NCBI RefSeq assembly: GCF_001746415.1
Contig: NZ_MEHJ01000001.1
Location: 1,365,001-1,429,000 of the forward strand
Direction: 5' to 3'
DNA from: Streptomyces agglomeratus
GTDB lineage: Bacteria; Actinomycetota; Actinomycetes; Streptomycetales; Streptomycetaceae
Length of the DNA: 64,000 bases
Position 1 is the stretch's first letter. Every line of letters begins with the position of its first letter. This document shows positions 1 to 64,000 of the stretch, in pieces. A model generated the notes under the pieces. That model was not told the origin of the DNA and ran no database searches. It saw only the letters and a program-made list of their open reading frames with translations. The translations under genes and the position numbers were made by a program.

Positions 1-241
1 AGCTGATAGGCCGCGGGCTCATCCTTCACCGCCGGAGCTTTTAACCTCTTCAGATGCCTGAAGAAGTGTTATCCGGTATTAGACCCCGTTTCCAGGGCTT
101 GTCCCAGAGTGAAGGGCAGATTGCCCACGTGTTACTCACCCGTTCGCCACTAATCCACCCCGAAGGGCTTCATCGTTCGACTTGCATGTGTTAAGCACGC
201 CGCCAGCGTTCGTCCTGAGCCAGGATCAAACTCTCCATGAA
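1..241 (-). rRNA. 16S ribosomal RNA, 5' part (partial)
   Basis: The reverse complement begins with the universal 16S start (AGAGTTTGATCCTGGCTCAG, at 234 down to 215) and continues with conserved helices, including the GGCGGCGTGCTTAACACATG and GTGAGTAACACGTGGG segments. Counting back from AGAG at E. coli position 8 places the mature 5' end near 241. Only about the first 240 nt are present; the rest of the rrn operon runs off the left edge. Confidence 0.98.
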
Positions 242-470
242 TGTTTTCCCGTAATCGGGATCACACACACGAAAGAGCGGAACAGGTCGGGCCGGAATAT
301 GGCCCGCTGTTCTCAGCGTCCTCGCTGTGTTCGCCTGGACTGTCACAAGGACAGCCAGGACTTTTCAAAGGAACCACCAACCCACCGAAGTGGGCCGGGG
401 TATCAACATATCTGGCGTTGACTTTTGGCACGCTGTTGAGTTCTCAAGGAACGGACGCTTCCTTTGTACT
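242..470 (-). promoter_or_regulatory. 16S rRNA leader with conserved antitermination-like element
   Basis: Between the promoters and the mature 16S end, the minus strand carries TTGAGAACTCAACAGCGTGC followed by CAAAAGTCAACGCC (about 413-449). This block is found upstream of many actinobacterial rRNA operons and is usually read as a boxA/antitermination and processing region. A short hairpin (CCCACTTCGGTGGG, near 382-395) lies further downstream. No protein gene is supported here. Confidence 0.75.
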
Positions 471-514
471 CACCCTCTCGGGCTTTCCTCCGGGCTTTCG
501 TTCGGTATTTCGTG

Positions 515-650
515 TTTCCGACTCTATCAGACTCTTTCGTGTCCGATTCCCCGTCGGTGGGGTGTTTCTTTATCTTTCCGGCTGTTGGGCCGTTCCGACG
601 TCCCGAACTCTAGCGGATTTCCCGGGCGGCTCATAATCGAGCCTGTCGAA
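515..650 (-). promoter_or_regulatory. Putative rRNA operon promoters (at least two)
   Basis: On the minus strand two TAGAGT hexamers stand out as -10 elements, at 521-526 and 607-612. The upstream one has a TTATGA hexamer 18 nt away (631-636); the downstream one has TCGGAC at 541-546, with a short spacer. Multiple tandem promoters are known for Streptomyces rrn operons. The -35 assignments are weak; the -10 boxes and the position make the call. Confidence 0.5.
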
Positions 651-1045
651 TGAATTCCGGCATGCCGAATTTCTCCCGGACCGGGAAACGTGCTGGGTTT
701 GGGATTGTCGCTCTCGCGACGTGGTGGAGTCGCAGAACCATTCCGGCTCCATGACAGCTCGGAGAACATTACGGATCCGCCGGCCGCGAGTCAAACCGGC
801 CCACCGAAGCCGACTGCACCGCGGCGCCGCCTGTGCCCGGTGCGCAGCTCGGCCCGCGAACTGTTCACCACCGGCCCGTGCACCCGCGCTCACCGACCGG
901 GTGGACTACGGCGAGCTGGACGCGCTGCCGCGAAGGGACTGACGGGCCCTTGGTCCTCGCCCTACGGGCACAAGTTCCCCTGGCGGGGACGGCGTGACGC
1001 CCGTCACGATGGATCAGTCGTCCACTGCGCGAGAGGCCCCTGGGT
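651..1045. other. Intergenic stretch, no gene seen
   Basis: This lies between the leftward rRNA promoters and the rightward phosphatase gene. Open frames here have no recognisable protein character and are typical high-GC spurious frames. Upstream rRNA promoters and the promoter of the phosphatase gene could lie here, but I cannot identify a convincing -10/-35 pair. Confidence 0.5.
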
Positions 1046-2218
1046 ATGCCGGTCCGTCTGCTCCGTCCCCTGCCCCTGCGGGTCCCGGACCTCTCACCGC
1101 GCGGCAGCAGACTCGCGGCGGCGATGCCGTGGCTGGTGTGGGCGGCGGCGTTGCTGGTGGCGCTCCTGACAGAGCCGGACGTCTCGGTCGGGCCGGTGCT
1201 CGCCGCGGTGCCCGCGCTGGCGGCCGTCGCTCACCGGTGGCTGGGGATCCTCGGTTTCGGTGCGCTGGCCGCCGCGACGCAGACGGTGCTGCGCTGGGGC
1301 AGCGTGCCGCTGGGCGGTTCGGCCCTGCCGATGGTGACGATCGCCATCGTGGTGGTGACCGTCGCGGGGGTAGCCGCGGCCGTCGCGCGTGAGCGCAGTG
1401 AGCGCACGCTGGACCACGTGCGTTCGCTGGCCGGTGGAGTGCAGCGGGCGGTGCTGCGGCCGCTCCCCGAGTCGACGGCGGGCTACCGGCTGGCGGGTTT
1501 CTACCGCGCCGCCGAGGCGGAGGCCCGGGTCGGTGGTGACTTCTACGACGCGCTCCAGACGCCTCACGGCCTGCGTCTCGTACTGGGCGACGTGTGCGGG
1601 AAGGGGCTGCCTGCCGTCGATGCCACGGTGACCCTGCTGGGAGCCTTCCGGGAGGCGGCGTACCACGAGCCCGATCTCGCCGCGGTGGCCCGGCGCATGG
1701 ACCTTTCCCTTCGCCGTCGCCAAGGTGCCAGCGGGGACGACAGGTACGCGACGGCGCTCCTGCTGCAAGGACACCCGGACGGCACCCTGAAGCTCGTCAA
1801 CTGCGGGCACGTCCCGCCGATCGCCGTGTCTCCGAAGCGTTCCAGGGAACTGAGCCTGTGGCCGGGCTGTCCGCTGGGGTACTTCGAGTTCGCACAGGAC
1901 GAGCCCCTGCGGGTGGACACGCACACGCTTGCCGCCGGCACCTCCCTGCTGATGGTGACCGACGGCATCACCGAGGCCCGCAACGGCGACCGCGACTTCT
2001 TCGATCTCAAGGCCGCCGTGACGGGGCAGGACCTCGGGCCGTGTCCCGAGGCCCTCACCCGGGCGCTACTCGCCGACGTGTCCCAGCACGCCGCCGGGGG
2101 CCGGCTGCGCGACGACGCAGCCGCGCTGGCCCTCGTACGTCACATCCCCGAGGCGACCGGAGCCGTCACGGCGCCGTCACGTCCGACGCCGGCAGATCCG
2201 ATGCCAGCAGGTCCATGA
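1046..2218 (+). CDS. Membrane-anchored PP2C/SpoIIE-type serine phosphatase
   Basis: A 390-residue protein. Residues about 25-110 hold three or four hydrophobic membrane segments; the rest is a SpoIIE/RsbU-type PP2C domain. Visible metal and catalytic motifs are GGDFYD (about 161), GDVCGKG (about 178), NCGHVPP, VTDGITEARN and LRDDAAAL. Such enzymes usually dephosphorylate anti-anti-sigma factors in partner-switching cascades. There is no GAF, PAS or kinase domain, so input probably comes through the membrane part. The gene ends inside the convergent GNAT gene (53-bp overlap). The ATG at 1046 is kept because it precedes the membrane segments; the target is unknown. Confidence 0.9.
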   Translation: MPVRLLRPLPLRVPDLSPRGSRLAAAMPWLVWAAALLVALLTEPDVSVGPVLAAVPALAAVAHRWLGILGFGALAAATQTVLRWGSVPLGGSALPMVTIAIVVVTVAGVAAAVARERSERTLDHVRSLAGGVQRAVLRPLPESTAGYRLAGFYRAAEAEARVGGDFYDALQTPHGLRLVLGDVCGKGLPAVDATVTLLGAFREAAYHEPDLAAVARRMDLSLRRRQGASGDDRYATALLLQGHPDGTLKLVNCGHVPPIAVSPKRSRELSLWPGCPLGYFEFAQDEPLRVDTHTLAAGTSLLMVTDGITEARNGDRDFFDLKAAVTGQDLGPCPEALTRALLADVSQHAAGGRLRDDAAALALVRHIPEATGAVTAPSRPTPADPMPAGP

Positions 2219-2699
2219 GCAGTCCGTCGTGCCAGGTGCCGTCCGGTCCGCGCTCGTAGTCACGCATGATGCCGACGGGCCGGAAGCCGGCCTTGGTGTA
2301 GCAGCGGACGGCGGCGGCGTTGTCCGCCGCCGGGTCGATCACGATCCGGTGGTGGCCGAGGTCGGTGATCAGGTGGCGGGCGAGCGTACGCACGGCGTCC
2401 GTGCCGAGGCCGCGGCCGTGGACCTCGGGGTCGAGGTAGATGTCGATGTTGGCGTGCCGGTAGTCCGGGTCCCGCTCTTCGCCCCACTGGACGGCGCCGG
2501 CGGTACGCCCGGCGTGCTCGATCACCAGTGTGGTGACGTCCGGATCGGCGAGGTCCTGGGTGACCGCGGCGACCAGGTCGTCACCGCCGCGCCAGACAGC
2601 GTGCACTTCCGGCCTGGCGCGGATTGCCGCCAGTACTGGAATGTCGTCCGCGGTGGGCGGGCGCAGCACGACCTGGGCGCCGTACAGAGTCTTGGCCAT
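2166..2699 (-). CDS. GNAT family N-acetyltransferase
   Basis: A 177-residue single-domain acetyltransferase. The acetyl-CoA binding loop is seen as HGRGLGTDAVRTL (about 94-106), followed by the NAAAVRCYTKAGF strand-helix and a C-terminal MRDYER..GTWHDGLLMDLL segment. That C-terminal pattern occurs in the AAC(6')-like/RimJ-L side of the family, so an aminoglycoside-type or other small amine substrate is possible, but no substrate can be assigned from sequence. The gene converges on the phosphatase gene and overlaps its 3' end. Confidence 0.9.
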   Translation of the reverse strand: MAKTLYGAQVVLRPPTADDIPVLAAIRARPEVHAVWRGGDDLVAAVTQDLADPDVTTLVIEHAGRTAGAVQWGEERDPDYRHANIDIYLDPEVHGRGLGTDAVRTLARHLITDLGHHRIVIDPAADNAAAVRCYTKAGFRPVGIMRDYERGPDGTWHDGLLMDLLASDLPASDVTAP

Positions 2700-2734
2700 G
2701 GGCGCACGCTAGCGCGGCCTTGGGGCGGGGCGGG

Positions 2735-4144
2735 TCAGCTCTTGCCGGCAGGCTCGGCCGCGTGCCAGACCGTCGTGACGTTGCAGAACTCGCGGATGCC
2801 GTGGCCCGACAGTTCCCTGCCGTAACCCGAGCGCTTGACGCCGCCGAAGGGCAGCGCCGGATGGGAGGCGGTCATGCCGTTGACGAAGACACCGCCCGCG
2901 TCCAGGTCACGCACGAACCGTTCGACTTCCGCGTCGTCGCGCGTCCACACGTTGGAGCTCAGGCCGAAGGGCGAGTCGTTGGCGAGGGTCACCGCCTCGT
3001 CGAGCCCGGAGACCCGGTAGACCGTCGCCACGGGGCCGAACGCCTCCTCCCGGTGGATGCGCATGCTGTCGGTGACGCCGGTGAGGACGGTGGGCTCGTA
3101 GAACCAGCCCTTGTCCTGGCCTTCCGGGCGCCGTGCCCCGCACTGTGCCGTGGCGCCGAGGCGCAGGGCGTCGTCGACGAGCTCTTCGATGTCGGTACGT
3201 CCCTGTTCGCTCGCCAGCGGTCCGACGTCGGTCGATTCCCGCATCGGGTCGCCGACGGCCAGGTCCCGCATTCCGGCGGTGAATCGTTCGCAGAAGTCGT
3301 CGTAGACGTCGGTGTGGACGATGAAGCGTTTCGCGGCGATGCAGGACTGGCCGTTGTTCTGCACGCGGGCCGTCACGGCTGTGCGGGCGGCCCGCGCGAT
3401 GTCGGCGGACGGCATGACCACGAAGGGGTCGCTGCCGCCGAGCTCCAGAACGGTCCGCTTCACCTCGTCTCCCGCGACGGCGGCGACCGAGCGGCCGGCC
3501 GGCTCGCTTCCGGTGAGCGTCGCGGCGGCCACCCTGGGGTCGCGCAGGATGTCCTCGACCGCGCCGGATCCGACGAGCAGTGTCTGGAAGCACCCTTCGG
3601 GGAAGCCCGCCCGGCGGAAGAGGTCCTCCAGGTAGAGGGCGGTCTGCGGAACGTTCGAGGCGTGCTTGAGCAGGCCCACGTTGCTGGCCATGAGTGCCGG
3701 GGCCGCGAAGCGTACGACCTGCCAGAGCGGGAAGTTCCACGGCATCACGGCCAGGACGACTCCGAGCGGGCGGTAGCGGACGATCGCCCGGGAGGCGCCG
3801 GAGTCCGTCACGTCGTCGGCGGAGGGGTACTCGTCGGCCAGGAGTTCCCTCGCGTTCTCGGCGTACCAGCGCATCGCTTTCGCGCATTTGGCCGCCTCCG
3901 CGCGGGCGGCGGTCACGGGCTTGCCCATTTCGGTGGTCATGGTGCGGGCGATGTCGTCCCGGTCCTCGTCCAGCAGGTCCGCGGCGCGGTTGAGGAGCTC
4001 CGCCCGCCGGTCGAACCCGGTGGTGCGGTACTGCGCGAAGGCCGTCGCGGCGCGCGTCAGGCGCCGTTCGATCTCTTCCGGTCCGAGCGCGTCGAACGTC
4101 TTGAGCGTCTCTCCGGTGGCTGGGTTCACCGTGGCGATGGGCAT
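2735..4144 (-). CDS. NAD(P)-dependent aldehyde dehydrogenase, succinate-semialdehyde dehydrogenase type
   Basis: A 469-residue aldehyde dehydrogenase of normal length for the class. It begins with TVNPATGE, typical of succinate-semialdehyde dehydrogenases, and has the catalytic Glu region (LELGGSDPFVV) and the catalytic Cys region (NNGQSCIAAKRF), with PWNFPLWQ and the C-terminal PFGGVKRSGYGRELS segment. It oxidises an aldehyde to an acid, probably succinate semialdehyde in GABA or putrescine breakdown. A longer frame exists, but the ATG at 4144 has a good GAGGA ribosome site 8 nt upstream. It is divergent from the oxidoreductase gene, so the roughly 240 bp between them holds both promoters. 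Confidence 0.92.
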   Translation of the reverse strand: MPIATVNPATGETLKTFDALGPEEIERRLTRAATAFAQYRTTGFDRRAELLNRAADLLDEDRDDIARTMTTEMGKPVTAARAEAAKCAKAMRWYAENARELLADEYPSADDVTDSGASRAIVRYRPLGVVLAVMPWNFPLWQVVRFAAPALMASNVGLLKHASNVPQTALYLEDLFRRAGFPEGCFQTLLVGSGAVEDILRDPRVAAATLTGSEPAGRSVAAVAGDEVKRTVLELGGSDPFVVMPSADIARAARTAVTARVQNNGQSCIAAKRFIVHTDVYDDFCERFTAGMRDLAVGDPMRESTDVGPLASEQGRTDIEELVDDALRLGATAQCGARRPEGQDKGWFYEPTVLTGVTDSMRIHREEAFGPVATVYRVSGLDEAVTLANDSPFGLSSNVWTRDDAEVERFVRDLDAGGVFVNGMTASHPALPFGGVKRSGYGRELSGHGIREFCNVTTVWHAAEPAGKS

Positions 4145-4387
4145 GGTGCGGTCCTCCTCGGACTCGGTCCTTTCGACACTTGCTCGCCGCAGGCGGTCCC
4201 GCAACGCGACGGACCGGCGTGCTCGCCTGGGGAGGCAGCTGGCTCTCGCGGTCCGTGCCTCAGTGGGCGCGGGGGTGCGACGGCAGTCGGGGGCCGACGT
4301 GCGGGAGGCCGTGCACGGGCGCGGCGGGCGTCTGCGTGTCCCGTACAGCGGCCGTTAGCCGGAGCGCGGAACGGGAAGCCGAAGGCC

Positions 4388-5944
4388 ATGGATGCAGAGC
4401 GTCCGACGATCGACGAGTCGTACTGGATGGCTACCGCCCCCGGCACCGGCTTTCCCGCTCTGGACACGGACCTGACCGCGGACGTCGCCGTGGTCGGCGG
4501 TGGCATCGCCGGCTTGTGCACCGCCTGGGAGCTGGTCGGGGCCGGCCTGGACGTCGTACTGCTGGAGGCGGACAGGATCGCCGCCGGGGTGAGCGGATAC
4601 ACGACAGCCAAGCTGACAGCGCTGCACGGTCTCGGGTACGCCCGGCTGGAGGCGACGCACGGGGCGGACAGCGCCGCGCTGTACGCGCTCTCGCAGCAAG
4701 AAGCGGTCGATCGGGTGGCGGCTCTCTGCGCCGAGCTGGGCATCGACGCCGATCTGGAGTCCACCGCGGCCTGTACGTATCTGGAGGATCCGGGGCGGAC
4801 GGACGAGCTGCGGCAGGAGGCGCTGGCCGCCCGGCGGGCGGGGCTCGACGCGTCCTTCGTGTCCGGGACCGAGCTGCCCTTCCCGGTGGCCGGCGGGGTG
4901 CGGGCGGAGGGGCAGCGGCAGTTCCACCCGCGCAAGTTCCTGCTGGCCCTGGCCGAGCGGATCACCGCCGCGGGCGGACGCGTCCACGAACGCACGCGGG
5001 TGACCGGACTCCGTGACGGGACGCGGTGCCGGCTGTCGACGGAGCGGGGTTTCACCGTCGAGGCGCGTGACGCCGTCATCGCGACGCACTACCCGGTCTT
5101 CGACCACACGTTCCTGTTCACCCGCCTGAAGCCGAGACGGGAGCTGGTGATCGCGGCGCCGGTGCCTTCCGGTGACGCGCCACGGGACATGTACATGAGC
5201 CCGGCCGACCGGGTCCGTTCGGTCCGCAGCGCGCCGTACGACGAAGGGCGGCGACTGCTCGTCGTCACGGGCGAGACGTTCGAGCCGGGCGCCGGCGGCG
5301 TACGGGAACGCTTCGCGCGTCTGGACAGGTGGGCGCGCGAGCGGATGCCGGGTTTCGACGGCGCCGACAGGGTCTACCGCTGGGCGGCGCAGGACAACGA
5401 CTCCAGGGACCATCTGCCGTACGTCGGGTACGCGCACGCCGGGACCCAGCACGTGTTCGTGGCGACCGGGTTCGGGGGCTGGGGCATGAGCAACGGTGTG
5501 ATGGCCGGCCGCCTGCTCACCGCGCACATCGTGGGCGGCCCGCGCCCCGCCTGGACGGATCTGTACGATCCGCGCCGCCTGCCGCAGGTCCGGGAGACCG
5601 CGGAGCTGGCGCATTTCCAGGCCGCTGTCGCCCGGCACTTCGTGGGCGACCGTCTGCACACCGCTCACGCCGACTCGGTGGACGAGGTCCCGCCGGGCGG
5701 CGGCGCGGTCGTCCGTCTTGAGGGGCACCTCTGTGCGGTGTACCGCGACGAGTCCGGCGGGACCCGCGTCGTTTCGGCGCGCTGTACGCACCTGGGCTGC
5801 CTGGTGCGTTTCAACGACGCCGAGAAGGTCTGGGAGTGTCCGTGCCACGGTTCGCGCTTCGGAGCGGACGGTACTGTGCTGCACGGCCCCGCCACGCGGC
5901 CCCTGGAACCTCGCGGATCTCCGGAGCCCCGGGAACGCGGGTGA
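4388..5944 (+). CDS. FAD-dependent oxidoreductase fused to a C-terminal Rieske [2Fe-2S] domain
   Basis: A 518-residue protein. The N-terminus carries a DAO-type FAD-binding Rossmann motif (VVGGGIAGLCTAWEL, about 37-51) and the C-terminus a complete Rieske cluster site: CTHLGC then CPCHGSRF (about 464-492). The middle contains the DAO substrate domain and the second FAD contact (GFGGWGMSNG). Such fusions are known in bacilli and actinobacteria and probably pass electrons from an amine or alcohol substrate to the Rieske centre; the substrate is unknown. The frame is open far upstream (to 2624), but homology begins at the ATG at 4388, so the upstream extension is spurious. Confidence 0.9.
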   Translation: MDAERPTIDESYWMATAPGTGFPALDTDLTADVAVVGGGIAGLCTAWELVGAGLDVVLLEADRIAAGVSGYTTAKLTALHGLGYARLEATHGADSAALYALSQQEAVDRVAALCAELGIDADLESTAACTYLEDPGRTDELRQEALAARRAGLDASFVSGTELPFPVAGGVRAEGQRQFHPRKFLLALAERITAAGGRVHERTRVTGLRDGTRCRLSTERGFTVEARDAVIATHYPVFDHTFLFTRLKPRRELVIAAPVPSGDAPRDMYMSPADRVRSVRSAPYDEGRRLLVVTGETFEPGAGGVRERFARLDRWARERMPGFDGADRVYRWAAQDNDSRDHLPYVGYAHAGTQHVFVATGFGGWGMSNGVMAGRLLTAHIVGGPRPAWTDLYDPRRLPQVRETAELAHFQAAVARHFVGDRLHTAHADSVDEVPPGGGAVVRLEGHLCAVYRDESGGTRVVSARCTHLGCLVRFNDAEKVWECPCHGSRFGADGTVLHGPATRPLEPRGSPEPRERG

Positions 5945-6008
5945 CGGCCGGTGCGCGGCCGGGCCGGGACTGCCGGCCGGTCAGGGCCCGACGGGTCGGC
6001 CCGACGGT

Positions 6009-6335
6009 TCAGGACTGTCCCAGCGAGCGCTTGAGCTCGGACTTGTTCATCGACGAGCGTCCCTGGATGTTGCGGCGCCGCGCCTCCGCGTACAGCTGGT
6101 CGTACGTCTGTCCCTCCGACCCGCTCTGCGAGCGCTGTCCGCCGCGCTTCGACGACGACTTGTCCTGGGTCGAGCTCCTGCTCGCCGTCTTGGACTCGCC
6201 GGAACGCGCCCGCTCCTTGTTCACGGTCCGCGCGGCCATTTCCTTGGCCCGCTTGGTGCCGGCGCCGCGCTCTTCGGCGCCTTCCTTGATGTGTTCGTAC
6301 TGACGTTCCCGCTTGGAGCTCGAACCCTTCGGCAT
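6009..6335 (-). CDS. Small basic protein with Rho N-terminal-like (SAP-like) C-terminus
   Basis: A 108-residue, highly charged Lys/Arg/Ser-rich protein. Residues 1-75 look disordered; residues about 77-105 (YDQLYAEARRRNIQGRSSMN) form a helix-extended-helix motif like the Rho N-terminal domain, which binds nucleic acid. Streptomyces homologues are often labelled plasmid stabilisation proteins, without functional evidence. The ribosome site GAAGGAG lies 5 nt before the ATG. A 29-bp tandem duplication sits just upstream of the start. Confidence 0.75.
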   Translation of the reverse strand: MPKGSSSKRERQYEHIKEGAEERGAGTKRAKEMAARTVNKERARSGESKTASRSSTQDKSSSKRGGQRSQSGSEGQTYDQLYAEARRRNIQGRSSMNKSELKRSLGQS

Positions 6336-6357
6336 GGTTACTCCTTCGCACGTGAAT

Positions 6358-6415
6358 CAGTGGTCGGCCGCCCGTCGTACGAGCGGCAGTGGTCGGCCGC
6401 TCGTCGTGCGAGCGG
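6358..6415. repeat. 29-bp tandem duplication, two copies
   Basis: Two adjacent 29-bp copies (6358-6386 and 6387-6415) start CAGTGGTCGGCCGC and differ at two positions. Each copy contains an inverted repeat around CGTCGT, so each could fold as a small hairpin. They sit about 20 bp upstream of the leftward Rho-N-like gene start. Confidence 0.8.
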
Positions 6416-6634
6416 CTCCCGCCCACCCTGCGTCCGGTGCGTTCTCTCCGCAAACTCAGTAGGGAGCGCGGCCGGCGCCCTCCGCGCACGGGAACAGACA
6501 CGCCTTTCCATGATCAATGTGCCGCTCCGGGTGTTCAGCGGTTCGCCAGCACGCGCCCCGGGGGGCAGGATGGATTACGAAACCGGCCTCACATGCTCCT
6601 GCCCCCATGCCCCCATTCGACCAGGACACCTGCG

Positions 6635-7438
6635 ATGGAAATGGAAACGACGGCCACCGGTAGAACTTCGAGTCACGAGATCTTCGGCGCTCCGTGCTGG
6701 ATCACCCTGATGGCACGCGATCTGGAGCCGGCCCAAGCGTTCTACGGCGCTGTACTGGGCTGGGAATTCCGGCGGGCCGGGCTCGGCCGCGGGTTCAGCA
6801 TCGCCCTGCTCGACGGCGACCCCGTCGCCGGAATCGGGTCGCTCGACACCGCTCTGCGCGCCCCTGTCACCTGGACGCCGTACTTCGCCGTCGCCAGTGT
6901 GGACGAAACCGCGAGCCGGATCCGGGAGCGGAGTGCCACGGTCGCCGTCGGCCCGCTCCGGTTCGCCACCGGACGCGGCGCCATCGCGGCGGACCGTGAC
7001 GGAGCCGTCTTCGGCATCTGGGAGGGACAGCTCTTCTCCGACTGGCACGTCTGGCGCAAGAACGCACCCGTATGGCTGCGCCTGCGGACCCGGGACGCGT
7101 TCGATGCGGCGATCTTCTACGGACAGGTCCTCGAATGGGCCAGCGGCCGCCCCGGCTGCTGCGAGGTCGAGTACCAGGAGGACGAGGTCGTACTGCTCCA
7201 GGACGGCCAGATCCTCGCGCGGCTGAGTTCCGGTGCCGTCGACACGGCGCCCGATCCCCTGATCCAGCCCCGGTGGCACGCCCACTTCCCGGTGCCCGAC
7301 GTCGAAGCCACCGTCGAGGCGGCGCTCCGGCACGGCGGTACCGCTCTGGGGCACGGCCCCACCGCGTACGGCACGGAGACGACGCTGCGCGACCCGGACG
7401 GCGCGATCTTCACCGTCACCAGTGCAGGGCCCGGATAG
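6635..7438 (+). CDS. VOC (glyoxalase/bleomycin-resistance) family protein, two tandem domains
   Basis: A 267-residue protein with two vicinal-oxygen-chelate modules. The first starts near WITLMARDLEPAQAFYGAVL and the second near WLRLRTRDAFDAAIFYGQVL, each with the DxxxAxxFYGxVLGW pattern of the family. In streptomycetes such double-domain proteins are usually annotated hydroxylase or glyoxalase without a proven reaction. The ATG at 6635 is preferred over the frame's upstream starts because the domain begins directly after it; a second ATG lies 6 nt downstream. Confidence 0.85.
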   Translation: MEMETTATGRTSSHEIFGAPCWITLMARDLEPAQAFYGAVLGWEFRRAGLGRGFSIALLDGDPVAGIGSLDTALRAPVTWTPYFAVASVDETASRIRERSATVAVGPLRFATGRGAIAADRDGAVFGIWEGQLFSDWHVWRKNAPVWLRLRTRDAFDAAIFYGQVLEWASGRPGCCEVEYQEDEVVLLQDGQILARLSSGAVDTAPDPLIQPRWHAHFPVPDVEATVEAALRHGGTALGHGPTAYGTETTLRDPDGAIFTVTSAGPG

Positions 7439-7460
7439 GGCGACGAGGAAGGGTGGACGC

Positions 7461-8168
7461 GTGCGCGGTTACTCACCAGACGCCTCCCGGCCCGGCGACC
7501 GGCCCGAACCGGCCGGGCGGCTGACGGCGGGGACAGCTGTGGCAAGCGCCTCCGCCGGACCGCCCCCGGGAACGCCGTACGGCCGTTCCCGGGAACTGCC
7601 CCCGGACCGCACCCAGGCCATCCTGGAGGCCGCCAAGCGGGTGGCCTCCAGGCTAAAGAGCTGCGGGTTGCCGTTCGCGCTGGTGGGGAGTGTCGCGGCG
7701 TACGCCCACGGGGTGCCGGCGAGCTTCCAGCACGACGCCGACTTCTGCATCCTGCGGGAGGACGCGGAAGCCGTGACCGAGGCACTGGAGGCCGCCGGGA
7801 TCGAGGTCCGTGTCCCGCCGGAGGACTGGCTGATCAAGGCACACAGCCACGGCGAGGAGATCGACCTGATCTTCGAACTGGCCCGTCAGCCGGTGACCAG
7901 GGAGCTGCTGAGCCGGGCGCAGACCCTGCCGGTGGACTCGGTTCACATGCCCGTACTGTCGCCCACCGATCTCATGAGCAGCCAGCTCCACGCCTTCTCG
8001 GAGCACCACTGCGACTTCGGCGCCGTACTGCCCATCGCGCGGACGCTGCGGGAGAAGATCGACTGGGACCGCCTGCGCCGCGAGCACCAGGACTCACCCA
8101 TGCCGGACGCGTTTCTCTACCTTCTGGAGCGTCTGCACGTCATCGAGCCACGGGAGGCAGGGCCGTGA
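7461..8168 (+). CDS. Nucleotidyltransferase-fold protein
   Basis: A 235-residue protein. After a disordered N-terminus of about 55 residues it shows the nucleotidyltransferase beta-fold core: FALVGSVAAYAHG (about 75-87), then DADFCIL and later EIDLIF, giving the G-S and paired acidic residues of the active site. This pattern resembles the DUF6036/AbiEii-like or tRNA-nucleotidyltransferase-like superfamily; the substrate is unknown. The GTG at 7461 has GGAAGG about 8 nt upstream. Its stop overlaps the next gene by 4 bp (GTGA), so the three genes 7461-9186 are a translationally coupled operon. Confidence 0.8.
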   Translation: MRGYSPDASRPGDRPEPAGRLTAGTAVASASAGPPPGTPYGRSRELPPDRTQAILEAAKRVASRLKSCGLPFALVGSVAAYAHGVPASFQHDADFCILREDAEAVTEALEAAGIEVRVPPEDWLIKAHSHGEEIDLIFELARQPVTRELLSRAQTLPVDSVHMPVLSPTDLMSSQLHAFSEHHCDFGAVLPIARTLREKIDWDRLRREHQDSPMPDAFLYLLERLHVIEPREAGP

Positions 8169-8419
8169 ACGACACATCCGCCGTCGAGTACCGCATCGCC
8201 CATCTTCAGGAGCATCTGGCGAGTGGGGACTACGCCGAGATGGGCGTACGCATAGAGCTGCGCGGGAACAGTGTCCTGATCGCGGGCACCGTCTCCAGCG
8301 CCGCGTGCCGGGACGAGATCCTGCGGATGGCCGAGGACGAACTGGCGGGACTCCCGCTGCACGAGGATCTGGTCGTGGTCTCCGCGACCGCCCCCGACCA
8401 CCCTGAGGAGCTCGCGTGA
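8165..8419 (+). CDS. BON-like small protein
   Basis: An 84-residue soluble protein. The segment VRIELRGNSVLIAGTVSSAACRDE-- (about 27-50; here split as VRIELRGNSVLIAGTV and SSAACRDEIL) has the strand-glycine-TV-S pattern of BON domains, normally ligand or membrane-binding modules. There is no signal peptide. It overlaps its neighbours at both ends by 4 bp, so it is expressed with the nucleotidyltransferase and the phosphoesterase. The domain call rests on a short pattern. Confidence 0.65.
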   Translation: MNDTSAVEYRIAHLQEHLASGDYAEMGVRIELRGNSVLIAGTVSSAACRDEILRMAEDELAGLPLHEDLVVVSATAPDHPEELA

Positions 8420-9186
8420 TCCGGATCGCGGCCGTCGGCGACATTCACCTGGGGCTGGACAGCGCGGGGGTGCTGCGGCCCGCGTTCGAAACCATCAGGG
8501 ACTCCGCCGACGTGCTGCTGCTCGCGGGCGACCTGACGCGGCACGGCACGGCAGCGGAGGCGGGGATCGTCGCCGGGGAGGTGGCCGGGCTCGGCGTGCC
8601 CGTGGTGGCCGTCCTGGGCAACCACGATTACCACAGCGACCAGCAGGGCGAGGTGACGGCGGTGCTCGCCGACGCGGACGTCACCGTGCTGGAGGGCCAG
8701 GGGACCGTGCTGGACATCGGCGGGGTACCGGTCGGGGTCGCCGGCACCAAGGGCTTCGGAGGCGGCTTCGCCGGGCGGAGCGGCGGCGAGTTCGGCGAGC
8801 CGGTGATGAAGGAGTTCATCCGGTACTCCCGGCGGTGCGCGGAGAGCCTGCGGTACTCGCTGGACGGGCTGAAGGAGCAGGGCTGCGCCGTACGCATCGC
8901 CCTGACGCACTTCGCGCCCGTACCGGACACCCTGGCGGGCGAGCCGCCGGAGATCTTTCCCTTTCTTGGCAGCTACCTGCTGGCCGAGGCGATGGACGAG
9001 TCCGGAGCCGACCTCGCGGTCCACGGCCACGCGCACCTGGGCACGGAGCACGGCATGACCAGCGGAGGGGTGCGGGTGCGCAATGTCGCCCAGCCGGTGA
9101 TCGGGCGCGCCTTCGCGGTCTACCACCTGGCGGTGCGCACGGCGGCGGCCACCCGGGTCGGCGGTGTTCCCGTGGCGGCTGAATAG
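8416..9186 (+). CDS. Calcineurin-like metallophosphoesterase
   Basis: A 256-residue enzyme with all five blocks of the dinuclear-metal phosphoesterase family in order: GDIHLG (about 8), [10 protein letters not shown] (about 35), LGNHDYH (about 74), LTHFAP (about 161) and HGHAHLG (about 202). It hydrolyses a phosphomono- or diester; the substrate is unknown. It starts with GTG overlapping the BON-like gene. Pairing with a nucleotidyltransferase suggests making and breaking a nucleotide-type bond, which is inference only. A strong hairpin follows at 9263-9292. Confidence 0.9.
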
Positions 9187-9262
9187 ACCGGCTGCGCGCT
9201 CCCCCGGAAAATCTCCCGGCTTTGCTCGGCCCTGCTCCGGCCGTTCTCCCGGGAAACGGAAA

Positions 9263-9292
9263 AGGTCGTATCGGATTGCTCCGATACGACCT
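9263..9292. terminator. Bidirectional terminator hairpin
   Basis: A perfect 13-bp stem (AGGTCGTATCGGA paired with TCCGATACGACCT) with a 4-nt loop lies between the rightward phosphoesterase gene and the leftward tRNA-Pro. On the minus strand it is followed by TTTCCGTTT, a partial T tract, so it probably ends the tRNA transcript and possibly both. Confidence 0.8.
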
Positions 9293-9314
9293 CCGACCTG
9301 CGGAAAAACGCTGG

Positions 9315-9388
<74 letters not shown>

Positions 9389-9555
9389 GTGCCCGTCTGG
9401 CCTGGGATTTCCCCTGGCTGAACGCGCTTGAGAACAATACCGCACTTGGGCCGGTGGTCACGAACCGCTTTCCGCGCCGCGCGCTCGGACGCGTACTGCG
9501 CCGTGTGCTCCGACGCGTGCTGCGCCGGAGCTCGGCCGGGTCCCGCGCCGCGTGT

Positions 9556-10482
9556 TCAGACGCGCTTGTCGAGCCAGGCGGTCAGGTCGTCCTGGACCTC
9601 GTCCCGGTTGGTCTCGTTGAGGATCTCGTGGCGGGCCCCCTCGTACCCCTTCCAGGTCAGGTCCTCCGTGCCCAGGTAGCGGAAGTCCTCCAACAGCTCG
9701 TAGACGAGGGTCATGCCCTGGTTGCAGGGGTCGTGCGTACCGACGGCGATGTGGACGGGCAGGTCGGCGGGGACACGCGCGAGGTTGCTCGGGTCGTTGA
9801 TCTTGCGGATCGCGTGCACCCAGTCCAGCGCGAGGCCCGCGCTGAAGGCGAAGCCGCAGCGCTCGTCCGCCGCGTACGCGTCGACCTCGGCCTCGTCGCG
9901 CGAGAGCCACTCGAAGCCCGTGCGGTGCGGGAACGCGTCGTTGAAGGACGAGAAGAGCGTGGGCAGGTACGAGGACCGGGCCGCGCGGCCGTGCTCCGCG
10001 ATCTCCGCCTCCAGGCCGGCGATCGACTCCTGGATCTCGGCTCCCGGGAGCGTACGGAAGGTGCCGGAGAGGAGGAGGCCGGCCAGGTCGTCCGGGTACT
10101 CCTGGGCGTAGTCGCGGGCCAGCATGGAGCCGAGGCTGTGGCCGAGCAGCACGACGGGCACGCCCGGGTGCAGCGCGCGGGCCTGGTCGCCGACCGCCTT
10201 GAGGTCGTCGACGACCGCGCGCCAGCTGTTCTCGCCCACCACGCCGTAGCCACCGGTGGCGGCGGCGGTCGCGCCGTGGCCGCGGTGGTCGGAGGCGATC
10301 ACCCCGTAGCCGTGCGAGACCAGGTGCTGGGCGAAGCGGTCGTAACGCAGGGCGTGTTCGGCCGCGCCGTGGGCGATCTGTACGAGGGCGCGGGGCCTGC
10401 CGCTGTCCGGCAGCCAGGTGTACGCGGCGATCTGGGCGCCGTCGCCTGCGGTCGCTGTTCCCGTGCGGTGTGCGGTGCTCAT
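9556..10482 (-). CDS. Alpha/beta hydrolase, monoacylglycerol-lipase type
   Basis: A 308-residue hydrolase with the Hydrolase_4 layout: HGAAEH oxyanion region, SDHRGHG (about 63), nucleophile elbow GHSLGS (about 112), an acid Asp after HIAVGTHDP and a late His in GARHEIL. It probably cleaves an acyl ester, such as a monoglyceride or lysophospholipid. The length is normal and there is no signal peptide, so it acts in the cytoplasm or at the membrane face. An AGGAGG ribosome site precedes the ATG. It stands alone downstream of the conservon. Confidence 0.9.
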   Translation of the reverse strand: MSTAHRTGTATAGDGAQIAAYTWLPDSGRPRALVQIAHGAAEHALRYDRFAQHLVSHGYGVIASDHRGHGATAAATGGYGVVGENSWRAVVDDLKAVGDQARALHPGVPVVLLGHSLGSMLARDYAQEYPDDLAGLLLSGTFRTLPGAEIQESIAGLEAEIAEHGRAARSSYLPTLFSSFNDAFPHRTGFEWLSRDEAEVDAYAADERCGFAFSAGLALDWVHAIRKINDPSNLARVPADLPVHIAVGTHDPCNQGMTLVYELLEDFRYLGTEDLTWKGYEGARHEILNETNRDEVQDDLTAWLDKRV

Positions 10483-10781
10483 CGGGCACGCCTCCTGGGT
10501 GAGTCTGCTGGTGTCCGGGCTCGCACGCCCGAGCTAGTCCTGGCTGACCCTCCCCACGGGAAAGCGGCTCACACCGGTCCGGTGCCGGCCCATGCCTCTG
10601 TTGGCGGGTACCTGCTCCGGGCGACGCACGTCAGAAAGCCCTTTCCGCGCCACCGCAGTCGGCGCCCTGCCGCCGACGATGCCGTGGGGGCGGCGACTCG
10701 GCCGGGCGCGCCGCGGAGGGGCGGGACGAGACGGGGCGCGACGCGACGCGGCGGAGCGCGACGCGTCAGATACCGCGCGCG
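10483..10781. other. Intergenic region with a duplicated stop-codon segment
   Basis: No gene is seen between the hydrolase start and the GAF gene end. The right end holds a 16-bp tandem duplication (10762-10777 and 10778-10793) whose second copy contains the GAF gene's stop codon. The rest is GC-rich and repetitive (GACGCGACGCG runs near 10740). The hydrolase promoter should lie at its left end. Confidence 0.6.
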
Positions 10782-11351
10782 TCAGATACCGCCGTCCTCA
10801 CGGCGCCGGATCAGTTCGGCCAGTTCCGCCGCCATGGCCTTGATCGTCTCCAGGCCCGCGCGCCCCCACCGCCTCGGCTCGGTGTCGACGACGCAGACCG
10901 TGCCGAGGAGGATGTCCGTACGGTCGATGACGGGCGCGCCCATGTACGACCGGATGCCGATCTCGTCGACGACCGGATTGCCCGCGAACCGCGGGTAGTC
11001 GCACACGTCCTCGAGGACCAGCGCCTTGCGCCGCGCGACGACGTGCGGGCAGTACCCGTGGTCGCGGGCGAGGAACCGGCCGATGCGGCTCGTCGCGGCG
11101 ACCGCGCCGAGGTCGGTGCCGCTGTGCGTGCCGGTCGGGGTGTGCAGTCCGGCGAAGAACTGCCGGTTCTCGTCGATGAAGTTGACCATGGAGTACGGCG
11201 CTCCGGTCATCTCCGCCAGCCGGTCCGCGAACGTGTCGAACGCCGGCACGGCCCGGTCGCCGATCCCGAGCTGATGCAGCCGCCGGACCCGGGCGGGCGC
11301 CTCGGGGTCGACGGGTGTGAGCAGCAGGTGGCCGATCCGGTTGTACGTCAT
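10782..11351 (-). CDS. GAF-domain protein of the conservon operon
   Basis: A 189-residue protein made mostly of one GAF domain (about 25-185) with typical segments SMVNFIDENRQFFAG, HGYCPHVVARRKALVLEDV and SYMGAPV..LGTVCVVDTEPRRW. It probably senses a small ligand or redox state. The ATG at 11351 overlaps the stop of the CvnD-like gene (ATGA), so it is the fifth gene of the conservon. Many conservons have an extra fifth gene downstream. A frame open upstream is spurious overlap. Confidence 0.88.
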   Translation of the reverse strand: MTYNRIGHLLLTPVDPEAPARVRRLHQLGIGDRAVPAFDTFADRLAEMTGAPYSMVNFIDENRQFFAGLHTPTGTHSGTDLGAVAATSRIGRFLARDHGYCPHVVARRKALVLEDVCDYPRFAGNPVVDEIGIRSYMGAPVIDRTDILLGTVCVVDTEPRRWGRAGLETIKAMAAELAELIRRREDGGI

Positions 11352-11953
11352 GCGGGTGCTCCGTAGCTTCCGTAGCCCGTCGAGGCCGGGGTGATGGTCA
11401 GCAGTCGCCGGACGAGGGTGACCAGCGTCTTGATTCCTGAGCTGGCGATACGGGCGTCGCACAGCACGACCGGGACCTCCGGCGCGAGGTCGAGGGCGGC
11501 CCGTACCTCTTCCGGTTCGTAGCGGTGCGCCCCGTCGAACTCGTTGACGGCCACGACGAATTCGATGCCGCGCCGCTCGAAGAAGTCCAGCGCCGCGAAG
11601 CTTTCCTGGAGGCGGCGGGTGTCGGCGAGCACGACGGCGCCCAGGGCGCCTTTGGAGAGTTCGTCCCACATGAACCAGAAGCGTTCCTGGCCGGGCGTCC
11701 CGAAGAGGTAGAGCACATGGTGCTCGTCGAGGGTCATCCGGCCGAAGTCCATGGCCACGGTCGTCGTGGCCTTCTCCTCGATCCCTTCCAGGCTGTCGGT
11801 CCCCACGCTCACCTGGGTGAGGAGTTCCTCCGTACTCAGGGGGGCGATCTCGCTGACCGCTCCCACGAAGGTCGTCTTGCCGACGCCGAACCCGCCCGCG
11901 ACGAGGATCTTGAGTGCGGTGGGAAACAGATCAGAGCCGTCGTCGTAGGCCAT
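11348..11953 (-). CDS. Conservon small GTPase-like protein, CvnD family
   Basis: A 201-residue P-loop protein: Walker A GGFGVGKTT (about 20-28), switch-type FGTPGQERF (about 84) and NEFD (about 138) in place of the canonical NKxD. This Ras-like MglA/CvnD family works with a roadblock protein and a DUF742 protein as a membrane-associated complex with a CvnA sensor. Its start lies within the 3' end of the DUF742 gene (23-bp overlap), which supports coupled translation. Confidence 0.93.
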   Translation of the reverse strand: MAYDDGSDLFPTALKILVAGGFGVGKTTFVGAVSEIAPLSTEELLTQVSVGTDSLEGIEEKATTTVAMDFGRMTLDEHHVLYLFGTPGQERFWFMWDELSKGALGAVVLADTRRLQESFAALDFFERRGIEFVVAVNEFDGAHRYEPEEVRAALDLAPEVPVVLCDARIASSGIKTLVTLVRRLLTITPASTGYGSYGAPA

Positions 11954-12305
11954 CGAGCACTGCCTCCAGAAGGGTGAGGTCGGTGGGCTGGTCGTCGAAG
12001 CGGGGCGCGTGGGTGGTGAGCGCCCCGCAGTCGACCAGGTCGGAAAGCAGCACCTTGGTGACGACCACGGGAAGCCGCAGGTACGCCGCGATCTCCGCCA
12101 CCGAGGTGGGGTGCGAGCACAGCCCGAGCGCCTGGGTGTGCTCGGGACCGAGGTGCAGCGGGGGTTCCGCGCCGGTGGCCCGCACCATGGACAACAGGTC
12201 GAGGGCGGTGGTGGGGCGGGTGCGTCCGTCGCTCACCGTGTACGGGCGGATGAGCCGCCCGGCCGCGTCGTCGAGCCACGGCCCGTCCTGCGGGAGCGGC
12301 CCCAT
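11931..12305 (-). CDS. DUF742 protein, CvnC family
   Basis: A 124-residue DUF742 protein. It has the family's RPYTVSDGRTRPT segment (about 19-31), a winged-helix-like middle (SVAEIAAYLRLPVVVTKVLLSDLVD) and the C-terminal LLEAVLDGLRRRL. In conservons CvnC binds CvnA and CvnB and may modulate the GTPase. Its ATG overlaps the stop of the roadblock gene as TGATG, typical of these operons. Confidence 0.93.
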   Translation of the reverse strand: MGPLPQDGPWLDDAAGRLIRPYTVSDGRTRPTTALDLLSMVRATGAEPPLHLGPEHTQALGLCSHPTSVAEIAAYLRLPVVVTKVLLSDLVDCGALTTHAPRFDDQPTDLTLLEAVLDGLRRRL

Positions 12306-12739
12306 CAGCGTCCCGTGGCGCTCGGTACGCCCGCCCGCTCCCTGACCGGGGTGACGAGGTACGGCCGGACGCTCTTGACGAGCATCGCCATCTCGTAGCC
12401 CAGGACCGCGGCGTCGGCCTCGCGGCCCGCGAGGACCGCGAGGCAGGTGCCGGAGCCGGCGGTGGAGACGAAGAGGAGCGTGGAGTCGAGCTCCACGACG
12501 ACCTGGCGGACCTCGCCACCGTCGCCGAAGCGGGCTCCGGCGCTGCGGCCGAGGGAGTACAGGCCGGAGGCGAGGGCGGCCATGTGGTCGGCGCTGTCGG
12601 CGTCGAGGCCGTGGACCGACTTCACGAGGCCGTCGGCGGAGAGCAGGACGGCGTTGCGTGTGAACGGAACACGCTGGACCAGGCCGCTCAACAGCCAGTC
12701 GAGATCGGATGCTTGACCGGTCGGCGCATCACTCACCAT
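12305..12739 (-). CDS. Roadblock/LC7 protein, CvnB family
   Basis: A 144-residue roadblock/LC7 protein: DLDWLLSGLVQRVPFTRNAV then LLSADGLVKSVHGL, AALASGLYSLGR and the closing LVKSVRPYL segment. The family acts as a regulator or GTPase-activating partner of CvnD. The frame is open further upstream, but ATG 12739 has AAGGAG at good distance and starts the conserved domain. It is separated from cvnA by 67 bp. Confidence 0.93.
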   Translation of the reverse strand: MVSDAPTGQASDLDWLLSGLVQRVPFTRNAVLLSADGLVKSVHGLDADSADHMAALASGLYSLGRSAGARFGDGGEVRQVVVELDSTLLFVSTAGSGTCLAVLAGREADAAVLGYEMAMLVKSVRPYLVTPVRERAGVPSATGR

Positions 12740-12806
12740 GGTGCATCTACTCCTTGGGTACCGCGCGGGGGCGGAGGGGCGGGGAGGGGGAGGGCGGAGG
12801 CAGTGG

Positions 12807-14918
12807 TCAGCCTGCGTCGCCCTCTCGGGGGTGGTACGGCATCGGGTGCTGCTCCGGAGCGGGGGCGGTCGCCGAGCCGCGTGCCGGGTCGGCGACCGGG
12901 CTCGGCACCTGCTCCAGGTGCGGGGCGGGGTACGGGTCCGGCGCCGGGTGCTGATGCGGGACGAGGTACGAGTCCGGCGTTTGATCCACGAGCGGTGCGG
13001 GGTAGTCATCCGGAGCTTGGTCCAGGCGCGGGACGGGGTAGCCATCCGCAGCTTGGTCCAGGCGGGGGACGGGGTGCGGGTCCGGCGCCCTGTCCGGGTG
13101 CGGGACGGTGTACGGCGCGTGCTGCTCGGCGTACGGCTCCAGTTGCCGGTCGGGGGCCGCGTGCGGTTCCGGGTCCGGCTGGGCTTCCGCCAGGCCGATA
13201 CCCCGCTGGAATGCCGCCATCAGGCCCGGGTCGTGCAGGGCCGGGTACTCGTCGTCCCGGGGCACGACGGGAGCTTCCCGGAGCTGGGGCACCAGGTTTT
13301 CCTGGCTGCGGCGTCGGGGCAGACTCGGGCGGCTGGTGATGCCGCGTACGTATCCGCTGGAACGCGGCTGGGCCTGCGTGTGGACCGGCTCGGCGGAGAA
13401 GTCGGGCCGTGGTGAGATGCCGGCGCCCGGGCGGGCGGCGGCCGGCGTAGGCCGGTCCTCACGCGCGTCGCGCACGGGGAGCGGTGCGTGGCTGTGGCCG
13501 TTCAGGGCCGGGGCGGGAGCCGCCGGAGTCGGGGCCGCAGGGGTGGGTACGGAGCCGGCGGTGCTCGGACCGGTGCCAGGACCGGTGGGCGCCGGGTGGG
13601 CCGGGCCGGACGCGGGGGCATGGGGCGGCACGTTCACGGCCGGCGCGGGCGGCGGGCCCGGCTGCCCGGTCGCCGCCGTCGCCGCCCTGCCGGGACCGAC
13701 CTGATCGTCCCCGCCCAACAGTTGCTGCGGCAGAACGAGTACGGCCTGCACGCCGCCGTAGATGTTGGCCTGGAGCCGGACGGTGATGCCGTGCCTGCGG
13801 GCCAGGGCCGACACGACGAAGAGGCCGATGCGCCCGTCCTGGAGAAGACGGCCGACGTTGACGTTGTCGGGGTTGTGGAGCAGGGCGTTCATCTTGTTCT
13901 GCTCGGCGAGGGGCATGCCCAGTCCGCGGTCCTCGACCTCGATGGCGAGGCCCGAGGTGACGTGCTGGGCCCTCAGCAGCACCGTCGTGTGCGGGGCGGA
14001 GAACACCGTTGCGTTCTCGACGAGTTCGGCGAGCAGGTGGATGACGTCGGCGACGGCGTGGCCCCGCAGGGTGCCGTCGATGGGCGGCACCAGTTTGACC
14101 CGTGAGTACTGCTCGACCTCGGCGATCGAGGAGCGCAGTACCTCCGTCATGGTCACCGGGTTGCTCCACTGACGGCGGGACACCGCACCGCCGAGGACTG
14201 CGAGATTCTCGGCGTGCCTGCGGATACGGGTGGCGAGATGGTCGACGTGGAAGAGTCCCTTGAGCAGCTCGGGGTCCTCGACGTCGTTCTCCAGCTCATC
14301 GAGCAGCTGGATCTCCCGGTGCACGAGCGACTGGAGCCGGCGGGCGAGGTTGACGAAGACCTCGACCATCTGGTCCGCGCCAGCGCTGTTCGAGAGCTGC
14401 GCGGCCTGGACGACAGCGCCCAGGGCCGCCTCGTGCGCCCGCGCCATCTCCTGTTCCAGCCGGTCGAACGCGTCACCGCCCCGCGGTGCGGGTGGCGGCG
14501 TACGCCGGACGGGCGGCCCTTCGCCGCGCCGCAGCTGCTCGACGACCGTGCGCAGTTCGGCCTGGGCCCGCGCCCCGGCCCCGCGCAGGGCGTTGCAGCG
14601 GTCGAGCACGGTTCTCGCGGCCCGTTCGGCGCCCACGACGGCCGCCGCGAGTGAGACCACGACCAGCGCCGCGGCCGCGGCGAGCGCCACCCATAAGTCG
14701 CGCTGCGGCTCGGCGGCGGTGGCGCGGAGGGTGAACAGGACCGCCGCGGCGCCGCTGAGGGCGACGACGACGGCGGGGAGTACGGCGGCGCGCAGAAGCT
14801 GAGGGCGTATGTGGACATCGGGCATCGGCTGCGGGGTGTGGGGCCGGGCGCCCGGCCGTCCGTGCCGCCCGCCCTCGCGGCGGTCTGCGCGCGCGGCGGG
14901 TGCGCGAAGTTGAGACAT
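12807..14918 (-). CDS. Conservon sensor-kinase-like membrane protein, CvnA family
   Basis: A 703-residue protein. Two membrane segments (about 45-65 and 76-95) precede a dimerisation-like helix region and an HATPase_c domain with N box ELVENATVFS (about 292), G1 box DRGLGMP (about 330) and G2 box GRIGLFVVS (about 362). From about residue 410 the rest is a low-complexity Pro/Ala-rich tail ending in five 12-residue repeats (about 613-672). No clear phospho-accepting His is visible in the usual H-box position, as for other CvnA proteins. The first gene of a five-gene operon; GAGGA precedes the ATG. Confidence 0.92.
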   Translation of the reverse strand: MSQLRAPAARADRREGGRHGRPGARPHTPQPMPDVHIRPQLLRAAVLPAVVVALSGAAAVLFTLRATAAEPQRDLWVALAAAAALVVVSLAAAVVGAERAARTVLDRCNALRGAGARAQAELRTVVEQLRRGEGPPVRRTPPPAPRGGDAFDRLEQEMARAHEAALGAVVQAAQLSNSAGADQMVEVFVNLARRLQSLVHREIQLLDELENDVEDPELLKGLFHVDHLATRIRRHAENLAVLGGAVSRRQWSNPVTMTEVLRSSIAEVEQYSRVKLVPPIDGTLRGHAVADVIHLLAELVENATVFSAPHTTVLLRAQHVTSGLAIEVEDRGLGMPLAEQNKMNALLHNPDNVNVGRLLQDGRIGLFVVSALARRHGITVRLQANIYGGVQAVLVLPQQLLGGDDQVGPGRAATAATGQPGPPPAPAVNVPPHAPASGPAHPAPTGPGTGPSTAGSVPTPAAPTPAAPAPALNGHSHAPLPVRDAREDRPTPAAARPGAGISPRPDFSAEPVHTQAQPRSSGYVRGITSRPSLPRRRSQENLVPQLREAPVVPRDDEYPALHDPGLMAAFQRGIGLAEAQPDPEPHAAPDRQLEPYAEQHAPYTVPHPDRAPDPHPVPRLDQAADGYPVPRLDQAPDDYPAPLVDQTPDSYLVPHQHPAPDPYPAPHLEQVPSPVADPARGSATAPAPEQHPMPYHPREGDAG
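12903..13082 (-). repeat. Five 36-bp in-frame tandem repeats inside cvnA
   Basis: Five consecutive 36-bp units encode degenerate 12-residue repeats of the form D-x-YPVPRLDQAP: DPHPVPRLDQAA, DGYPVPRLDQAP, DDYPAPLVDQTP, DSYLVPHQHPAP and DPYPAPHLEQVP. The two central copies are closest, pointing to recent duplication. Confidence 0.85.
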
Positions 14919-15169
14919 CAGTGTCCTCGGTACGTGGGGCCCCAGGGATCGGCGTACTGCGTCGGTTCGACCACTTTCGGTCTGGGCTCAACTTGGGTGA
15001 TGTGGCCCCATGTTGATCACCGGGCACTCACAGTAGTCGGCAACCTTTCATGATCGACGCGCTGTTGCCAAACTTGCCCGTGCAGCGTCCCGCTCTGGTA
15101 TGACACCTCGTACTACAGACCGAAAAACCTACGGCCGGTGTCCCCGTCGCCGCGCGACCGGACGGGGAC
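14919..15169. other. Intergenic region upstream of the conservon
   Basis: About 250 bp between the leftward cvnA start and the leftward DUF1360 gene end. It is visibly less GC-rich than the coding regions around it (near 14980-15110), as expected for the conservon promoter. I see no unambiguous promoter hexamer pair and no gene. Confidence 0.5.
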
Positions 15170-15679
15170 TCACGACTCGTTCGCGCGCGTCACCTTGTCC
15201 ATCAGCCCGCTGTACGCGAGCTGGAGGGCGTCCGCCCCTGCCACGGACGCCAGAACGGCTGTTACGGTCCGGGTCGCCCGCGGCCACACGCAACGGCTCG
15301 CGGTCAGTGCGGTGCTGGTCCAAAGACTCATGCAGAACGGGCACGTCATCAGCTCGCCGAAGGTGTGCCCCGGACCGTGACGCGGCTCGTCGCTGACCTC
15401 GGCCGGCCCCTGCGTGCCCTGGTACGTGGTGAAGGGCGCCCGCAAGGGGCTGGTGACCGCCCCTTTGGTCAGGAGGCGGCTGAGCCGGAACGTGGCGACC
15501 GCGGTGAGGGCGATGTCCCGGACCTCGTGCCGTCCGGGCTGGCGGCCGTGACGCCGGATCAGGGCCGCCCATCCTCCGGCGTACGCCGCGTAGGCGGCCA
15601 TCGCGACGGCGTAACCGCGCAGCGGCCGCTCGTCGGCTTCCTCCCCGGTCTCCCGGACAGCATCTTCTTGCGCGCTCAC
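15170..15679 (-). CDS. DUF1360 membrane-associated protein
   Basis: A 169-residue protein. It matches the DUF1360 pattern: AVATFRLSRLLTKGAVTSPLRAPFT (split here by length; about 61-85), then ELMTCPFCMSLWTS with two nearby cysteines (about 109-122). Two or three hydrophobic stretches (about 23-40, 115-130, 137-155) suggest membrane association. Function is unknown; Bacillus homologues are spore-associated. It appears monocistronic. Confidence 0.85.
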   Translation of the reverse strand: MSAQEDAVRETGEEADERPLRGYAVAMAAYAAYAGGWAALIRRHGRQPGRHEVRDIALTAVATFRLSRLLTKGAVTSPLRAPFTTYQGTQGPAEVSDEPRHGPGHTFGELMTCPFCMSLWTSTALTASRCVWPRATRTVTAVLASVAGADALQLAYSGLMDKVTRANES

Positions 15680-15823
15680 CAGTACCCCTTTTCGTCGTTC
15701 AGACGGCGGGTTCCCCCTGCGGGAAGGGGCTAATCAGCAAGGGGCCGCACCGGCGGTCCGTCGCCCGAGCCCAGTGGGACCGCAAGACCGGTGCCGCGCT
15801 GCCGGCGAGCTCCCTGCGCCGCG

Positions 15824-17038
15824 TCAGCGCTCACCGGCGAAGTCGAGGTCTCCCCGGTCGGCCTCCGGCGTGATGCGCGGCTCCTCGGGGCGGCGCCACG
15901 GGTGTGCGACGGGCGACGCGGACACGGCTCGCCACCACGGGTCCACGGGAAGCGTTCCCGCGGGCTCGAAGGGCTCTCCGGGCCGGGGGAAGGCGGCCAG
16001 CTGCCCGGCTTCCTCGGCCGCGTCCTTCGTCCACTCGGCGGGCTCCGCCCATGGGTGCGGGGCGAGGTTGAACGTACCCCAGTGGATCGGCAGCATGGGG
16101 CCGCCGGCCGAGCCCTGTGGCGCGCCGGCCTGGAGGTCGAGATGGGCCCGCATGCCTTCGGCAGGCGTCATGTGGATGTCGGGCCAGTACTCGCTGTACG
16201 CGCCGATCTGGATCATGGTCGCGTCGAACGGGCCGTGCTCGGCGCCGATCTCCTTGAAGCCTTCGAAGTAGCCGGTGTCACCGCTGTGGTAGATCCGGTG
16301 CTCCGGTCCGGCGACGGCCCAGGAAGCCCAGAGGGTGTGCTGCTGGTTGCGCAGGCCGCGGCCGCAGAAGTGACGGGCGGGGGTCGCGGTGACGCTGAGC
16401 CCGGCGGTCTTCACCGTCTCGTTCCAGTCCAGCTCGTGCATCCGGTCGGCCGGTACACCCCAGCGCTCCAGGTGGGCGCCGACGCCCAGCGGCACCACGA
16501 AGACGGTCCGTGTGCCGGCGAGCGCGCGGATCGTCGGCATGTCCAGGTGGTCGTAGTGGTCGTGGGAGATGACGACGGCGTCGAGCGGACCCAGCGACGC
16601 CAGCGGTACCGGGACCGGGTGCAGGCGCCCCGGCCCGACGAAGGTGAAGGGGGAGCAGCGCTCGCCCCACACCGGGTCGAAGAGCACCCGTCGGCCGTCG
16701 ATCTCGGCGAGCACGCTCGAATGGCCCATCCAGGTGAGGCGCAGCCCCGTGGCGGGCGGCCGGGCAAGATCGTCGAGCGTCGTGGCGCTCAGGGGAACGG
16801 GGCCGGACGGCGCTCTGAGACGCCGCTCCTCCTTGCGGAAGTACACCTTCGCCAGTTCCACCGTCGAGCCCGAGGGCCTGTGCCGCGCGCCCACCGGGTT
16901 CTGGAAGACCCCGTCCGCGAAGTGGGGCGAGCGGCGGATGCGCTCCATCCGCTCCCCCGCGGGATCCGCGCCGAAGGCGGCGGTCCGCAGCGAGCGCAGC
17001 CGGGTGCGCAGCGGTAGCAGGGCGTCAGCGCCGGTCAC
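15824..17038 (-). CDS. MBL-fold metallo-hydrolase, NAPE-PLD/UlaG-like
   Basis: A 404-residue metallo-beta-lactamase-fold protein. The metal site is SHDHYDHLD (about 159), with further ligands in ARHFCG, YHSGDTGYF and LPIHWGTF. The domain order and the WMGHSSVL..FDPVW entry are those of the N-acylphosphatidylethanolamine phospholipase D-like branch. Bacterial members are hydrolases of unknown substrate. The GTG start has GGAGG about 5 nt upstream. Stand-alone gene. Confidence 0.88.
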   Translation of the reverse strand: MTGADALLPLRTRLRSLRTAAFGADPAGERMERIRRSPHFADGVFQNPVGARHRPSGSTVELAKVYFRKEERRLRAPSGPVPLSATTLDDLARPPATGLRLTWMGHSSVLAEIDGRRVLFDPVWGERCSPFTFVGPGRLHPVPVPLASLGPLDAVVISHDHYDHLDMPTIRALAGTRTVFVVPLGVGAHLERWGVPADRMHELDWNETVKTAGLSVTATPARHFCGRGLRNQQHTLWASWAVAGPEHRIYHSGDTGYFEGFKEIGAEHGPFDATMIQIGAYSEYWPDIHMTPAEGMRAHLDLQAGAPQGSAGGPMLPIHWGTFNLAPHPWAEPAEWTKDAAEEAGQLAAFPRPGEPFEPAGTLPVDPWWRAVSASPVAHPWRRPEEPRITPEADRGDLDFAGER

Positions 17039-17292
17039 AGGACCTCCAGGGGCTCAGTGTCCTTCCCATTATGGGCGCCGGGTACGACAGCGCGGGAACG
17101 GGACCATTACGGGACGGGGTGCGGGACTGGGTGCGCGGAGGCGCAGGGGGCGGGGTGCGAGAGGTGCACGGGGCGGGATGCGCGGAGACGCAGGGGGCGG
17201 GGTGCGGGGCGCAGGCGGGCGGGTTCGGAGCCGGGGGCGAGACAGCCGCAGCAGCCGTCCTGGACCGATCGGCGATTTAGTCACGGACCTCG

Positions 17293-17339
17293 TTGACAGG
17301 GTCGCTCCTGGCTCCGGATACTGACTGATGGTTCAGTCA
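17293..17339 (+). promoter_or_regulatory. Strong promoter with TetR-type operator
   Basis: A near-consensus promoter TTGACA (17293-17298), 18-nt spacer, GATACT (17317-17322) is directly followed by a perfect palindrome TGACTGA-tggt-TCAGTCA (17322-17339). An operator covering the -10/+1 region is how TetR-family repressors usually act. The element lies in front of a decayed acyl-CoA-dehydrogenase-like frame and about 330 bp upstream of the dehydrogenase gene at 17668. Confidence 0.75.
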
Positions 17340-17370
17340 ATATGGCGTTGGGACACCGTCGCCGTTCCGG

Positions 17371-17650
17371 ATGGCACCCCGGCGAGGTCGGAATCACGGG
17401 GTTCATGCTCCCGAGGGGTACGGAGGCGGCGGTTTCACCGACGTCTTCATGCGGCGCCTCGCCCAGGAGGAGCTGTGCGTCGGCGACCCGGGCATCGGCA
17501 ACGACCGGAAGGCGTGGGTCTCCCAGGTGTCGACCTGCCGGTGCAGGCGCGCGTACGGGCGGCGGGGGCACGCATGCCGCGTCCCCGGCGGCGCGCTCGC
17601 CGACGCGCCGGCGCGCGCTGCGCACCCCTGGCCCCACTGTCATCGCCGTT
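17371..17650 (+). pseudogene. Acyl-CoA dehydrogenase-like fragment (decayed)
   Basis: The frame starting near 17371 reads GRNHGVHAPEGYGGGGFTDV followed by FMRRLAQEELCVGDPGIGND, which matches the N-terminal helical domain of acyl-CoA dehydrogenases (PEEYGGGG then EEL..GDPGIG). After about 17520 the match seems to pass to another frame (LPVQARVRAAG) and is then lost. No C-terminal domain follows before the next gene, so most of the gene is missing. Family assignment rests on one short stretch. Confidence 0.5.
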
Positions 17651-17667
17651 CCCGAGGAGAGCACCGT

Positions 17668-18852
17668 ATGAACGCCCCCCTGATCTCGCAGACCTGGACG
17701 GACCACGTCACCGGGCGCCGCGGCTTCCTGGTCGTCGACCGGCTGGTGCGCGGTGTCTCCAGCGGCGGGCTGCGCATGCGCGAGGGCTGCACGCTCGACG
17801 AGGTCGCGGGGCTGGCCCGCGGCATGACGATGAAGGAGGCCCTCCACTACAACCCCGAGGGCCGTTACATCCCGCTCGGCGGCGCCAAGGGCGGCATCGA
17901 CTGCGACCCGCGCGACCCCGGGGCCTACGGCATCCTCGTCCGCTTCCTGCGGGCGATGCGTCCGTACATCGAGAGCTTCTGGACCACCGGGGAGGACCTC
18001 GGTCTGACGCAGGACCTCGTGGACAGGGCCGCCGCCGAGGCCGGTCTGGTCTCCTCCGTCCAGGCCGTCTATCCGCTGCTCGACGACGAGGTCGCGGCGC
18101 GGCGCCGGCTCGCCGACGCGTTCGCCGTCGAGGTCGACGGCATCGGGCTCGGCGAACTTGCCGGCGGCTGCGGGGTCGCCGAATCGGTGCTCGCGGCGCT
18201 CGACCGCGCGGGCGTCGCACACGAGGGGACGCGTGTGTCCGTGCAGGGCCTGGGCACGATGGGCGGCTCGACCGCCCGCTTCCTGGCGCGTGCGGGGCTC
18301 AAGATCGTGGCCGTCGCCGACGTGAAGGGCACGATCGCCAACCCGGAAGGTCTGGACGTCGAGGCGCTGCTCGCGGCGAGGGACGCGTACGGGGCCGTGG
18401 ACCGAGGGGTGCTGCGCCTCGCAGACGCGGAACTGCCGGGCGGGGACTGGCTTTCGGTGGAGGCGGAGGTCCTGATTCCGGCGGCCGTGTCGTACGCCGT
18501 CGATGCGACCAACCAGCAGCGGATCGGCGCCGCCGCCCGCTGGATCGTCGAGGCGGCCAACATGCCGGTGCTGCCGGACGCGGAGGCGCTGCTGGCGGAG
18601 CGGGGGGTGAGCGTCCTGCCGGACGTGGTCGTCAACTCCGCCACGAACGCGTGGTGGTGGTGGACGCTCTTCGGTGACATCGGCGCGGACGCGGACGAGG
18701 CGTTCGCGTACACGCGGCGATCGATGCGGGCACTGGTCGACCAGATGTTGGCGCGGGCGGAGGCCGACGGCACGTCGCCACGTGCCGCGGCGCACGCGAT
18801 CGTGGCCGACCGGCTGCCGGTGATCGCGGAGCGGTACGGGTGGTACAGGTGA
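17668..18852 (+). CDS. Glu/Leu/Phe/Val dehydrogenase-family oxidoreductase
   Basis: A 394-residue amino-acid dehydrogenase. The catalytic-Lys region is LGGAKGGIDCDP (about 70-81), followed by TGEDLG, and the NAD-binding fold begins at VQGLGTMGG (about 192-200). It oxidatively deaminates an amino acid to its oxo-acid (or the reverse); which one is not clear. It differs from typical Streptomyces valine dehydrogenase in some segments (EAANMPVLPDAE, NAWWWWTLFG). The ATG at 17668 has GAGGAGA 7 nt before it. The regulated promoter at 17293 may now drive this gene. A strong hairpin follows. Confidence 0.88.
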   Translation: MNAPLISQTWTDHVTGRRGFLVVDRLVRGVSSGGLRMREGCTLDEVAGLARGMTMKEALHYNPEGRYIPLGGAKGGIDCDPRDPGAYGILVRFLRAMRPYIESFWTTGEDLGLTQDLVDRAAAEAGLVSSVQAVYPLLDDEVAARRRLADAFAVEVDGIGLGELAGGCGVAESVLAALDRAGVAHEGTRVSVQGLGTMGGSTARFLARAGLKIVAVADVKGTIANPEGLDVEALLAARDAYGAVDRGVLRLADAELPGGDWLSVEAEVLIPAAVSYAVDATNQQRIGAAARWIVEAANMPVLPDAEALLAERGVSVLPDVVVNSATNAWWWWTLFGDIGADADEAFAYTRRSMRALVDQMLARAEADGTSPRAAAHAIVADRLPVIAERYGWYR

Positions 18853-18882
18853 CGGGCAGGTCCTGGACGCGCTTCCCGGCCC

Positions 18883-18920
18883 CCGGGGCGGTGGCGGTCG
18901 CCGGGCCTCCGCCGCCCCGG
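18883..18920. terminator. GC-rich terminator hairpin between convergent genes
   Basis: CCGGGGCGGTGGCGG (18883-18897) can pair with CCGCCGCCCCGG (18909-18920) around a short loop. It lies 30 bp after the dehydrogenase stop and before the end of the convergent gene at 19015. There is no T tract, as is common in Streptomyces. Confidence 0.65.
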
Positions 18921-19014
18921 AGAAGTGGGAGCTCTCGCCGCTGAGTTCCACGTTTGCGAACCGAGCACCCGGCCGGCCCGTCCCGGAGCCTGCCGCAGCC
19001 CCGGCTGCGGCGCG

Positions 19015-19605
19015 TCAAGCCGTCGTGCTCCCGGTCACGAGTCGGTGGCCGCCCAGAACGGCCGAGAGCTCGTCCAGGAACGACTCCCCCAGCGGCGGCC
19101 AGTTCCACAGCACCAGCCCCAGGTGCGCGACCGCGACCGGCGGCTCGATCGCCCACGCCGTGAACTCCGCCCGCTCACCGCACCGCACACAGGCCCCGCT
19201 GCCGGGCCCCGTACCCCCGAACCAGGCGTACAGGTCGTCGAGCAGCGGGGCCCACGCGCGCGTCCACACGTCGGGGCCGCGCTCGGCGGGTTCGGTCGTG
19301 GCGCCGCAGGCCGGACAGGTGGCCGTCCAGAAGCCGGCGCACACGTAGACACGGCGTTCGATCTCCATGCCGACACCGCACACCCCGTCGGCAGTCACCC
19401 CGCCCGCCGTCACCTCGTCCTCGGTGACGGCGCGCGCGGCGTACGGTCCGGGCGCCCTTCCGAGCTCGTCACCCGTCAGGCAGTTCGTCAGCTCGCTCCG
19501 GACAATGCCCCGGCGCTCCAGCCAGTCCATGACTCGGCCGGCCAGCACCGCCGCCTCCTCCGGCCGGGCGTCCACATCGGCCACCCATACGTACGCATCG
19601 CCCAT
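19015..19605 (-). CDS. Hypothetical protein with two CxxC zinc-ribbon-like motifs
   Basis: A 196-residue protein of unknown function. Two CxxC pairs (CPACG about 111 and CVRCG about 149) could bind one zinc; between them is WTRAWAPLLDDLYAWFGG. The N-terminus (YVWVADVDARPEEAAVLAGR) looks like a small alpha/beta domain. I chose the ATG at 19605; a GTG three codons upstream (19614) is equally possible since neither has a strong ribosome site. I do not recognise a named family. Confidence 0.7.
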   Translation of the reverse strand: MGDAYVWVADVDARPEEAAVLAGRVMDWLERRGIVRSELTNCLTGDELGRAPGPYAARAVTEDEVTAGGVTADGVCGVGMEIERRVYVCAGFWTATCPACGATTEPAERGPDVWTRAWAPLLDDLYAWFGGTGPGSGACVRCGERAEFTAWAIEPPVAVAHLGLVLWNWPPLGESFLDELSAVLGGHRLVTGSTTA

Positions 19606-19873
19606 GCGCCGCACGTTATCCCGTACGCCTCATCACTTCGCGCGCCGCGTCTTCGCCGCGGCTCCGGACCGGCCGCGAAGTGCTTTCGTCCTGCGGACTT
19701 CGCACCGCGCGCTTCACGCTGTGCGGTTTCACGCTGAGCGGTTTCCCCGTGCGTACTGACTGAATGGACAGCCTGTACAGGCGGCTGTGGCCCGCTCCAC
19801 GGTGCGCTGTCGAGGGCTCGTCGGCGTCCGCGTGGCCCGTCCTGGCCAGGCGACCCGTGTGTAGGGTTGGCGC
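19606..19873. other. Intergenic region before the TetR gene
   Basis: No gene supported. It contains short direct repeats with GCGGTTTCACGCTG (about 19717-19745) and should hold the divergent promoters of the zinc-ribbon protein and the TetR regulator. No clear operator palindrome was recognised. Confidence 0.45.
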
Positions 19874-20494
19874 GTGACAAGGGTCCGGTTGAGCGTGGAG
19901 GAGCGGCGCGAGGAAATGCTGCGTGCCACGGTCGAGCAGATCGAGGCGCGGGGCGTGAGCGCCGTGCGCATCGCCGATGTCGCCTCCGCCCTCTCCGTCA
20001 GCAACGCGCTGGTCCTCTATCACTTCTCGACCAAGGAGAAGCTCGTCGCGGCCGCCTTCGCGTACGCCGCCGAGGGCGATCTGGCCCAGCTGCGCACGCT
20101 TCTCGGCCGTCGCACCAGCGCCGTCCGCAGACTGCGTACCGCGATCCGCTGGTACGCGCCGACCGGCCGGGCCAAGGGATGGAAACTGTGGATCGAGGGG
20201 TGGGCCGCCTCGCTGCGTGAGCCGGTGCTCCGCGAGGTGGCGCGTGACCTCGACCAGCAGTGGAAGGCAGCGCTGGCCGATGTCATCGCGGAGGGCGCGC
20301 GGGCAGGAGAGTTCCGGTGCGAGGACCCCTCGTCCGCGGCCTGGCGGCTCACCGCCCTGCTCGACGGGCTCGCCGTTCAGATGACCTCGTACGCCGGGTC
20401 CTTGTCCCGTGCCGCCATGCTGGAGTGGACGGACGACGCGCTCGCCCGCGAACTGGGTATCAGCCGCGCGGAGCTGGCGGCCGCGGCGCGCTGA
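19874..20494 (+). CDS. TetR/AcrR family transcriptional regulator
   Basis: A 206-residue repressor. The N-terminal helix-turn-helix (about 10-55) reads VSAVRIADVASALSVSNALV followed by LYHFSTKEKLVAAAF; in this BetI-like subgroup the usual GxxxxxxYYxF becomes SNALVLYHF. The C-terminal ligand domain (TetR_C_6-like) contains WKLWIEGWAAS. The ligand and targets are unknown. GTG start; the next gene converges from the right. Confidence 0.9.
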   Translation: MTRVRLSVEERREEMLRATVEQIEARGVSAVRIADVASALSVSNALVLYHFSTKEKLVAAAFAYAAEGDLAQLRTLLGRRTSAVRRLRTAIRWYAPTGRAKGWKLWIEGWAASLREPVLREVARDLDQQWKAALADVIAEGARAGEFRCEDPSSAAWRLTALLDGLAVQMTSYAGSLSRAAMLEWTDDALARELGISRAELAAAAR

Positions 20495-20573
20495 CCTTCC
20501 CGTCCGGCGGGTTCGCAAGGATCGGATGGATCGGACGGCCGGCTGGCTGGCTGGCCGGCCGCCGCTCATGGCG

Positions 20574-21338
20574 TCAGGACAGCTCGTAGACCGCGGTGAC
20601 AGCGACCTCGTTCCGGATCTCGCCGGGCGCCACCGGCATCTTCCCCTCCTGGAACGCGGCGCCGGGTACGTCCACCGGGCGGTGCGTACCGCCGCCCGTC
20701 TCGGTGATCGACACGAGCCGCCCCAGCCGACGGCCGCTGAGTTGCGCGTACTGCACTGCCTTGGCCCGTGCGTCGGCGTGAGCGGCCTCGCGGGCCATGG
20801 CGCGCAGGGCGGAAGGGTCGGCGACGTCGAAGGTGACGCCGTTGATCCGGACCGCGTCGCCCGCCGCCCCGGTCACGGCCTCGACGACCGCGCCGGTCCT
20901 GGCGAGGTCGCGAATCCTGATGGAGAAGGACTGGCCCGCCTGATATCCGGTCAGCTTGGAGCCCGCGCGGTCGCTGTGCTGGTAGACCGCGTTCAAGGAG
21001 AGACTCTCGGTCTGTACGTCGCGGTCGGCGACGCCCTGCTTCCGTACGGCGCCCAGCACCGCTTCAGCGGCTGCGGACTGCGCGGCCAGCGCCCGCTTCG
21101 CGGTGGGCTGCGTGGACTCGACGGCGACGGCGAGGGTCGCCATGTCGGGGGCGGCGGAGGCACTGCCTTCGCCGCCGACGGAGACGGTGGCGGCGTCGCG
21201 GTCGGCGTCGGCCGGAGCGAAGGCCGCGACCGAGGTGGGAGCGGCTGTCGCGGCGGATGCCCCGAAAGCGGGTGCGGCGCCGCCGGCGAGCAGTCCACCG
21301 GTGAGCGCGGCGGCGGTCAGGGCCGTACGTACGGACAT
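20574..21338 (-). CDS. Secreted SIMPL-domain protein
   Basis: A 254-residue exported protein. The first about 30 residues form a signal peptide (RTALTAAALTGGLLAGGAAP, with an Ala-rich cleavage region). The mature part is a SIMPL (DUF541) domain: VSVGGEGSASAAPDMATL, then VADRDVQTESLSLNAVY and TGYQAG.SFSIRIRDL. Family members are periplasmic or surface proteins of uncertain role. ATG 21338 is preceded by GGAAGGA and by the real signal sequence; the frame upstream of it is spurious. Confidence 0.88.
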   Translation of the reverse strand: MSVRTALTAAALTGGLLAGGAAPAFGASAATAAPTSVAAFAPADADRDAATVSVGGEGSASAAPDMATLAVAVESTQPTAKRALAAQSAAAEAVLGAVRKQGVADRDVQTESLSLNAVYQHSDRAGSKLTGYQAGQSFSIRIRDLARTGAVVEAVTGAAGDAVRINGVTFDVADPSALRAMAREAAHADARAKAVQYAQLSGRRLGRLVSITETGGGTHRPVDVPGAAFQEGKMPVAPGEIRNEVAVTAVYELS

Positions 21339-21468
21339 GGCATTGGTCCTTCCAAGGGAGGGGAGCCCATCCCAGCACCGGCGACCGTGGGGCCGGTCGC
21401 GCCACTCCCGCCCTGTCACCTCTCCGTACCAGCCATACTGTGCCCAGCGGAGCCGGAAGGGGCTTGCG

Positions 21469-22455
21469 GTGTCTGAACAGCAGTCTGAACAGCAGTCCGA
21501 GCAGCAATCCGAGCAGCAATCCGGGCAGCGGTGTGAACAGGGCGCTGAACAGCGGTCCGCGCACACGGCGTACGACGTACTGGTGGTCGGCGGCAGCGGG
21601 GTGGACACGGTCGTCCGCGTCGACTCGCTGCCCGTGCCGGTCGCCGACTCGTTCGGCGTGCCGCCCATCCGCGAATGGCCGGGGCACACCGGAGGCAATG
21701 TGGCGCTGGGCTGCCGGGCCCTGGGACTCGAGGTGAAGTTCCTCGACTTCATCGGTGACGACTGGATCGGCGGGCAGGTCAGAGAGCGTCTCGCCAAGGG
21801 CGGCGTCGACTTCGAGCCGCTGATCTCGCCCGCGGGCACCCGCCGCGCGGTGAATCTCGTCGACAGCGCCACGGGCCGCCGGATGTCCTTCTACGACGGC
21901 CGCGACCCCGGTGATCTGCGGATGCCCCGCGACTTCTACCTGCCCCACCTGCGGCGGGCGGGGCATGTCCATCTGTCCATCATGGACTTCGCCCGGCACC
22001 TGCTCGACGACATCGAGGAACTGGGGGTGCCGGTCTCCACCGATCTGCACGACTGGGACGGACTCGCCGATCACCAACGGGAGTTCGCGCTCCGCGCCGA
22101 CCTCGTGTTCCTCAGTGCGGCCGGCGCCGGGGAGCGTATCTCCGCCGTGATGCGCGACATCCTGCGCGAGGGCCGCGCCGAGGCCGTGGTGGCCACGGCC
22201 GGGGCGGGCGGCTCGTACCTCCTGACGCGCGACGGCAGCCGCACCCCGCGCCCCGTACCGGCGACCGTGCCGCCCGGCCCGGTGGTGGACTCCAACGGCG
22301 CCGGGGACGCGTACGTCAGCGGATTCCTGTACGGGCGTCTCACCGGCCGGGGCCTGGAGGAGTGTGCCCGCCTCGGGGCGCGGGCTGGAGCCCACGCCTG
22401 TACGACGGAGGGCAACACGGACCTGATCGGACCGGGCAGCCTCCTCTCCACCTAG
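21469..22455 (+). CDS. PfkB-family carbohydrate kinase with SEQQ-repeat N-terminus
   Basis: A 328-residue sugar or nucleoside kinase. Residues about 29-320 are the ribokinase fold: VVGGSGVDTVVRVD entry, GHTGGNVALGCRALG (about 74) and the ATP/anion-hole motif DSNGAGDAYVSGFLYG (about 272) with the catalytic Asp. The substrate is unknown. Residues 2-29 are a low-complexity (SEQQ)n tail encoded by 12-bp repeats and are unusual for the family. The GTG at 21469 has GGAAGGGG about 6 nt upstream. Confidence 0.88.
   Translation: MSEQQSEQQSEQQSEQQSGQRCEQGAEQRSAHTAYDVLVVGGSGVDTVVRVDSLPVPVADSFGVPPIREWPGHTGGNVALGCRALGLEVKFLDFIGDDWIGGQVRERLAKGGVDFEPLISPAGTRRAVNLVDSATGRRMSFYDGRDPGDLRMPRDFYLPHLRRAGHVHLSIMDFARHLLDDIEELGVPVSTDLHDWDGLADHQREFALRADLVFLSAAGAGERISAVMRDILREGRAEAVVATAGAGGSYLLTRDGSRTPRPVPATVPPGPVVDSNGAGDAYVSGFLYGRLTGRGLEECARLGARAGAHACTTEGNTDLIGPGSLLST
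21472..21555 (+). repeat. 12-bp tandem repeats encoding SEQQ units
   Basis: Seven consecutive 12-bp units immediately after the start codon: four encode SEQQ, then SGQR, CEQG and AEQR as they degenerate. The first copies are nearly identical at the DNA level (TCTGAACAGCAG / TCCGAGCAGCAA), indicating slippage-type expansion. Confidence 0.9.
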
Positions 22456-22477
22456 CGACCCCCCGGGCGGTCGCGGG

Positions 22478-23479
22478 TCAGGTCTGGCGCACCGGTTCGT
22501 ACGCCTCCTGCCCGAGGCCGAACGTCCAGGCCACGCCTTCCTTCGCGGTCCTCGTGGCCGGCGGCACGCGCAGCCAGTACGTCCGGTACGTGCCGTCCGG
22601 CTCGGGGGTGGAGTTGACCACCTCGACCATCACCACGTCCTCGTCTCCCTCCAGGGCTATGCGCCACAGGACGCCGGTCTCGTCGCGGTGCACGGGCTGC
22701 GCCCCGGACTCGGCGAGATAGCGGTCGTAGCCGTAGTACTCCAGCATCACGCGGCGCAGCTCCGCGTTCTCCTCGACCCGGATGCGCTCGGGCGTCAGCG
22801 AGGTCAGTTCGTCGAGGAACTCGGCCGGTACGGGCATACCGCGCCAGGCGTAGAGCGCGAAGCCGTCGGAGAAGGCCAGCGCGGGGCCGTCGCCGCGGTC
22901 GAGCCGCCCCGCCTCGTCGCGGTGGAGCTCCACCGGCCGTTCGCTGATCACCACGGCGTGCTCGTAGGGCCACCACCAGCCGGCGTTCCGGGCCACCCGC
23001 GCCAGCCCCGTGAGCCGCTCGCCCCGGCCGTCGAACGCCGAGAGCCAGGCGGCGTCGTGCTGGCCGAGGACCGCGTCCAGCAGGACGAGCCGCACGTCCG
23101 ACTCGTCCTCCGGCCGCTCCACGAGCTCGGAGACGACTCCCGCCCGTATCCGCTCGGCCAGTTCCCTGGTGGTGTCCCACAGCTGGGCTCCGGTGGCGGA
23201 CCACAGCTCCGCCCAGCCCGCGGGGCCCAACTCGTCGTGCAGCCGACGTCGTTCTTCGGCCCACGGTCCGGTGCGCACCTCTTCCCGCACCGACTTCCCC
23301 GCGCCGGAGAGCAGCTCCACGGCCTTGACCGCCTCCTTGGGCGAGGCGGCCCAGACGATCCGTTCCGGCTCCGGTAGCCCTGCGCTGCGGTAGGCGAGCC
23401 GCACGCCCTCCTCAGCGGCCGCACGGTCCGCCGCACCGGTCGCCGCCGCGACGGCCCGCCAAGTGTTCACCTGCTGCAT
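22478..23479 (-). CDS. DUF6745-like hypothetical protein
   Basis: A 333-residue soluble protein with no signal peptide. The C-terminal half resembles the DUF6745 family: WWWPYEHAVVISERPVELHR then GPALAFSDGFALYAWRGMPV and YGYDRYL..AQPVHRDETGVLW. Function unknown. The small gene at 23614 lies upstream on the same strand, and both point away from the STM4015-STM4011 operon, sharing its control region. I place it tentatively in the same system. The DUF name is from memory of the pattern. Confidence 0.75.
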   Translation of the reverse strand: MQQVNTWRAVAAATGAADRAAAEEGVRLAYRSAGLPEPERIVWAASPKEAVKAVELLSGAGKSVREEVRTGPWAEERRRLHDELGPAGWAELWSATGAQLWDTTRELAERIRAGVVSELVERPEDESDVRLVLLDAVLGQHDAAWLSAFDGRGERLTGLARVARNAGWWWPYEHAVVISERPVELHRDEAGRLDRGDGPALAFSDGFALYAWRGMPVPAEFLDELTSLTPERIRVEENAELRRVMLEYYGYDRYLAESGAQPVHRDETGVLWRIALEGDEDVVMVEVVNSTPEPDGTYRTYWLRVPPATRTAKEGVAWTFGLGQEAYEPVRQT

Positions 23480-23613
23480 CGAATTCCCTGTCCCCTGGTG
23501 TCTGGTTCCTGGCCGCGTTGTCGCGCCGGCCCTTGCTGCCCGCGCCGTCGAGCACCTTCAGCCCGTTGGCTCCGTCGGCCCCTCTGCTCCGTCAGCCGGG
23601 CCGGGCCGGGTCG

Positions 23614-23940
23614 TCAGTCCGCGACGATACGGACCGAGCCCGGTACGTACTCGCGCTGGCGCACCACCCGGTACCAGCCCTTGGGCAGCGGTATCGCCGC
23701 GTGCTCCTCGTGCACCACCCGTCCGCCTTCGGGCAGATGGAGCAGCATCGGGTCGAGCGGTCCCGCCTCCCGCAGCAGCCTGCCCGGCCCCTGCACTGCG
23801 TGCGCGTGCCCCGTGACCTCGCCCAGCGCCAGCACCAACCGGCCCCTGGCGTCGCGCCGTTCACCAGGGGCGTCCGCCAGATGGGCCGGTACGGCCGACT
23901 CGTCCAGCGACACGATCAGTACGTCCCCTTGCCGGTACAT
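23614..23940 (-). CDS. Small hypothetical protein, start of the operon divergent from STM4015
   Basis: A 108-residue soluble protein of unknown function. It begins MYRQGDVLIV, has a conserved-looking GEVTGHAHAVQGPGRLL stretch (about 47-63) and ends with WYRVVRQREYVPGSVRIVAD, looking like a compact beta-rich fold. Histidines in GHAH and a downstream HEEH could bind metal, but this is speculative. ATG 23940 has GGGAGGGGAGA upstream. It is read from the promoter at 23989-24011 and followed by the DUF6745-like gene. Confidence 0.7.
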   Translation of the reverse strand: MYRQGDVLIVSLDESAVPAHLADAPGERRDARGRLVLALGEVTGHAHAVQGPGRLLREAGPLDPMLLHLPEGGRVVHEEHAAIPLPKGWYRVVRQREYVPGSVRIVAD

Positions 23941-23988
23941 GGCTGTCTCCCCTCCCGGACCGCACACTCTGTGCCGGCCACGGGGAAA

Positions 23989-24071
23989 ACGCTACGACCC
24001 GGGTCTGACAATCACCCCTGACCTGCGGTGACCCACCCGCTCGCGGGATTGTCAGTCCCGCTTGATAAACC
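23989..24071. promoter_or_regulatory. Mirrored divergent promoters resembling PafBC (RecA-NDp) elements
   Basis: On the minus strand TTGTCAGA (24011-24004) is followed after 9 nt by TAGCGT (23994-23989), in front of the gene at 23940. On the plus strand TTGTCAGT (24049-24056) is followed after 9 nt by TAAACC (24066-24071), in front of the gene at 24115. The known mycobacterial RecA-NDp promoter, bound by PafBC, is TTGTCAGTG-N8-TAnnnT with the same spacing. The minus copy meets the -10 consensus; the plus copy misses its last base. Confidence 0.6.
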
Positions 24072-24114
24072 TTTCGCACGTCAGTCGCTCGCACAGTGTC
24101 AGGAGACCAGGGCC

Positions 24115-25065
24115 ATGTCCGGTGTGGACCATTTGCAGGAATTGCTCGGCCTCCCGGCCGTCGACTTCCGTCCCGACTCCCCTTCGCCGTTGCCGGCCGC
24201 GGACACCGTGGCGTGGCGCATCTCCGTGGACCCGTACGAGGACGAGGACGGGACGTGGGACGAGAGCTTCGACGCGTTCCTGAAGGCCGTTGATCCCGCC
24301 CGGGTACGTGCGCTGATCATCGGCCAGTGGGGCGAGTCGTACGAGGCGGACTCCAGCTACCCCGTCAACCTGGTCATCGCGGCGGCCGACCGGCTCACCT
24401 CCCTGGAGGCAGTCTTCGTCGGCGACCTGACCCAGGAGCAGGCCGAGATCTCCTGGATCGAACAGTCCAACGTCACAGGTCTGCTCAGCACCTTCCCGCG
24501 CCTGCTGGAACTCGGCGTACGCGGCGGTACGGGGCTCCGTTTCCCGCCCGTGCGGCACGAGCGGCTGCGCTCGCTCGTCTTCGAGTCCGGCGGCCTACCG
24601 GCCTCGGTCGTGCGGGGCATCACCGAGAGCGAGCTGCCCTCCCTGGACCACCTGGACCTGTGGCTCGGCGTGTCCGAGTACGGCGGCGACACGGAGATCG
24701 CCGACCTCGCGCCGCTGCTCTCCGGCACCCTCTTCCCCGGACTGCGCCACCTCGGCCTGCGCAACAGCGAGATCGAGAACGAGATCTCCGCGGCCGTCGC
24801 GTCGGCCCCGGTGGTCGCCCGGCTGGACACGCTGGACCTGTCGAACGGCACCCTCGGTGACGAGGGCGCTGCCGCGCTGCTCGAAGGGCAGCCGCTCACC
24901 CACCTGGAAACCCTCGACCTGCACCACCACTTCCTCTCGCAGGAGATGGAGGAGCGGGTGGCCGGGGCCCTGGAGCCCCATGGTGTGGACGTCGACCTGT
25001 CGGACCGTCTGGAACCCTGGGACAACCTCGGGGCCGAGGGCCGCTACACCGCCGTGGCGGAGTGA
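24115..25065 (+). CDS. STM4015 family protein (leucine-rich-repeat-like), first copy
   Basis: A 316-residue protein. The second half shows ribonuclease-inhibitor-like leucine-rich repeats: LRHLGLRNSEIENEI, LDTLDLSNGTLGDEGAAALL and LETLDLHHHFLSQE. The first half has the family pattern VAWRISVDPYEDEDG and VRALIIGQWGESY. It is probably a protein-protein interaction scaffold of the STM4011-4015 set; its partner is unknown. ATG 24115 has AGGAG 9 nt upstream; the frame upstream is spurious. First gene of a six-gene rightward operon. Confidence 0.85.
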   Translation: MSGVDHLQELLGLPAVDFRPDSPSPLPAADTVAWRISVDPYEDEDGTWDESFDAFLKAVDPARVRALIIGQWGESYEADSSYPVNLVIAAADRLTSLEAVFVGDLTQEQAEISWIEQSNVTGLLSTFPRLLELGVRGGTGLRFPPVRHERLRSLVFESGGLPASVVRGITESELPSLDHLDLWLGVSEYGGDTEIADLAPLLSGTLFPGLRHLGLRNSEIENEISAAVASAPVVARLDTLDLSNGTLGDEGAAALLEGQPLTHLETLDLHHHFLSQEMEERVAGALEPHGVDVDLSDRLEPWDNLGAEGRYTAVAE

Positions 25066-25071
25066 CCGGCC

Positions 25072-26043
25072 ATGACCGACATCGAGCACCCCGAGACCTT
25101 CCACGGCCTTCCCGTTCTCACCCTGCCCGAGCCCGGCGAGCAGCACGCCCCGCCGCTGCCGCCCGCGGACTCCGTCGCCTGGCGTCTGGACTGTCTGTGG
25201 AACGAGGACAATCCGTTCGCCGAACTGTGGCCGCGCTTCCTCGACTCCGTCGACTCCTCGCGGGTGCGCGCCCTGCTGATCGGCCCGTGGTGGCACGGTG
25301 AGTACGAGCATCTGGGGCCCGTCCTGGACCGGATCCTCGCGGACGCGGACCGCTTCCCCGCGCTGCGCGGCCTCTTCCTCGCCGACGTCATCAGCGAGGA
25401 GTGCGAGCTGTCCTGGCTGGAGATGACGGACGTGACACCGTGTCTGGAGGCTTTCCCCAGGCTGGAGGAGCTGGTCGTGCGCGGTTGCGGCGAGTCGCTC
25501 TCCGACACGGACACACTCTCCCTGCGGCCGGTTGCCCACGACGCGCTGAAGGTACTGCGCTTCGAATCGGGCGGCCTGCCCGGCTCCGTCGTCCGCGCCG
25601 TCGGCGCGTCCCGGCTGCCCGCCCTGGAACGCCTGGAGCTGTGGCTCGGTGTCACGCATTACGGCGGGGACGCGACGGTTGCCGACCTCGCGCCCCTGCT
25701 GTCCGGCGGCGCCCTGCCGCGCCTGCGTCAGCTGGGCGTGCAGAACAGTGAGATCCAGGACGAGATCGCGACAGCCGTCGCCGCGGCGCCGGTCGTGGCC
25801 CGGTTGGACACGCTGGCGCTGTCGATGGGCACGCTCACCGACGCCGGTGCCCACGCTCTGCTCGAAGGGCAGCCACTCACCCACCTCGGCGAACTGGACC
25901 TGCACCACCACTACATCACCGAACCGGTCCAGCAGCGCCTGCGCACGACACTCGAACCGCACGGCGTGCGCCTGCATCTCGACGAGCCCGACCACTGGGA
26001 CCCCGAGTACGACGAAACCCGCTATGTCGCCGTCGACGAGTAG
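25072..26043 (+). CDS. STM4015 family protein, second copy
   Basis: A 323-residue paralogue of the preceding gene, starting 6 bp after it. It keeps the same layout: VAWRLDCLWNEDNPF, VRALLIGPWWHGEY, SWLEMTDVTPCLEAFPRLEE, then the leucine-rich repeats ending DLHHHYITEPVQQ. About half of the residues look identical, so this is a tandem duplication that has diverged. Its 3' end overlaps the STM4014 gene by 20 bp. Role as for its neighbour, presumably an interaction scaffold; unknown in detail. Confidence 0.85.
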   Translation: MTDIEHPETFHGLPVLTLPEPGEQHAPPLPPADSVAWRLDCLWNEDNPFAELWPRFLDSVDSSRVRALLIGPWWHGEYEHLGPVLDRILADADRFPALRGLFLADVISEECELSWLEMTDVTPCLEAFPRLEELVVRGCGESLSDTDTLSLRPVAHDALKVLRFESGGLPGSVVRAVGASRLPALERLELWLGVTHYGGDATVADLAPLLSGGALPRLRQLGVQNSEIQDEIATAVAAAPVVARLDTLALSMGTLTDAGAHALLEGQPLTHLGELDLHHHYITEPVQQRLRTTLEPHGVRLHLDEPDHWDPEYDETRYVAVDE

Positions 26044-27226
26044 GCCGGGCAGCGCGGACGGCCCGGCTCCGCGCTTCGCGGTCGTCGGCAACCCGGCCAA
26101 CCGCCGTGTCGCGCTGTTCCAGGACGCGGTGGCCGCCGCCGGGCTTCCCGCCGCGCGGGTCGTCCCCTGGCTCGACGTGCTCGGGGGCCGGGCCCCCGCG
26201 TTCCGGCCCGGAGAGACCGTACGGATCGACTCGCCCGGCGAGGACCCCGCGGTGGAGCGGCTCCTGCGGGGCGCCGGCGACGCCACCCGTGTGGAGGGCT
26301 CGGCGCTCTGGTACGAACGGTTCACCGCGGCCGTACGGGAAGTGGGCCGGGCGGCCGCCGACTGCGTCCTGCTCGACGACCCCGACGAGCTGGCGGTGCT
26401 GTTCGACAAGCGGCTGTGTCACGCCGTCCTGAACGGCGCGGGCGTTCCCGTGCCCGCTTCTCCCACCTCCGGACCGACGGCACCGGCCGTGCGCGGCTGG
26501 GCGGACGTACGGGAACTGCTGCGGGCGCACCGCATGCCGCGCGCCTTCGTCAAGCTCGCCCACGGCTCGTCGGCCTCCGGTGTACTGGCCGTCGAAACGG
26601 CGGGGCCCGGCCGCGTACGGGCCACCACGTCCGTGGAGCGCGACGCGCGGGGGCGGCTATACAACTCCTTGCGGGTGCGCAGCTGTACGACCGAGACCGA
26701 GGTCGCGTCGATCGTGGACGCGCTCGCACCGGACGGACTCCACGTCGAGCGCTGGCTGCCCAAGGCCGCACAGCGTGGCCGGGCCGCCGACCTCCGGGTG
26801 ATCGTGGTCGGCGGCAGGGTGACGCACGCCGTCGTACGCACGAGCCGCTCCCCCATGACCAACCTCCATCTCGGCGGCACGCGCGGCGACCTCGACGAGG
26901 CCCGCGCCGCCATGGCAGCGGCGGGGGCCGGCTGGGCGGAGGCCGTGGACGTGTGCGAGCGGGCCGCCGCGTGCTTCCCCCGCACGCTCTGCGTGGGTGT
27001 CGATCTGCTGCCCGCCGTCGGCTGGCGCCGCTTCGCCGTCTGCGAGGTCAACGCCTTCGGCGATCTGCTGCCGCGTCTCACCGGTCTGCCGGGCAGCGGC
27101 GCCGAGGGCCTGGACACCTACGCGGCGCAGGTCGCCGCCGTACAGCGGTCGGTACAGCACCCGGTGCGGCAGCCCGTACGTCCCGCCGTACAGCGCACGA
27201 CAAGGAACCACCATGCGATCACCTGA
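26024..27226 (+). CDS. STM4014 family protein (ATP-grasp-like)
   Basis: A 400-residue protein. After an N-terminal Rossmann-like part (FAVVGNPANRRVALFQDAV) comes an ATP-grasp-like core: FVKLAHGSSASGVLAVE (about 173-189), VERWLPKA and ADLRVIVVGGRVTHAVVR, ending with CVGVDLLP and CEVNAFGDLLP (the metal-binding N of the family). ATP-grasp enzymes ligate a carboxylate to an amine or thiol. Target unknown. The ATG at 26024 overlaps the previous gene by 20 bp; the frame opens further upstream but without homology. Confidence 0.82.
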   Translation: MSPSTSRPGSADGPAPRFAVVGNPANRRVALFQDAVAAAGLPAARVVPWLDVLGGRAPAFRPGETVRIDSPGEDPAVERLLRGAGDATRVEGSALWYERFTAAVREVGRAAADCVLLDDPDELAVLFDKRLCHAVLNGAGVPVPASPTSGPTAPAVRGWADVRELLRAHRMPRAFVKLAHGSSASGVLAVETAGPGRVRATTSVERDARGRLYNSLRVRSCTTETEVASIVDALAPDGLHVERWLPKAAQRGRAADLRVIVVGGRVTHAVVRTSRSPMTNLHLGGTRGDLDEARAAMAAAGAGWAEAVDVCERAAACFPRTLCVGVDLLPAVGWRRFAVCEVNAFGDLLPRLTGLPGSGAEGLDTYAAQVAAVQRSVQHPVRQPVRPAVQRTTRNHHAIT

Positions 27227-28040
27227 CATGAACGAGATCGTCGGCAGCCACGATCTGCTGCTCGTCACCCTGGACACCCTGCGCCACGACGTAGCCGCCG
27301 AACTCGCCGCCGCGGGCCGGATTCCGAACCTGGTCCGGCATCTGCCCGGCGGCACATGGGAGAAGCGGCACGCGCCCGGCAGCTTCACCTATGCCTCGCA
27401 CCAGGCGATCTTCGCGGGCTTCCTGCCCACGCCGGCCTCCCCCGGCCCGCACCCCCGGCTCTTCGCCGCGCGCTTCGCGGGCAGCGAGACCACCGCCGGG
27501 CACACGTACGTCTTCGACGCGCCCGACCTCGTCTCCGGCCTCGCGGACGCCGGTTACCGCACGGTGTGCGTCGGCGGCGTCGGCTTCTTCAACCGGCAGG
27601 GCCCACTCGGCTCGGTGCTGCCGGGGATGTTCCAGGAGAGCCACTGGGAGCCGCGGTTCGGCGTGGCCTCGCCCACGTCCTTCGAGGAGCAGGTCGCCCG
27701 GGCCGAGCAGGTCGTCGCCGGGCTCCCCGACGAGCAGCGGCTGTTCCTGTTCGTCAACGTCTCCGCCCTGCACCAGCCGAACTGGTTCCATCTGCCCGGC
27801 GCCACCCGCGAGGCCGGTGACTCCCGCGCCACCCACGCGGCCGCCCTGGAGTACGTCGACCGGCACATCGGCAGGCTGTTCGCCGCCGCGAGCAGCCGCC
27901 GTCCCTGTTTCGCCATCGTCTGCTCCGACCACGGAACGGCGTACGGCGACGACGGCTACACCGGCCACCGCCTCGGCCACAAGGCCGTCTGGACCGTGCC
28001 CTACGCCCATTTCACTCTCGACCGAGGGGCCACCCCATGA
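27213..28040 (+). CDS. STM4013/SEN3800 family hydrolase (alkaline-phosphatase/sulfatase fold)
   Basis: A 275-residue enzyme of the alkaline-phosphatase superfamily. The entry LLLVTLDTLRHDV (about 14-26) supplies the first metal Asp and the nucleophile Thr position, and SDHGTAYGDDGYTGHRLGH (about 239-257) supplies the second metal site. Such enzymes hydrolyse or transfer phosphate or sulphate groups. There is no signal peptide, so it works in the cytoplasm. ATG 27213 has AAGGAA 5 nt upstream; it overlaps both neighbours, so expression is coupled. Confidence 0.85.
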   Translation: MRSPDMNEIVGSHDLLLVTLDTLRHDVAAELAAAGRIPNLVRHLPGGTWEKRHAPGSFTYASHQAIFAGFLPTPASPGPHPRLFAARFAGSETTAGHTYVFDAPDLVSGLADAGYRTVCVGGVGFFNRQGPLGSVLPGMFQESHWEPRFGVASPTSFEEQVARAEQVVAGLPDEQRLFLFVNVSALHQPNWFHLPGATREAGDSRATHAAALEYVDRHIGRLFAAASSRRPCFAIVCSDHGTAYGDDGYTGHRLGHKAVWTVPYAHFTLDRGATP

Positions 28041-29401
28041 GCACCGCACCGCCCCGCCCCTACGGCAGTTACGTCTACGCCTACCCGCACAAGACGGCGT
28101 ACCGCGAGCTGGAGGACCGGCCCGCCCTCCGCGAACTGTGGGCGGACGAGCCCAAGAACGCCCTGTCCCTCTACCTCCACATACCGTTCTGCGAGGTCCG
28201 CTGCGGCTTCTGCAACCTCTTCACCCGGATCGGCGCCCCGGACGAACTGACCGGCCGCTACCTCGACGCGCTCGACCGCCAGGCGACCGCCGTCCGCGAC
28301 GCCCTCGACGCCGGACCCGCCGGAGCCGACGACGGCGGCAACGGCGACAGCGCGGTGCGCTTCTCCGCCGCGGCCTTCGGCGGCGGCACCCCCACCTTCC
28401 TCGACCCCGGCGAGCTGGAACGGCTCTGCGACATCGCGGAGAAGCGGATGGGCGCCGACCTCGGCGCGGTTCCCCTGTCCGTCGAGGCGTCCCCCGCCAC
28501 GGCGACCAGCGACCGCCTCGCAGTCCTCGCCGGCCGCGGCACGACCCGCCTGAGCCTCGGTGTCCAGAGTTTCGTCGCCTCCGAGGCCCGCGCGGCCGTG
28601 CGCCCCCAGCGGCGCGCCGACGTCGAGGCGGCCCTGGCCGCCGTCCGCGAGGCCGGCATCCCCGTCCTCAACATCGACCTGATCTACGGCATCGAGGGCC
28701 AGAGCGCCCGCACCTGGCGTGCCTCGCTCGACGCGGCGCTCGCCTGGCGGCCCGAGGAGCTCTACCTCTATCCCCTGTACGTACGCCCCCTCACCGGCCT
28801 CGGCCGGCTCGGTACCGACGCCGACGTCGCCTGGGACACCCAGCGCCTGCGGCTGTACCGCCAGGGCCGTGACCACCTGCTCGCCCACGGCTACGAGCAG
28901 GTCTCGATGCGCATGTTCCGCCGCGCGGACGCGCCGAAACAGGCGGCCGACGACTACGCCTGCCAGACCGACGGCATGATCGGCCTGGGCTGCGGAGCCC
29001 GTTCGTACACCTCCTCGCTCCACTACTCCTTCGACTACGCCGTCGACATGCGCGAGGTACGCAAGATCATCGACGACTACACCGCGACGGAGGACTTCTC
29101 CCGTGCCGAGGTCGGCCGGTACGTCGACGCCGGTGAGGCCCGCCGCCGGCATCTGCTGCAGTCGCTCCTTCAGGCCGAAGGCATGCCCCTGGCCGGTTAC
29201 GCCGACCGGTTCGGCACGGCGCCCACCGACGACTTCCCCGCCGAACTCGACCGCTTCGCCGCCCTCGGCTGGCTCGACGAGAGCGCACCCGAGGGCCTGC
29301 TGCGCCTGTCCCCGGAAGGACTCGCGCACTCCGACGCGCTGGGCCCCGAGCTGTTCTCCCCCGCCGTACGGGCCGCCATGGCCGCGTACGACCTGAAGTG
29401 A
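28037..29401 (+). CDS. STM4012 family radical SAM protein (HemN-like)
   Basis: A 454-residue radical S-adenosylmethionine enzyme. The 4Fe-4S site is HIPFCEVRCGFCNLFT (CxxxCxxC, about 50-65), followed by AFGGGTPTFL, VEASPAT and LSLGVQSFV, as in the coproporphyrinogen oxidase HemN and its relatives. A C-terminal winged-helix-like part follows (MIGLGCGARSYTS then YLDAGEARRRHLLQS-like). It lacks nothing obvious for SAM cleavage; substrate unknown. It overlaps the hydrolase gene by 4 bp. Confidence 0.88.
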   Translation: MSTAPPRPYGSYVYAYPHKTAYRELEDRPALRELWADEPKNALSLYLHIPFCEVRCGFCNLFTRIGAPDELTGRYLDALDRQATAVRDALDAGPAGADDGGNGDSAVRFSAAAFGGGTPTFLDPGELERLCDIAEKRMGADLGAVPLSVEASPATATSDRLAVLAGRGTTRLSLGVQSFVASEARAAVRPQRRADVEAALAAVREAGIPVLNIDLIYGIEGQSARTWRASLDAALAWRPEELYLYPLYVRPLTGLGRLGTDADVAWDTQRLRLYRQGRDHLLAHGYEQVSMRMFRRADAPKQAADDYACQTDGMIGLGCGARSYTSSLHYSFDYAVDMREVRKIIDDYTATEDFSRAEVGRYVDAGEARRRHLLQSLLQAEGMPLAGYADRFGTAPTDDFPAELDRFAALGWLDESAPEGLLRLSPEGLAHSDALGPELFSPAVRAAMAAYDLK

Positions 29402-30318
29402 GCGCGGCCATGGACCCGGCACACCTGACGATCCTCTACCGCGGCCCGCTCGCCTCCTGCGATTACGACTGTCCGTACTGCCCGTTCGCCAAGCGGCGTG
29501 ACAGCTCCGAGCAGTTGCGGGCCGACCGCGCCGCGCTGGAGCGCTTCACCGCGTGGGCCGCCGCGCAGACCGACGACCGGCTCTCGGTCCTCTTCACGCC
29601 GTGGGGCGAGGGCCTGGTCCGCTCCTGGTACCGCCGCGCCCTGACCGAGCTGTCCCGGCTGCCGCACATCCGGCGCGTCGCCATCCAGACGAACCTGAGC
29701 TGCCGCACCGACTGGCTCACCGAAGGCGGCCCGGACCTCGGCACGCTCGCGCTGTGGTGCACGTACCACCCGGGTCAGACGCCGTACGACCGCTTCCTCG
29801 CCAAGTGCCGCGAACTGACCGCCGGCGGCGTGCGTTTCAGCGTCGGTGTGGTCGGCTTCCCCGAGCACCTGGCCGAGGCGCGCAGACTGCGCGCGGCGCT
29901 CCCGGCCGAGGTCTACCTGTGGGCCAACGCGGCGGAGGGCCGCACTTACACGGACGAGGAAGCCGCCCACTGGACGGCCCTGGACCCCCTCTTCCCGTAC
30001 AGCCGCCACCCGCACCGCTCCGCCGGTCTCCCCTGCCGGACCGGCGAGTCGGTGATCTCGGTGGACGGCGACGGCACGGTGCGCCGCTGCCACTTCGTCC
30101 GTGCCGAGCTCGGCAACCTCTACGACGGCTCGTACCGCCGGGCACTGCGCCCCCGCGCCTGCCCGCTCGCCGTCTGCGACTGCCACATCGGCTACGTCCA
30201 CCTGGAGACGCTGCCGCTGTACGACGTGTTCGCGGGCGGCGTCCTGGAGCGCGTACCGGCCGCCGTCTCACAAGGGCAGCAGATCGGGCCGCTTCGCCTC
30301 GACGTGGTCACCCGATGA
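29398..30318 (+). CDS. STM4011 family radical SAM protein
   Basis: A 306-residue radical SAM enzyme. The cluster site is CDYDCPYCPFAK (CxxxCxxC, about 20-31). The C-terminal part has a Cys-rich segment (LPCRTGESVISVDGDGTVRRC, with further CPLAVCDC about 256-263) reminiscent of SPASM/twitch auxiliary clusters of peptide-modifying enzymes. Substrate unknown. GTG 29398 overlaps the STM4012 stop; an ATG at 29410 is an alternative. Its 3' end overlaps the convergent SGNH gene by 51 bp. Last gene of the operon. Confidence 0.85.
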   Translation: MSAAMDPAHLTILYRGPLASCDYDCPYCPFAKRRDSSEQLRADRAALERFTAWAAAQTDDRLSVLFTPWGEGLVRSWYRRALTELSRLPHIRRVAIQTNLSCRTDWLTEGGPDLGTLALWCTYHPGQTPYDRFLAKCRELTAGGVRFSVGVVGFPEHLAEARRLRAALPAEVYLWANAAEGRTYTDEEAAHWTALDPLFPYSRHPHRSAGLPCRTGESVISVDGDGTVRRCHFVRAELGNLYDGSYRRALRPRACPLAVCDCHIGYVHLETLPLYDVFAGGVLERVPAAVSQGQQIGPLRLDVVTR

Positions 30319-31059
30319 CTCGCCGCGCAGTCGCCGCCCGATCCAGGGCACCAGGTGCTCCCGCGCCCACTGGATGTTGTCGCGGCGCGCCTCCAGTGAG
30401 TTGCGCGGGGCCATGGGCGGCCACGCCTGGTCCGGGTCGGCCGGTACGTCGAGGCCGAGCACCTGGGCGGCGCGCAGCGCGACGCGGGTGTGGCCCTCGG
30501 GCGAGAGGTGGAGCCGGTCGCCGTCCCACGCGCGCCTGTCCTGGACGGACTTGAGCGACCACAGGTCGAGCACCGGGCAGTCGTAGCGGTCGGCGACCGC
30601 CCGCACGTGCGCCGTGTACGTCGCGATCTTGCCGCGCAGATGACGCAGCACGGGAATGCCACGCGTGTCGAAGCCGGTGGTCACCATGACGGTGCCCACA
30701 GCGTCGGTGAGCTCCGCGACGGCCCGTTCGAAGCGCTCGGCGACGTCGTCGGGGTCGCTGCCCGGCCGGAGGATGTCGTTGCCTCCCGCGCAGAAGCTCA
30801 CCAGGTCGGGAGCCAGTTCCTTCGCGCGCGGGACCTGCTCGGCCACGATCTGGTCGAGGAGCCGGCCGCGTACGGCGAGGTTGGCGTAGCGGAACGTGTG
30901 CTCGGGGACGCGGTCGTCGAGGAGTACGGCGAGCCGGTCGGCCCAGCCGATGAACGCACCGTCGGGTCCGGGGTCTCCGACGCCCTCGGTGAAGCTGTCG
31001 CCGATCGCCGCGTACGACCCGATGGTGCCCGCACTGAATGTTCTCGAATCGTCTGCCAC
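30268..31059 (-). CDS. SGNH/GDSL-type hydrolase
   Basis: A 263-residue esterase-fold protein. Block I is AAIGDSFTEGVGD (catalytic Ser about 22), block III CAGGNDI and block V DRLHLSPEGH with the Asp-His pair (about 184-193). There is no signal peptide, so it probably acts in the cytoplasm on an acyl or acetyl ester. GTG at 31059 with AAGGA upstream. It converges with STM4011 and overlaps it by 51 bp. Confidence 0.9.
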   Translation of the reverse strand: MADDSRTFSAGTIGSYAAIGDSFTEGVGDPGPDGAFIGWADRLAVLLDDRVPEHTFRYANLAVRGRLLDQIVAEQVPRAKELAPDLVSFCAGGNDILRPGSDPDDVAERFERAVAELTDAVGTVMVTTGFDTRGIPVLRHLRGKIATYTAHVRAVADRYDCPVLDLWSLKSVQDRRAWDGDRLHLSPEGHTRVALRAAQVLGLDVPADPDQAWPPMAPRNSLEARRDNIQWAREHLVPWIGRRLRGESSGDHVEAKRPDLLPL

Positions 31060-31170
31060 GTCGGCACATCCTTCACTGGAGCGAGTGACCTACGCCACCG
31101 TAGGGACGGGTTGACGCGGCGTGAGATAAGACACCGGTCAAGATTCACCCAACCCGGAATAGACCGAAAA

Positions 31171-31228
31171 CGCACGTACGCCCCCTTTTGCCGCCGCGTG
31201 TGGCTGCAAAAGAGGGCGTACGTGAGCG
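31171..31228. terminator. Long inverted repeat, probable bidirectional terminator
   Basis: The arm CGCACGTACGCCCCCTTTTG (31171-31190) pairs with CAAAAGAGGGCGTACGTGAG (31207-31226) around a 16-nt loop, with T- and A-rich segments at the inner ends. It lies downstream of the leftward LysM/M23 gene, in the gap before the leftward SGNH gene. Confidence 0.75.
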
Positions 31229-31259
31229 TTCAGGAACGCCCGGCCGACGCAGAAGGACG

Positions 31260-31331
31260 GATCAGACAGTGACGATCGACAGTGACTGATCGGACGGCGA
31301 CTGGTCAGACAGTGGCTGATCAGATGGTGAC
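31260..31331. repeat. Five 14-15-bp degenerate tandem repeats covering a stop codon
   Basis: Units start at 31260, 31274, 31288, 31303 and 31318, each of the form GATCAGACAGTGACT with a few changes. The last unit contains the stop codon and last residues of the LysM/M23 gene, so the array looks like an expansion from the gene end into the flank. Confidence 0.75.
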
Positions 31332-32267
31332 GCCGTGGCCGCGGAGGTAGGCCAGCGGGTCGACGTCCGAGCCGTAGCCCGGGCCGGTGCGGATCTCGAA
31401 GTGCAGGTGCGGGCCGGTGGAGTTGCCCGTGCTGCCGGAGAGACCGATCTGCGTGCCGCCACCGACGCTCTGGCCGGCGGAGACGGCCAGCGAGGAGAGG
31501 TGGGCGTACTGCGAGTACCGGCCGTCGTTGTGCCTGATGACGACCTCGTTGCCGTACGAGCCGCCCCAGCCCGCGGAGACGACGGTGCCGGGGGCGACAG
31601 CCTTGACCGGGGTGCCGCTGGAAGCGGAGAAGTCGACGCCCGTGTGGTAACCGCTGGACCAGCTGCCGCCGGCGGCGCGGTACGGGGTGGTGACGCCCGC
31701 TGCGACCGGGGCGGTGAAGCCGGACCCGTTGCTCTGCGCGGCAGCGGCGGGAGCGGGGGCGGAGACCTGCTTCTCGACCTTCGGAGCGGCCTTCGGAGCA
31801 GCCTTGGGCGCGGCCTTCGCCGGGGCGGGCTTCGCGGGAGCCGCCTTGGCGGGGGCGGGCCTAGAAGGCGCCGCGGCCTCGCCGCCGATGGTCAGCTTCA
31901 TGCCGGGCAGGATCAGCGAGGGGTTGCCGCCGACGACCTGACGGTTGTCCTCGTACAGCTCCTGCCAGCCGCCGCGCACGTCCTGCTCGTCGGCGATCTT
32001 CGACAGGTAGTCGCCGGAGACCACGGAGTACGTCCTGGTGGCGGTCTTCTTCTGCGGCGCCTTCTTCTGCGGAGCCGCCTTCTCGGCGACGTCGGAGGCG
32101 GCGCTCTTGCCGGCGGCGGCGGGAGCCGGGGCGGCCTTCTCCGCGGCGTTCGCGCCGGTGGCGGCGATGAGGGGAAGTGCGAGTACGGCTCCGCCCGTTC
32201 CGGCGGCGACGAAACCGCGCGTCAGCGGGTTGGACCTCGGGCGGCGGTGCTTACCCTTTGCGGGCAT
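31320..32267 (-). CDS. Secreted LysM and M23 peptidase, peptidoglycan hydrolase
   Basis: A 315-residue exported cell-wall hydrolase. A basic N-terminus and hydrophobic segment (GFVAAGTGGAVLALPLIAAT, about 18-37) form the signal peptide. LysM (about 78-125; YSVVSGDYLSKIADEQDV) binds peptidoglycan. An Ala/Pro/Lys linker follows, then the M23 zinc peptidase with HTGVDF (about 228) and HLHFEIRTG (about 289). It cuts cross-bridges of the wall. ATG 32267 has GAGAGGAA 6 nt upstream. A c-di-AMP riboswitch sits directly before it and probably turns it off at high c-di-AMP. Confidence 0.93.
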   Translation of the reverse strand: MPAKGKHRRPRSNPLTRGFVAAGTGGAVLALPLIAATGANAAEKAAPAPAAAGKSAASDVAEKAAPQKKAPQKKTATRTYSVVSGDYLSKIADEQDVRGGWQELYEDNRQVVGGNPSLILPGMKLTIGGEAAAPSRPAPAKAAPAKPAPAKAAPKAAPKAAPKVEKQVSAPAPAAAAQSNGSGFTAPVAAGVTTPYRAAGGSWSSGYHTGVDFSASSGTPVKAVAPGTVVSAGWGGSYGNEVVIRHNDGRYSQYAHLSSLAVSAGQSVGGGTQIGLSGSTGNSTGPHLHFEIRTGPGYGSDVDPLAYLRGHGVTI

Positions 32268-32282
32268 GGAACATTCCTCTCC

Positions 32283-32470
32283 GGCGCCTACGAGGTGAGC
32301 TGTCGGGTTCGGGCTGGAGATGCCCGGCCGCGCCGGTGCGCGACTTAACCCCAAGCCGGTCCGGACAATGGGACATCCGGAGACCGGCGTACTTACCTGG
32401 TTCCCCCGCTCCTGCCACGCGTGAGTGAGTGTGAGTGCGGATTCCGGGAGGTGGCAGGATTCGGCGGTCC
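32283..32470 (-). promoter_or_regulatory. ydaO-type c-di-AMP riboswitch
   Basis: The minus strand just before the LysM/M23 start carries the conserved ydaO-yuaA blocks in order: GCCGAATCCTGCC, later GGCAGGAGCGGGGGAACC, then GGGGTTAAGTC, then GGGCATCTCCAGCCCGAACC and ACAGCTCACCTCGTAGGCG. The two outer stems and both ligand-contact loops are present. In actinobacteria this riboswitch controls resuscitation factors and other cell-wall hydrolases, and binding normally lowers expression. Confidence 0.92.
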
Positions 32471-32768
32471 ACCCGGATTGACGGTGACCGTAAGCCGACG
32501 GGGCTGCCCCGTACAAGCCAGTCCATTCATTCCGCCATGGACCGGTGCGAATTCCTGAGGCAATTCCCGTCACCCTCCGTGGATTACGGATCTTTACGCC
32601 CCGGCCGTGAGCTGGCATTCGCACACGGCGCTTCACCACGCACTGTCACGAATATGATCCTGCTCACCCGCCTTCGGGCCATTTCCCTTGCACACAAGGG
32701 CAGTTAACGTGATATCGCCCGTTTCGCACCAACTGCCGCATACCTACCATCTTGCTGCCGTAAGGGGG
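32471..32768. other. Intergenic region, promoter of the riboswitch transcript
   Basis: About 300 bp with no gene. It lies downstream of the leftward alpha-galactosidase and upstream of the leftward riboswitch, so it should hold the riboswitch promoter. A short palindrome ACGGGGC-TGCCCCGT lies at about 32498-32512. Base composition drops near 32540-32760. I could not settle a promoter pair. Confidence 0.5.
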
Positions 32769-34865
32769 TCAAATCCGCCGCAGCCGGAACACCGCCGCGT
32801 CGAGGTCCCCGCGCAGCGCGGTGCGCAGCCCCCGGTGGAGCAGGACCGAACCCCGGTGCACGGCGGACGTGTCGGGACAGGCGTACGCCGCACCCGGGTC
32901 CAGCCCGCGCAGGCGCAGCGGCGGCTGCTGTTCCCCGTAGTGCTGGGCCTGGAGCCAGGCGAGGACCACGACGTCGTCACCGCGCACGTACTGGACCGCG
33001 CTGAGTCCTCCGTCGGGTGCGCGCAGCCGGTACAGCTCGCCGTGCTGCACGACCGGCCTGATCTCCTTGTAGAGGTCCACCCACTCGCGCGCCTCGGCGA
33101 TCTCGTCCTCCCCCCACCCGGTCAGATCGCCGCCGATGCCGAGCACGCCCGCCATCGCACTCACGAACCGGAAGCGCAGCGAGCTGACGCGTCCGTTGAG
33201 CTGCGAGTTGGGGCTGTCGGTGACCCACGCGGCCATCGCCCTGGCCGGGTGCAGCTGGCTGAATCCGTGCTGGATGGCCAGCCGGTCCAGCGGATCGGTG
33301 TTGTCCGAGGTCCACACCTGGTCGGTACGGGAGAGAATCCCGAGGTCGATCCTGCCTCCGCCGCCCGAGCAGGACTCGAAGGCCACGCCGGGATGCGCGG
33401 CCCGCAGCCGGTCGAGGAGCGCGTACAGAGCGTGCACGTGTTCGGTCCACAGCCGTTGCGGGTACGGTTCACCGGGCCAGCCCGCGTCGGTGAAGCAGCG
33501 GTTGAAGTCCCACTTCACGTAGTCGACCGGGGCGCTCGACAGCAGCCCGTCGAGCTGCTCCCAGAGGTATGCCTGGACGTCGTCCCGCGCGAGGTTGAGG
33601 ACGAGCTGGTTGCGGAACTCCGTGCGGGTACGACCGGGATGGTGCTGCACCCAGTCGGGACGGGCTCGGTACAGATCGCTGTCGGCGTTGACCATCTCCG
33701 GTTCGACCCAGATCCCGAACCGCATGCCCAGCCCGTGCACTTCGTCCGCGAGCGGCTTCAGCCCTCCGGGGAAGCGGTCGGGATTCGGTGTCCAGTCGCC
33801 GAGCCCGGCGCGGTCGCTGACCCGCGCGCCGAACCACGCGTCGTCCACCACGAACAGCTCGACGCCGATGTCCGCGGCCCGTCGCGCCAGGGCGCGCTGC
33901 TGCTCCTCGGAGATGTCGAAGCCGGTCGCCTCCCAGGAGTTGTAGAGGACGGGCCGCGAGCGCCCGGCGTCGGGGATCACGTGGGCGAGCTGCCAGGCGT
34001 GCCAGGCGCGGCTCGCCCCGCCGAACCCGCCGTCGCTCCACAGCCCGGCGAAGACGGGCGTGGTGTACGTCCCGCCGGGAGCGAGCCGCAGCAGGCCCGA
34101 GTCGTCGTGTCCCGCCCCGCCGGTGATCTGCATCGTGCCGTCGGGCAGTTGCTGTACGGCGATGCGCCACGACCCGGACCAGCCGAGCGCGCAGCCGTAC
34201 ACCTCGCCGCTCTCCTCCGTGGCGCCCTCCGCGTCGAGGGCGACCCAGGGCAGGTGCTGGTGCCCGGTGTGGCCGCGCCGGCTGCCCAGGACCTTCTCGC
34301 CGGGAGCGAGGTCCGAGCGTACGAGCCGGGATTCGGCCGCCCACCGGCCGTGCAGCTGGCTCAGCCGCCACCGCTCGCGCCGGGGCAGCGTCCAGGCGGC
34401 CGCGTCGGCCCGCAGCAGCTCCAGGCCGAGAGCGCCGGCCGGCCCGTCGTGCGCGACGGTGGCCCACCGCTCGACGACGTCGGAGTCCGCGCGCATCCGG
34501 TAGTGCAGGGTGAGGCCGAGGTGGTGCACGGGGTCGGCGAAGCGCAGCCGCAGCTCGTCGCCGTCCGTGGCCGACCCGGTGTGCCGCCACTCGGTGCCGC
34601 GCACGGCGGGCGTACGGACGGACAGGGCGGGCCGTACGAAGCGGGGGCCACCCTCGACGGGGTACTCCTCGCGTCCGTCGAGCTGCGACTCGAAGGGCCA
34701 GTACGGCGGTGGGGGTTCGGCGGCGAGCGACTCGGCGTCGGCCAGGGAGATCCGTGGCCCCCAGTGCAGATGGACCAGCTCGTCGCGGTCGGTGAGGTGC
34801 AGCGCGTAGCTTCCGGCCGCCCCGGTGAGCAGCCACGTACGGCCGTTGCCGCCGGTCTCGATCAT
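32769..34865 (-). CDS. Alpha-galactosidase, glycoside hydrolase family 36
   Basis: A 698-residue GH36 enzyme. The N-terminal beta-supersandwich is followed by a TIM barrel with nucleophile region YVKWDFNRCF (Asp about 440) and acid/base region WTSDNTDPLDR (about 520), plus SWEATGFDISEEQQ and FGIWVEPEMV. It releases alpha-galactose from raffinose-type sugars. There is no signal peptide, so it is intracellular and depends on sugar uptake by another system. ATG 34865 is chosen with a G-rich ribosome site; a frame 33 codons longer lacks homology. Confidence 0.93.
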   Translation of the reverse strand: MIETGGNGRTWLLTGAAGSYALHLTDRDELVHLHWGPRISLADAESLAAEPPPPYWPFESQLDGREEYPVEGGPRFVRPALSVRTPAVRGTEWRHTGSATDGDELRLRFADPVHHLGLTLHYRMRADSDVVERWATVAHDGPAGALGLELLRADAAAWTLPRRERWRLSQLHGRWAAESRLVRSDLAPGEKVLGSRRGHTGHQHLPWVALDAEGATEESGEVYGCALGWSGSWRIAVQQLPDGTMQITGGAGHDDSGLLRLAPGGTYTTPVFAGLWSDGGFGGASRAWHAWQLAHVIPDAGRSRPVLYNSWEATGFDISEEQQRALARRAADIGVELFVVDDAWFGARVSDRAGLGDWTPNPDRFPGGLKPLADEVHGLGMRFGIWVEPEMVNADSDLYRARPDWVQHHPGRTRTEFRNQLVLNLARDDVQAYLWEQLDGLLSSAPVDYVKWDFNRCFTDAGWPGEPYPQRLWTEHVHALYALLDRLRAAHPGVAFESCSGGGGRIDLGILSRTDQVWTSDNTDPLDRLAIQHGFSQLHPARAMAAWVTDSPNSQLNGRVSSLRFRFVSAMAGVLGIGGDLTGWGEDEIAEAREWVDLYKEIRPVVQHGELYRLRAPDGGLSAVQYVRGDDVVVLAWLQAQHYGEQQPPLRLRGLDPGAAYACPDTSAVHRGSVLLHRGLRTALRGDLDAAVFRLRRI

Positions 34866-35027
34866 CAGGTCCCCCAGATCAGCACAGGTGCGATCATCTT
34901 GGTTCGTCCGGCTTCCCCGGTGCAATGACCGGCGTCGGCCGAGATGATTGCCCCGGGAACCCATGTCGTATCGTCGAATCGCGCCGAAGTCGGCGAGCAG
35001 CGCCGACGGCAGACTTCAGGAGCCCAC

Positions 35028-35852
35028 GTGACACAGCAGCTGCCGCAGGTCCCGCCGACAGAGCCCGAGCCCGAGCCGGAGCTTGCCGCGGTGCGCAACT
35101 TCCGTGACGTGGGCGGCCTGCCGACGGTGGACGGGCGGCGGGTCCGGCACGGAGTGCTTTTCCGCAGCGGCCACCTGGCGCACGCCACGGCCGCCGACGC
35201 GGCGTTCCTCGGTTCGCTCGGCCTCCACACGATCTTCGACTTCCGCAATGAGGCGGACCAGAAGCTGGAGGGCCCGGACGTCGAACTGCCGGGGGTGCGC
35301 AACGTCAACCTGCCATTGACGGACCCGGCCGACGGCGCGGTGTTCTGGAAGATGGTCCGCGACGGGAACCTCGACGAGCTGCGCGAGATCCTCGCGGACG
35401 GCAAGGCCGCGGGCCGGATGTCGGCGACGTACCGGATGATCATCAAGGAGCGTACGGCCGAGCAGAGCCAGGTGCTGCACGCGCTCGCCGGCGAAGCCGT
35501 TCCCGCGCTGATGCACTGCGCGGCGGGCAAGGACCGCGCGGGCCTGTCCATAGCGGTGACCCTGCTGGCGGTCGGTGTCGAGCGCGAGGCCATCGAGGCC
35601 GACTACCTGAAGTCGAACGACCCGCACCGCCGCTACAAGGTGCACCGCAGCGACAGCTCGTCGACCGGGATGTCACCCGAGGTCATGGAGCTGCTCAGCC
35701 CGCTCTTCGAGGCGCGCGCGGAGTACCTGGCGGCCGCCTTCGAGACGATCGAGAAGACCTGGGGCACCACCGACCGCTACCTGACGGAAGGGCTGAACAT
35801 CACTCCGGAGACCCGCGAGCGGCTGCGGACGCGCCTGCTCGACGAAGGCTGA
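35028..35852 (+). CDS. Tyrosine-protein phosphatase, PtpB/Tyr_phosphatase_3 family
   Basis: A 274-residue phosphatase. The P-loop is HCAAGKDRAG (CX5R, about 162-171), with FRDVGGLP near the N-terminus (about 24) and FRSGHLAHAT; these are the family's signatures. Mycobacterial PtpB relatives can also act on phosphoinositides, since the K in the P-loop is shared. Intracellular. The GTG at 35028 has AGGAG 7 nt upstream. It is divergent from the alpha-galactosidase. Confidence 0.9.
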   Translation: MTQQLPQVPPTEPEPEPELAAVRNFRDVGGLPTVDGRRVRHGVLFRSGHLAHATAADAAFLGSLGLHTIFDFRNEADQKLEGPDVELPGVRNVNLPLTDPADGAVFWKMVRDGNLDELREILADGKAAGRMSATYRMIIKERTAEQSQVLHALAGEAVPALMHCAAGKDRAGLSIAVTLLAVGVEREAIEADYLKSNDPHRRYKVHRSDSSSTGMSPEVMELLSPLFEARAEYLAAAFETIEKTWGTTDRYLTEGLNITPETRERLRTRLLDEG

Positions 35853-35865
35853 GAGCAGCCCCCCG

Positions 35866-36018
35866 TCAGCGTTGGCCGCCGAGGGTGAAGAGCAGGTAGA
35901 CGAAGGCCGCGAAGAGGTGGCCCGCGACGACGTAGACGAAGACGCGGACTGCAAGCCCCCGGGGGATCCTGTCCTCCACGAAGCGGCGGGCGGCGGCCTT
36001 CTCTTCCGGCTGCGGCAT
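35866..36018 (-). CDS. DUF6126 small membrane protein
   Basis: A 50-residue protein starting MPQPEEKAAARRFVEDRIPR and ending with a single membrane helix (VFVYVVAGHLFAAFVYLLFT, about 26-45). It is too short for many gene callers. It starts 1 bp after the stop of the XRE-cupin regulator, so the two are co-transcribed; this pairing is common in streptomycetes. Function unknown; possibly a membrane partner or output of the regulator. Confidence 0.8.
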   Translation of the reverse strand: MPQPEEKAAARRFVEDRIPRGLAVRVFVYVVAGHLFAAFVYLLFTLGGQR

Positions 36019-36019
36019 G

Positions 36020-36622
36020 TCAGGTCTCCTGGGGTAGGCACAGCCCGGCCGTGGCGCTCTGCATCAATGTGTGGACGAACAGCAGGTCGGCCCCGTCCGG
36101 GCCAGCGGCCGCGATGCGGTGCGGGGTCAGCGAGTCGTAATGCGCGCTGTCCCCGGCATCGAGCCGGTGGACGCTTTCGCCGAGTACGAGCCGCAGCCGT
36201 CCGGACAGGACGTACAGCCACTCCTCGCCGGGATGCACGCGCACCAGGTCGCCCTGCGCGCCGTACGGCACGTGCACCCGCAGCGCCTGCATGGCGCGTC
36301 CCGGCCCGCCGGCCCGGTGGTACGTCCAGCCGTCGGCCTCCCGTGCCTGCGCCTCGCCCGCGCGCAGTACGGCGTCCCGGTCCCCCGGGGTCTCGCCGAG
36401 GAGCGCGGAGACCGTCGTACCGTAGACCCGGGCCAGCGTGAGCAGCATCGGCAGCGACGGCTGGCGCTGTCCGGTCTCCAGACGCGACAGATGTGCGGGC
36501 GACAGCCCGGCGCGGCCAGCGGCCGCCTCCAGCGTCAGGCCGCTGTGCCGGCGCAGGTCGCGCAGGCGCGGGGCGACCGTGGGCAGTGCTCCCTCGGCCG
36601 GCTCTTCGAGGCGGGGTGTCAT
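36020..36622 (-). CDS. XRE-family regulator with C-terminal cupin
   Basis: A 200-residue regulator. The HTH (about 18-72) includes LRRHSGLTLEAAAGRAGLSP, HLSRLETGQRQPSLPMLLTLAR; the cupin (about 110-190) includes HPGEEWLYVLSGRLRLVLGE and DAGDSAHYDSLTPHR. It probably senses a small ligand. A 9-1-9 palindrome 29 bp upstream of the ATG suggests autoregulation. In S. coelicolor a similar pair sits next to the hopanoid cluster, matching its place here beside the hopanoid aminotransferase. Confidence 0.9.
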   Translation of the reverse strand: MTPRLEEPAEGALPTVAPRLRDLRRHSGLTLEAAAGRAGLSPAHLSRLETGQRQPSLPMLLTLARVYGTTVSALLGETPGDRDAVLRAGEAQAREADGWTYHRAGGPGRAMQALRVHVPYGAQGDLVRVHPGEEWLYVLSGRLRLVLGESVHRLDAGDSAHYDSLTPHRIAAAGPDGADLLFVHTLMQSATAGLCLPQET

Positions 36623-36650
36623 GCCTCCATTGGGCCAGAGGATTACCCGC

Positions 36651-36680
36651 GAGGCAAAAATTTTGCCTCAGAGGCAAAAG
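36651..36680. promoter_or_regulatory. Perfect operator palindrome plus third half-site
   Basis: GAGGCAAAA-A-TTTTGCCTC (36651-36669) is a perfect 9-1-9 palindrome. A third copy of the half-site, GAGGCAAAAG, follows at 36671-36680. It lies 29 bp before the XRE-cupin start and about 25 bp past the aminotransferase stop, and is probably bound by that regulator. Confidence 0.8.
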
Positions 36681-36704
36681 GCATCCTGGCCTCGGAGCCC
36701 GCCC

Positions 36705-38102
36705 CTAGCGGTTGCCGACCGCCTGCTTGATCAGGGCCTTGCCGAAGTCCCACATCAGACCGCCACCGCTGTGGGCGTCATCCATCACCTCGGTGAACGC
36801 CCCGACGAACCGGTCCACTTCCCGCTCCCCCACGGTCAGCGGCGGAATCAGTTTGATCACTTCCATGTGGTCGCCGGAGACCTGCGTGAGGATCCGGTGC
36901 TTCTGGAGCAGCGGTACGACGACCATCTGCGCGAAGAGTCCCTTGCGGGCGGCCTGGAGCACCGCCCAGCGGCTGCGCAGCTTCAGCGAGCCGGGCCGGC
37001 CGAACTCGATGCCGATCATGAGCCCTCGCCCGCGTACGTCGTGCAGCAGCTCGTAGCGGCCGATGAGGGCGGTCAGCCGCTCGCGCAGCAGGTCGCCCGA
37101 GCGCCGGGCGTTCGCGACGATCTCCTCGTCCTCCATCACGGCGAGGACCGCGAGTCCCGCCGCCATCGCCTGGGCATTTGAGCCGAAGCTGGCCGAGTGC
37201 ACGAGCACCCGGTCCATCGACGAGTAGACGCGCTTGAAGATCCAGTCCTTGCCGAGGGTCGCGCCGACCGGGACGTAGCCGCCCGAGAGCGCCTTCGCGA
37301 CGCACAGCAGGTCGGGCTCCACGCCCTCCTCGTGCTGGTAGGCGTAGAAGTCACCGGTCCTTCCCAGCCCCGTCTGCACCTCGTCGGCGATCAGCAGCGC
37401 CTTGTGGCGGCGCAGCAGTTCCTGGGCAGCGGGCAGGAACCCCGGCGGGGACGCGTGCACGCCCTTCCCCTGGATCGGCTCCACGACGAAGCCGGCCACG
37501 TCGCCCTTCTTGAGCTCCCGTTCCAGCGCGTCGAGGTCCCCGAGCGCGATGGCGGTGTCGGGCAGCAGCGGCGCGAACCCGTCACGGAAACCCGCCTCGC
37601 CGTTCACCGAGAGCGAACCCGTCGTCAGGCCGTGGAAGGCGTGAGCGCAGTACAGGATCCTCGGCCTGCCCGTCGCGCGGCGGGCGAACTTCAGCGCGGT
37701 CTCGACGGCCTCGGTGCCGCTGTTGCCGAAGAACACCCGGTCCAGGTGAGGGCTGTGCGTCAGCAGCTTCTCGGCGAGCAGCCCCGGGAGGGGCTGGCAG
37801 TCGAAGCGCGTCAGGTCGGCGAGCGAGGCGTCGAGTACGTCGTGGAGCGCCTTGCGTACGACGGGATGGTGCCGGCCGAGGCCCATCACGCCGAAGCCGG
37901 CGAGCATGTCGAGGTAGTCGTTGCCCTCCGCGTCGTAAAAATAGGCGCCCTCGGCCCGTTCGTAGACCTTGTCGAAGCCGATGGTGCGCAGCATCCGGGG
38001 CAACTGGTGGTTCAGGTGTCTGGCGTGCAGCTCGTAGCGCTCGGCCCCGCGTTCGGCGAGGAGCCGCGCCAGGTCGAACTCCTTCGGCACCACGTCCGTC
38101 AT
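36705..38102 (-). CDS. hpnO: Class-III aminotransferase of the hopanoid cluster (HpnO-like)
   Basis: A 465-residue PLP enzyme. Cofactor sites include GNSGTEAVETALKFAR (about 112), the ADEVQTGLGRTG segment (about 240) and the Schiff-base lysine in LCVAKALSGGYVPVGA. HpnO-type enzymes convert bacteriohopanetriol precursors to the 35-amino form. ATG 38102 has GAAGGAGA upstream; a longer frame (to 38357) is Arg/Pro-rich and spurious. Downstream of hpnH in the same direction, with a 319-bp gap. Confidence 0.85.
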   Translation of the reverse strand: MTDVVPKEFDLARLLAERGAERYELHARHLNHQLPRMLRTIGFDKVYERAEGAYFYDAEGNDYLDMLAGFGVMGLGRHHPVVRKALHDVLDASLADLTRFDCQPLPGLLAEKLLTHSPHLDRVFFGNSGTEAVETALKFARRATGRPRILYCAHAFHGLTTGSLSVNGEAGFRDGFAPLLPDTAIALGDLDALERELKKGDVAGFVVEPIQGKGVHASPPGFLPAAQELLRRHKALLIADEVQTGLGRTGDFYAYQHEEGVEPDLLCVAKALSGGYVPVGATLGKDWIFKRVYSSMDRVLVHSASFGSNAQAMAAGLAVLAVMEDEEIVANARRSGDLLRERLTALIGRYELLHDVRGRGLMIGIEFGRPGSLKLRSRWAVLQAARKGLFAQMVVVPLLQKHRILTQVSGDHMEVIKLIPPLTVGEREVDRFVGAFTEVMDDAHSGGGLMWDFGKALIKQAVGNR

Positions 38103-38421
38103 CGTGCGCTCTCCTTCGCGTGGTTCACCGGTCGGGCGGCCCGTTCTTCGCGGGCCGCGGGGCGAGGGCGGTCCGGGCCGCCGTCGACGCGGGCGTGGGC
38201 CCGGTGCCCGGCCGGCGCCTCGCCGGGCCTGCCGTGGGCGGGAATCTGCTCGCGGATTCCGCACCGTCCCGCGGCTCCGTACGGTCCGGGCGGAACGGGT
38301 GCGTCCGCGCCGGCCGCCGCCGGCCCCGGCCCGGACACGCCGTGCGCGGCCGCGCACCGCCGAGGCCCGGGCCGGCGGCCGGGGGAACCCTGTGCGACTG
38401 GCTCACCCACGCCGCATCAGG
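38103..38421. other. Intergenic region between hpnH and aminotransferase, no gene
   Basis: A 319-bp stretch of very GC-rich DNA. Its frames are Arg/Pro/Gly-rich low-complexity and match nothing. In the S. coelicolor cluster, as I remember it, ispG-like and dxs-like genes lie between the corresponding genes; no trace of either is visible here. Confidence 0.6.
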
Positions 38422-39444
38422 TCAGCCGTGGCTGCTCGACACCGTCTCGCGGACCGCGCGCAGGGACTCCTTGAGCGAGCCCATGGTCGCGAGGACGGCC
38501 GTCGGCTCGTAGCCGCAGTGCGCCATGCAGTTGGCGCACCTCGGGTCCTTGCCCCGCCCGTACTTGCTCCAGTCGGTCTCCTCGATGAGTTCCCGGTACG
38601 TCGGTACGTACCCGTCGCTCATCAGGTAGCAGGGCCGCTGCCACCCGAAGAGGGAGTAGTTCGGGATCGCCCACGCCGTGCACGGGAAGTCCGTCTTGCC
38701 CTCCAGGAAGTCCAGGAAGAGCGGCGAGTGGTTCAGCCGCCACCGCCGCCGGTTGCCGCCCGAGAACGCCTTCTTGAACAGCTCCCGCGTCTGCTCGACA
38801 CCCAGGAAGTGCTCCTGGTCGGGGGCCTTCTCGTACGCGTAGGCGGGCGAGATCATCATCTCGTCCACCTCCAGGTCGTCATTGAGGTAGTTGAGCACCT
38901 CGATGATCGTCTGAGGGGTGTCGGTGTTGAAGAAGGTGGAGTTGGTGGTGACCCGGAAGCCGCGCTTCTTGGCCTCCTTGATCGCCTCCACGGCTTCGTC
39001 GAACACCCCTTCCTTCGCCACCGATTCGTCGTGCCGCTCGCGCAGCCCGTCGATGTGCACGGCGAAGGCGAAGTACGGCGACGGGGTGAACTTCTCGATC
39101 TTCTTGCGCAGCAGCATGGCGTTGGTGCAGAGGAACACGTACTTCTTCTTCGCCACCAGCTGCCGCACGATCTCGTCGATCTGCGGATGCATCAGCGGCT
39201 CGCCGCCGGCGATGGAGACCATGGGAGCGCCGGATTCCATGACCGCGCCCACGGCCTGCGCCACGGGCATGCGCTGCTTCAGGACCCCGGCGGGGTGCTG
39301 GATCTTGCCGCAGCCCTCGCATGCGAGGTTGCAGGCGTAGAGAGGTTCAAGCTCGACGATGAGCGGGAACTTCTCACGCCTGCGGAGCTTTTGTTCAACG
39401 AGGTACGTCCCGACCCTGATGGTCTGACGGAGCGGCATGGCCAT
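38422..39444 (-). CDS. hpnH: Adenosyl-hopene transferase HpnH (radical SAM)
   Basis: A 340-residue radical SAM enzyme. The cluster site is LYACNLACEGCGK (CxxxCxxC, about 35-47), with SIAGGEPLMHP (about 77) and further cysteines near the C-terminus (CANCMAHCG). HpnH adds the 5'-deoxyadenosyl radical to diploptene, making adenosylhopane for extended hopanoids. Length and sequence are typical. It follows the hpnG gene by 5 bp. Confidence 0.95.
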   Translation of the reverse strand: MAMPLRQTIRVGTYLVEQKLRRREKFPLIVELEPLYACNLACEGCGKIQHPAGVLKQRMPVAQAVGAVMESGAPMVSIAGGEPLMHPQIDEIVRQLVAKKKYVFLCTNAMLLRKKIEKFTPSPYFAFAVHIDGLRERHDESVAKEGVFDEAVEAIKEAKKRGFRVTTNSTFFNTDTPQTIIEVLNYLNDDLEVDEMMISPAYAYEKAPDQEHFLGVEQTRELFKKAFSGGNRRRWRLNHSPLFLDFLEGKTDFPCTAWAIPNYSLFGWQRPCYLMSDGYVPTYRELIEETDWSKYGRGKDPRCANCMAHCGYEPTAVLATMGSLKESLRAVRETVSSSHG

Positions 39445-39449
39445 CTAGC

Positions 39450-40121
39450 TCACCTCCTGGGGAGCAGCAAAGAACGGTGCCATTCAAAAAAGGCAGGCAT
39501 CACTGCGCGGAGAACACGAAAAGCCGATATTCCACCGCGAAGCGTCCCAATGCGTACGAGCTCGTGCTCCGGGGCGTCCACGATCACCCGAACGGCCGCA
39601 ACCGGACACGATCCCGCGCGCCGCGCGCTCCACAGCGTCGCGGCGGATTCCATGTCCACCGCGATGGCACCCGTGGCCCGCAGGCCGGCTCGCTCGTGGC
39701 CGCGTACGACATGGTCGGAGCCGGTTAGCGGGCCCGTATGGACGGTGCGTCCGGGCACCGCCCTCGACAGCGCCTCGGCCAGCAGCTCCACGCCCGTGCA
39801 CACCGTGCTGCCGCCGGGGCCGCGCGTCTCATCGGCGACGACCAGGTCCCCGGGGTGCATCCCGGGTGCGAGCCCGGCGCAGAAACCGGACGCGATGACG
39901 GCGGCGCCCCCGGCCGGGCCGCCGGCCCGGAGCGCTCGGGTGACGGCGGCCTCGGCCGCCATGGGCCCCATGCCCGTACGCAGTACGGTCACGGGCCCCG
40001 GCGCCTCCTTACGGTGACCGCGGCGCAGGGCGAAGCGCTCGATGCCGAGCGCGCAGGCGATCAGCAGCGGCCCTGGCGGCGGAGGCTCCGGGGTCCGGCC
40101 CGTCGGGTCCGTCAGGCCCAT
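39450..40121 (-). CDS. hpnG: HpnG-type nucleosidase/phosphorylase
   Basis: A 223-residue purine-nucleoside-phosphorylase-fold protein: TGMGPMAAEAAV (about 49), ASGFCAGLAPGMHPGDLVV (about 77-95) and the conserved VDMESAATLW (about 155) with the sugar-binding Glu. HpnG removes adenine from adenosylhopane to give ribosylhopane. It overlaps the shc stop region by 1 bp and lies before hpnH, the expected order. Confidence 0.9.
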   Translation of the reverse strand: MGLTDPTGRTPEPPPPGPLLIACALGIERFALRRGHRKEAPGPVTVLRTGMGPMAAEAAVTRALRAGGPAGGAAVIASGFCAGLAPGMHPGDLVVADETRGPGGSTVCTGVELLAEALSRAVPGRTVHTGPLTGSDHVVRGHERAGLRATGAIAVDMESAATLWSARRAGSCPVAAVRVIVDAPEHELVRIGTLRGGISAFRVLRAVMPAFFEWHRSLLLPRR

Positions 40122-42187
40122 CAGGTCCCTTCCCGGACGTCCAGGCCGGGGTAGGTGGGCTCCCCGTGGACGTACCGCCCGAGAGCGGTGAGCGGGAAGA
40201 CCTGACGGTAGAGGTGGTAGTTGATGGAGAAGTCCCAGGGGAATCCGGTGCCCGTGAAGTACGGCTCGTCCCAGGAGCCGTCCTCCCGCTGGGTGGCGGC
40301 GAGCCAGGAGACGCCGCGCTCGACCGACCTGGCGTCCTGCTCCCCCGCCGCGAGCAGGGCGAGCAGGGCCCAGGCGGTCTGCGAGGCGGTCGAGGCACCG
40401 CGCCCCGCCCAGCCCCGCTCACGGTAGGAACGCAGGTCCTCGCCCCAGCCGCCGTCGTCGTTCTGGACCGTCTCCAGCCAGGTGACGGCGCGGCGGACGG
40501 CGGGATGGTCCGTGGGCAGCCCGGCGGCGGTCAGGGCCGGGACGACCGCTCCCGTGCCATAGACGTAGTTGACGCCCCATCGCCCGAACCAGGCACCGCT
40601 CGGTTCCTGTTCGGCCAGCAGCCACTCGACGCCACGCCGGGTGCGGGGGTCGTCGGCCATGCCCTCGACGGCCAGCATCTCCACCACATGCGCGGTGACG
40701 TCGGCGGACGGCGGGTCGATGACCTCCCCGAAGTCACAGAAGGGCAACCGGTTGGGGAAGGGGCTGGTGTTGTCGGCGTCGAACGCGGCCCACGCCCCGT
40801 TCCTGGACCGCATGCCGAGGCTCCAGCGGACGGCGCGGTCGACCGTGGCCCTTATACGCGCGCGGTCCGGGTGCGCGACACGCCGCAGCGCCAGGACGAC
40901 CTCGGCGGTGTCGTCGATGTCCGGATAGTTGTCGTTGTGGAATTCGAACGCCCAGCCGCCCGGCTCCAGACCGGGGCGGCGAACCGCCCAGTCCCCGGAC
41001 CGTACGATCTGCTCGCTCATCATCCAGTCGGCGGCCTTGACGAGGGCCGGGTCGTCGGGCCCGACCCCCGCGTCGGCGAGCGCGATGGTGGCGAGGCAGG
41101 TGTCCCAGACCGGTGACTGGCACGCCTCGATCATGCGGGCGCCGTCCTCGCGCCACACCGTGAACCGGTCGAGCGACTCCAGACCCGCGCGCATGACCGG
41201 GTGGTCCAGGTCGTACCCGAGCAGATGGAGCGCGATCAGGGAGTACACGGCGGGCGGCTGGATTCCGCCCCAGCAGCCGTCGTTCTCCTGCCGCTCGACG
41301 ATCCAGCGCGCCGCGCTCTTCATCGCCGCGCCGCGCAGCCTGGCGGGCGCGACCTTGCGGTACACGTGCAGGGCCTTGTCGAGCCGCTGGAAGACACCCT
41401 CCCAACTGGTGGGCGGGGCAAGCCGCTTCCGCGGGACGCGCAGCCGCGGATTGGTGTGCAGCTCGTCGAGGGCGAACGGCGCGGGACGCACCGGCCGCTT
41501 CGCCGAGACGATGCTCAGCGGCACGATGGTCTGGCGCGCCCAGCAGCCGAAGGCATAGATGTTGAGCGGCAGCCAGGAGGGAAGGAAGATCATCTCCGGC
41601 GGCATCTCGGGCAGATCGTCCCACTTCCACCAGCCGAACAGCGCCAGCCAGATCCGGGTGAAGACACGGCTCGCGCCGATGCCGCCGCGCGCCCTGATCC
41701 AGGCCGCGGCGCGCTCCATGTGCGGATCGTCCGGCAGGTCCCCCGCGAGCCGCAGGGCGACGTACGCCTCGATGGTGGTGGAGAGCTCGCCGGGACCGCC
41801 GTGGAAGGTGGCCCAGGTGCCGTCGTCCCGCTGCTCGCCGCGGATATGGAGCGCGGCGGCCAGGACGGTCTTCTCCTCCTGGATGCCGAGGAACTGGCGG
41901 AGCAGCAGGTCCTCGGCATCCATGGTCACATTGGTTTCGAGGTCGCCTTTCCACCAGCCCTGGTCGTCCTGCTGGGCGAGCAGGTGCTCGACCGCGCGGT
42001 CCGTGGCCCGCCGCGCGGCGGCCAGGACATCGGGGGCGTCGGTGACGCCGGGGGTGGCGGCGAGCCCGGGACTGTCGATGACGTCCGGGGCCCGGGTGTT
42101 GTCGGTGTGATGGTGGTCGGCGCATTCGCTGGCCGCGGCTGCGCGGGGCTTCATGGCCCCGGGGCTGCCGTCGGTCGTCGCTGTCAT
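40121..42187 (-). CDS. shc: Squalene-hopene cyclase
   Basis: A 688-residue cyclase. The catalytic acid motif is DIDD (DxDD; about 410, in NDNYPDIDDTAEV). Multiple QW repeats are visible, such as QDDQGWWKGD, QENDGCWGG and QNDDGGWGED. The enzyme cyclises squalene to hopene at the membrane. ATG 42187 has AAGGGGA upstream; an earlier ATG (42214) adds nine residues. A disordered N-terminal extension (residues 1-50) is longer than in Alicyclobacillus. Central enzyme of the hopanoid locus. Confidence 0.96.
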   Translation of the reverse strand: MTATTDGSPGAMKPRAAAASECADHHHTDNTRAPDVIDSPGLAATPGVTDAPDVLAAARRATDRAVEHLLAQQDDQGWWKGDLETNVTMDAEDLLLRQFLGIQEEKTVLAAALHIRGEQRDDGTWATFHGGPGELSTTIEAYVALRLAGDLPDDPHMERAAAWIRARGGIGASRVFTRIWLALFGWWKWDDLPEMPPEMIFLPSWLPLNIYAFGCWARQTIVPLSIVSAKRPVRPAPFALDELHTNPRLRVPRKRLAPPTSWEGVFQRLDKALHVYRKVAPARLRGAAMKSAARWIVERQENDGCWGGIQPPAVYSLIALHLLGYDLDHPVMRAGLESLDRFTVWREDGARMIEACQSPVWDTCLATIALADAGVGPDDPALVKAADWMMSEQIVRSGDWAVRRPGLEPGGWAFEFHNDNYPDIDDTAEVVLALRRVAHPDRARIRATVDRAVRWSLGMRSRNGAWAAFDADNTSPFPNRLPFCDFGEVIDPPSADVTAHVVEMLAVEGMADDPRTRRGVEWLLAEQEPSGAWFGRWGVNYVYGTGAVVPALTAAGLPTDHPAVRRAVTWLETVQNDDGGWGEDLRSYRERGWAGRGASTASQTAWALLALLAAGEQDARSVERGVSWLAATQREDGSWDEPYFTGTGFPWDFSINYHLYRQVFPLTALGRYVHGEPTYPGLDVREGT

Positions 42188-42307
42188 GGTTTCCCCTTCG
42201 TGGCAGTTGGTCATCTGCTGTGCTGGGGTCTGACGTCGTCCGGTGCGGGGTTTACCGCATCCCGCGCACCGGACGGCGACTTGCGAGTCATATGAGGCGG
42301 ATGCTGA

Positions 42308-43402
42308 TCATCTCTTTCGTACGACGACGAAGTCCGCGAGCGCGGTGAGCTGCGCACGGACGTGCTGGGGCATGTCGACGCGGTCCAGCGCCTCGATGGC
42401 GACGGCGTGCTGTCTGCGGGCTTCCTGCGCCGTCCAGTCGCGGCCGCCCGCTTCCTCGATCAGAGCCGCCCTGGTGGCGAACTCCTTCTCGGAGAAGCTC
42501 GCGAAGTCGTTGCTCTTGGCGTCGGCGGAGAGCAGCTCGCCGAGCCGCTCCGACGCCGGGCCGCCGGCCGCCAGCGCGGCGACGACGGGCAGGGACTTCT
42601 TGCGCTGGCGCAGGTCGCTCCAGGTCTGCTTGCCCGTGGCGTCCGGGTCGCCCCAGATGCCGAGCAGGTCGTCGACGGCCTGGAAGGCGAGACCGAGGTG
42701 GTAGCCGTACGCCTCCAGCGTGTCGGCCGTACGGTCGTCCGCCCCGCCGAGCACCGCGCCGATGGACACAGCGCAGGCCAGCAGCGCGCCCGTCTTGTTG
42801 CCCTCCATCTCCAGGCACTCCTCGACGGTGACCCGCTCGCGGTGCTCGAAGGAGATGTCCTGCGCCTGGCCGTCGATGAGCTTGCGGGTCGCGGTGGTGA
42901 GCCGGCGCGTGGCGCGCCCCGCCTCGACGGTGCCGATCTCCAGCAGCAGTTCGTTGGCGAGCGCGAAGAGCGCGTCACCGACGAGGATCGCCTGCGCGGG
43001 CCCGTGCACCTTCCACACGGTGTCGCGGTGCCTGCGCTGCTCGTCGCCGTCCATCAGGTCGTCGTGGAGCAGCGAGAAGTTGTGTACGAGTTCGACGGCC
43101 ACAGCGCCGGGTACGCCGACTTCGGGCGCCGCGCCCGCCGCCTCCGCCGACAGCAGCGCGAGCGCCGGACGTACGGCCTTGCCGCCGTCGCCGTCGGCCG
43201 GCCGTCCCTGGGCGTCGATCCACCCGAAGTGGTACGCCGCGACGGTGTCCATGGGCGGCGCGAGCCGGTCCACGGCGGCCTTCAGCACCGGGGTGGACAG
43301 GGTGCGGCCGCGCTCCAGAAGGGCGGCGATGTCCACCGTGGTGTCGTCGGCCGTGTTCGCCGGGGTCACAGGCTCTCCTCTTGTTTCCATGCCAGTGCTC
43401 AT
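42308..43402 (-). CDS. Trans-polyprenyl diphosphate synthase
   Basis: A 364-residue all-alpha prenyltransferase. The first Asp-rich motif is LLHDDLMDGDEQRR (about 118) and the second is AVDDLLGIWGD (about 250), with KTGAL between. It probably makes farnesyl diphosphate for squalene formation by HpnC/D/E, since it lies in the locus. The ATG at 43402 overlaps the hpnE stop (ATGA) and has AGGAGG just upstream; a second ATG four codons later lacks a ribosome site. Confidence 0.9.
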   Translation of the reverse strand: MSTGMETRGEPVTPANTADDTTVDIAALLERGRTLSTPVLKAAVDRLAPPMDTVAAYHFGWIDAQGRPADGDGGKAVRPALALLSAEAAGAAPEVGVPGAVAVELVHNFSLLHDDLMDGDEQRRHRDTVWKVHGPAQAILVGDALFALANELLLEIGTVEAGRATRRLTTATRKLIDGQAQDISFEHRERVTVEECLEMEGNKTGALLACAVSIGAVLGGADDRTADTLEAYGYHLGLAFQAVDDLLGIWGDPDATGKQTWSDLRQRKKSLPVVAALAAGGPASERLGELLSADAKSNDFASFSEKEFATRAALIEEAGGRDWTAQEARRQHAVAIEALDRVDMPQHVRAQLTALADFVVVRKR

Positions 43403-44826
43403 ACCGCCTCCTGCAACGGATGTTCGTGTGCGCGGCCGAGTTCGGAGAGTGCCGCGCCGGCGGCGGTGATGCCGCTGCGTACGGCGCTCTCCATGGTCGC
43501 GGGCCATCCGGTGGCGGTCCACGCGCCGGCCAGGTACAGACCGGGCGCGTGCGTACGGGCGCCGGGGCGCAGCCGTCCGACGCCGGGGGTGGGGGCGAAC
43601 GTCGCTGTCCGCTCCCGGGTGACGAAGAAGTCGCGTACGCCCGCGCCGCGCGCGGCGGGCAGCAGCCGCTCCAGCTCGGGCAGATAACGCTCCCGCAGTT
43701 CGGACACGGGCGTGTCGATCTCGTCCTGGGCCGCCGACTGCGAGACGGCGAGGTACTGCCCGCCGCCCTTGAGCCCGGAGGACTCCGTACGGTCGAAGAC
43801 CCACTGGACGGGGCTGCCGAGCGCGGCGAAGAAGGGCCGGCGCAGCACCTTGCGGTCGTACACGACATGGACGTTGAGGATCGGCGCGGTACCGATGTCC
43901 AGCAGCCGGCCGGGGTCGTCGATGACGCCTTCGGGCAGCAGCGCGTGCGTCTCGTTCTGCGGTACGGCGAGCACGACGCTGTCGGCCTCGATCAGCTCCC
44001 CCGCCGTCCGGACCTCCCAGCCCCCGCCGGCCGCGCGGCTGAGCGAGGTGACCCGGGTGCGCAGTGCCGTCCGTACGCCCGCCGCGTCCAGCGCCTTGCG
44101 GGCGAGCGTGTCGTGCAGGTCGCCGAGCGGTACGTGGGCCCAGCCGATGTCGGCCGCACCGGGCTCGGAGAGCAGGCCGGTCTTGAAGACCATCGCGGCG
44201 AGGCCGAGGGAGGCGTCGGGCGCGGTGGCGTTGAGCGTCGCGACGCCGACGAGGTCCCACAGCGCCTCGATGGTGCGCGGGGACTGCCCGTGACGGCCGA
44301 GCCAGGTGGCGAAGTCGACCCCGTCGAGGGCGGGGTCGGCCGGGTCGAGCTTCTTGAGCGCCAGCGCCGCGCGCCCGACGCTCGCACGTTCGGCGAGGGA
44401 GAGGTGCGGATACGTCGCCAGACTCGCGGCCAGGTGCAGCGGTACGGGCAGTGCCGTGCGCCGCAGCCGTCCGAGCCGGGGCCCCGCCCTCCGTCCCACG
44501 TCGAGCACGGGTACGTCGAGACGGCTCTGCAACGGTGCCAGCGCCGCGCCCTCCACACGGTCGAGGAACCAGCGGTAGGCGGTGCAGCAGCGCAGGTAGA
44601 CGTGCTGGCCGTTGTCGACGGTGAGGTCGCCGCGCCGGAAGGAGAACGCGAGGCCGCCGAGGCGCGGGCGGCCTTCGAGTAGCGTCACGCGCGTTCCGGC
44701 GTCGGCCAGCCGGAGCGCGGCGGTGACACCGGCCAGTCCGCCGCCGACGACGACCGCGTGCCCCGCCGGGTGGGCCTGCTTCCGCCCGGCCGGGGACAGC
44801 CTGCCGCCCGTGGTGCCGTGTGTCAT
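43399..44826 (-). CDS. hpnE: Hydroxysqualene dehydroxylase HpnE
   Basis: A 475-residue FAD-dependent amine-oxidase-fold enzyme. The dinucleotide fold is AVVVGGGLAGVTAALRLADAG (one residue beyond 20 if joined; about 27-47), followed by LEGRPRLGGLA and DNGQHVYL, and the C-terminal AGAWTATGWPATMESAVRSG. HpnE reduces hydroxysqualene to squalene. ATG 44826 has GGGGGGAGAG upstream. A frame open to 45477 overlaps hpnD and is spurious. It lies 130 bp after hpnD. Confidence 0.93.
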   Translation of the reverse strand: MTHGTTGGRLSPAGRKQAHPAGHAVVVGGGLAGVTAALRLADAGTRVTLLEGRPRLGGLAFSFRRGDLTVDNGQHVYLRCCTAYRWFLDRVEGAALAPLQSRLDVPVLDVGRRAGPRLGRLRRTALPVPLHLAASLATYPHLSLAERASVGRAALALKKLDPADPALDGVDFATWLGRHGQSPRTIEALWDLVGVATLNATAPDASLGLAAMVFKTGLLSEPGAADIGWAHVPLGDLHDTLARKALDAAGVRTALRTRVTSLSRAAGGGWEVRTAGELIEADSVVLAVPQNETHALLPEGVIDDPGRLLDIGTAPILNVHVVYDRKVLRRPFFAALGSPVQWVFDRTESSGLKGGGQYLAVSQSAAQDEIDTPVSELRERYLPELERLLPAARGAGVRDFFVTRERTATFAPTPGVGRLRPGARTHAPGLYLAGAWTATGWPATMESAVRSGITAAGAALSELGRAHEHPLQEAV

Positions 44827-44956
44827 GCGCTCTCCCCCCGGGTTCCGCCGACGGTGTACGGACGGCGGGCCCCTGCCGTCAGGGACGCGCCGGCCCGACG
44901 GGGGGTTGCGTCGCCTGCCTCGCGGGCGTTCGTCCTGCCTGCCGCGCCGGGCCGCA

Positions 44957-45925
44957 TCAGACCCGCCTCCAGGTCTGGTTGCGGGAGATGGTCCGGGCGT
45001 CGAGGCCCGAGAGGCCGCGCACGGCGACGTACGCCTTCTCCCGTCCGGGCAGCGAGACGCGGCCGCGCAGCACGGCCAGGGGGTCGCGCTCGATGCGGTC
45101 GAGGAGCCGCCGGTAGATGCCGGCCATGGCGGCGACGCAGGCTCCGGAGCGCCGGTCGAGCAGCGGAAGCAGCCGGTAGCCCTCGGCGAACAGGGCGCGG
45201 GCGCGGCGTACTTCGTAGTGGACGAGGCCCGTGAAGTCGGACCCGTCGGGCGGGGTCGCGTCGTGGAAACCGGCCGAGCAGCCGAACTTGGCGAGGTCGT
45301 CGGCGGGCAGGTACGTGCGGCCGTTCGCGGCGTCCTCGCGTACGTCACGGAGGATGTTCGTGAGCTGGAGGGCGAGGCCGAGCGTGTCGGCGTACTCGGC
45401 GGCGCGTTCCGTGGAGCGCGCGCCGGTCTGGATGCCGAACACGCCCAGGGAGAGCCTTCCGATGGCGCCCGCGACACACCGGCAGTAGACCTTCAGGTCG
45501 TCCCAGGTCTCGTAGGTCTCGCCGCGCACGTCCATCAGGACGCCGTCGATGAGCTCGTCGAGCCCTTCGAGCGGGAGCGGGAAACGGCGCGCCGAGTCGG
45601 AGAGCGCCACGGCGACGGGATCGGTGTCGTCGTCGTCGACCGCGTCCGCGCGGACGCGGTCGAGCAGCGCGCGGGTCTCCTCGAGCCGCGCCTGCTTGAC
45701 GTCGGCCGCCAGCATGCCGTCGCCGATGTCGTCCACGCGCCGCGAGAACGCGTAGAGCGCGGACATGGCGTTGCGCTTGTCGGTCGGCAGCAGTCTGATG
45801 CCGTACGCGAAATTGCGCGCCTGCTGTCCGGTCACGGCCTCGCAGTAGCTGTACGCGGCGAGTACCGGTGCGGACATCTGCATGAGTCCTTCCACGGGCC
45901 GGCTCACCCCTCTCTTCGGTCTCAT
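44957..45925 (-). CDS. hpnD: Presqualene diphosphate synthase HpnD
   Basis: A 322-residue squalene/phytoene-synthase-fold protein. Asp-rich motifs are SRRVDDIGD (about 62) and NILRDVREDAANGRTYLP (about 190). It joins two farnesyl diphosphates to presqualene diphosphate. I chose ATG 45925, which overlaps the hpnC stop as ATGA; an ATG at 45883 with GGAAGGAC is a good alternative and would drop 14 residues. Confidence 0.93.
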   Translation of the reverse strand: MRPKRGVSRPVEGLMQMSAPVLAAYSYCEAVTGQQARNFAYGIRLLPTDKRNAMSALYAFSRRVDDIGDGMLAADVKQARLEETRALLDRVRADAVDDDDTDPVAVALSDSARRFPLPLEGLDELIDGVLMDVRGETYETWDDLKVYCRCVAGAIGRLSLGVFGIQTGARSTERAAEYADTLGLALQLTNILRDVREDAANGRTYLPADDLAKFGCSAGFHDATPPDGSDFTGLVHYEVRRARALFAEGYRLLPLLDRRSGACVAAMAGIYRRLLDRIERDPLAVLRGRVSLPGREKAYVAVRGLSGLDARTISRNQTWRRV

Positions 45926-46824
45926 CGCAAGACAGCTCCCGCTGCGCGCAGCAGGCTGAGCTTGGTGGGCTTGGGCGGTCCGCGAAGCACGTCGTAGCCG
46001 GCGGCCGCGATCGCGGTGAGGGCGGCGCGGCCACCGCCGGCGAAACCGACCAGCAGCAGCTTGAGTCTGCCCCTGACGCTGCCGACGAGCGGAGTGCCTT
46101 CGTCCAGGAGGCGTCCGGCGCGCTCCGCCTCGTAGGCGATCAGTGCGCGCACCTTCGCGTTCGCGGACGGGGCGGCGAGGTCGGCCTCCTCGACGTGGAA
46201 GCGGGCCATGTCGTCGGCGGGCAGGTAGATCCGGTCGCGGCCGAGGTCCTCGGCGACGTCCTGGAGGTGTTCGACGATCTGGAGGGCGGTGCAGATCGCG
46301 TCGGAGCGGCGGATCCGCTCGGGGCTCGCGGTGCCGGTGATGCCGAGGACCAGCCGTCCGACGGGGTTGGCCGACAGCTCGCAGTACGCGAGGAGGTCGT
46401 CGTACGTCTTGTAGCGCCGGACGAGCTGGTCCTGCCGGTTGGCCTCGATGAGACCGAGGAACGGGCCGGGCGTCAGCGAGCAGCGCCGCACGGTCGGCAC
46501 GAGGGCGTGCAGGAGCGGGTGGCGCGGGCCGTCCCCCGAGGTGTCGAAGACGCGGCGCAGATCGGCCTCGAAGGCGTCGAGGAGGAGCAGGCGGTCGTCG
46601 GCCAGGGCGGGGTCGAGGCCGAGCAGACGGGCGTCGGCGCCGCCGGGGGCGAGGTCGCCGTCACCGATGTCGTCGACGAGGCGGGCGTAGCCGTAGACGG
46701 CCATCAGGTCGGCCCGCCAGGCGCGCGGCAGAAAGAAGGGAGCCACCGGAAAGTTCTCGTCGGCGGCCTTGTCCAGGGTCGTGCGCGCGTGTGCGTCGGT
46801 GCGCACGTGCCGGGTTCCGGTCAT
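45922..46824 (-). CDS. hpnC: Squalene synthase HpnC (hydroxysqualene synthase)
   Basis: A 300-residue squalene/phytoene-synthase-fold protein and first gene of the hopanoid operon. Asp-rich motifs are RLVDDIGDGD (about 48) and LQDVAEDLGRDRIYLP (about 190). HpnC converts presqualene diphosphate to hydroxysqualene, which HpnE then reduces. The ATG has only a weak ribosome site, and a 21-codon frame overlaps it as ATGA, so translational coupling is possible. Confidence 0.93.
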   Translation of the reverse strand: MTGTRHVRTDAHARTTLDKAADENFPVAPFFLPRAWRADLMAVYGYARLVDDIGDGDLAPGGADARLLGLDPALADDRLLLLDAFEADLRRVFDTSGDGPRHPLLHALVPTVRRCSLTPGPFLGLIEANRQDQLVRRYKTYDDLLAYCELSANPVGRLVLGITGTASPERIRRSDAICTALQIVEHLQDVAEDLGRDRIYLPADDMARFHVEEADLAAPSANAKVRALIAYEAERAGRLLDEGTPLVGSVRGRLKLLLVGFAGGGRAALTAIAAAGYDVLRGPPKPTKLSLLRAAGAVLR

Positions 46825-46886
46825 CGGGGGCTGCCCGGTGCGGGGACGGCGGAAGCGTCTTCGATGTGGAGAGATTCCCTAGCCAT
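46821..46886 (-). CDS. Possible 21-codon leader frame coupled to hpnC
   Basis: An ATG at 46886 opens a short frame, MARESLHIEDASAVPAPGSP plus R, whose TGA overlaps the hpnC ATG. GGGAG lies about 11 nt upstream of its start. Because hpnC itself has little Shine-Dalgarno sequence, this frame could provide coupled ribosomes. There is no homology evidence, so it may be chance. Confidence 0.3.
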   Translation of the reverse strand: MARESLHIEDASAVPAPGSPR

Positions 46887-46962
46887 TGCCGTCACATCTC
46901 CCGTTCTACACCGTCGACCTAATACATCCCATTTCGGACACGCCGCCCACCGGTACAGCTTA

Positions 46963-46974
46963 CGTTGTACAACG
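46963..46974. promoter_or_regulatory. Perfect 12-bp palindrome upstream of the hopanoid operon
   Basis: CGTTGTACAACG is perfectly palindromic and lies about 140 bp before hpnC; a partial repeat, CTGTAC, follows on the minus strand (46952-46957). It could be a regulator binding site. No promoter pair could be settled in the 46825-47108 gap. Confidence 0.4.
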
Positions 46975-47110
46975 ACCGGCACCGCCCCAGGGTGTTGGGC
47001 GTATGACAACAAAACAGCGATACGCCCCAACCTTCCCGAAGGTGGCGGGAGTTGACGATTCCGGCATGCTACGGCCCGCCGGGCCGGTCGCGTCGCGCGG
47101 ACACGCGGAA

Positions 47111-47136
47111 CCCCCGCCGGGTTCGACCGGCGGGGG
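47111..47136. terminator. Terminator hairpin after the ABC exporter operon
   Basis: CCCCCGCCGG (47111-47120) pairs perfectly with CCGGCGGGGG (47127-47136) around GTTCGA. It lies 15 bp past the stop of the leftward ABC ATPase gene, at the end of the long operon that starts at 54182. Confidence 0.8.
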
Positions 47137-47150
47137 CACCGAACCCGGGT

Positions 47151-47936
47151 CTAGCGGCCGGTTTCCTTCTCGTACGCCTTGAGGACCTCGTCCGTGGGAC
47201 CGTCCATCAGCAGCTCGCCCTTCTCCAGCCACAGGACGCGGTCGCAGGTGTCCCTGATCGACTTGTTGCTGTGGCTGACCAGGAAGACCGTGCCGGCCTC
47301 CTTGCGCAGCTCGCGGATCCGCTGCTCGGAGCGGATCTGGAACTTCCGGTCGCCGGTGGCGAGCGCCTCGTCGATCATCAGTACGTCGTGGTCCTTGGCG
47401 GCGGCGATGGAGAAGCGCAGGCGGGCCGCCATGCCGGAGGAGTACGTGCGCATCGGCAGGGTGATGAAGTCGCCCTTCTCGTTGATGCCCGAGAAGTCGA
47501 CGATCTGCTGGTAGCGCTCGCGGATCTCCTCGCGGGTCATACCCATGGCGAGACCGCCGAGGATGACATTGCGCTCGCCCGTCAGATCGTTCATCAGCGC
47601 CGCGTTCACGCCCAGCAGCGAGGGCTGGCCGTCCGTGTAGACCTTGCCCTGCTCGGTCGGCAGGAGGCCGGCGATGGCGCGCAGCAGGGTCGACTTGCCC
47701 GAACCGTTCGTACCGATGAGGCCGATCGCCTCGCCGCGGTAGGACGTGAAGGAGACACCGCGCACCGCGTGCACCTTGCGGACGCCGGGCGCGTCGCCCT
47801 TGCCGCGCTTCATCATGCGGTTCAGGGCGGCGGTGGCGCTGCCGCGACCGCCGGCACCGGCGTTGACGCGGTAGACGATGTGCACGTCGTCCGCGATGAC
47901 GGTGGGGACGCGCCCCTGCTTGTTCTCGTCAGCCAC
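47151..47936 (-). CDS. ABC transporter ATP-binding protein, polysaccharide/teichoic acid exporter type
   Basis: A 261-residue ATPase. Walker A is GTNGSGKST (about 75), the signature YSSGMAARL (about 169) and Walker B VLMIDEALATGD (about 190). It belongs to the TagH/Wzt-like group without the C-terminal carbohydrate-binding domain. It energises the permease encoded just upstream, which it overlaps by 8 bp. The pair exports a surface polymer or its lipid-linked precursor. Confidence 0.93.
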   Translation of the reverse strand: MADENKQGRVPTVIADDVHIVYRVNAGAGGRGSATAALNRMMKRGKGDAPGVRKVHAVRGVSFTSYRGEAIGLIGTNGSGKSTLLRAIAGLLPTEQGKVYTDGQPSLLGVNAALMNDLTGERNVILGGLAMGMTREEIRERYQQIVDFSGINEKGDFITLPMRTYSSGMAARLRFSIAAAKDHDVLMIDEALATGDRKFQIRSEQRIRELRKEAGTVFLVSHSNKSIRDTCDRVLWLEKGELLMDGPTDEVLKAYEKETGR

Positions 47937-48864
47937 GGCCGTACCTCTCCTCAGCCTTCCAGAAGTACACGAAGCCCACGAGGCCCACGAGCAGCGCCCA
48001 GCCCAGAGCGACGCCCCAGACGTGCGGGGGCAGGTTCTCGGAGCCGTACCCGTCGATCAGGCCGAAGCGGATGAGGTCCATGTACACGGCCGCCGGGTTC
48101 CACTGGAGCACGTCCGTGACCCAGCCGGGCAGGTCCTTGTCGGCGAGCATCGCCGGGATGCTGAACATCACACCGGAGGCGTACATCCACGTACGCATCA
48201 CGAACGGCATCAGCTGCGCCAGGTCGGGGGTCTTGCTGCCGAGCCTGGCCATGATCAGCGCGAGGCCGATGTTGAAGACGAACTGGACGGCCAGCGCCGG
48301 AACGACCAGCAGCCAGGAGAGCGACGGGTAGCTGCCGAATGCCACCGCGATGATCACCAGGACGATCATCGAGAACAGCAGCTGCTGGAGCTGCTGGAGC
48401 GCGAAGGAGATCGGCAGCGAGGCGCGCGGGAAGTGCAGCGCTCTCACCAGCCCCAGGTTGCCCGAGATGGACCGGACACCGGCCATCACCGAGCTCTGGG
48501 TGAAGGTGAAGACGAACACCCCGGTGACCAGGAAGGGTACGTACACCTCCCGCTCCATGCCCCGGTCGGCCTCCAGGATCAGGCCGAAGATCAGGAAGTA
48601 CACGAGGGCGTTCAGCAGCGGAGTCGCCACCTGCCACAGCTGGCCGAGCTTGGCCTGGCTGTACTGGGCGGTCAGCTTCGCCTGCGAGAACGCGAGGATG
48701 AAGTGGCGCCGGCCCCACAGCTGCCGGACATACTCGATCAGCCCCGGCCGGGCACCGCTCACCGACAGGCCGTACTTCGCGGCGAGCTGCGCCGGGGTAA
48801 GTCCGTCGTCGGGAGATGGCGGGGCGCTCGTCGCGACCGCACCGTCATGGGTTGTGTCACTCAC
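47929..48864 (-). CDS. ABC-2 type permease, polysaccharide/teichoic acid exporter type
   Basis: A 311-residue permease. After a cytoplasmic N-terminus (GLTPAQLAAKYGLS), about six membrane segments follow the ABC-2 pattern, with YVRQLWGRRHFILAFSQAKL (about 45-64) as amphipathic entry and ALVYFLIFGLIL, VFVFTFTQSSVM and ALLVGLVGFVYFWKAEERY as clear helices. TagG/Wzm-like. Stop and start overlap the ATPase gene by 8 bp; a gap of 94 bp separates it from the glycosyltransferase. Confidence 0.92.
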   Translation of the reverse strand: MSDTTHDGAVATSAPPSPDDGLTPAQLAAKYGLSVSGARPGLIEYVRQLWGRRHFILAFSQAKLTAQYSQAKLGQLWQVATPLLNALVYFLIFGLILEADRGMEREVYVPFLVTGVFVFTFTQSSVMAGVRSISGNLGLVRALHFPRASLPISFALQQLQQLLFSMIVLVIIAVAFGSYPSLSWLLVVPALAVQFVFNIGLALIMARLGSKTPDLAQLMPFVMRTWMYASGVMFSIPAMLADKDLPGWVTDVLQWNPAAVYMDLIRFGLIDGYGSENLPPHVWGVALGWALLVGLVGFVYFWKAEERYGRG

Positions 48865-48958
48865 AAGTTGAAACTTTCGTGTTCAAGATGCGCAGGCGTA
48901 AGGCGCAGGAACGGGCTACGGATCCCGCGTGCACCCGATGCTTTCAGACCCGAGCTTG

Positions 48959-49858
48959 TCAGATGACAGGAGGTCGGCCGAGCCGGGTCAGGCGCCAGAC
49001 GGTACGCCATCTCATCGGACGGCGCGGTCCGGCGGAGGTCGTCCACCCTTCCTTGAAGCCCCCGAACCATGCCTTGAGGGCCGGTACGGAGGGGCGCCGC
49101 GCCAGTGTGAGCAGCAGCCACACGCCCAGGTAGACGGGGACCAGGGGGGCCGGCAGATTGCGCCGGGCGAGCCAGACCCGGTTCCGGGCCACCATGCGGT
49201 GGTAGACGGCGTGCCGGGACGGGGCGGTCGTCGGGTGGTACAGGACCATGTCCGAGCGGTAGTCGATCATCCAGCCGGCGTCGAGCGCCCGCCAGGCCAG
49301 GTCGGTCTCCTCGTGCGCGTAGAAGAACTCGTCCGGGAGTCCGCCGACCTCGGCGAAGACCTTGGTGCGTACGGCGTTGGCGCCGCCGAGGAAGGTCGTC
49401 ACGCGCGAGGAGCGCATCGGGTCGGCCGCGCGCAGCCGCGGGACGTGGCGGCGCGCGGTCTCCCCCGTGTCGGGGTCCGCGATCCGGAAGCTGATGATGC
49501 CGAGCTTCGGGTCGGCGGCGAAGGCCCGGCGGCACAGCTCGGCCGTGTCGTGGTGGGCCAGCAGGCCGTCGTCGTCGAGGAACAGCAGGATGTCCATCTC
49601 GGCGCCGCTGGGGCCGAACGCCTCGATGCCGGCGTTGCGGCCGCCCGGGATGCCGAGGTTCTCCGGCAGGTCGACCGTCCGTACGCCTTCGGGAACACCG
49701 GTGACCGGGGAGCCGTTGCCGACCACCACGACCTCGACGCGGTCGCCGTCCTGCTTGGCGACCGAGTCGAGGAGGGCGCGCAGCTCGTCCGGCCGGTTGC
49801 CCATCGTGATGACGACGGCGCCGACCTTCAGGCCGGTGCCCGTGCCCGCGGCCGTCAC
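48959..49858 (-). CDS. Glycosyltransferase family 2
   Basis: A 299-residue GT-A glycosyltransferase. It begins VGAVVITMGNRPDELRALLD, has the metal-binding LLFLDDDGLLAHHD (about 90) and the acceptor-side FFYAHEETDLAWRALDAGW (about 172). A possible C-terminal hydrophobic segment (PVYLGVWLLLTLA) suggests membrane contact. It should add a sugar to a lipid-linked intermediate. GTG 49858 overlaps the upstream stop (GTGA); the longer frame is spurious. Confidence 0.9.
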   Translation of the reverse strand: MTAAGTGTGLKVGAVVITMGNRPDELRALLDSVAKQDGDRVEVVVVGNGSPVTGVPEGVRTVDLPENLGIPGGRNAGIEAFGPSGAEMDILLFLDDDGLLAHHDTAELCRRAFAADPKLGIISFRIADPDTGETARRHVPRLRAADPMRSSRVTTFLGGANAVRTKVFAEVGGLPDEFFYAHEETDLAWRALDAGWMIDYRSDMVLYHPTTAPSRHAVYHRMVARNRVWLARRNLPAPLVPVYLGVWLLLTLARRPSVPALKAWFGGFKEGWTTSAGPRRPMRWRTVWRLTRLGRPPVI

Positions 49859-50634
49859 TTGAGCCTGCTGGAGGCGAGGACGGACACGAGGTGGAGCAGG
49901 GTTTGCAGGAGTGCGATCCCCGCGAGGACGGCGACACCGAGCCGCGAGAAGAACAGGTCGTCCCGGACGCTGTCCGCGATCGCCGCGGCGAGGATCAGCA
50001 GGGACGCCTCGACCCCGAGGACGAGCCGGTGGAACTTCAGCGCCGCGGCGGCCTTGCGGGCCAGCGCCATCCCGGACGAGCGCGGCTCGGACGCCGACTC
50101 CTTCACCGGCGGCATGCCGCCCTGGTGACGGGCGACGCCGACGAGGTCGGTCTCGGCCTTGATCAGGATCGCGCCGAGCGCGGCCAGGGTGCCGAGGAAG
50201 GCCCACAGCCAGTCGACGCGCCCCTCGCCCCACAGGTCGGCGGCGCGCAGGCCGAAGCCCACGAGGACCGCCGCGTCACACAGGTAGGCGGCGACGCGGT
50301 CCAGGTAGACCCCGGCGAGCGAGTACTGCTTCTTCCAGCGGGCGATCTCGCCGTCGACGCAGTCGAGCAGCAGATAGAGCTGGACCATCAGCACGCCGAG
50401 CAGGGCGCCCGTGACGCCCGGTACGAGCAGGGCCGGGGCGGCGAGGGCACCCGCGACGGTCATCACATAGGTCAGCTGGTTGGGCGTGACCCGTGTGTTC
50501 ACCAGGTGCCGGTCGACGCGCAGGGAGACCTCGCGCATGTAGAGCCGGCCGGCCCAGTGCTCGCCGCTGCGCCGGTCCTTCACACCCGGGGGGTGAACGA
50601 CCGGTCGGAGCTCAGCTACCGATGGCTTTTGCAT
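49855..50634 (-). CDS. CDP-alcohol phosphatidyltransferase family protein
   Basis: A 259-residue membrane enzyme with the full CDP-alcohol motif: D-x2-DG-x2-AR-x8-G-x3-D-x3-D, seen as DCVDGEIARWKKQYSLAGVY then LDRVAAYLCD (about 90-119). Several membrane helices surround it (for example PALLVPGVTGALLGVLMVQL). It joins a phospho-alcohol from CDP-alcohol to an acceptor. Overlaps the dehydrogenase gene by 23 bp, so its activated substrate is likely made by neighbours. Confidence 0.92.
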   Translation of the reverse strand: MQKPSVAELRPVVHPPGVKDRRSGEHWAGRLYMREVSLRVDRHLVNTRVTPNQLTYVMTVAGALAAPALLVPGVTGALLGVLMVQLYLLLDCVDGEIARWKKQYSLAGVYLDRVAAYLCDAAVLVGFGLRAADLWGEGRVDWLWAFLGTLAALGAILIKAETDLVGVARHQGGMPPVKESASEPRSSGMALARKAAAALKFHRLVLGVEASLLILAAAIADSVRDDLFFSRLGVAVLAGIALLQTLLHLVSVLASSRLK

Positions 50635-51673
50635 AGTCGGCGTATGCGTCCTTGATCTGGTCGGCGGACAGGTTGAGGTGCTCCAGGATCGTGAAGCGTC
50701 CCGGGCGGGTCTGCGGCGCGTACTCGACGGCCTTGACGAACTCGTCGACGCTGAACCCGATCTCCTCCGGCAGCACCGGCAGGCCGTGCCGGTGCAGCAC
50801 CTCGGCGAAGAGGCCGGACTGCTCGTGCGCGCCCCGCAGGTGCATGGCGAAGGCGGCGCCGATGCCGACCTGCTCGCCGTGGCTCGCGGCCCGCTTGGGG
50901 TACAGCAGGTCGAAGGCGTGGCTGATCTCGTGGCACGCGCCCGACGAGGGCCGGCTGTCGCCGCTGATCGACATGGCGATGCCGGACAGCACGAGGGATT
51001 CGGCGAGGACCGTGAGGAACTCGTCGGTGCCGACCCCGCCGGGGTGGCGGAGTACGGCTTCTCCCGCCGTACGGGCCATGGCGGCGGCCAGTCCGTCGAT
51101 CGGCTCGCCGTGGAGGCGGTGGGACAGCTCCCAGTCCGCGATCGCCGAGATGTTGGAGATCGCGTCGCCGATCCCGGACCGGATGAACCGGACCGGGGCG
51201 TCCCGGATCACATCGAGGTCGATGACCATGGCGATGGGGGTCGGGACGCCGTACGAGCCGCGGCCGTTGTCGTTGTCCAGGATGGACACCGGCGAGCACA
51301 GACCGTCGTGCGAGAGGTTCGTCGCGACGGCGACCATCGGCAGGCCCACCCGCGCGGCCGCGTACTTCGTCACGTCGATGATCTTGCCGCCGCCGAGGCC
51401 GACCACGGCGTCGTACCGCTTGCCCTTGATCCCGTCGGCCAGCCTGACCGCGGAGTCGATGGTGCCGTCGGCGACGGAGTACCAGTCGGCCCCGGGCAGC
51501 ACCGGCGCGAGCTTCTCGCGCAGGGCCTGGCCCGAGCCGGGGCTGGTCGCGATCGCCAGCTTGCCGGACGCGGAGATCCGCTGGTCGGCCAGCAGGCCGG
51601 CCAGGTCGTCCATGGCGCCGCAGCCGATGTCGACGACGACCGGGGACGGGATGAGCCGGGTCAGTACTGGCAC
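50612..51673 (-). CDS. Iron/zinc-containing alcohol dehydrogenase, glycerol-1-phosphate dehydrogenase-like
   Basis: A 353-residue dehydrogenase of the EgsA/AraM type. NAD-binding GLGGGKIIDVTKYAA (about 93), NLSHDGLCSPVSI, and metal ligands in SGACHEISHAFD (about 244) and ASHGEQVG (about 263), with IGDAISN. Known relatives make sn-glycerol-1-phosphate from dihydroxyacetone phosphate; others act on other polyol phosphates. GTG 51673 overlaps the nucleotidyltransferase gene by 13 bp. It probably supplies the alcohol phosphate of the pathway. Confidence 0.88.
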   Translation of the reverse strand: MPVLTRLIPSPVVVDIGCGAMDDLAGLLADQRISASGKLAIATSPGSGQALREKLAPVLPGADWYSVADGTIDSAVRLADGIKGKRYDAVVGLGGGKIIDVTKYAAARVGLPMVAVATNLSHDGLCSPVSILDNDNGRGSYGVPTPIAMVIDLDVIRDAPVRFIRSGIGDAISNISAIADWELSHRLHGEPIDGLAAAMARTAGEAVLRHPGGVGTDEFLTVLAESLVLSGIAMSISGDSRPSSGACHEISHAFDLLYPKRAASHGEQVGIGAAFAMHLRGAHEQSGLFAEVLHRHGLPVLPEEIGFSVDEFVKAVEYAPQTRPGRFTILEHLNLSADQIKDAYADYAKAIGS

Positions 51674-52398
51674 GCGATCTCACGGCCCTTCGCGAGGTCC
51701 TCGTGGTTGTCGATCTCGACCCACGTCACTTCGCCGATAGGCTCCACGTCGACGGTGAAGCCGCGGTTGACCAGCTCCTGGTAGCCGTCCTCGTAGTAGA
51801 GGTCGGGGTCGCGCTCGAACGTCGTCTTCAGCGCGTCGGCCAGCTCCTCGGCGGCCTCCGGCTCGATGAGCGTGACACCGATGTACTCACCGGTGGCGGT
51901 GGCCGGGTCCATCAGCTTCGTGATCCGCTGGACGCCCTTGCCGTCCTGCGTGATGACCTTCATCTCCTCGTCGGCGAGGTTCTTCACCGTGTCGAGGGCG
52001 AGGATTATCTTCTGGCCCTTGCCTCGGGCGGCGAGCAGCGTCTTCTCGACGGAGACCGGGTGGACGGTGTCGCCGTTGGCGAGGATCACGCCCCGCTTGA
52101 GGACGTCACGGGCGCACCACAGGGAGTAGGCGTTGTTCCACTCCTCGGCCTTGTCGTTGTCGACCAGGGTGATCTTGAGGCCGTACTTCGCCTCAAGGGC
52201 CTCCTTGCGCGCGTAGACGGCTTCCTTGCGGTAGCCGACGACGATGGCGACCTCGGTCAGGCCGACCTCGGCGAAGTTGCCCAGGGTCAGGTCGAGGACG
52301 GTCGTGTCACCGTCCACGGGCACCAGGGCCTTCGGGAGGGTGTCCGTGTAGGGACGCAGACGCCGGCCGGCGCCGGCAGCCAGTACGAGGCCGATCAT
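51661..52398 (-). CDS. Sugar-/alcohol-phosphate nucleotidyltransferase
   Basis: A 245-residue GT-A-fold nucleotidyltransferase. The signature LAAGAGRRLRPYTDTLPKAL (about 6-25) is complete, followed by NGDTVHPVS and metal-binding VEIDNHEDL (about 231). The short length and the neighbourhood favour a CTP-using enzyme making CDP-alcohol, like phosphocholine or inositol-phosphate cytidylyltransferases; this is inference. ATG 52398 overlaps the DUF5941 gene by 4 bp. Confidence 0.9.
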   Translation of the reverse strand: MIGLVLAAGAGRRLRPYTDTLPKALVPVDGDTTVLDLTLGNFAEVGLTEVAIVVGYRKEAVYARKEALEAKYGLKITLVDNDKAEEWNNAYSLWCARDVLKRGVILANGDTVHPVSVEKTLLAARGKGQKIILALDTVKNLADEEMKVITQDGKGVQRITKLMDPATATGEYIGVTLIEPEAAEELADALKTTFERDPDLYYEDGYQELVNRGFTVDVEPIGEVTWVEIDNHEDLAKGREIACQY

Positions 52399-54182
52399 GC
52401 GGGTTCTCCTTCGTCATGTACTGCGGGTGCTCCGGAGGACACCCAGAAGCGGATGGACTCCGTGAGCACCACGAGCGCCACGGCCACAGCGAGGGCCGTG
52501 AGCGCCAAGGTGAGGTCTGTGTTCTGCGTCGCCAGGAGCGTGGTGAGTACCACCACCACGAGCGTCCGGCCTTCGTGGCCGCCGATCGTCCGCACCAGCC
52601 AATGGGGCGGCGCGCCTGTGCCGCCCCGGATGCGGTACACAGTGTCGTAGTGATGGTAGGCGACGGCCGACACCAGCCCGAAGGCCGCCGGCAATGCCCC
52701 GTCCACCTCCGAGCGGGCGGCGAGGATGAGGACCGTGCCGTACTCCGCGGCCCGGAAGACGGGCGGGACGAGCCAGTCGAGGGCGCCCTTGAGGGGGCGC
52801 GCGACGGCTGTGCCCGAGAGCACGGCGTACAAGACCGCCGCGATGATCACCTGGGGGCTGCCCACGGGCTGGGTGAGCGCCGCGACCACGAGGGCGACGG
52901 CGCCGACGGCGGCGACGGCCGGGGCGGTCCAGGCGCCCTTGAGGCGCGGCCCGCGGGCCGCGACGGCCTGGGCCACCGGTCCGCTGTCGGCCAAGTCCGC
53001 GAGCGCCTGCGCGGCCCGGTCGGTGCGCCGTGCCTTGCGGGTCAGCGAGCGCAGGACGCGGCCGGCCGTGGTGTAGAGGGCGGCGAGCGCGCAGCCGACG
53101 AGCAGGGCGTAGAAGACGATCCGCGGGGTCGTGACCGCGGTCAGGACCGCGATCATCGCCCAGCGCTCGCCGATCGGCAGGACGATCATGCGCCGTACCC
53201 AAACCGTCCAGCCGACGCTGTCGAGCCTGTCGGAGAGCGCGGCGGTGGGGCTGGTGTTGGACTCGGCGTCGTGGTTCGCCTCGTTGAAGGAGAAGTCCAC
53301 GACGTGGCGGCAAGTCTGGAGCACCATCGCGCCGAGCGCCAGCGCCCACACGTCGTCGCCGCCCCAGGCGGCTCCGAGCGCGAGGCCCGCGTAGTACGCG
53401 TACTCCTTGGCGCGGTCGAAGGTCGCGTCGAGCCAGGCGCCCATCGTCGAGTACTGGAGCGAGTAGCGGGCGAGCTGCCCGTCGGTGCAGTCCAGGACGA
53501 AGGAGAGGAGCAGCAGCACGCCGGCCGCGACGTAGCCGCCGCGGGTGCCGGTCGCCGCGCAGCCGGCCGCGATCAGCGCGGTGATCAGCGAGGCGGTGGT
53601 GACCTGGTTGGGGGTGAAGCCCCGGCGGGCGCACCAGCGGGCGAGGTAGCGCGAGTACGGGCTGACGCAGAAGGTGGTGAAGAAACCGTCGCGGGACTTC
53701 ACCGCCGTACGCAGCCGTACGGCCTCCTCGTCGACGGCGGCGACGGCCGCGCGGGCGCGCTCGCGCTCGTCCTCGCCGGTGGCGACGACGGCGACCAGCG
53801 AGCCGAGCTCCGGGCGGCGCACGTCGGCGCCGTCCGCGTCGAGGGCGGCGGCGACGGCGTCCGGCCCCGCCACGGCGTCCGGCCCGGTGGCTCCGCGCAC
53901 GGCGCGGGCCAGCGCGGCGCGTGCCTCGGGCTGCGCGGTGAGCGCGCCGGGGGCCGCGGCGGCCGGGAAGCGGGGGTCGGTGAGCGCGAGGCGCAGCGAG
54001 TGGACGTGGCCGACGAAGCGCGGGTCGACGAGGGCGACCCGCTCACCGGCGGGTGTCGCGTCGAGGAGCTTCGCGGTCTCCTCCGCGTCGGCGGCGGACC
54101 GTACGTCGAATCCCAGCGACCGCAGATCGCCCTCGAGCGGCGATCCGGGTACCGGCGGACCGGTGAGGATGGCGGTCGACAG
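52395..54182 (-). CDS. DUF5941 protein with a CDP-alcohol phosphotransferase domain, CTG start
   Basis: A 595-residue protein, first gene of the operon. The N-terminal part (about 1-170) is soluble; then a CDP-alcohol phosphotransferase domain with its full motif (DCTDGQLARYSLQYSTMGAW, LDATFD) and many membrane helices. The frame continues upstream of the GTG at 53900 with strong coding character (reads STAILTGPPVPGSPLEGDLR) to a CTG at 54182 that has AAGGAG 9 nt upstream and an in-frame TGA three codons before. I read that CTG as the start. The overlap with the next gene is 4 bp. Confidence 0.8.
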   Translation of the reverse strand: MSTAILTGPPVPGSPLEGDLRSLGFDVRSAADAEETAKLLDATPAGERVALVDPRFVGHVHSLRLALTDPRFPAAAAPGALTAQPEARAALARAVRGATGPDAVAGPDAVAAALDADGADVRRPELGSLVAVVATGEDERERARAAVAAVDEEAVRLRTAVKSRDGFFTTFCVSPYSRYLARWCARRGFTPNQVTTASLITALIAAGCAATGTRGGYVAAGVLLLLSFVLDCTDGQLARYSLQYSTMGAWLDATFDRAKEYAYYAGLALGAAWGGDDVWALALGAMVLQTCRHVVDFSFNEANHDAESNTSPTAALSDRLDSVGWTVWVRRMIVLPIGERWAMIAVLTAVTTPRIVFYALLVGCALAALYTTAGRVLRSLTRKARRTDRAAQALADLADSGPVAQAVAARGPRLKGAWTAPAVAAVGAVALVVAALTQPVGSPQVIIAAVLYAVLSGTAVARPLKGALDWLVPPVFRAAEYGTVLILAARSEVDGALPAAFGLVSAVAYHHYDTVYRIRGGTGAPPHWLVRTIGGHEGRTLVVVVLTTLLATQNTDLTLALTALAVAVALVVLTESIRFWVSSGAPAVHDEGEPA

Positions 54183-54432
54183 ACGAACTCACTCCTTGGC
54201 GCTGGGCAGGGGCTGGCCTTGCGTGGCATGCGGCATTTCCGGCCCGGCACGGGCTCGAAGGCATGTCGGCAGAGGCTATCGGATGTACGGAAGCGGGAAT
54301 TCACGGCCCGTTAACGCCCCGATAAGACCGGACCGGGACCCGGGCGGCCCACCGAGATCATCTTGGTCGATGGGTACCCCGCCCCACAAACCGCGACCGC
54401 CGGTGGTCCCCGGACGCCCTAGGGTGGCCGTT

Positions 54433-55416
54433 ATGACATGGCTGATCACGGGTGGGACGGGTTACATCGGCGCGCATGTGGCGCTGACCATGGCGGCGGC
54501 GGGTGAGCGGGTGGTCGTCCTGGACGACGTCTCGTCCGGGGTGCCGGAGCGCCTGCCCGCGGACATCACGGTCGTACGCGGCTCGGTGCTGGACCGGGAA
54601 CTGCTCGACCGTACGCTCGCGGGCCACGAGGTCACGGGTGTGGTGCATCTCGCGGCGAAGAAGCAGGTCGGGCAGTCGGTCGAGCAGCCGCTGCTCTACT
54701 ACCGGGAGAATGTGTACGGGCTCACAGTGCTGCTGGAGGCCGTCGCGGCCGCCGGGGTGAAGCGCTTCCTCTTCTCCTCCTCCGCCGCCGTGTACGGCAT
54801 CCCCGAGGCGGAGCTGATCTCCGAGGACGCTCCCTGCGTGCCGATCAATCCGTACGGCGAGACCAAGCTGGCGGGTGAGTGGCTGGTGCGGGCCGCCGGG
54901 CGGGCGCACGGCTTCTCCACGGCGTGCCTGCGCTACTTCAACGTGGCCGGCGCGGCGAGGCCGGAGCTGGCCGACACCGGGGTGTTCAACATCATCCCGA
55001 TGTTCTTCGACCGGATCACGCGCGGTGAGGCGCCGCGGATCTTCGGGGACGACTATCCGACGCCCGACGGCACCTGTGTCCGTGACTACATTCACGTCTG
55101 TGATCTCGCCGACGCCCATCTCTCGGTCGCGCGGGCGCTCACCGCGCGCGACGAGCAGACGGACATGACGTTCAACATCGGACGCGGCGAAGGCGTCTCG
55201 GTGCGCGAGCTCGCCGAGCTGGTGGGCGAGATCACCGGTTCCTCGCTCGTTCCGGTGGTCGAGCCGCGCCGTCCCGGTGACGCGGCGAAGGCGGTCGCCT
55301 CGTCCGACCTGATCGCCAAGGAGCTGGGCTGGACGGCCGGGCGAGGGGTGCGCGAGATGATCGCGTCGGCCTGGGAGGGCTGGCTCCTCCGGCACCCGGA
55401 AGCCGCCCGGAACTGA
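54433..55416 (+). CDS. galE: UDP-glucose 4-epimerase
   Basis: A 327-residue short-chain dehydrogenase-fold epimerase. NAD-binding TGGTGYIGAHV (about 7-17), catalytic SSAAVYG (about 115) and YGETK (Tyr and Lys, about 140), and YFNVAGA. It interconverts UDP-glucose and UDP-galactose and could feed sugars to the polymer operon, from which it diverges. ATG 54433 has AGGGTGG upstream; the frame upstream of it overlaps the DUF5941 gene and is spurious. A strong terminator follows. Confidence 0.94.
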   Translation: MTWLITGGTGYIGAHVALTMAAAGERVVVLDDVSSGVPERLPADITVVRGSVLDRELLDRTLAGHEVTGVVHLAAKKQVGQSVEQPLLYYRENVYGLTVLLEAVAAAGVKRFLFSSSAAVYGIPEAELISEDAPCVPINPYGETKLAGEWLVRAAGRAHGFSTACLRYFNVAGAARPELADTGVFNIIPMFFDRITRGEAPRIFGDDYPTPDGTCVRDYIHVCDLADAHLSVARALTARDEQTDMTFNIGRGEGVSVRELAELVGEITGSSLVPVVEPRRPGDAAKAVASSDLIAKELGWTAGRGVREMIASAWEGWLLRHPEAARN

Positions 55417-55426
55417 TCGTGTCATC

Positions 55427-55460
55427 GCTCTGACCTGCGGGCATTTCCGCAGGTCAGAGC
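55427..55460 (+). terminator. Terminator hairpin after galE
   Basis: GCTCTGACCTGCGG (55427-55440) pairs perfectly over 14 bp with CCGCAGGTCAGAGC (55447-55460), loop GCATTT. It lies 11 bp after the galE stop. Confidence 0.85.
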
Positions 55461-55559
55461 ATATGACAACGGTGTTCAGTCCCGTGTTGCACATACCCCC
55501 CGCCCGTAGTTCACTGGCACCTCGGACAGACCGTTCACACGACCGGGGAGGCGTCCTTC

Positions 55560-56501
55560 ATGGGGGCTGGGCACGATCACGGGCATACGCACGGTGGGCC
55601 GCCGCCCACCGGCACGGCCGCCGCCGCGTACAAGGGGCGGCTGCGTATCGCGCTCGGCATCACCCTGACCGTCATGACGGTCGAGATCGTCGGTGGTCTG
55701 CTGGCCAATTCGCTGGCGCTGATCGCGGACGCGGCCCACATGGCGACGGACGCGCTCGGACTCGCGATGGCGCTGCTGGCGATCCACTTCGCCAACCGCC
55801 CGGCCACCGCGAAGGCCACCTTCGGGTATGCCAGGGCCGAGATCCTCGCCGCGCTCGCCAACTGTCTGCTGCTGCTCGGCGTCGGCGGCTTCCTCCTCTT
55901 CGAGGCGGTCGACCGCTTCATCACCCCGGCGGAGACCAGGAGCGGTACGGCGATCGTCTTCGCCCTGGTCGGTCTCGTCGCCAACATGATCTCGCTGTCC
56001 CTGCTGATACAGGGACAGAAGAACAGCCTCAATGTGCGCGGCGCCTTCCTGGAGGTCGTCGCCGACACCCTGGGCTCGGTCACCGTGCTGGTCTCAGCCG
56101 GCGTCATCATGGCGACCGGCTGGCAGGCCGCCGACCCGATCGCGTCCCTGGTGATCGGCCTCATGATCGTGCCGCGCACCTGGAAGCTGCTGCGGGAGAC
56201 GCTGAGTGTGCTTCTGGAGATCGCACCCAAGGGTGTGGACATGACGGAGGTACGGGAGCACATACTCGGCCTGCCCGGCGTCGACGACGTGCACGACCTG
56301 CACGCCTGGACGATCACCTCGGGCATGCCGGTCCTGTCCGCGCACGTCGTGGTCAGCCAGGACTATCTCGACTCGGTCGGGCACGAGAAGATGCTGCACG
56401 CCCTTCAGGGCTGCCTCGGTGACCACTTCGACGTCGAGCACTGCACGTTCCAGCTGGAGCCGAGCGGTCACGCCGAGCACGAGGCGAGACTCTGCCACTG
56501 A
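55560..56501 (+). CDS. Cation diffusion facilitator family transporter
   Basis: A 313-residue metal/proton antiporter. The His-rich N-terminus (HDHGHTHGG) precedes six membrane segments; metal-site residues are in ALIADAAHMATDALG (about 53-67) and VVADTLGSVTVLVSA (about 168). The C-terminal cytoplasmic domain (VREHILGLPGVDDVHDLHAW) is present. It exports Zn(II) or a similar ion. GGGGAGG precedes the ATG. The gene stands alone. Confidence 0.93.
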   Translation: MGAGHDHGHTHGGPPPTGTAAAAYKGRLRIALGITLTVMTVEIVGGLLANSLALIADAAHMATDALGLAMALLAIHFANRPATAKATFGYARAEILAALANCLLLLGVGGFLLFEAVDRFITPAETRSGTAIVFALVGLVANMISLSLLIQGQKNSLNVRGAFLEVVADTLGSVTVLVSAGVIMATGWQAADPIASLVIGLMIVPRTWKLLRETLSVLLEIAPKGVDMTEVREHILGLPGVDDVHDLHAWTITSGMPVLSAHVVVSQDYLDSVGHEKMLHALQGCLGDHFDVEHCTFQLEPSGHAEHEARLCH

Positions 56502-56573
56502 GCGGGGCGGGACTGTTAAGGTCTTCGCAGAGACGTTCGGGTCTCGGGGACACGATGAGGGGAGCTGAGGTTG

Positions 56574-56642
56574 ATGACCGTCACGGTCGATGCTGCTGCG
56601 AGCAGTGTCCGGTTCATCCTCAATTCCCGGGCTCTCGGCTGA
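56574..56642 (+). CDS. Possible 22-residue leader peptide
   Basis: ATG 56574 opens MTVTVDAAASSVRFILNSRA (plus LG, then TGA). It has an excellent ribosome site (GGGGAGCTGAGG, ending 3 nt before ATG), better than that of the following methyltransferase (TTG start). No homology is recognised. It may be a leader peptide or small protein upstream of the methyltransferase, which starts 114 bp later. Confidence 0.4.
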   Translation: MTVTVDAAASSVRFILNSRALG

Positions 56643-56756
56643 CCCCTTCCTCGCGATCGTTTTCTTCGCATCGTTTTCATCGCGATCGTTCGCGTCGATC
56701 CTTCGCGCCTTTCGCGGCGCGTCGGCCGGAGCCCTCTGACCAAAGGGTTTCCCACG

Positions 56757-57512
56757 TTGACCGACAACGCCATGTTCGAAGCTTTCATGACCCTGCACCG
56801 CGGGCTTCCGCGCCAGGGCCCCGGCTCCGACCGCACCACCCGCCACCTGCTCTCCCTCGCCGGACCTCTGCCGCGGCGTCCGCGCGTGCTCGACCTGGGC
56901 TGCGGCCCCGGCCGGGTCTCGCTGCTGCTGGCGGCGGAGTACGGGGCCGAGGTGACGGCCGTCGATCTGTACGCGCCGTTCCTCGCCGAGCTGCGCGGCG
57001 CCGCCGAGGCGCGCGGGCTGAGCGGTTCGATCCGTACCGTCGAGGGTGACATGGGCGAACTCCCCTTCCCCGACGGGGTGTTCGACCTCGTCTGGGCGGA
57101 GAGTTCCGCCTACAGCATCGGCTTCGACACCGCATTGCACAAGTGGCGGCGCCTCGTCGCACCCGGCGGCGCGCTCGTCGTCACCGAGTGCGAGTGGACC
57201 TCCGGCGAGCCGTCACTCGGCGCCCGCGCGTTCTGGGACGCGAACTATCCCGCGATGCGCGACCGGTCCGGGAACACGGCCGCGGCCGTCGCGGCCGGCT
57301 ACGCCGTCCTCGGGGTGTACGAGCAGCCCGACAGCGACTGGGACGAATACTACGTCCCGCTCGGCGCCCGCGCCGACGCGGCGGACCCCGCCACGCCCGG
57401 AATGGAGCAGGCGCTCGCCCTCACCCGCGAGGAGATCGCCGTGCGCGCGGACCACGGGACGGAGTACGGCTACACCGGCTATGTACTGCGGCCCTCCGCG
57501 GTCCTGAGCTGA
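56757..57512 (+). CDS. Class I SAM-dependent methyltransferase
   Basis: A 251-residue methyltransferase. SAM-binding LDLGCGPGRVSLLLA (about 45-59), acidic end of strand 2 VDLYAPF and motif IV FDLVWAESSAYSIGF. It lacks membrane segments and the substrate is unknown. A TTG start at 56757 begins the coding region (TDNAMFEAFMTLHR); its ribosome site is poor, and an ATG four codons downstream is an alternative. Confidence 0.85.
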   Translation: MTDNAMFEAFMTLHRGLPRQGPGSDRTTRHLLSLAGPLPRRPRVLDLGCGPGRVSLLLAAEYGAEVTAVDLYAPFLAELRGAAEARGLSGSIRTVEGDMGELPFPDGVFDLVWAESSAYSIGFDTALHKWRRLVAPGGALVVTECEWTSGEPSLGARAFWDANYPAMRDRSGNTAAAVAAGYAVLGVYEQPDSDWDEYYVPLGARADAADPATPGMEQALALTREEIAVRADHGTEYGYTGYVLRPSAVLS

Positions 57513-57518
57513 CGCGCC

Positions 57519-57553
57519 GTCCGCCCCCGCCGCTTCGCGCGGCGGGGGCGGAC
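57519..57553 (+). terminator. Terminator hairpin after the methyltransferase
   Basis: GTCCGCCCCCGCCG (57519-57532) pairs perfectly with CGGCGGGGGCGGAC (57540-57553) around CTTCGCG. It starts 7 bp after the methyltransferase stop. Confidence 0.85.
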
Positions 57554-57634
57554 ATGCGGCACGTTCCGCGAAGTACGGACAAGACGCTTTTGTACGGCAG
57601 ACTTGGACGCCGGGTACCGAAGCGAAGGATGGTC

Positions 57635-58228
57635 ATGCCGAGCACACCAGTCACCGCCGCGAACAGCTCGTCGAACGGCACAGCGGAAGAGATCCTGCTC
57701 GAGCTGGTCGACGAGGACGGCAACACCATCGGCACCGCGGAGAAGCTCTCCGCGCACCAGGCTCCCGGCCGCCTGCACCGCGCCTTCTCGGTCTTCCTCT
57801 TCGACGAGACGGGACGGCTGCTGATCCAGCGCCGCGCGCTCGGCAAGTACCACTCCCCCGGCGTCTGGTCCAACACCTGCTGCGGCCACCCCTACCCCGG
57901 GGAGTCGCCGTTCGCCGCGGCCGCCCGTCGTACGCACGAGGAGCTGGGCATCTCCCCGTCGCTGCTCGCCCAGGCGGGCACCGTCCGCTACAACCACCCC
58001 GACCCGGACTCCGGGCTGGTCGAGCAGGAGTACAACCACCTCTTCGTCGGGATGGCGCAGAGCGCGCTGCGGCCCGACCCGGAGGAGGTCGGCGAGACGG
58101 CTTTCGTGACGCCGGACGAGCTGGCCGAGCGGCACGCGCGGGCGCCGTTCTCGGCGTGGTTCATGACCGTGCTGGACGCGGCGCGGCCGGCGATCAGAGA
58201 GCTGACGGGCCCGGCCGCGGGCTGGTGA
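57635..58228 (+). CDS. idi: Isopentenyl-diphosphate delta-isomerase, type I
   Basis: A 197-residue Nudix-fold isomerase. The catalytic Cys is in SNTCCGHPYPGES (about 75) and the catalytic Glu in VEQEYNHLF (about 128), with the Nudix-like AARRTHEELGI. It interconverts IPP and DMAPP and so supplies terpenoid synthesis, including the hopanoid genes in the window. ATG 57635 has AAGGA 7 nt upstream; an ATG 6 nt before it is less well placed. The 3' end overlaps the convergent anti-sigma gene by 35 bp. Confidence 0.94.
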   Translation: MPSTPVTAANSSSNGTAEEILLELVDEDGNTIGTAEKLSAHQAPGRLHRAFSVFLFDETGRLLIQRRALGKYHSPGVWSNTCCGHPYPGESPFAAAARRTHEELGISPSLLAQAGTVRYNHPDPDSGLVEQEYNHLFVGMAQSALRPDPEEVGETAFVTPDELAERHARAPFSAWFMTVLDAARPAIRELTGPAAGW

Positions 58229-58673
58229 CGGCCGCACCCGACAGCGGCAGTGCGACCCAGATGACCTTGCCGCCGGTCGCGGTGTGCTCGATGTCGCACA
58301 CCCCTCCGGCCTCGGTGGTGATCTCCCGCACGAGCAGCAGGCCACGCCCCCCGGTCTGCGCGTAGTCACGCTCCAGCGCCTTGGGCCGGTACGGATGGTT
58401 GTCCTCGACGGACACCCTGATCCACTCCGTGCCGATCGCCACCTCGACGGCGAGCTGCGGGGAGAGCAGCGCCGCATGGCGTACGGCGTTGGTCACCAGC
58501 TCGGAGACGATGAGCAGCAGGTCCTGCACCAGATCGTCGTGGACGGGTACGCCCTGCCTGTTCAGCAGATCGCGGACCGCGTGTCTGGCTTCCGGTACGG
58601 AGGCGTCCGCCGCGGGGGCGGTGAAGCGCCAGACTCCTTCGTACCCTGCCGGTGCGTCTTCTCTCGTCACCAC
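58194..58673 (-). CDS. ATP-binding protein, RsbW/anti-sigma-factor-like HATPase
   Basis: A 159-residue HATPase_c protein of the RsbW/SpoIIAB type widespread in streptomycetes. The N box is SELVTNAVRHAAL (about 57), followed by VSVEDNHPYRP and GGRGLLLVREI. It may bind an anti-anti-sigma factor, possibly controlled by SpoIIE-type phosphatases such as the one at 1046. The GTG at 58673 is used (a second GTG follows directly). Confidence 0.88.
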   Translation of the reverse strand: MVTREDAPAGYEGVWRFTAPAADASVPEARHAVRDLLNRQGVPVHDDLVQDLLLIVSELVTNAVRHAALLSPQLAVEVAIGTEWIRVSVEDNHPYRPKALERDYAQTGGRGLLLVREITTEAGGVCDIEHTATGGKVIWVALPLSGAAVTSPRPGPSAL

Positions 58674-58768
58674 GCATCGAAGTGTTGAGAACCCGGAGAG
58701 CCGGGCCCCGTCACTGAACAGAAGTCAGCCGCATTCGACAGATTCTGACGGCTTGGCCCACGATGACG

Positions 58769-59370
58769 TCAGCTCTGCGTCTCTTCCTGATCGGTCGACG
58801 GCCTTGACGTGACCATATTGACCATCTGACGGCCACCCGTTCCGATCGCGATCAGGCCGAGCCCGTCGAAGAGCAGCGCGAGCGAGAAGAAGCAGCCGAG
58901 TACGTACAGACTGCTGTGCGGCCAGTCCAGGAGCACGAGGACTCCGAGCAGCAGGCCGAACGCGCCCTGCACCAGCGTCCAGCCGAACTGCGGCCCCGCA
59001 CCACCACGCTGCCCACCAGCCTGAAGACGCCGCCGGTCAGGAAGAGCAGTGCCGCGAACATCGTCAGTGCCTCGGCGGTGCCCTCGGGGTGGCGGATGAC
59101 GACGATTCCGGCCGCCATGTTGAGGGCGGCGACCACGACACCGAGCCAGAAGAAGTTCGAGCCGCGCGACTGGACCGCCTGGAGGAGCCCGACCAGGCCG
59201 CCGACGAGCAGCAGCCAGCCGAAGAGGATCATCGAGGTGAGGGTGGCGACCGCCGTGTAGACGAGGCCGACGATTCCTCCCAGCACGAGAACCGCGCCGA
59301 GGACGGTCAGCCGGCCGAAGCCGCGGCTCAGCTTCCTGGCCTCGGGTGTGTCTGCTGCGCGACCGGCCAT
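58769..59370 (-). pseudogene. HdeD/DUF308 family membrane protein, apparent frameshift
   Basis: A coding region of about 200 residues interrupted once. From ATG 59370 (with GAAGGAG) the frame reads MAGRAADTPEARKLSRGFGR and several DUF308 helices up to GSVVVRG. Just there (about 58990-58998) it leaves frame; the third frame continues as QFGWTLVQGAFGLLLGVLVL, then DWPHSSLYVLGCFFSLALLF and a normal C-terminus. A single missing C would restore it (GGCCG versus GGCCCG). It may be a pseudogene, a sequencing error or recoding. HdeD-like proteins affect acid resistance in E. coli; the role here is unknown. Confidence 0.8.
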
Positions 59371-59454
59371 GAGCGACTCCTTCACACGCGCCAGTGTCCG
59401 CTTCTCGGCCCCTTCTTGATCATAGGTTCGTACCGTCCGGATAGCATCCGGCGC

Positions 59455-60210
59455 ATGGAGCCGCAGCTTGAGCACACCGTCGCGGACGGGGTAGCCACCG
59501 TCGTCATCAGCAATCCCGCCAAGCGCAACGCCATGACGGCCGGGATGTGGGCGGCGCTGCCCGGGCTGCTGGAGCGGCTGGCCGGGGACCGCGGCGTACG
59601 GGCGCTCGTGCTGACCGGGGCCGGGGACACGTTCTGCGCGGGCGCGGACATCTCGTCGCTGCGCGAGGGCGACTCTCCGCAGGGGCTCGCCGTGCGGGCC
59701 GAGGACGCTCTGGCCGCGTTTCCGAAGCCGACGCTGGCGGCCGTCAGGGGGTACTGCGTCGGTGGTGGCAGCCAGCTGGCCGCCGCCTGCGACCTGCGGT
59801 TCGCGGAGGAGGGCGCGTCCTTCGGGGTCACGCCCGCGAAGCTCGGCATCGTCTATGCCGCGTCGTCGACCCGGCGGTTGGTGGCGCTGGTGGGGCCTTC
59901 CGCCACCAAACACCTGCTGTTCTCGGGCGAGTTGATCGGCACGGAGCGGGCGCTGCGCACCGGGCTGGTGGACGAGGTGCTGCCGGCGAGTGAACTGGAC
60001 GGCCGGGTGGCCGCGTTCACGCGCGTACTGGTGTCACGCTCGCAGCTGACCCAGGCGGCGGCGAAGGAGTTCGCGGACGGCCGGGAGGACCGGGACGCGT
60101 ACTGGGCCGGGCAGGCGCGCGCCGGCGGCGACACCGCCGAGGGTGTCGCCGCCTTCCTGGAGCGCCGCACGCCCCGCTTCACCTGGACGCCGGGACCTAC
60201 TGGAGAATGA
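59455..60210 (+). CDS. Enoyl-CoA hydratase/isomerase family protein
   Basis: A 251-residue crotonase-fold protein. The oxyanion-hole region GDTFCAGADISSL (about 62) and the second motif YCVGGGSQLAAACDLRFA (about 100) are present, as is FGVTPAKLGI. It probably hydrates or isomerises an enoyl-CoA in beta-oxidation or a related route. The first frame ATG (59455) fits the domain start. Its 3' end overlaps the convergent DJ-1 gene by 14 bp. Confidence 0.9.
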   Translation: MEPQLEHTVADGVATVVISNPAKRNAMTAGMWAALPGLLERLAGDRGVRALVLTGAGDTFCAGADISSLREGDSPQGLAVRAEDALAAFPKPTLAAVRGYCVGGGSQLAAACDLRFAEEGASFGVTPAKLGIVYAASSTRRLVALVGPSATKHLLFSGELIGTERALRTGLVDEVLPASELDGRVAAFTRVLVSRSQLTQAAAKEFADGREDRDAYWAGQARAGGDTAEGVAAFLERRTPRFTWTPGPTGE

Positions 60211-60835
60211 ACCGGCTCTTGCCGCGGAACTCCTCGACGAGCGCGGCCGGCGCCTTCTGCGGCGATCCTGCGTCGTACGGCGGCTGGGGGTCGTACTCCG
60301 TCAGGAGCTGCACGGCCATCGCGTGTTCGTCGCCCGCGATCCTGCCGAGCAGGGTGAGACCCATGTCGATGCCGGACGAGACGCCCGCCGCCGTGACGTA
60401 CTTGCCGTCGGTGACCACGCGCTCCGTGGTGGGCCGCGCGCCGAAGGTCTTCAGGGTGTCCAGGGCCAACCAGTGCGAGGCGGCCCGGCGGCCCACGAGG
60501 AGTCCGGCGGCGGCCAGGAGCAGCGAGCCGGTGCAGACCGACGTGGTCCAGGCGGTGGTGGCGTCGACGGCGCGCAGCCAGCCGAGCAGCGCCTGGTTCT
60601 CCATCTGGCCCGACTGACCGGGGCCGCCCGGCACGACCACGATGTCGGGACCGGTGACATCGGCGAACGTCTTGCCGGCGACCAGCGCGAGGTCGCCCCG
60701 GTCGTTGAGCACGGGCCCGGTGCGCTCGGCGACGAAGACGGTCTCGGCGTCCGGCAGGCGGCAGAGCATCTCGTACGGGCCGACCGCGTCGAGTGCGGTG
60801 AAGCGGTCGAAGAGGGGGATGGCTATTTGCGGCAT
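60197..60835 (-). CDS. DJ-1/PfpI family protein, isonitrile-hydratase-like
   Basis: A 212-residue glutamine-amidotransferase-like protein. The catalytic Cys is in TTSVCTGSLLLAAAG (about 102) with GGPGQSG upstream (about 70). Its relatives include isonitrile hydratase and the sensor half of GlxA regulators. It lies 91 bp downstream of a GlxA-type gene in the same direction, with a repeat array between; both share the same domain, probably by old duplication. Confidence 0.87.
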   Translation of the reverse strand: MPQIAIPLFDRFTALDAVGPYEMLCRLPDAETVFVAERTGPVLNDRGDLALVAGKTFADVTGPDIVVVPGGPGQSGQMENQALLGWLRAVDATTAWTTSVCTGSLLLAAAGLLVGRRAASHWLALDTLKTFGARPTTERVVTDGKYVTAAGVSSGIDMGLTLLGRIAGDEHAMAVQLLTEYDPQPPYDAGSPQKAPAALVEEFRGKSRFILQ

Positions 60836-60875
60836 GATGTCCCTTTCGCCGGCCCGGGGGCCGGGCGTCCTGGCA

Positions 60876-60929
60876 GTGCTGTCCGTGCTGTCGGTGCTAT
60901 CCGTGCTGTCCGTGCTGTCCGTGCTGTCA
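60876..60929. repeat. Six 9-bp tandem repeats between GlxA-type and DJ-1 genes
   Basis: Units GTGCTGTCC, GTGCTGTCG, GTGCTATCC, GTGCTGTCC, GTGCTGTCC and GTGCTGTCA follow each other. The last unit contains the stop codon of the GlxA-type gene (minus strand TGA). Confidence 0.9.
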
Positions 60930-61937
60930 ACGGGGTGTGGTCTGGGGGCGGAAGCGGCGGCGGTACTCGGCGGGTGCGGTGCCGAGGCTCTTCACGAAGG
61001 CCCTGCGCATCGCCTCGGGAGTGCCGTAGCCGCAGGCCCGGGAGATCTCCTCGATGCCGTCCGCGCAGTCCTCCAGGAGCCGCCGCGCGTGCTCCAGGCG
61101 TACGCGTTCGACGTACTTGCCCGGTGTCGTGCCGGTCTCGGACCGGAAGGCGCGGGCGAACTGGCGGGGTGAGAGGCGGGCGCGGCCGGCCAGCGACTCG
61201 ACCGACAGGTCGTCGCCGGGGTGCTCGGTGATCCACTGCTGGACCTCGCGGAGAGGTTCGCGCAGGGCGGTCTGCGCGGCGAGCTGGGCGCTGAACTGGG
61301 CCTGGTTTCCCGGGCGCCGGAGGAATACGACGAGATGGCGGGCCACGGTGAGGGCGATGTCCCGGCCCAGGTCCTCCTCGACGAGGGCGAGCGCCAGGTC
61401 GATGCCCGCGGTGACCCCGGCCGAGGTCGCCACGTTGCCGTCCCGTACGTAGATGGGGTCCGGGTCCACCTCGACGGCCGGGTAGGTGCGGGCCAGGTGC
61501 TCGCTCACTCCCCAGTGGGTGGTGGCTCTGCGGCCGTCGAGCAGCCCGGCCGCGGCCAGCAGCAGCGCTCCCGTACAGACGCTGACCAGACGCTCGGCGC
61601 GGGGGGCGTTCTCGCGGAGCCAGTCGATCAGGCGCGGGTCCGGGGTGCGGGTGCCCCTGCCGCCGGGGACCAGGAGGATGTGGGGCGCGGGCTCGGCGTC
61701 GAGGGCGCCGTCGGGGACGAGCGTCAGCCCGCTGGAGGTGCGGACGGGCGCGCCGTCGAGCGAGGCCGTGCGGATGCGGTACGCGGCGTCCGCGGCGCCG
61801 TGCCCGCCGGCGGCCTCCAGGGCGGCGCCGGCGAAGACCTCCACCGGGCCGGTCACGTCCAGGCTCTGGACGTCGTCGAACAGGACGACGACGACAGACC
61901 GGGATGTTCGGACGGATCGTTCGGACCGCTGAGTCAT
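60927..61937 (-). CDS. GlxA family transcriptional regulator (DJ-1/PfpI plus AraC HTH)
   Basis: A 336-residue regulator. Residues about 10-190 form a DJ-1/PfpI sensor (VSVCTGALLLAAAG, about 117); residues about 225-325 form an AraC DNA-binding domain (LARRARLSPRQFARAF-like: SLAGRARLSPRQFARAF, then GYGTPEAMRRAFVKSLGTAP). It probably senses a small amine or aldehyde-type ligand and controls the neighbouring DJ-1 gene. The start is ATG, and a TetR-type operator-like site lies in the divergent gap. Confidence 0.9.
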   Translation of the reverse strand: MTQRSERSVRTSRSVVVVLFDDVQSLDVTGPVEVFAGAALEAAGGHGAADAAYRIRTASLDGAPVRTSSGLTLVPDGALDAEPAPHILLVPGGRGTRTPDPRLIDWLRENAPRAERLVSVCTGALLLAAAGLLDGRRATTHWGVSEHLARTYPAVEVDPDPIYVRDGNVATSAGVTAGIDLALALVEEDLGRDIALTVARHLVVFLRRPGNQAQFSAQLAAQTALREPLREVQQWITEHPGDDLSVESLAGRARLSPRQFARAFRSETGTTPGKYVERVRLEHARRLLEDCADGIEEISRACGYGTPEAMRRAFVKSLGTAPAEYRRRFRPQTTPR

Positions 61938-62021
61938 GCAGCCATCCTTGAGGGCGCCCGGCGCGTCCGCAATGACGAGTACCCCACCTTTCCTGCCATG
62001 GGGCCCCGACGCTTCCCGACG

Positions 62022-62037
62022 TACTGACCAGTCGGTA
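62022..62037. promoter_or_regulatory. Imperfect operator-like palindrome
   Basis: TACTGAC-CA-GTCGGTA is palindromic with one mismatch in the arms, and is placed 10 bp before the start of the SCO6745-family gene. It resembles TetR-family operators, but no cognate regulator is in the window next to it. Confidence 0.45.
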
Positions 62038-62047
62038 GCGTACGGAC

Positions 62048-62908
62048 ATGACTTCCCTTCCCGCGCGCGCCGGCCGCCGCTGCCACAACGCCCTCAATCC
62101 GCTCCACTCGACCGTGTACTTCTCCCCGGACTTCACGAAGGAGCTGGCGGGGGTGGGTATCGAGGACAGCAACGCCGCCTACTTCGCGGGCCGCGGCGCC
62201 GCCATGGGCGCGGTCGGGGCGGGTGTGATCACCGCCGCCTTCTACAACTTCAACCACGAGCTCGTGGCGCGTCACGTCCCCGAGGTGTGGCGCACCGCCT
62301 CGCCCGGCGTCGTACTGGAGGCGCGCCTGCGCGCCGTCGACACCACCCTGCGCCGGCTGCTCGGCGCGGAGGCGCTCGCCTCCGACGAGATGGCGGAGGC
62401 CGCCGGGCTCGCCCTGCGCGCCGCCGAGGCGTGCACCCGCCACGCGCGCCCGCTGTACGCCGCGCACGCCGACCTGCCGGTCCCGGAGCGGCCCCACCTC
62501 GCGTACTGGCACGCCGCCACTCTGCTGCGCGAGCACCGCGGGGACGGCCACCTGGCCGCGCTGCTCGCCGCGGGGCTCGACCCGCTGGAGGCGCTGGTGA
62601 GCCACACGGCGACGGGCAAGGGCATGTCGCCGCGCTGGACGCTGGCGACGCGCGGCTGGAGCCGTACGGACTGGGAGGCGGCGTCGGCGCGGCTGCGGGA
62701 TCGCGGGCTCCTGGATGCCGGGGGCGGGCTGACCGAGGCGGGCACCGCGCTGCGCGCCGAGCTGGAGGAGGTGACGGACCGGCTCGACTCGGCGCCGTAC
62801 GAGCACCTCGGCGCGCAGGGCACGGAGCGGCTCACCGAGCTCGGCCGGGGGTTCCTCGCGGTCGCGCTGGGGGCGGGCGCGTTCCCCGCGGATCTCACCG
62901 GCCAGTGA
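62048..62908 (+). CDS. SCO6745 family protein
   Basis: A 286-residue protein. It begins with RRCHNALNPLHSTVYFSPDF (about 10-29) and has HELVARHVPEVWRTA (about 70), with a C-terminal winged-helix-like part (RGWSRTDWEAASARLRDRGL). The SCO6745 family is widespread in actinobacteria; some members carry an HTH but function is not known. Very short 5' flank; promoter not identified. Confidence 0.85.
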   Translation: MTSLPARAGRRCHNALNPLHSTVYFSPDFTKELAGVGIEDSNAAYFAGRGAAMGAVGAGVITAAFYNFNHELVARHVPEVWRTASPGVVLEARLRAVDTTLRRLLGAEALASDEMAEAAGLALRAAEACTRHARPLYAAHADLPVPERPHLAYWHAATLLREHRGDGHLAALLAAGLDPLEALVSHTATGKGMSPRWTLATRGWSRTDWEAASARLRDRGLLDAGGGLTEAGTALRAELEEVTDRLDSAPYEHLGAQGTERLTELGRGFLAVALGAGAFPADLTGQ

Positions 62909-62984
62909 CGTCACCGTGACCCCGCCCGGAACAGCACCCGCTGCTCAGGGCGTTTGGGCGACGCGATGACGGACACCCGTGCTG

Positions 62985-63012
62985 TGTCGGACAACGTGAT
63001 GTGTGTCGGACA
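62985..63012. repeat. Two TGTCGGACA palindromes, 19 bp apart
   Basis: TGTC-G-GACA occurs at 62985-62993 and 63004-63012, embedded in a direct repeat TGTGTCGGACA (62983 and 63002). They lie 23-50 bp before the LPFR small-protein gene and may be binding sites for its regulator. Confidence 0.55.
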
Positions 63013-63034
63013 CCGAGACAGCAGGAGGTTCAAC

Positions 63035-63181
63035 GTGTTGCGTGCGATTGCAGATGGACTGCGGATGATCGGCTCGGCCATCGCGACAGTGGTGACTCTG
63101 CCCTTCCGGCTGGTCGCCAAGCTCTTCGGAGGCGCGTCGAGCACCGCGTCCCGCGGCGGCGGACGCGCGCGGCGCGCCTGA
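63035..63181 (+). CDS. LPFR motif small protein
   Basis: A 48-residue protein: a hydrophobic/amphipathic helix (AIADGLRMIGSAIATVVTLP), the LPFR motif (about 23-26), then an Arg/Gly/Ser-rich tail. Small LPFR proteins are common in streptomycetes and of unknown function; membrane association is likely. GTG 63035 has AGGAGG 6 nt upstream, better than the longer frame from 62954. Too short for many callers. Confidence 0.85.
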   Translation: MLRAIADGLRMIGSAIATVVTLPFRLVAKLFGGASSTASRGGGRARRA

Positions 63182-63277
63182 CGGCCCCGCCGCAGGGCGC
63201 GCGCGACAGAAGGCCCGGCAACGCTGCACAATGCAGGCTCAAGCACAGCCCGCAGGAGAAGGCGAGTCGGGAACATC

Positions 63278-64000
63278 GTGACGACGTCCATCGAAGGCAG
63301 GATCGCCGAGGAGCTCGGCGTAAAGGAGCGGCAGGTCCGGGCCGCCGTCGAGTTGCTCGACGGCGGCTCGACCGTGCCGTTCATCGCTCGCTACCGCAAG
63401 GAAGCGACCGAGATGCTCGACGACGCGCAGCTGCGCACGCTCGAGGAGCGGCTGAGGTATCTGCGGGAGCTGGAGGAGCGGCGGACCGCCGTCCTGGAGT
63501 CCGTACGCGAACAGGGCAAGCTGGACGAGGCCCTGGAGGCGCGGATCCGGGCCGCCGACACCAAGGCGCGGCTGGAGGACATCTACCTGCCGTTCAAGCC
63601 CAAGCGCCGTACGAAGGCGCAGATCGCGCGGGAGGCGGGGCTCGGACCGCTGGCCGAGAGGCTGCTGGCCGACCCTTCGGTGGAACCGACGGCCGCCGCC
63701 GCCGCGTTCGTGGACGCGGAGAAGGGCGTCGCCGACGCGCAGGCCGCCCTGGACGGTGCCCGCTCGATCCTGACGGAGAACTTCGCGGAGGACGCCGATC
63801 TGATCGGTGAACTGCGCGAGCGCATGTGGTCGCGCGGGCGGCTGGTCGCGAAGGTCCGGGAGGGTAAGGAGGAGGCGGGCGCCAAGTTCGCCGACTACTT
63901 CGATTTCGCCGAGCCGTTCACCGCGCTGCCGTCGCACCGGGTGCTCGCCATGCTGCGGGGCGAGAAGGAGGACGTACTGGATCTGGTTCTGGAGCCCGAG
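63278..64000 (+). CDS. tex: Tex family RNA-binding transcription accessory protein, 5' part
   Basis: The first 241 residues of a protein of about 780-800, cut by the window edge. The GTG opens TTSIEGRIAEELGVKERQVR, and VPFIARYRKEATEMLDDAQL (about 32-51) and LEDIYLPFKPKRRTKAQIAR (about 98-117) are typical of the Tex N-terminal helical domain. Tex acts on transcription complexes and RNA; the S1 domain would lie beyond the edge. No strong ribosome site is seen (GGGA only). Confidence 0.93.
   Translation, partial: MTTSIEGRIAEELGVKERQVRAAVELLDGGSTVPFIARYRKEATEMLDDAQLRTLEERLRYLRELEERRTAVLESVREQGKLDEALEARIRAADTKARLEDIYLPFKPKRRTKAQIAREAGLGPLAERLLADPSVEPTAAAAAFVDAEKGVADAQAALDGARSILTENFAEDADLIGELRERMWSRGRLVAKVREGKEEAGAKFADYFDFAEPFTALPSHRVLAMLRGEKEDVLDLVLEPE

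Follow-up and report, generated by a model that had tools for sequence, protein, structure and literature searches.

What do the genes of the STM4011-STM4015 families do? These NCBIfam names are family labels without described function, and in the literature listings one of the gene names turns up in two papers, the family names in none. The question is raised by a locus of the 64-kb stretch of DNA analysed here (the window), for which a sequence-only reading had proposed a six-gene STM4015-4015-4014-4013-4012-4011 operon at 22478-30318 and two further genes, all reading away from one 174-bp gap. The gene set appears to encode repeat-rich carriers with a conserved C-terminal Glu, together with loading and reworking enzymes.

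Gene calls and families of the locus

The operon is present and each of the eight genes is found in its proposed place (Table 1). The gap between the operon and the pair formed by the small gene and the DUF6745 gene is also exact (23941-24114). Overlap of the operon genes, as first described, holds for most junctions and fails for the two STM4015 genes, which are 6 nt apart. The 4013/4012 and 4012/4011 junctions have a 4-nt overlap each; with the putative ATG starts 26024 and 27213, the 4015/4014 and 4014/4013 junctions overlap as well.

Table 1. Genes and promoter-type motifs of the locus (window coordinates).
Feature	Position	Strand	Remarks
DUF6745 protein	22478..23479	-	333 aa, domain residues 129-333, PF20530
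Small gene	23614..23940	-	108 aa from ATG 23940, paired with DUF6745
PafBC/RecA-independent-type motif toward small gene and DUF6745	23989..24011	-	TTGTCAGAC-N8-TAGCGT
PafBC/RecA-independent-type motif toward STM4015	24049..24071	+	TTGTCAGTC-N8-TAAACC
STM4015 copy 1, LRR carrier candidate	24115..25065	+	NF038076; C-terminus ...GRYTAVAE
STM4015 copy 2, LRR carrier candidate	25072..26043	+	NF038076; C-terminus ...TRYVAVDE
STM4014, RimK/LysX/ArgX-like ATP-grasp ligase (predicted)	26024..27226	+	NF038074; start 26024 probable
STM4013, alkaline-phosphatase-superfamily hydrolase	27213..28040	+	NF038075; start 27213 or 27228
STM4012, HemN/HemW-like radical SAM enzyme	28037..29401	+	NF006067; CxxxCxxC motif
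STM4011, radical SAM enzyme, SPASM-like C-terminal Cys cluster	29398..30318	+	NF038073

All six core proteins exceed the curated NCBIfam cut-offs (6/6, all five families): 390 and 369 bits for the STM4015 copies (cut-off 275), 456 for STM4014 (175), 428 for STM4013 (250), 630 for STM4012 (NF006067/PRK08208, 380) and 413 for STM4011 (200). The DUF6745 protein matches PF20530 with 395 bits (gathering cut-off 27). The ten proteins scanned (21319-31059) include, besides the radical SAM enzymes, the AP-superfamily hydrolase and DUF6745, one kinase of the PfkB type and one GDSL lipase. Against the PADLOC models of anti-phage defence systems (2023 library), the sole match of the eight proteins is a weak partial model to STM4012 (2.6e-5), a result of little weight given the age of the library.

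STM4012 matches HemN (1olt) and the methyltransferase NocN (9p2u). The C-terminal part of STM4011 matches SkfB (6efn, E 1.7e-4) and its Cys residues are invariant in 9 aligned sequences. The sulfatase/phosphatase-like role given earlier to STM4013 stands as regards the superfamily, not as regards a sulfatase-type Cys/Ser nucleophile: this position is a Thr (T52), invariant in 12 aligned sequences, within FTxxxHxAxxxGF. FGly sulfatases carry their nucleophile in a Cys/Ser-x-Pro-x-Arg motif; STM4013 was rejected as one of them since this motif is absent and the invariant Thr is found instead. Its best PDB sequence matches are NPP phosphodiesterases, then choline sulfatases. On two plasmids, STM4013-like genes adjoin a NUDIX gene, known from annotation in one case and judged by eye in the other; one of these plasmids also carries a lasso B2 gene.

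STM4014 and the last residue of STM4015

STM4014 had been described as ATP-grasp-like. The comparison of its predicted structure (pLDDT 91) with ATP-grasp folds agrees: ATP-grasp ligases come best, i.e., ArgX-LysW, LysX and RimK, the RimK entries being level with ArgX/LysX. RimK entries are first in the profile search, and the Pfam RimK score is 20.4 bits, just below the cut-off of 21. The graspetide ligase PsnB has rank 7 in Foldseek and is missing from the 50 entries of a second structural comparison. RimK acts on the C-terminal Glu of ribosomal protein S6. As judged from its model, STM4014 resembles enzymes that ligate amino acids onto the C-terminal Glu of a protein.

STM4015 is built from an LRR body, an acidic linker of variable length and composition, and a conserved RY-x-[AST]-[VLI]-x-Glu C-terminus. 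The body is conserved over its full length across phyla and matches the LRR protein 2ra8 and ribonuclease-inhibitor LRRs. The last residue is Glu in 117/120 STM4015 ORFs from many phyla. In Streptomyces, counting the copies in fetched loci (best-scoring matches), Glu is found in 67/67 operon copies and in 22/33 copies away from the operon, three of these 22 lying at most about 10 kb from it. The C-terminal Glu is found in 0/5 copies from genomes without STM4014, whose presence was checked in all but 18 of 194 STM4015-bearing genomes; five candidates were scored per genome, so copies may be missed. The bodies seen are LRR, WGR-LRR (the WGR N-terminus is carried by Bacteroides STM4015) and HEAT-like-LRR.

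Because of the fold of STM4014 and the tail of STM4015, ligation by STM4014 to this Glu is proposed. The best reading, given slightly less than an even chance, is that STM4011-4015 is a carrier-protein pathway with Glu-loaded STM4015, often under DNA-damage control. LRR proteins had been announced as scaffolds; they are present, but look like substrates or carriers, not like passive scaffolds.

A first alternative is that STM4014 extends the STM4015 C-terminus by Glu or some other residue as a switch of an LRR adaptor, that nothing is built, and that the substrate of the radical SAM enzymes lies elsewhere. The tie of RimK with ArgX/LysX in structure, its first place in the profile search, and the tail kept in 22/33 off-operon copies, which fits several adaptors per ligase, speak for such a switch. 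A simple switch would have no use, however, for the hydrolase and the pair of radical SAM enzymes, which adjoin STM4014 in most of the untruncated loci; this alternative is judged unlikely.

The same tail could also be the core peptide of a RiPP-like product, cross-linked by STM4011 and closed by STM4014 through a graspetide-type ester or amide from the acidic linker to Ser/Thr/Lys. The SkfB match of STM4011, the place of PsnB in the Foldseek top ten, the acidic linker, the several STM4015 paralogues of some loci, and the two plasmids in which STM4013-like genes lie near a NUDIX gene (one with the lasso B2 gene) are in its favor. Nevertheless, LRR conservation over the whole length across phyla is unexpected for a RiPP leader, the linker varies in length and composition, PsnB is absent, though not decisively, from the 50 entries given by the second comparison, and no dedicated exporter or protease is prominent by eye among the recurrent neighbours of the compared loci (ABC-type ORFs in 8, MFS-type in 4). 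This explanation is quite improbable. Just as improbable is a docking tag, in which the Glu motif stays unmodified and serves only for binding to the core enzymes while STM4015 delivers a damage-related target: retention and loss of the tail would look identical and target binding is suggested by the WGR N-terminus of the Bacteroides proteins, but the likeness of the ligase to enzymes acting on C-terminal Glu is left unexplained.

Promoter motifs and the divergent arm

The shared control region, one of the initial proposals, gains support from the 174-bp gap, which holds the same kind of promoter motif facing both ways. The two motifs are the only loose matches in the window (0.025 expected from shuffles). 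The mycobacterial consensus of RecA-independent promoters is tTGTCRgtg-8 nt-TannnT (PMC5656591). All its capital positions are met by the minus-strand site; the plus-strand site ends in C where the consensus has T, and is a near, not exact, match.

Counting one locus per genome, PafBC-type motifs are found in 38/40 arm-bearing Streptomyces loci vs. 1/9 core-only loci. Among the 40, the motif toward the small gene and DUF6745 keeps its direction in 34 and that toward STM4015 in 28. Strict consensus matches near operon starts amount to 18 in the 49 Streptomyces core loci. In Paenibacillaceae, LexA-type boxes are located upstream of the operon in 23/50. The protein lists cover the best 120 matches and the genome scan the best 80 of 557 relatives; Paenibacillaceae make up 49 of these 80, an abundance due to the Paenibacillus sequence that led the query. 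From these motifs, the operon often appears to be under DNA-damage control, e.g., in arm-bearing Streptomyces and many Paenibacillaceae, induction itself being presumed. That one operon is preceded, in two phyla, by two unrelated types of DNA-damage site suggests a need common to both. These promoter motifs and the conserved C-terminal Glu are additions to the sequence-only reading. The motifs also provide sequence evidence for PafBC-type promoters in Streptomyces; an initial search published for one species of the genus saw none.

The arm belongs to the system, as had been supposed, since the small gene and DUF6745 co-occur with STM4014. In 121 Streptomyces genomes (DUF6745 counted above 350 bits; shares are raw counts), both share the same 44 genomes, 44/44 with STM4014, and in 43/44 the arm lies within 5 kb of STM4014 (Fisher 1e-23, kinship ignored). 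A lack of co-occurrence beyond chance, one of the two grounds on which the initial reading could have failed, is thereby not observed. The pair is also found beside the core, at other positions, in Deinococcus, Methylobacterium, Chloroflexi, Nonomuraea and Hamadaea. The arm is lacking in 10/54 core-bearing Streptomyces genomes, in the 49 Paenibacillaceae loci, and in the Salmonella, Paenibacillus and Bacteroides plasmid loci examined; the pair occurs as a separate module in viral contigs. The divergent arm is an optional part of the system and an independent two-gene module.

At the thresholds applied, the small gene falls into none of the NCBIfam and Pfam families, its sole match being PHROG 27831, and its AF2 model (pLDDT 86) gives no convincing PDB fold match. 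Alignments show a conserved pattern GExTGHxH...HxEH...QREY and a C-terminal Asp, present in 15/15 ORFs near the core and in 80/80 viral copies. DUF6745 and its small partner thereby gain a first function-linked context.

Proposed pathway and known systems

In the carrier-protein pathway, STM4015 would be the carrier or substrate, loaded on its last Glu: (i) STM4014 would activate this Glu and attach an amino-acid-like group; (ii) STM4011 (SPASM-type) and STM4012 (HemN-type) would then perform radical chemistry on the loaded tail, probably in this order of events; (iii) STM4013, of the Thr-nucleophile phosphoesterase type, may finish or release the product, joined in some lineages by a HAD phosphatase. 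In arm-bearing Streptomyces, divergent PafBC-type motifs would drive core and arm; in Paenibacillaceae, a LexA-type box lies ahead of the operon in about half of the loci. The gene roles first proposed are supported, and so is a modification pathway of several steps. A more tentative extension is a new class of DNA-damage-induced biosynthesis of a radical-SAM product on the C-terminal Glu of LRR carriers with exchangeable sensor-like bodies, with the small gene/DUF6745 pair as optional mobile partner.

Five serial-number-named families, widespread in bacteria, thus gain a concrete testable mechanism. The proposal names the substrate (STM4015), the residue (last Glu), the starting enzyme (STM4014) and the timing (after DNA damage, at minimum in Streptomyces that carry the arm and in many Paenibacillaceae). 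If the more tentative extension is true, carrier proteins would also serve a pathway separate from lysine/arginine and pearlin metabolism, induced by damage and acting afterwards in genome protection, signalling or killing.

The promoters resemble mycobacterial PafBC/RecA-independent ones by the tTGTCRgtg-8 nt-TannnT-like elements before both arms, and differ in that the window sites are near, not exact, and the Streptomyces regulator is putative. In pearlins, chemistry takes place at the C-terminus of an encoded carrier, followed by release, with a tRNA-dependent LanB-like ligase acting on a small peptide (described in PMC9303977); no LanB-like peptide aminoacyl-tRNA ligase domain is found in the ten proteins scanned (21319-31059). 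RimK/S6 C-terminal glutamylation shares the ATP-grasp fold and the top profile matches of STM4014, whereas the substrate here would be an LRR protein and radical SAM partners are present. In amino-group carrier systems (LysW for lysine/arginine, Vzb22 for vazabitide), whose logic is described in PMC9303977, the amino acid is held on the gamma-carboxyl of the carrier's C-terminal Glu. No LysZ/LysY/LysJ/LysK-type downstream enzymes are found among the same ten proteins. STM4011-4015 is like these systems by a carrier ending in Glu (117/120 ORFs) and by the LysX/ArgX-type (RimK-superfamily) ATP-grasp fold predicted for STM4014; unlike them, it has an LRR body instead of a LysW-type one, two radical SAM enzymes and an AP-superfamily hydrolase as neighbours, and DNA-damage-type motifs.

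The locus and its divergent arm

The six-gene core and the two genes across the 174-bp gap, recognized in the sequence-only reading, are confirmed. The genome of origin (G000), of Streptomyces type by its closest named relatives, has 9.1 Mb. The features of the window and of the loci of comparison are collected in the table.

Coordinates of the features in the window and in other loci (L-numbers)
Feature	Sequence	Coordinates	Strand	Remark
Core operon: STM4015, STM4015, STM4014, STM4013, STM4012, STM4011	window	24115-30318	+	all above curated NCBI cut-offs
Small gene (108 aa)	window	23614-23940	-	separated from the core by the 174-bp gap
DUF6745 protein gene	window	22478-23479	-	arm, same side of the gap as the small gene
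LysM/peptidase-like ORF	window	31320-32639		judged by eye
c-di-AMP (ydaO/yuaA) riboswitch	window	32270-32441	-	65.5 bits, at start of the LysM/peptidase-like ORF
16S rRNA gene end	window	1-241	-	model positions 1-246, clipped by window edge
HAD phosphatase	L019, Bacteroides	6328-7890		fused to STM4011
HAD phosphatase	L016, Salmonella	10910-11644		overlapping, downstream of core
HAD phosphatase	L098, Myxococcus	8207-9004		near STM4013
STM4013-like hydrolase	L015	7738-9901		no other system genes within the stretch covered; NUDIX and lasso B2 neighbours (annotated)
STM4013-like hydrolase	L017	7974-9247		no other system genes within the stretch covered; NUDIX-, radical-SAM- and kinase-like neighbouring ORFs (by eye)
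WGR-domain protein	L297	2-1450	-	damage-type motif upstream; Bacteroides STM4015 has a WGR domain too
Small-protein gene	Microcystis phage LMM01, NC_008562.1	155190-155525		

The attachment of DUF6745 and the small gene to the core, which the sequence-only reading had drawn from the shared gap, is upheld by co-occurrence in 121 Streptomyces genomes. Of these, 54 have STM4014 (53 above the cut-off, the other as a partial match at the end of a contig). DUF6745 matches strongly (>350 bits) in 44 and the small gene (>150 bits) in the identical 44, each of which also has STM4014 (Fisher p 1.1e-23, kinship not corrected for). DUF6745 and STM4014 match 2.5-4.8 kb apart on one contig in 43 of these genomes and are split over contigs in the remaining one. 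Weaker DUF6745 matches (about 90-107 bits) are found away from the system in 6/121 genomes. In other taxa the arm pair adjoins the core: (i) divergently in Streptacidiphilus; (ii) upstream on the same strand in Methylobacterium; (iii) downstream on the opposite strand in Nonomuraea, Hamadaea, three Deinococcus plasmids and two Chloroflexi contigs. Such variety of arrangement speaks for a functional link between arm and core.

The arm is an optional part of the system, since only some core loci carry it: 6 of 12 on plasmids and, among the best 80 of 557 relatives, 5 of 31 non-Paenibacillaceae genome loci and none of 49 Paenibacillaceae loci. It is also an independent module, because viral loci pair the small gene with DUF6745 without STM genes. 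The small protein is encoded in 364 viral-contig stretches; among 80 of these (L107-L186) a DUF6745 frame lies within reach in 52 and an STM gene in none. Named phages account for nine records only, i.e., eight Microcystis phages and one cyanophage. The last residue of the small protein is Asp in all 15 ORFs near the core and in all 80 viral ORFs. The N-termini of DUF6745 proteins vary, that of Deinococcus being LRR-like by alignment and by a weak LRR match. No paper on DUF6745 was found in an open-access library; two papers there contain an STM gene name, at the level of the search listing.

DNA-damage-type promoter motifs

The loose pattern TTGTC[AG]G[TA][GC]-N8-TA-N3-[TC] matches twice in the 64-kb window, once per direction, where shuffled sequence leads one to expect 0.025 matches; both lie inside the 174-bp gap. 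These sites resemble the RecA-independent (PafBC-type) DNA-damage promoter, given as tTGTCRgtg-8 nt-TannnT in PMC5656591. With one locus counted per genome and a range of 450 bases from the operon start, 38 of the 40 Streptomyces core loci with an arm have the motif (core-ward 28, arm-ward 34, both 24), as does 1 of the 9 without; thus in Streptomyces the motif accompanies the arm. Streptomyces core loci have 63 matches in 44 kb near operon starts vs. 0 in 239 kb elsewhere. A looser pattern precedes the small gene at two Nonomuraea loci, where the arm is non-divergent.

A search of G000 with the strict motif served as a positive control and gave 27 exact matches (L280-L306) vs. 0 for the reversed pattern. 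A script chose the 27 downstream ORFs, of which 20 were scanned. They include RecA, DnaX, PolA, uracil-DNA glycosylase, MgsA/RarA, a UvrD-type helicase, an AlkZ-like glycosylase, RecD2-like and DEAD helicases, ribosomal protein S6 and a WGR protein; the rest are sigma factors, a transporter, a PhoH protein, a transposase, or of no known family. These matches point to a RecA-independent damage regulon in Streptomyces, in contrast with PMC9380542, where an initial search suggested a lack of conservation of the motif in S. venezuelae.

The exact box GAAC-N4-GTTC, the central part of the LexA site of B. subtilis (CGAACN4GTTCG in PMC3091678), lies near the operon start at 23 of 50 Paenibacillaceae loci (23 in 14 kb near starts vs. 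16 in 892 kb elsewhere). The patterns used have no match at the Salmonella, Deinococcus, Methylobacterium and cyanobacterial loci, nor in two further Bacillota. Sequence evidence thus speaks well for DNA-damage control of the core in parts of two lineages; this control is not general.

The C-terminal Glu of STM4015

Twelve aligned STM4015 proteins from across phyla share 29 invariant columns, including the last residue, Glu, which follows a variable acidic linker. Glu is terminal in 117 of 120 STM4015 ORFs among the loci of the best 80 of 557 relatives and other loci (exceptions: one ORF apiece in L073, L081 and L097). The tail consensus is the acidic linker plus R[YF]-x-[AST]-[VLI]-x-E. At the same loci no fixed last residue was found in STM4011, STM4013 or STM4014, and that of STM4012 is mostly Arg or Lys. 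The N-terminal parts of STM4015 vary (WGR in Bacteroides, HEAT-like but below the Pfam cut-off in cyanobacteria). Cyanobacterial loci have up to four diverged paralogues, with Glu kept in 15/17.

Among the Streptomyces copies in the loci compared (best-scoring matches), Glu ends all 67 adjoining STM4014 and 22 of the 33 others. The tree contains three tail changes, every one among copies not beside STM4014. At least five genomes (G385, G320, G361, G589 and G644) have STM4015 without STM4014 (no match at E 1e-20), and none of their five copies ends in Glu. Eight Glu-less copies, three from genomes that lack the core and five from genomes that have it, form a single clade, which counts against a simple reading of tail loss. 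In G602 STM4014 is broken, yet the Glu is still there. The safe statement is that Glu is retained wherever STM4015 sits in the operon, whereas outside it the gene can persist without this residue. An off-operon paralogue clade (L215, L216, L218, L219, L246, L248, L250, L253) ends mostly in SVGPL[TS]Y or CVGPVSY, not in the Glu tail.

Proposed mechanism and comparison with known systems

The nearest relatives of STM4012 are HemN and the radical SAM methyltransferase NocN. The C-terminal region of STM4011 resembles that of SkfB (E 1.7e-4), and nine sequences compared all keep its cysteines. STM4013, whose nucleophile position is invariably Thr, comes nearest to NPP phosphodiesterases and sulfatases. 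The recurrent HAD phosphatase is a probable extra step of the pathway.

We tentatively favour, at a little under even probability, STM4015 as a carrier whose last Glu is loaded, often within a damage response: (i) STM4014 would load the carrier at this residue; (ii) both radical SAM enzymes and the hydrolase would then work on loaded STM4015; (iii) the pathway would often belong to a damage response; (iv) the small gene/DUF6745 pair is predicted to be a co-regulated partner. The conserved Glu may also reflect RimK-type regulatory glutamylation by STM4014, a RimK/LysX/ArgX-like ATP-grasp enzyme; we consider this unlikely. Somewhat less likely still, and equal to each other, are a RiPP-like cross-linked tail and a docking tag that would stay unmodified.

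With STM4015 as a loaded carrier, the STM core is proposed to work like the amino-group-carrier systems; it is not classed as one of them because the carrier body and the neighbouring enzymes differ.
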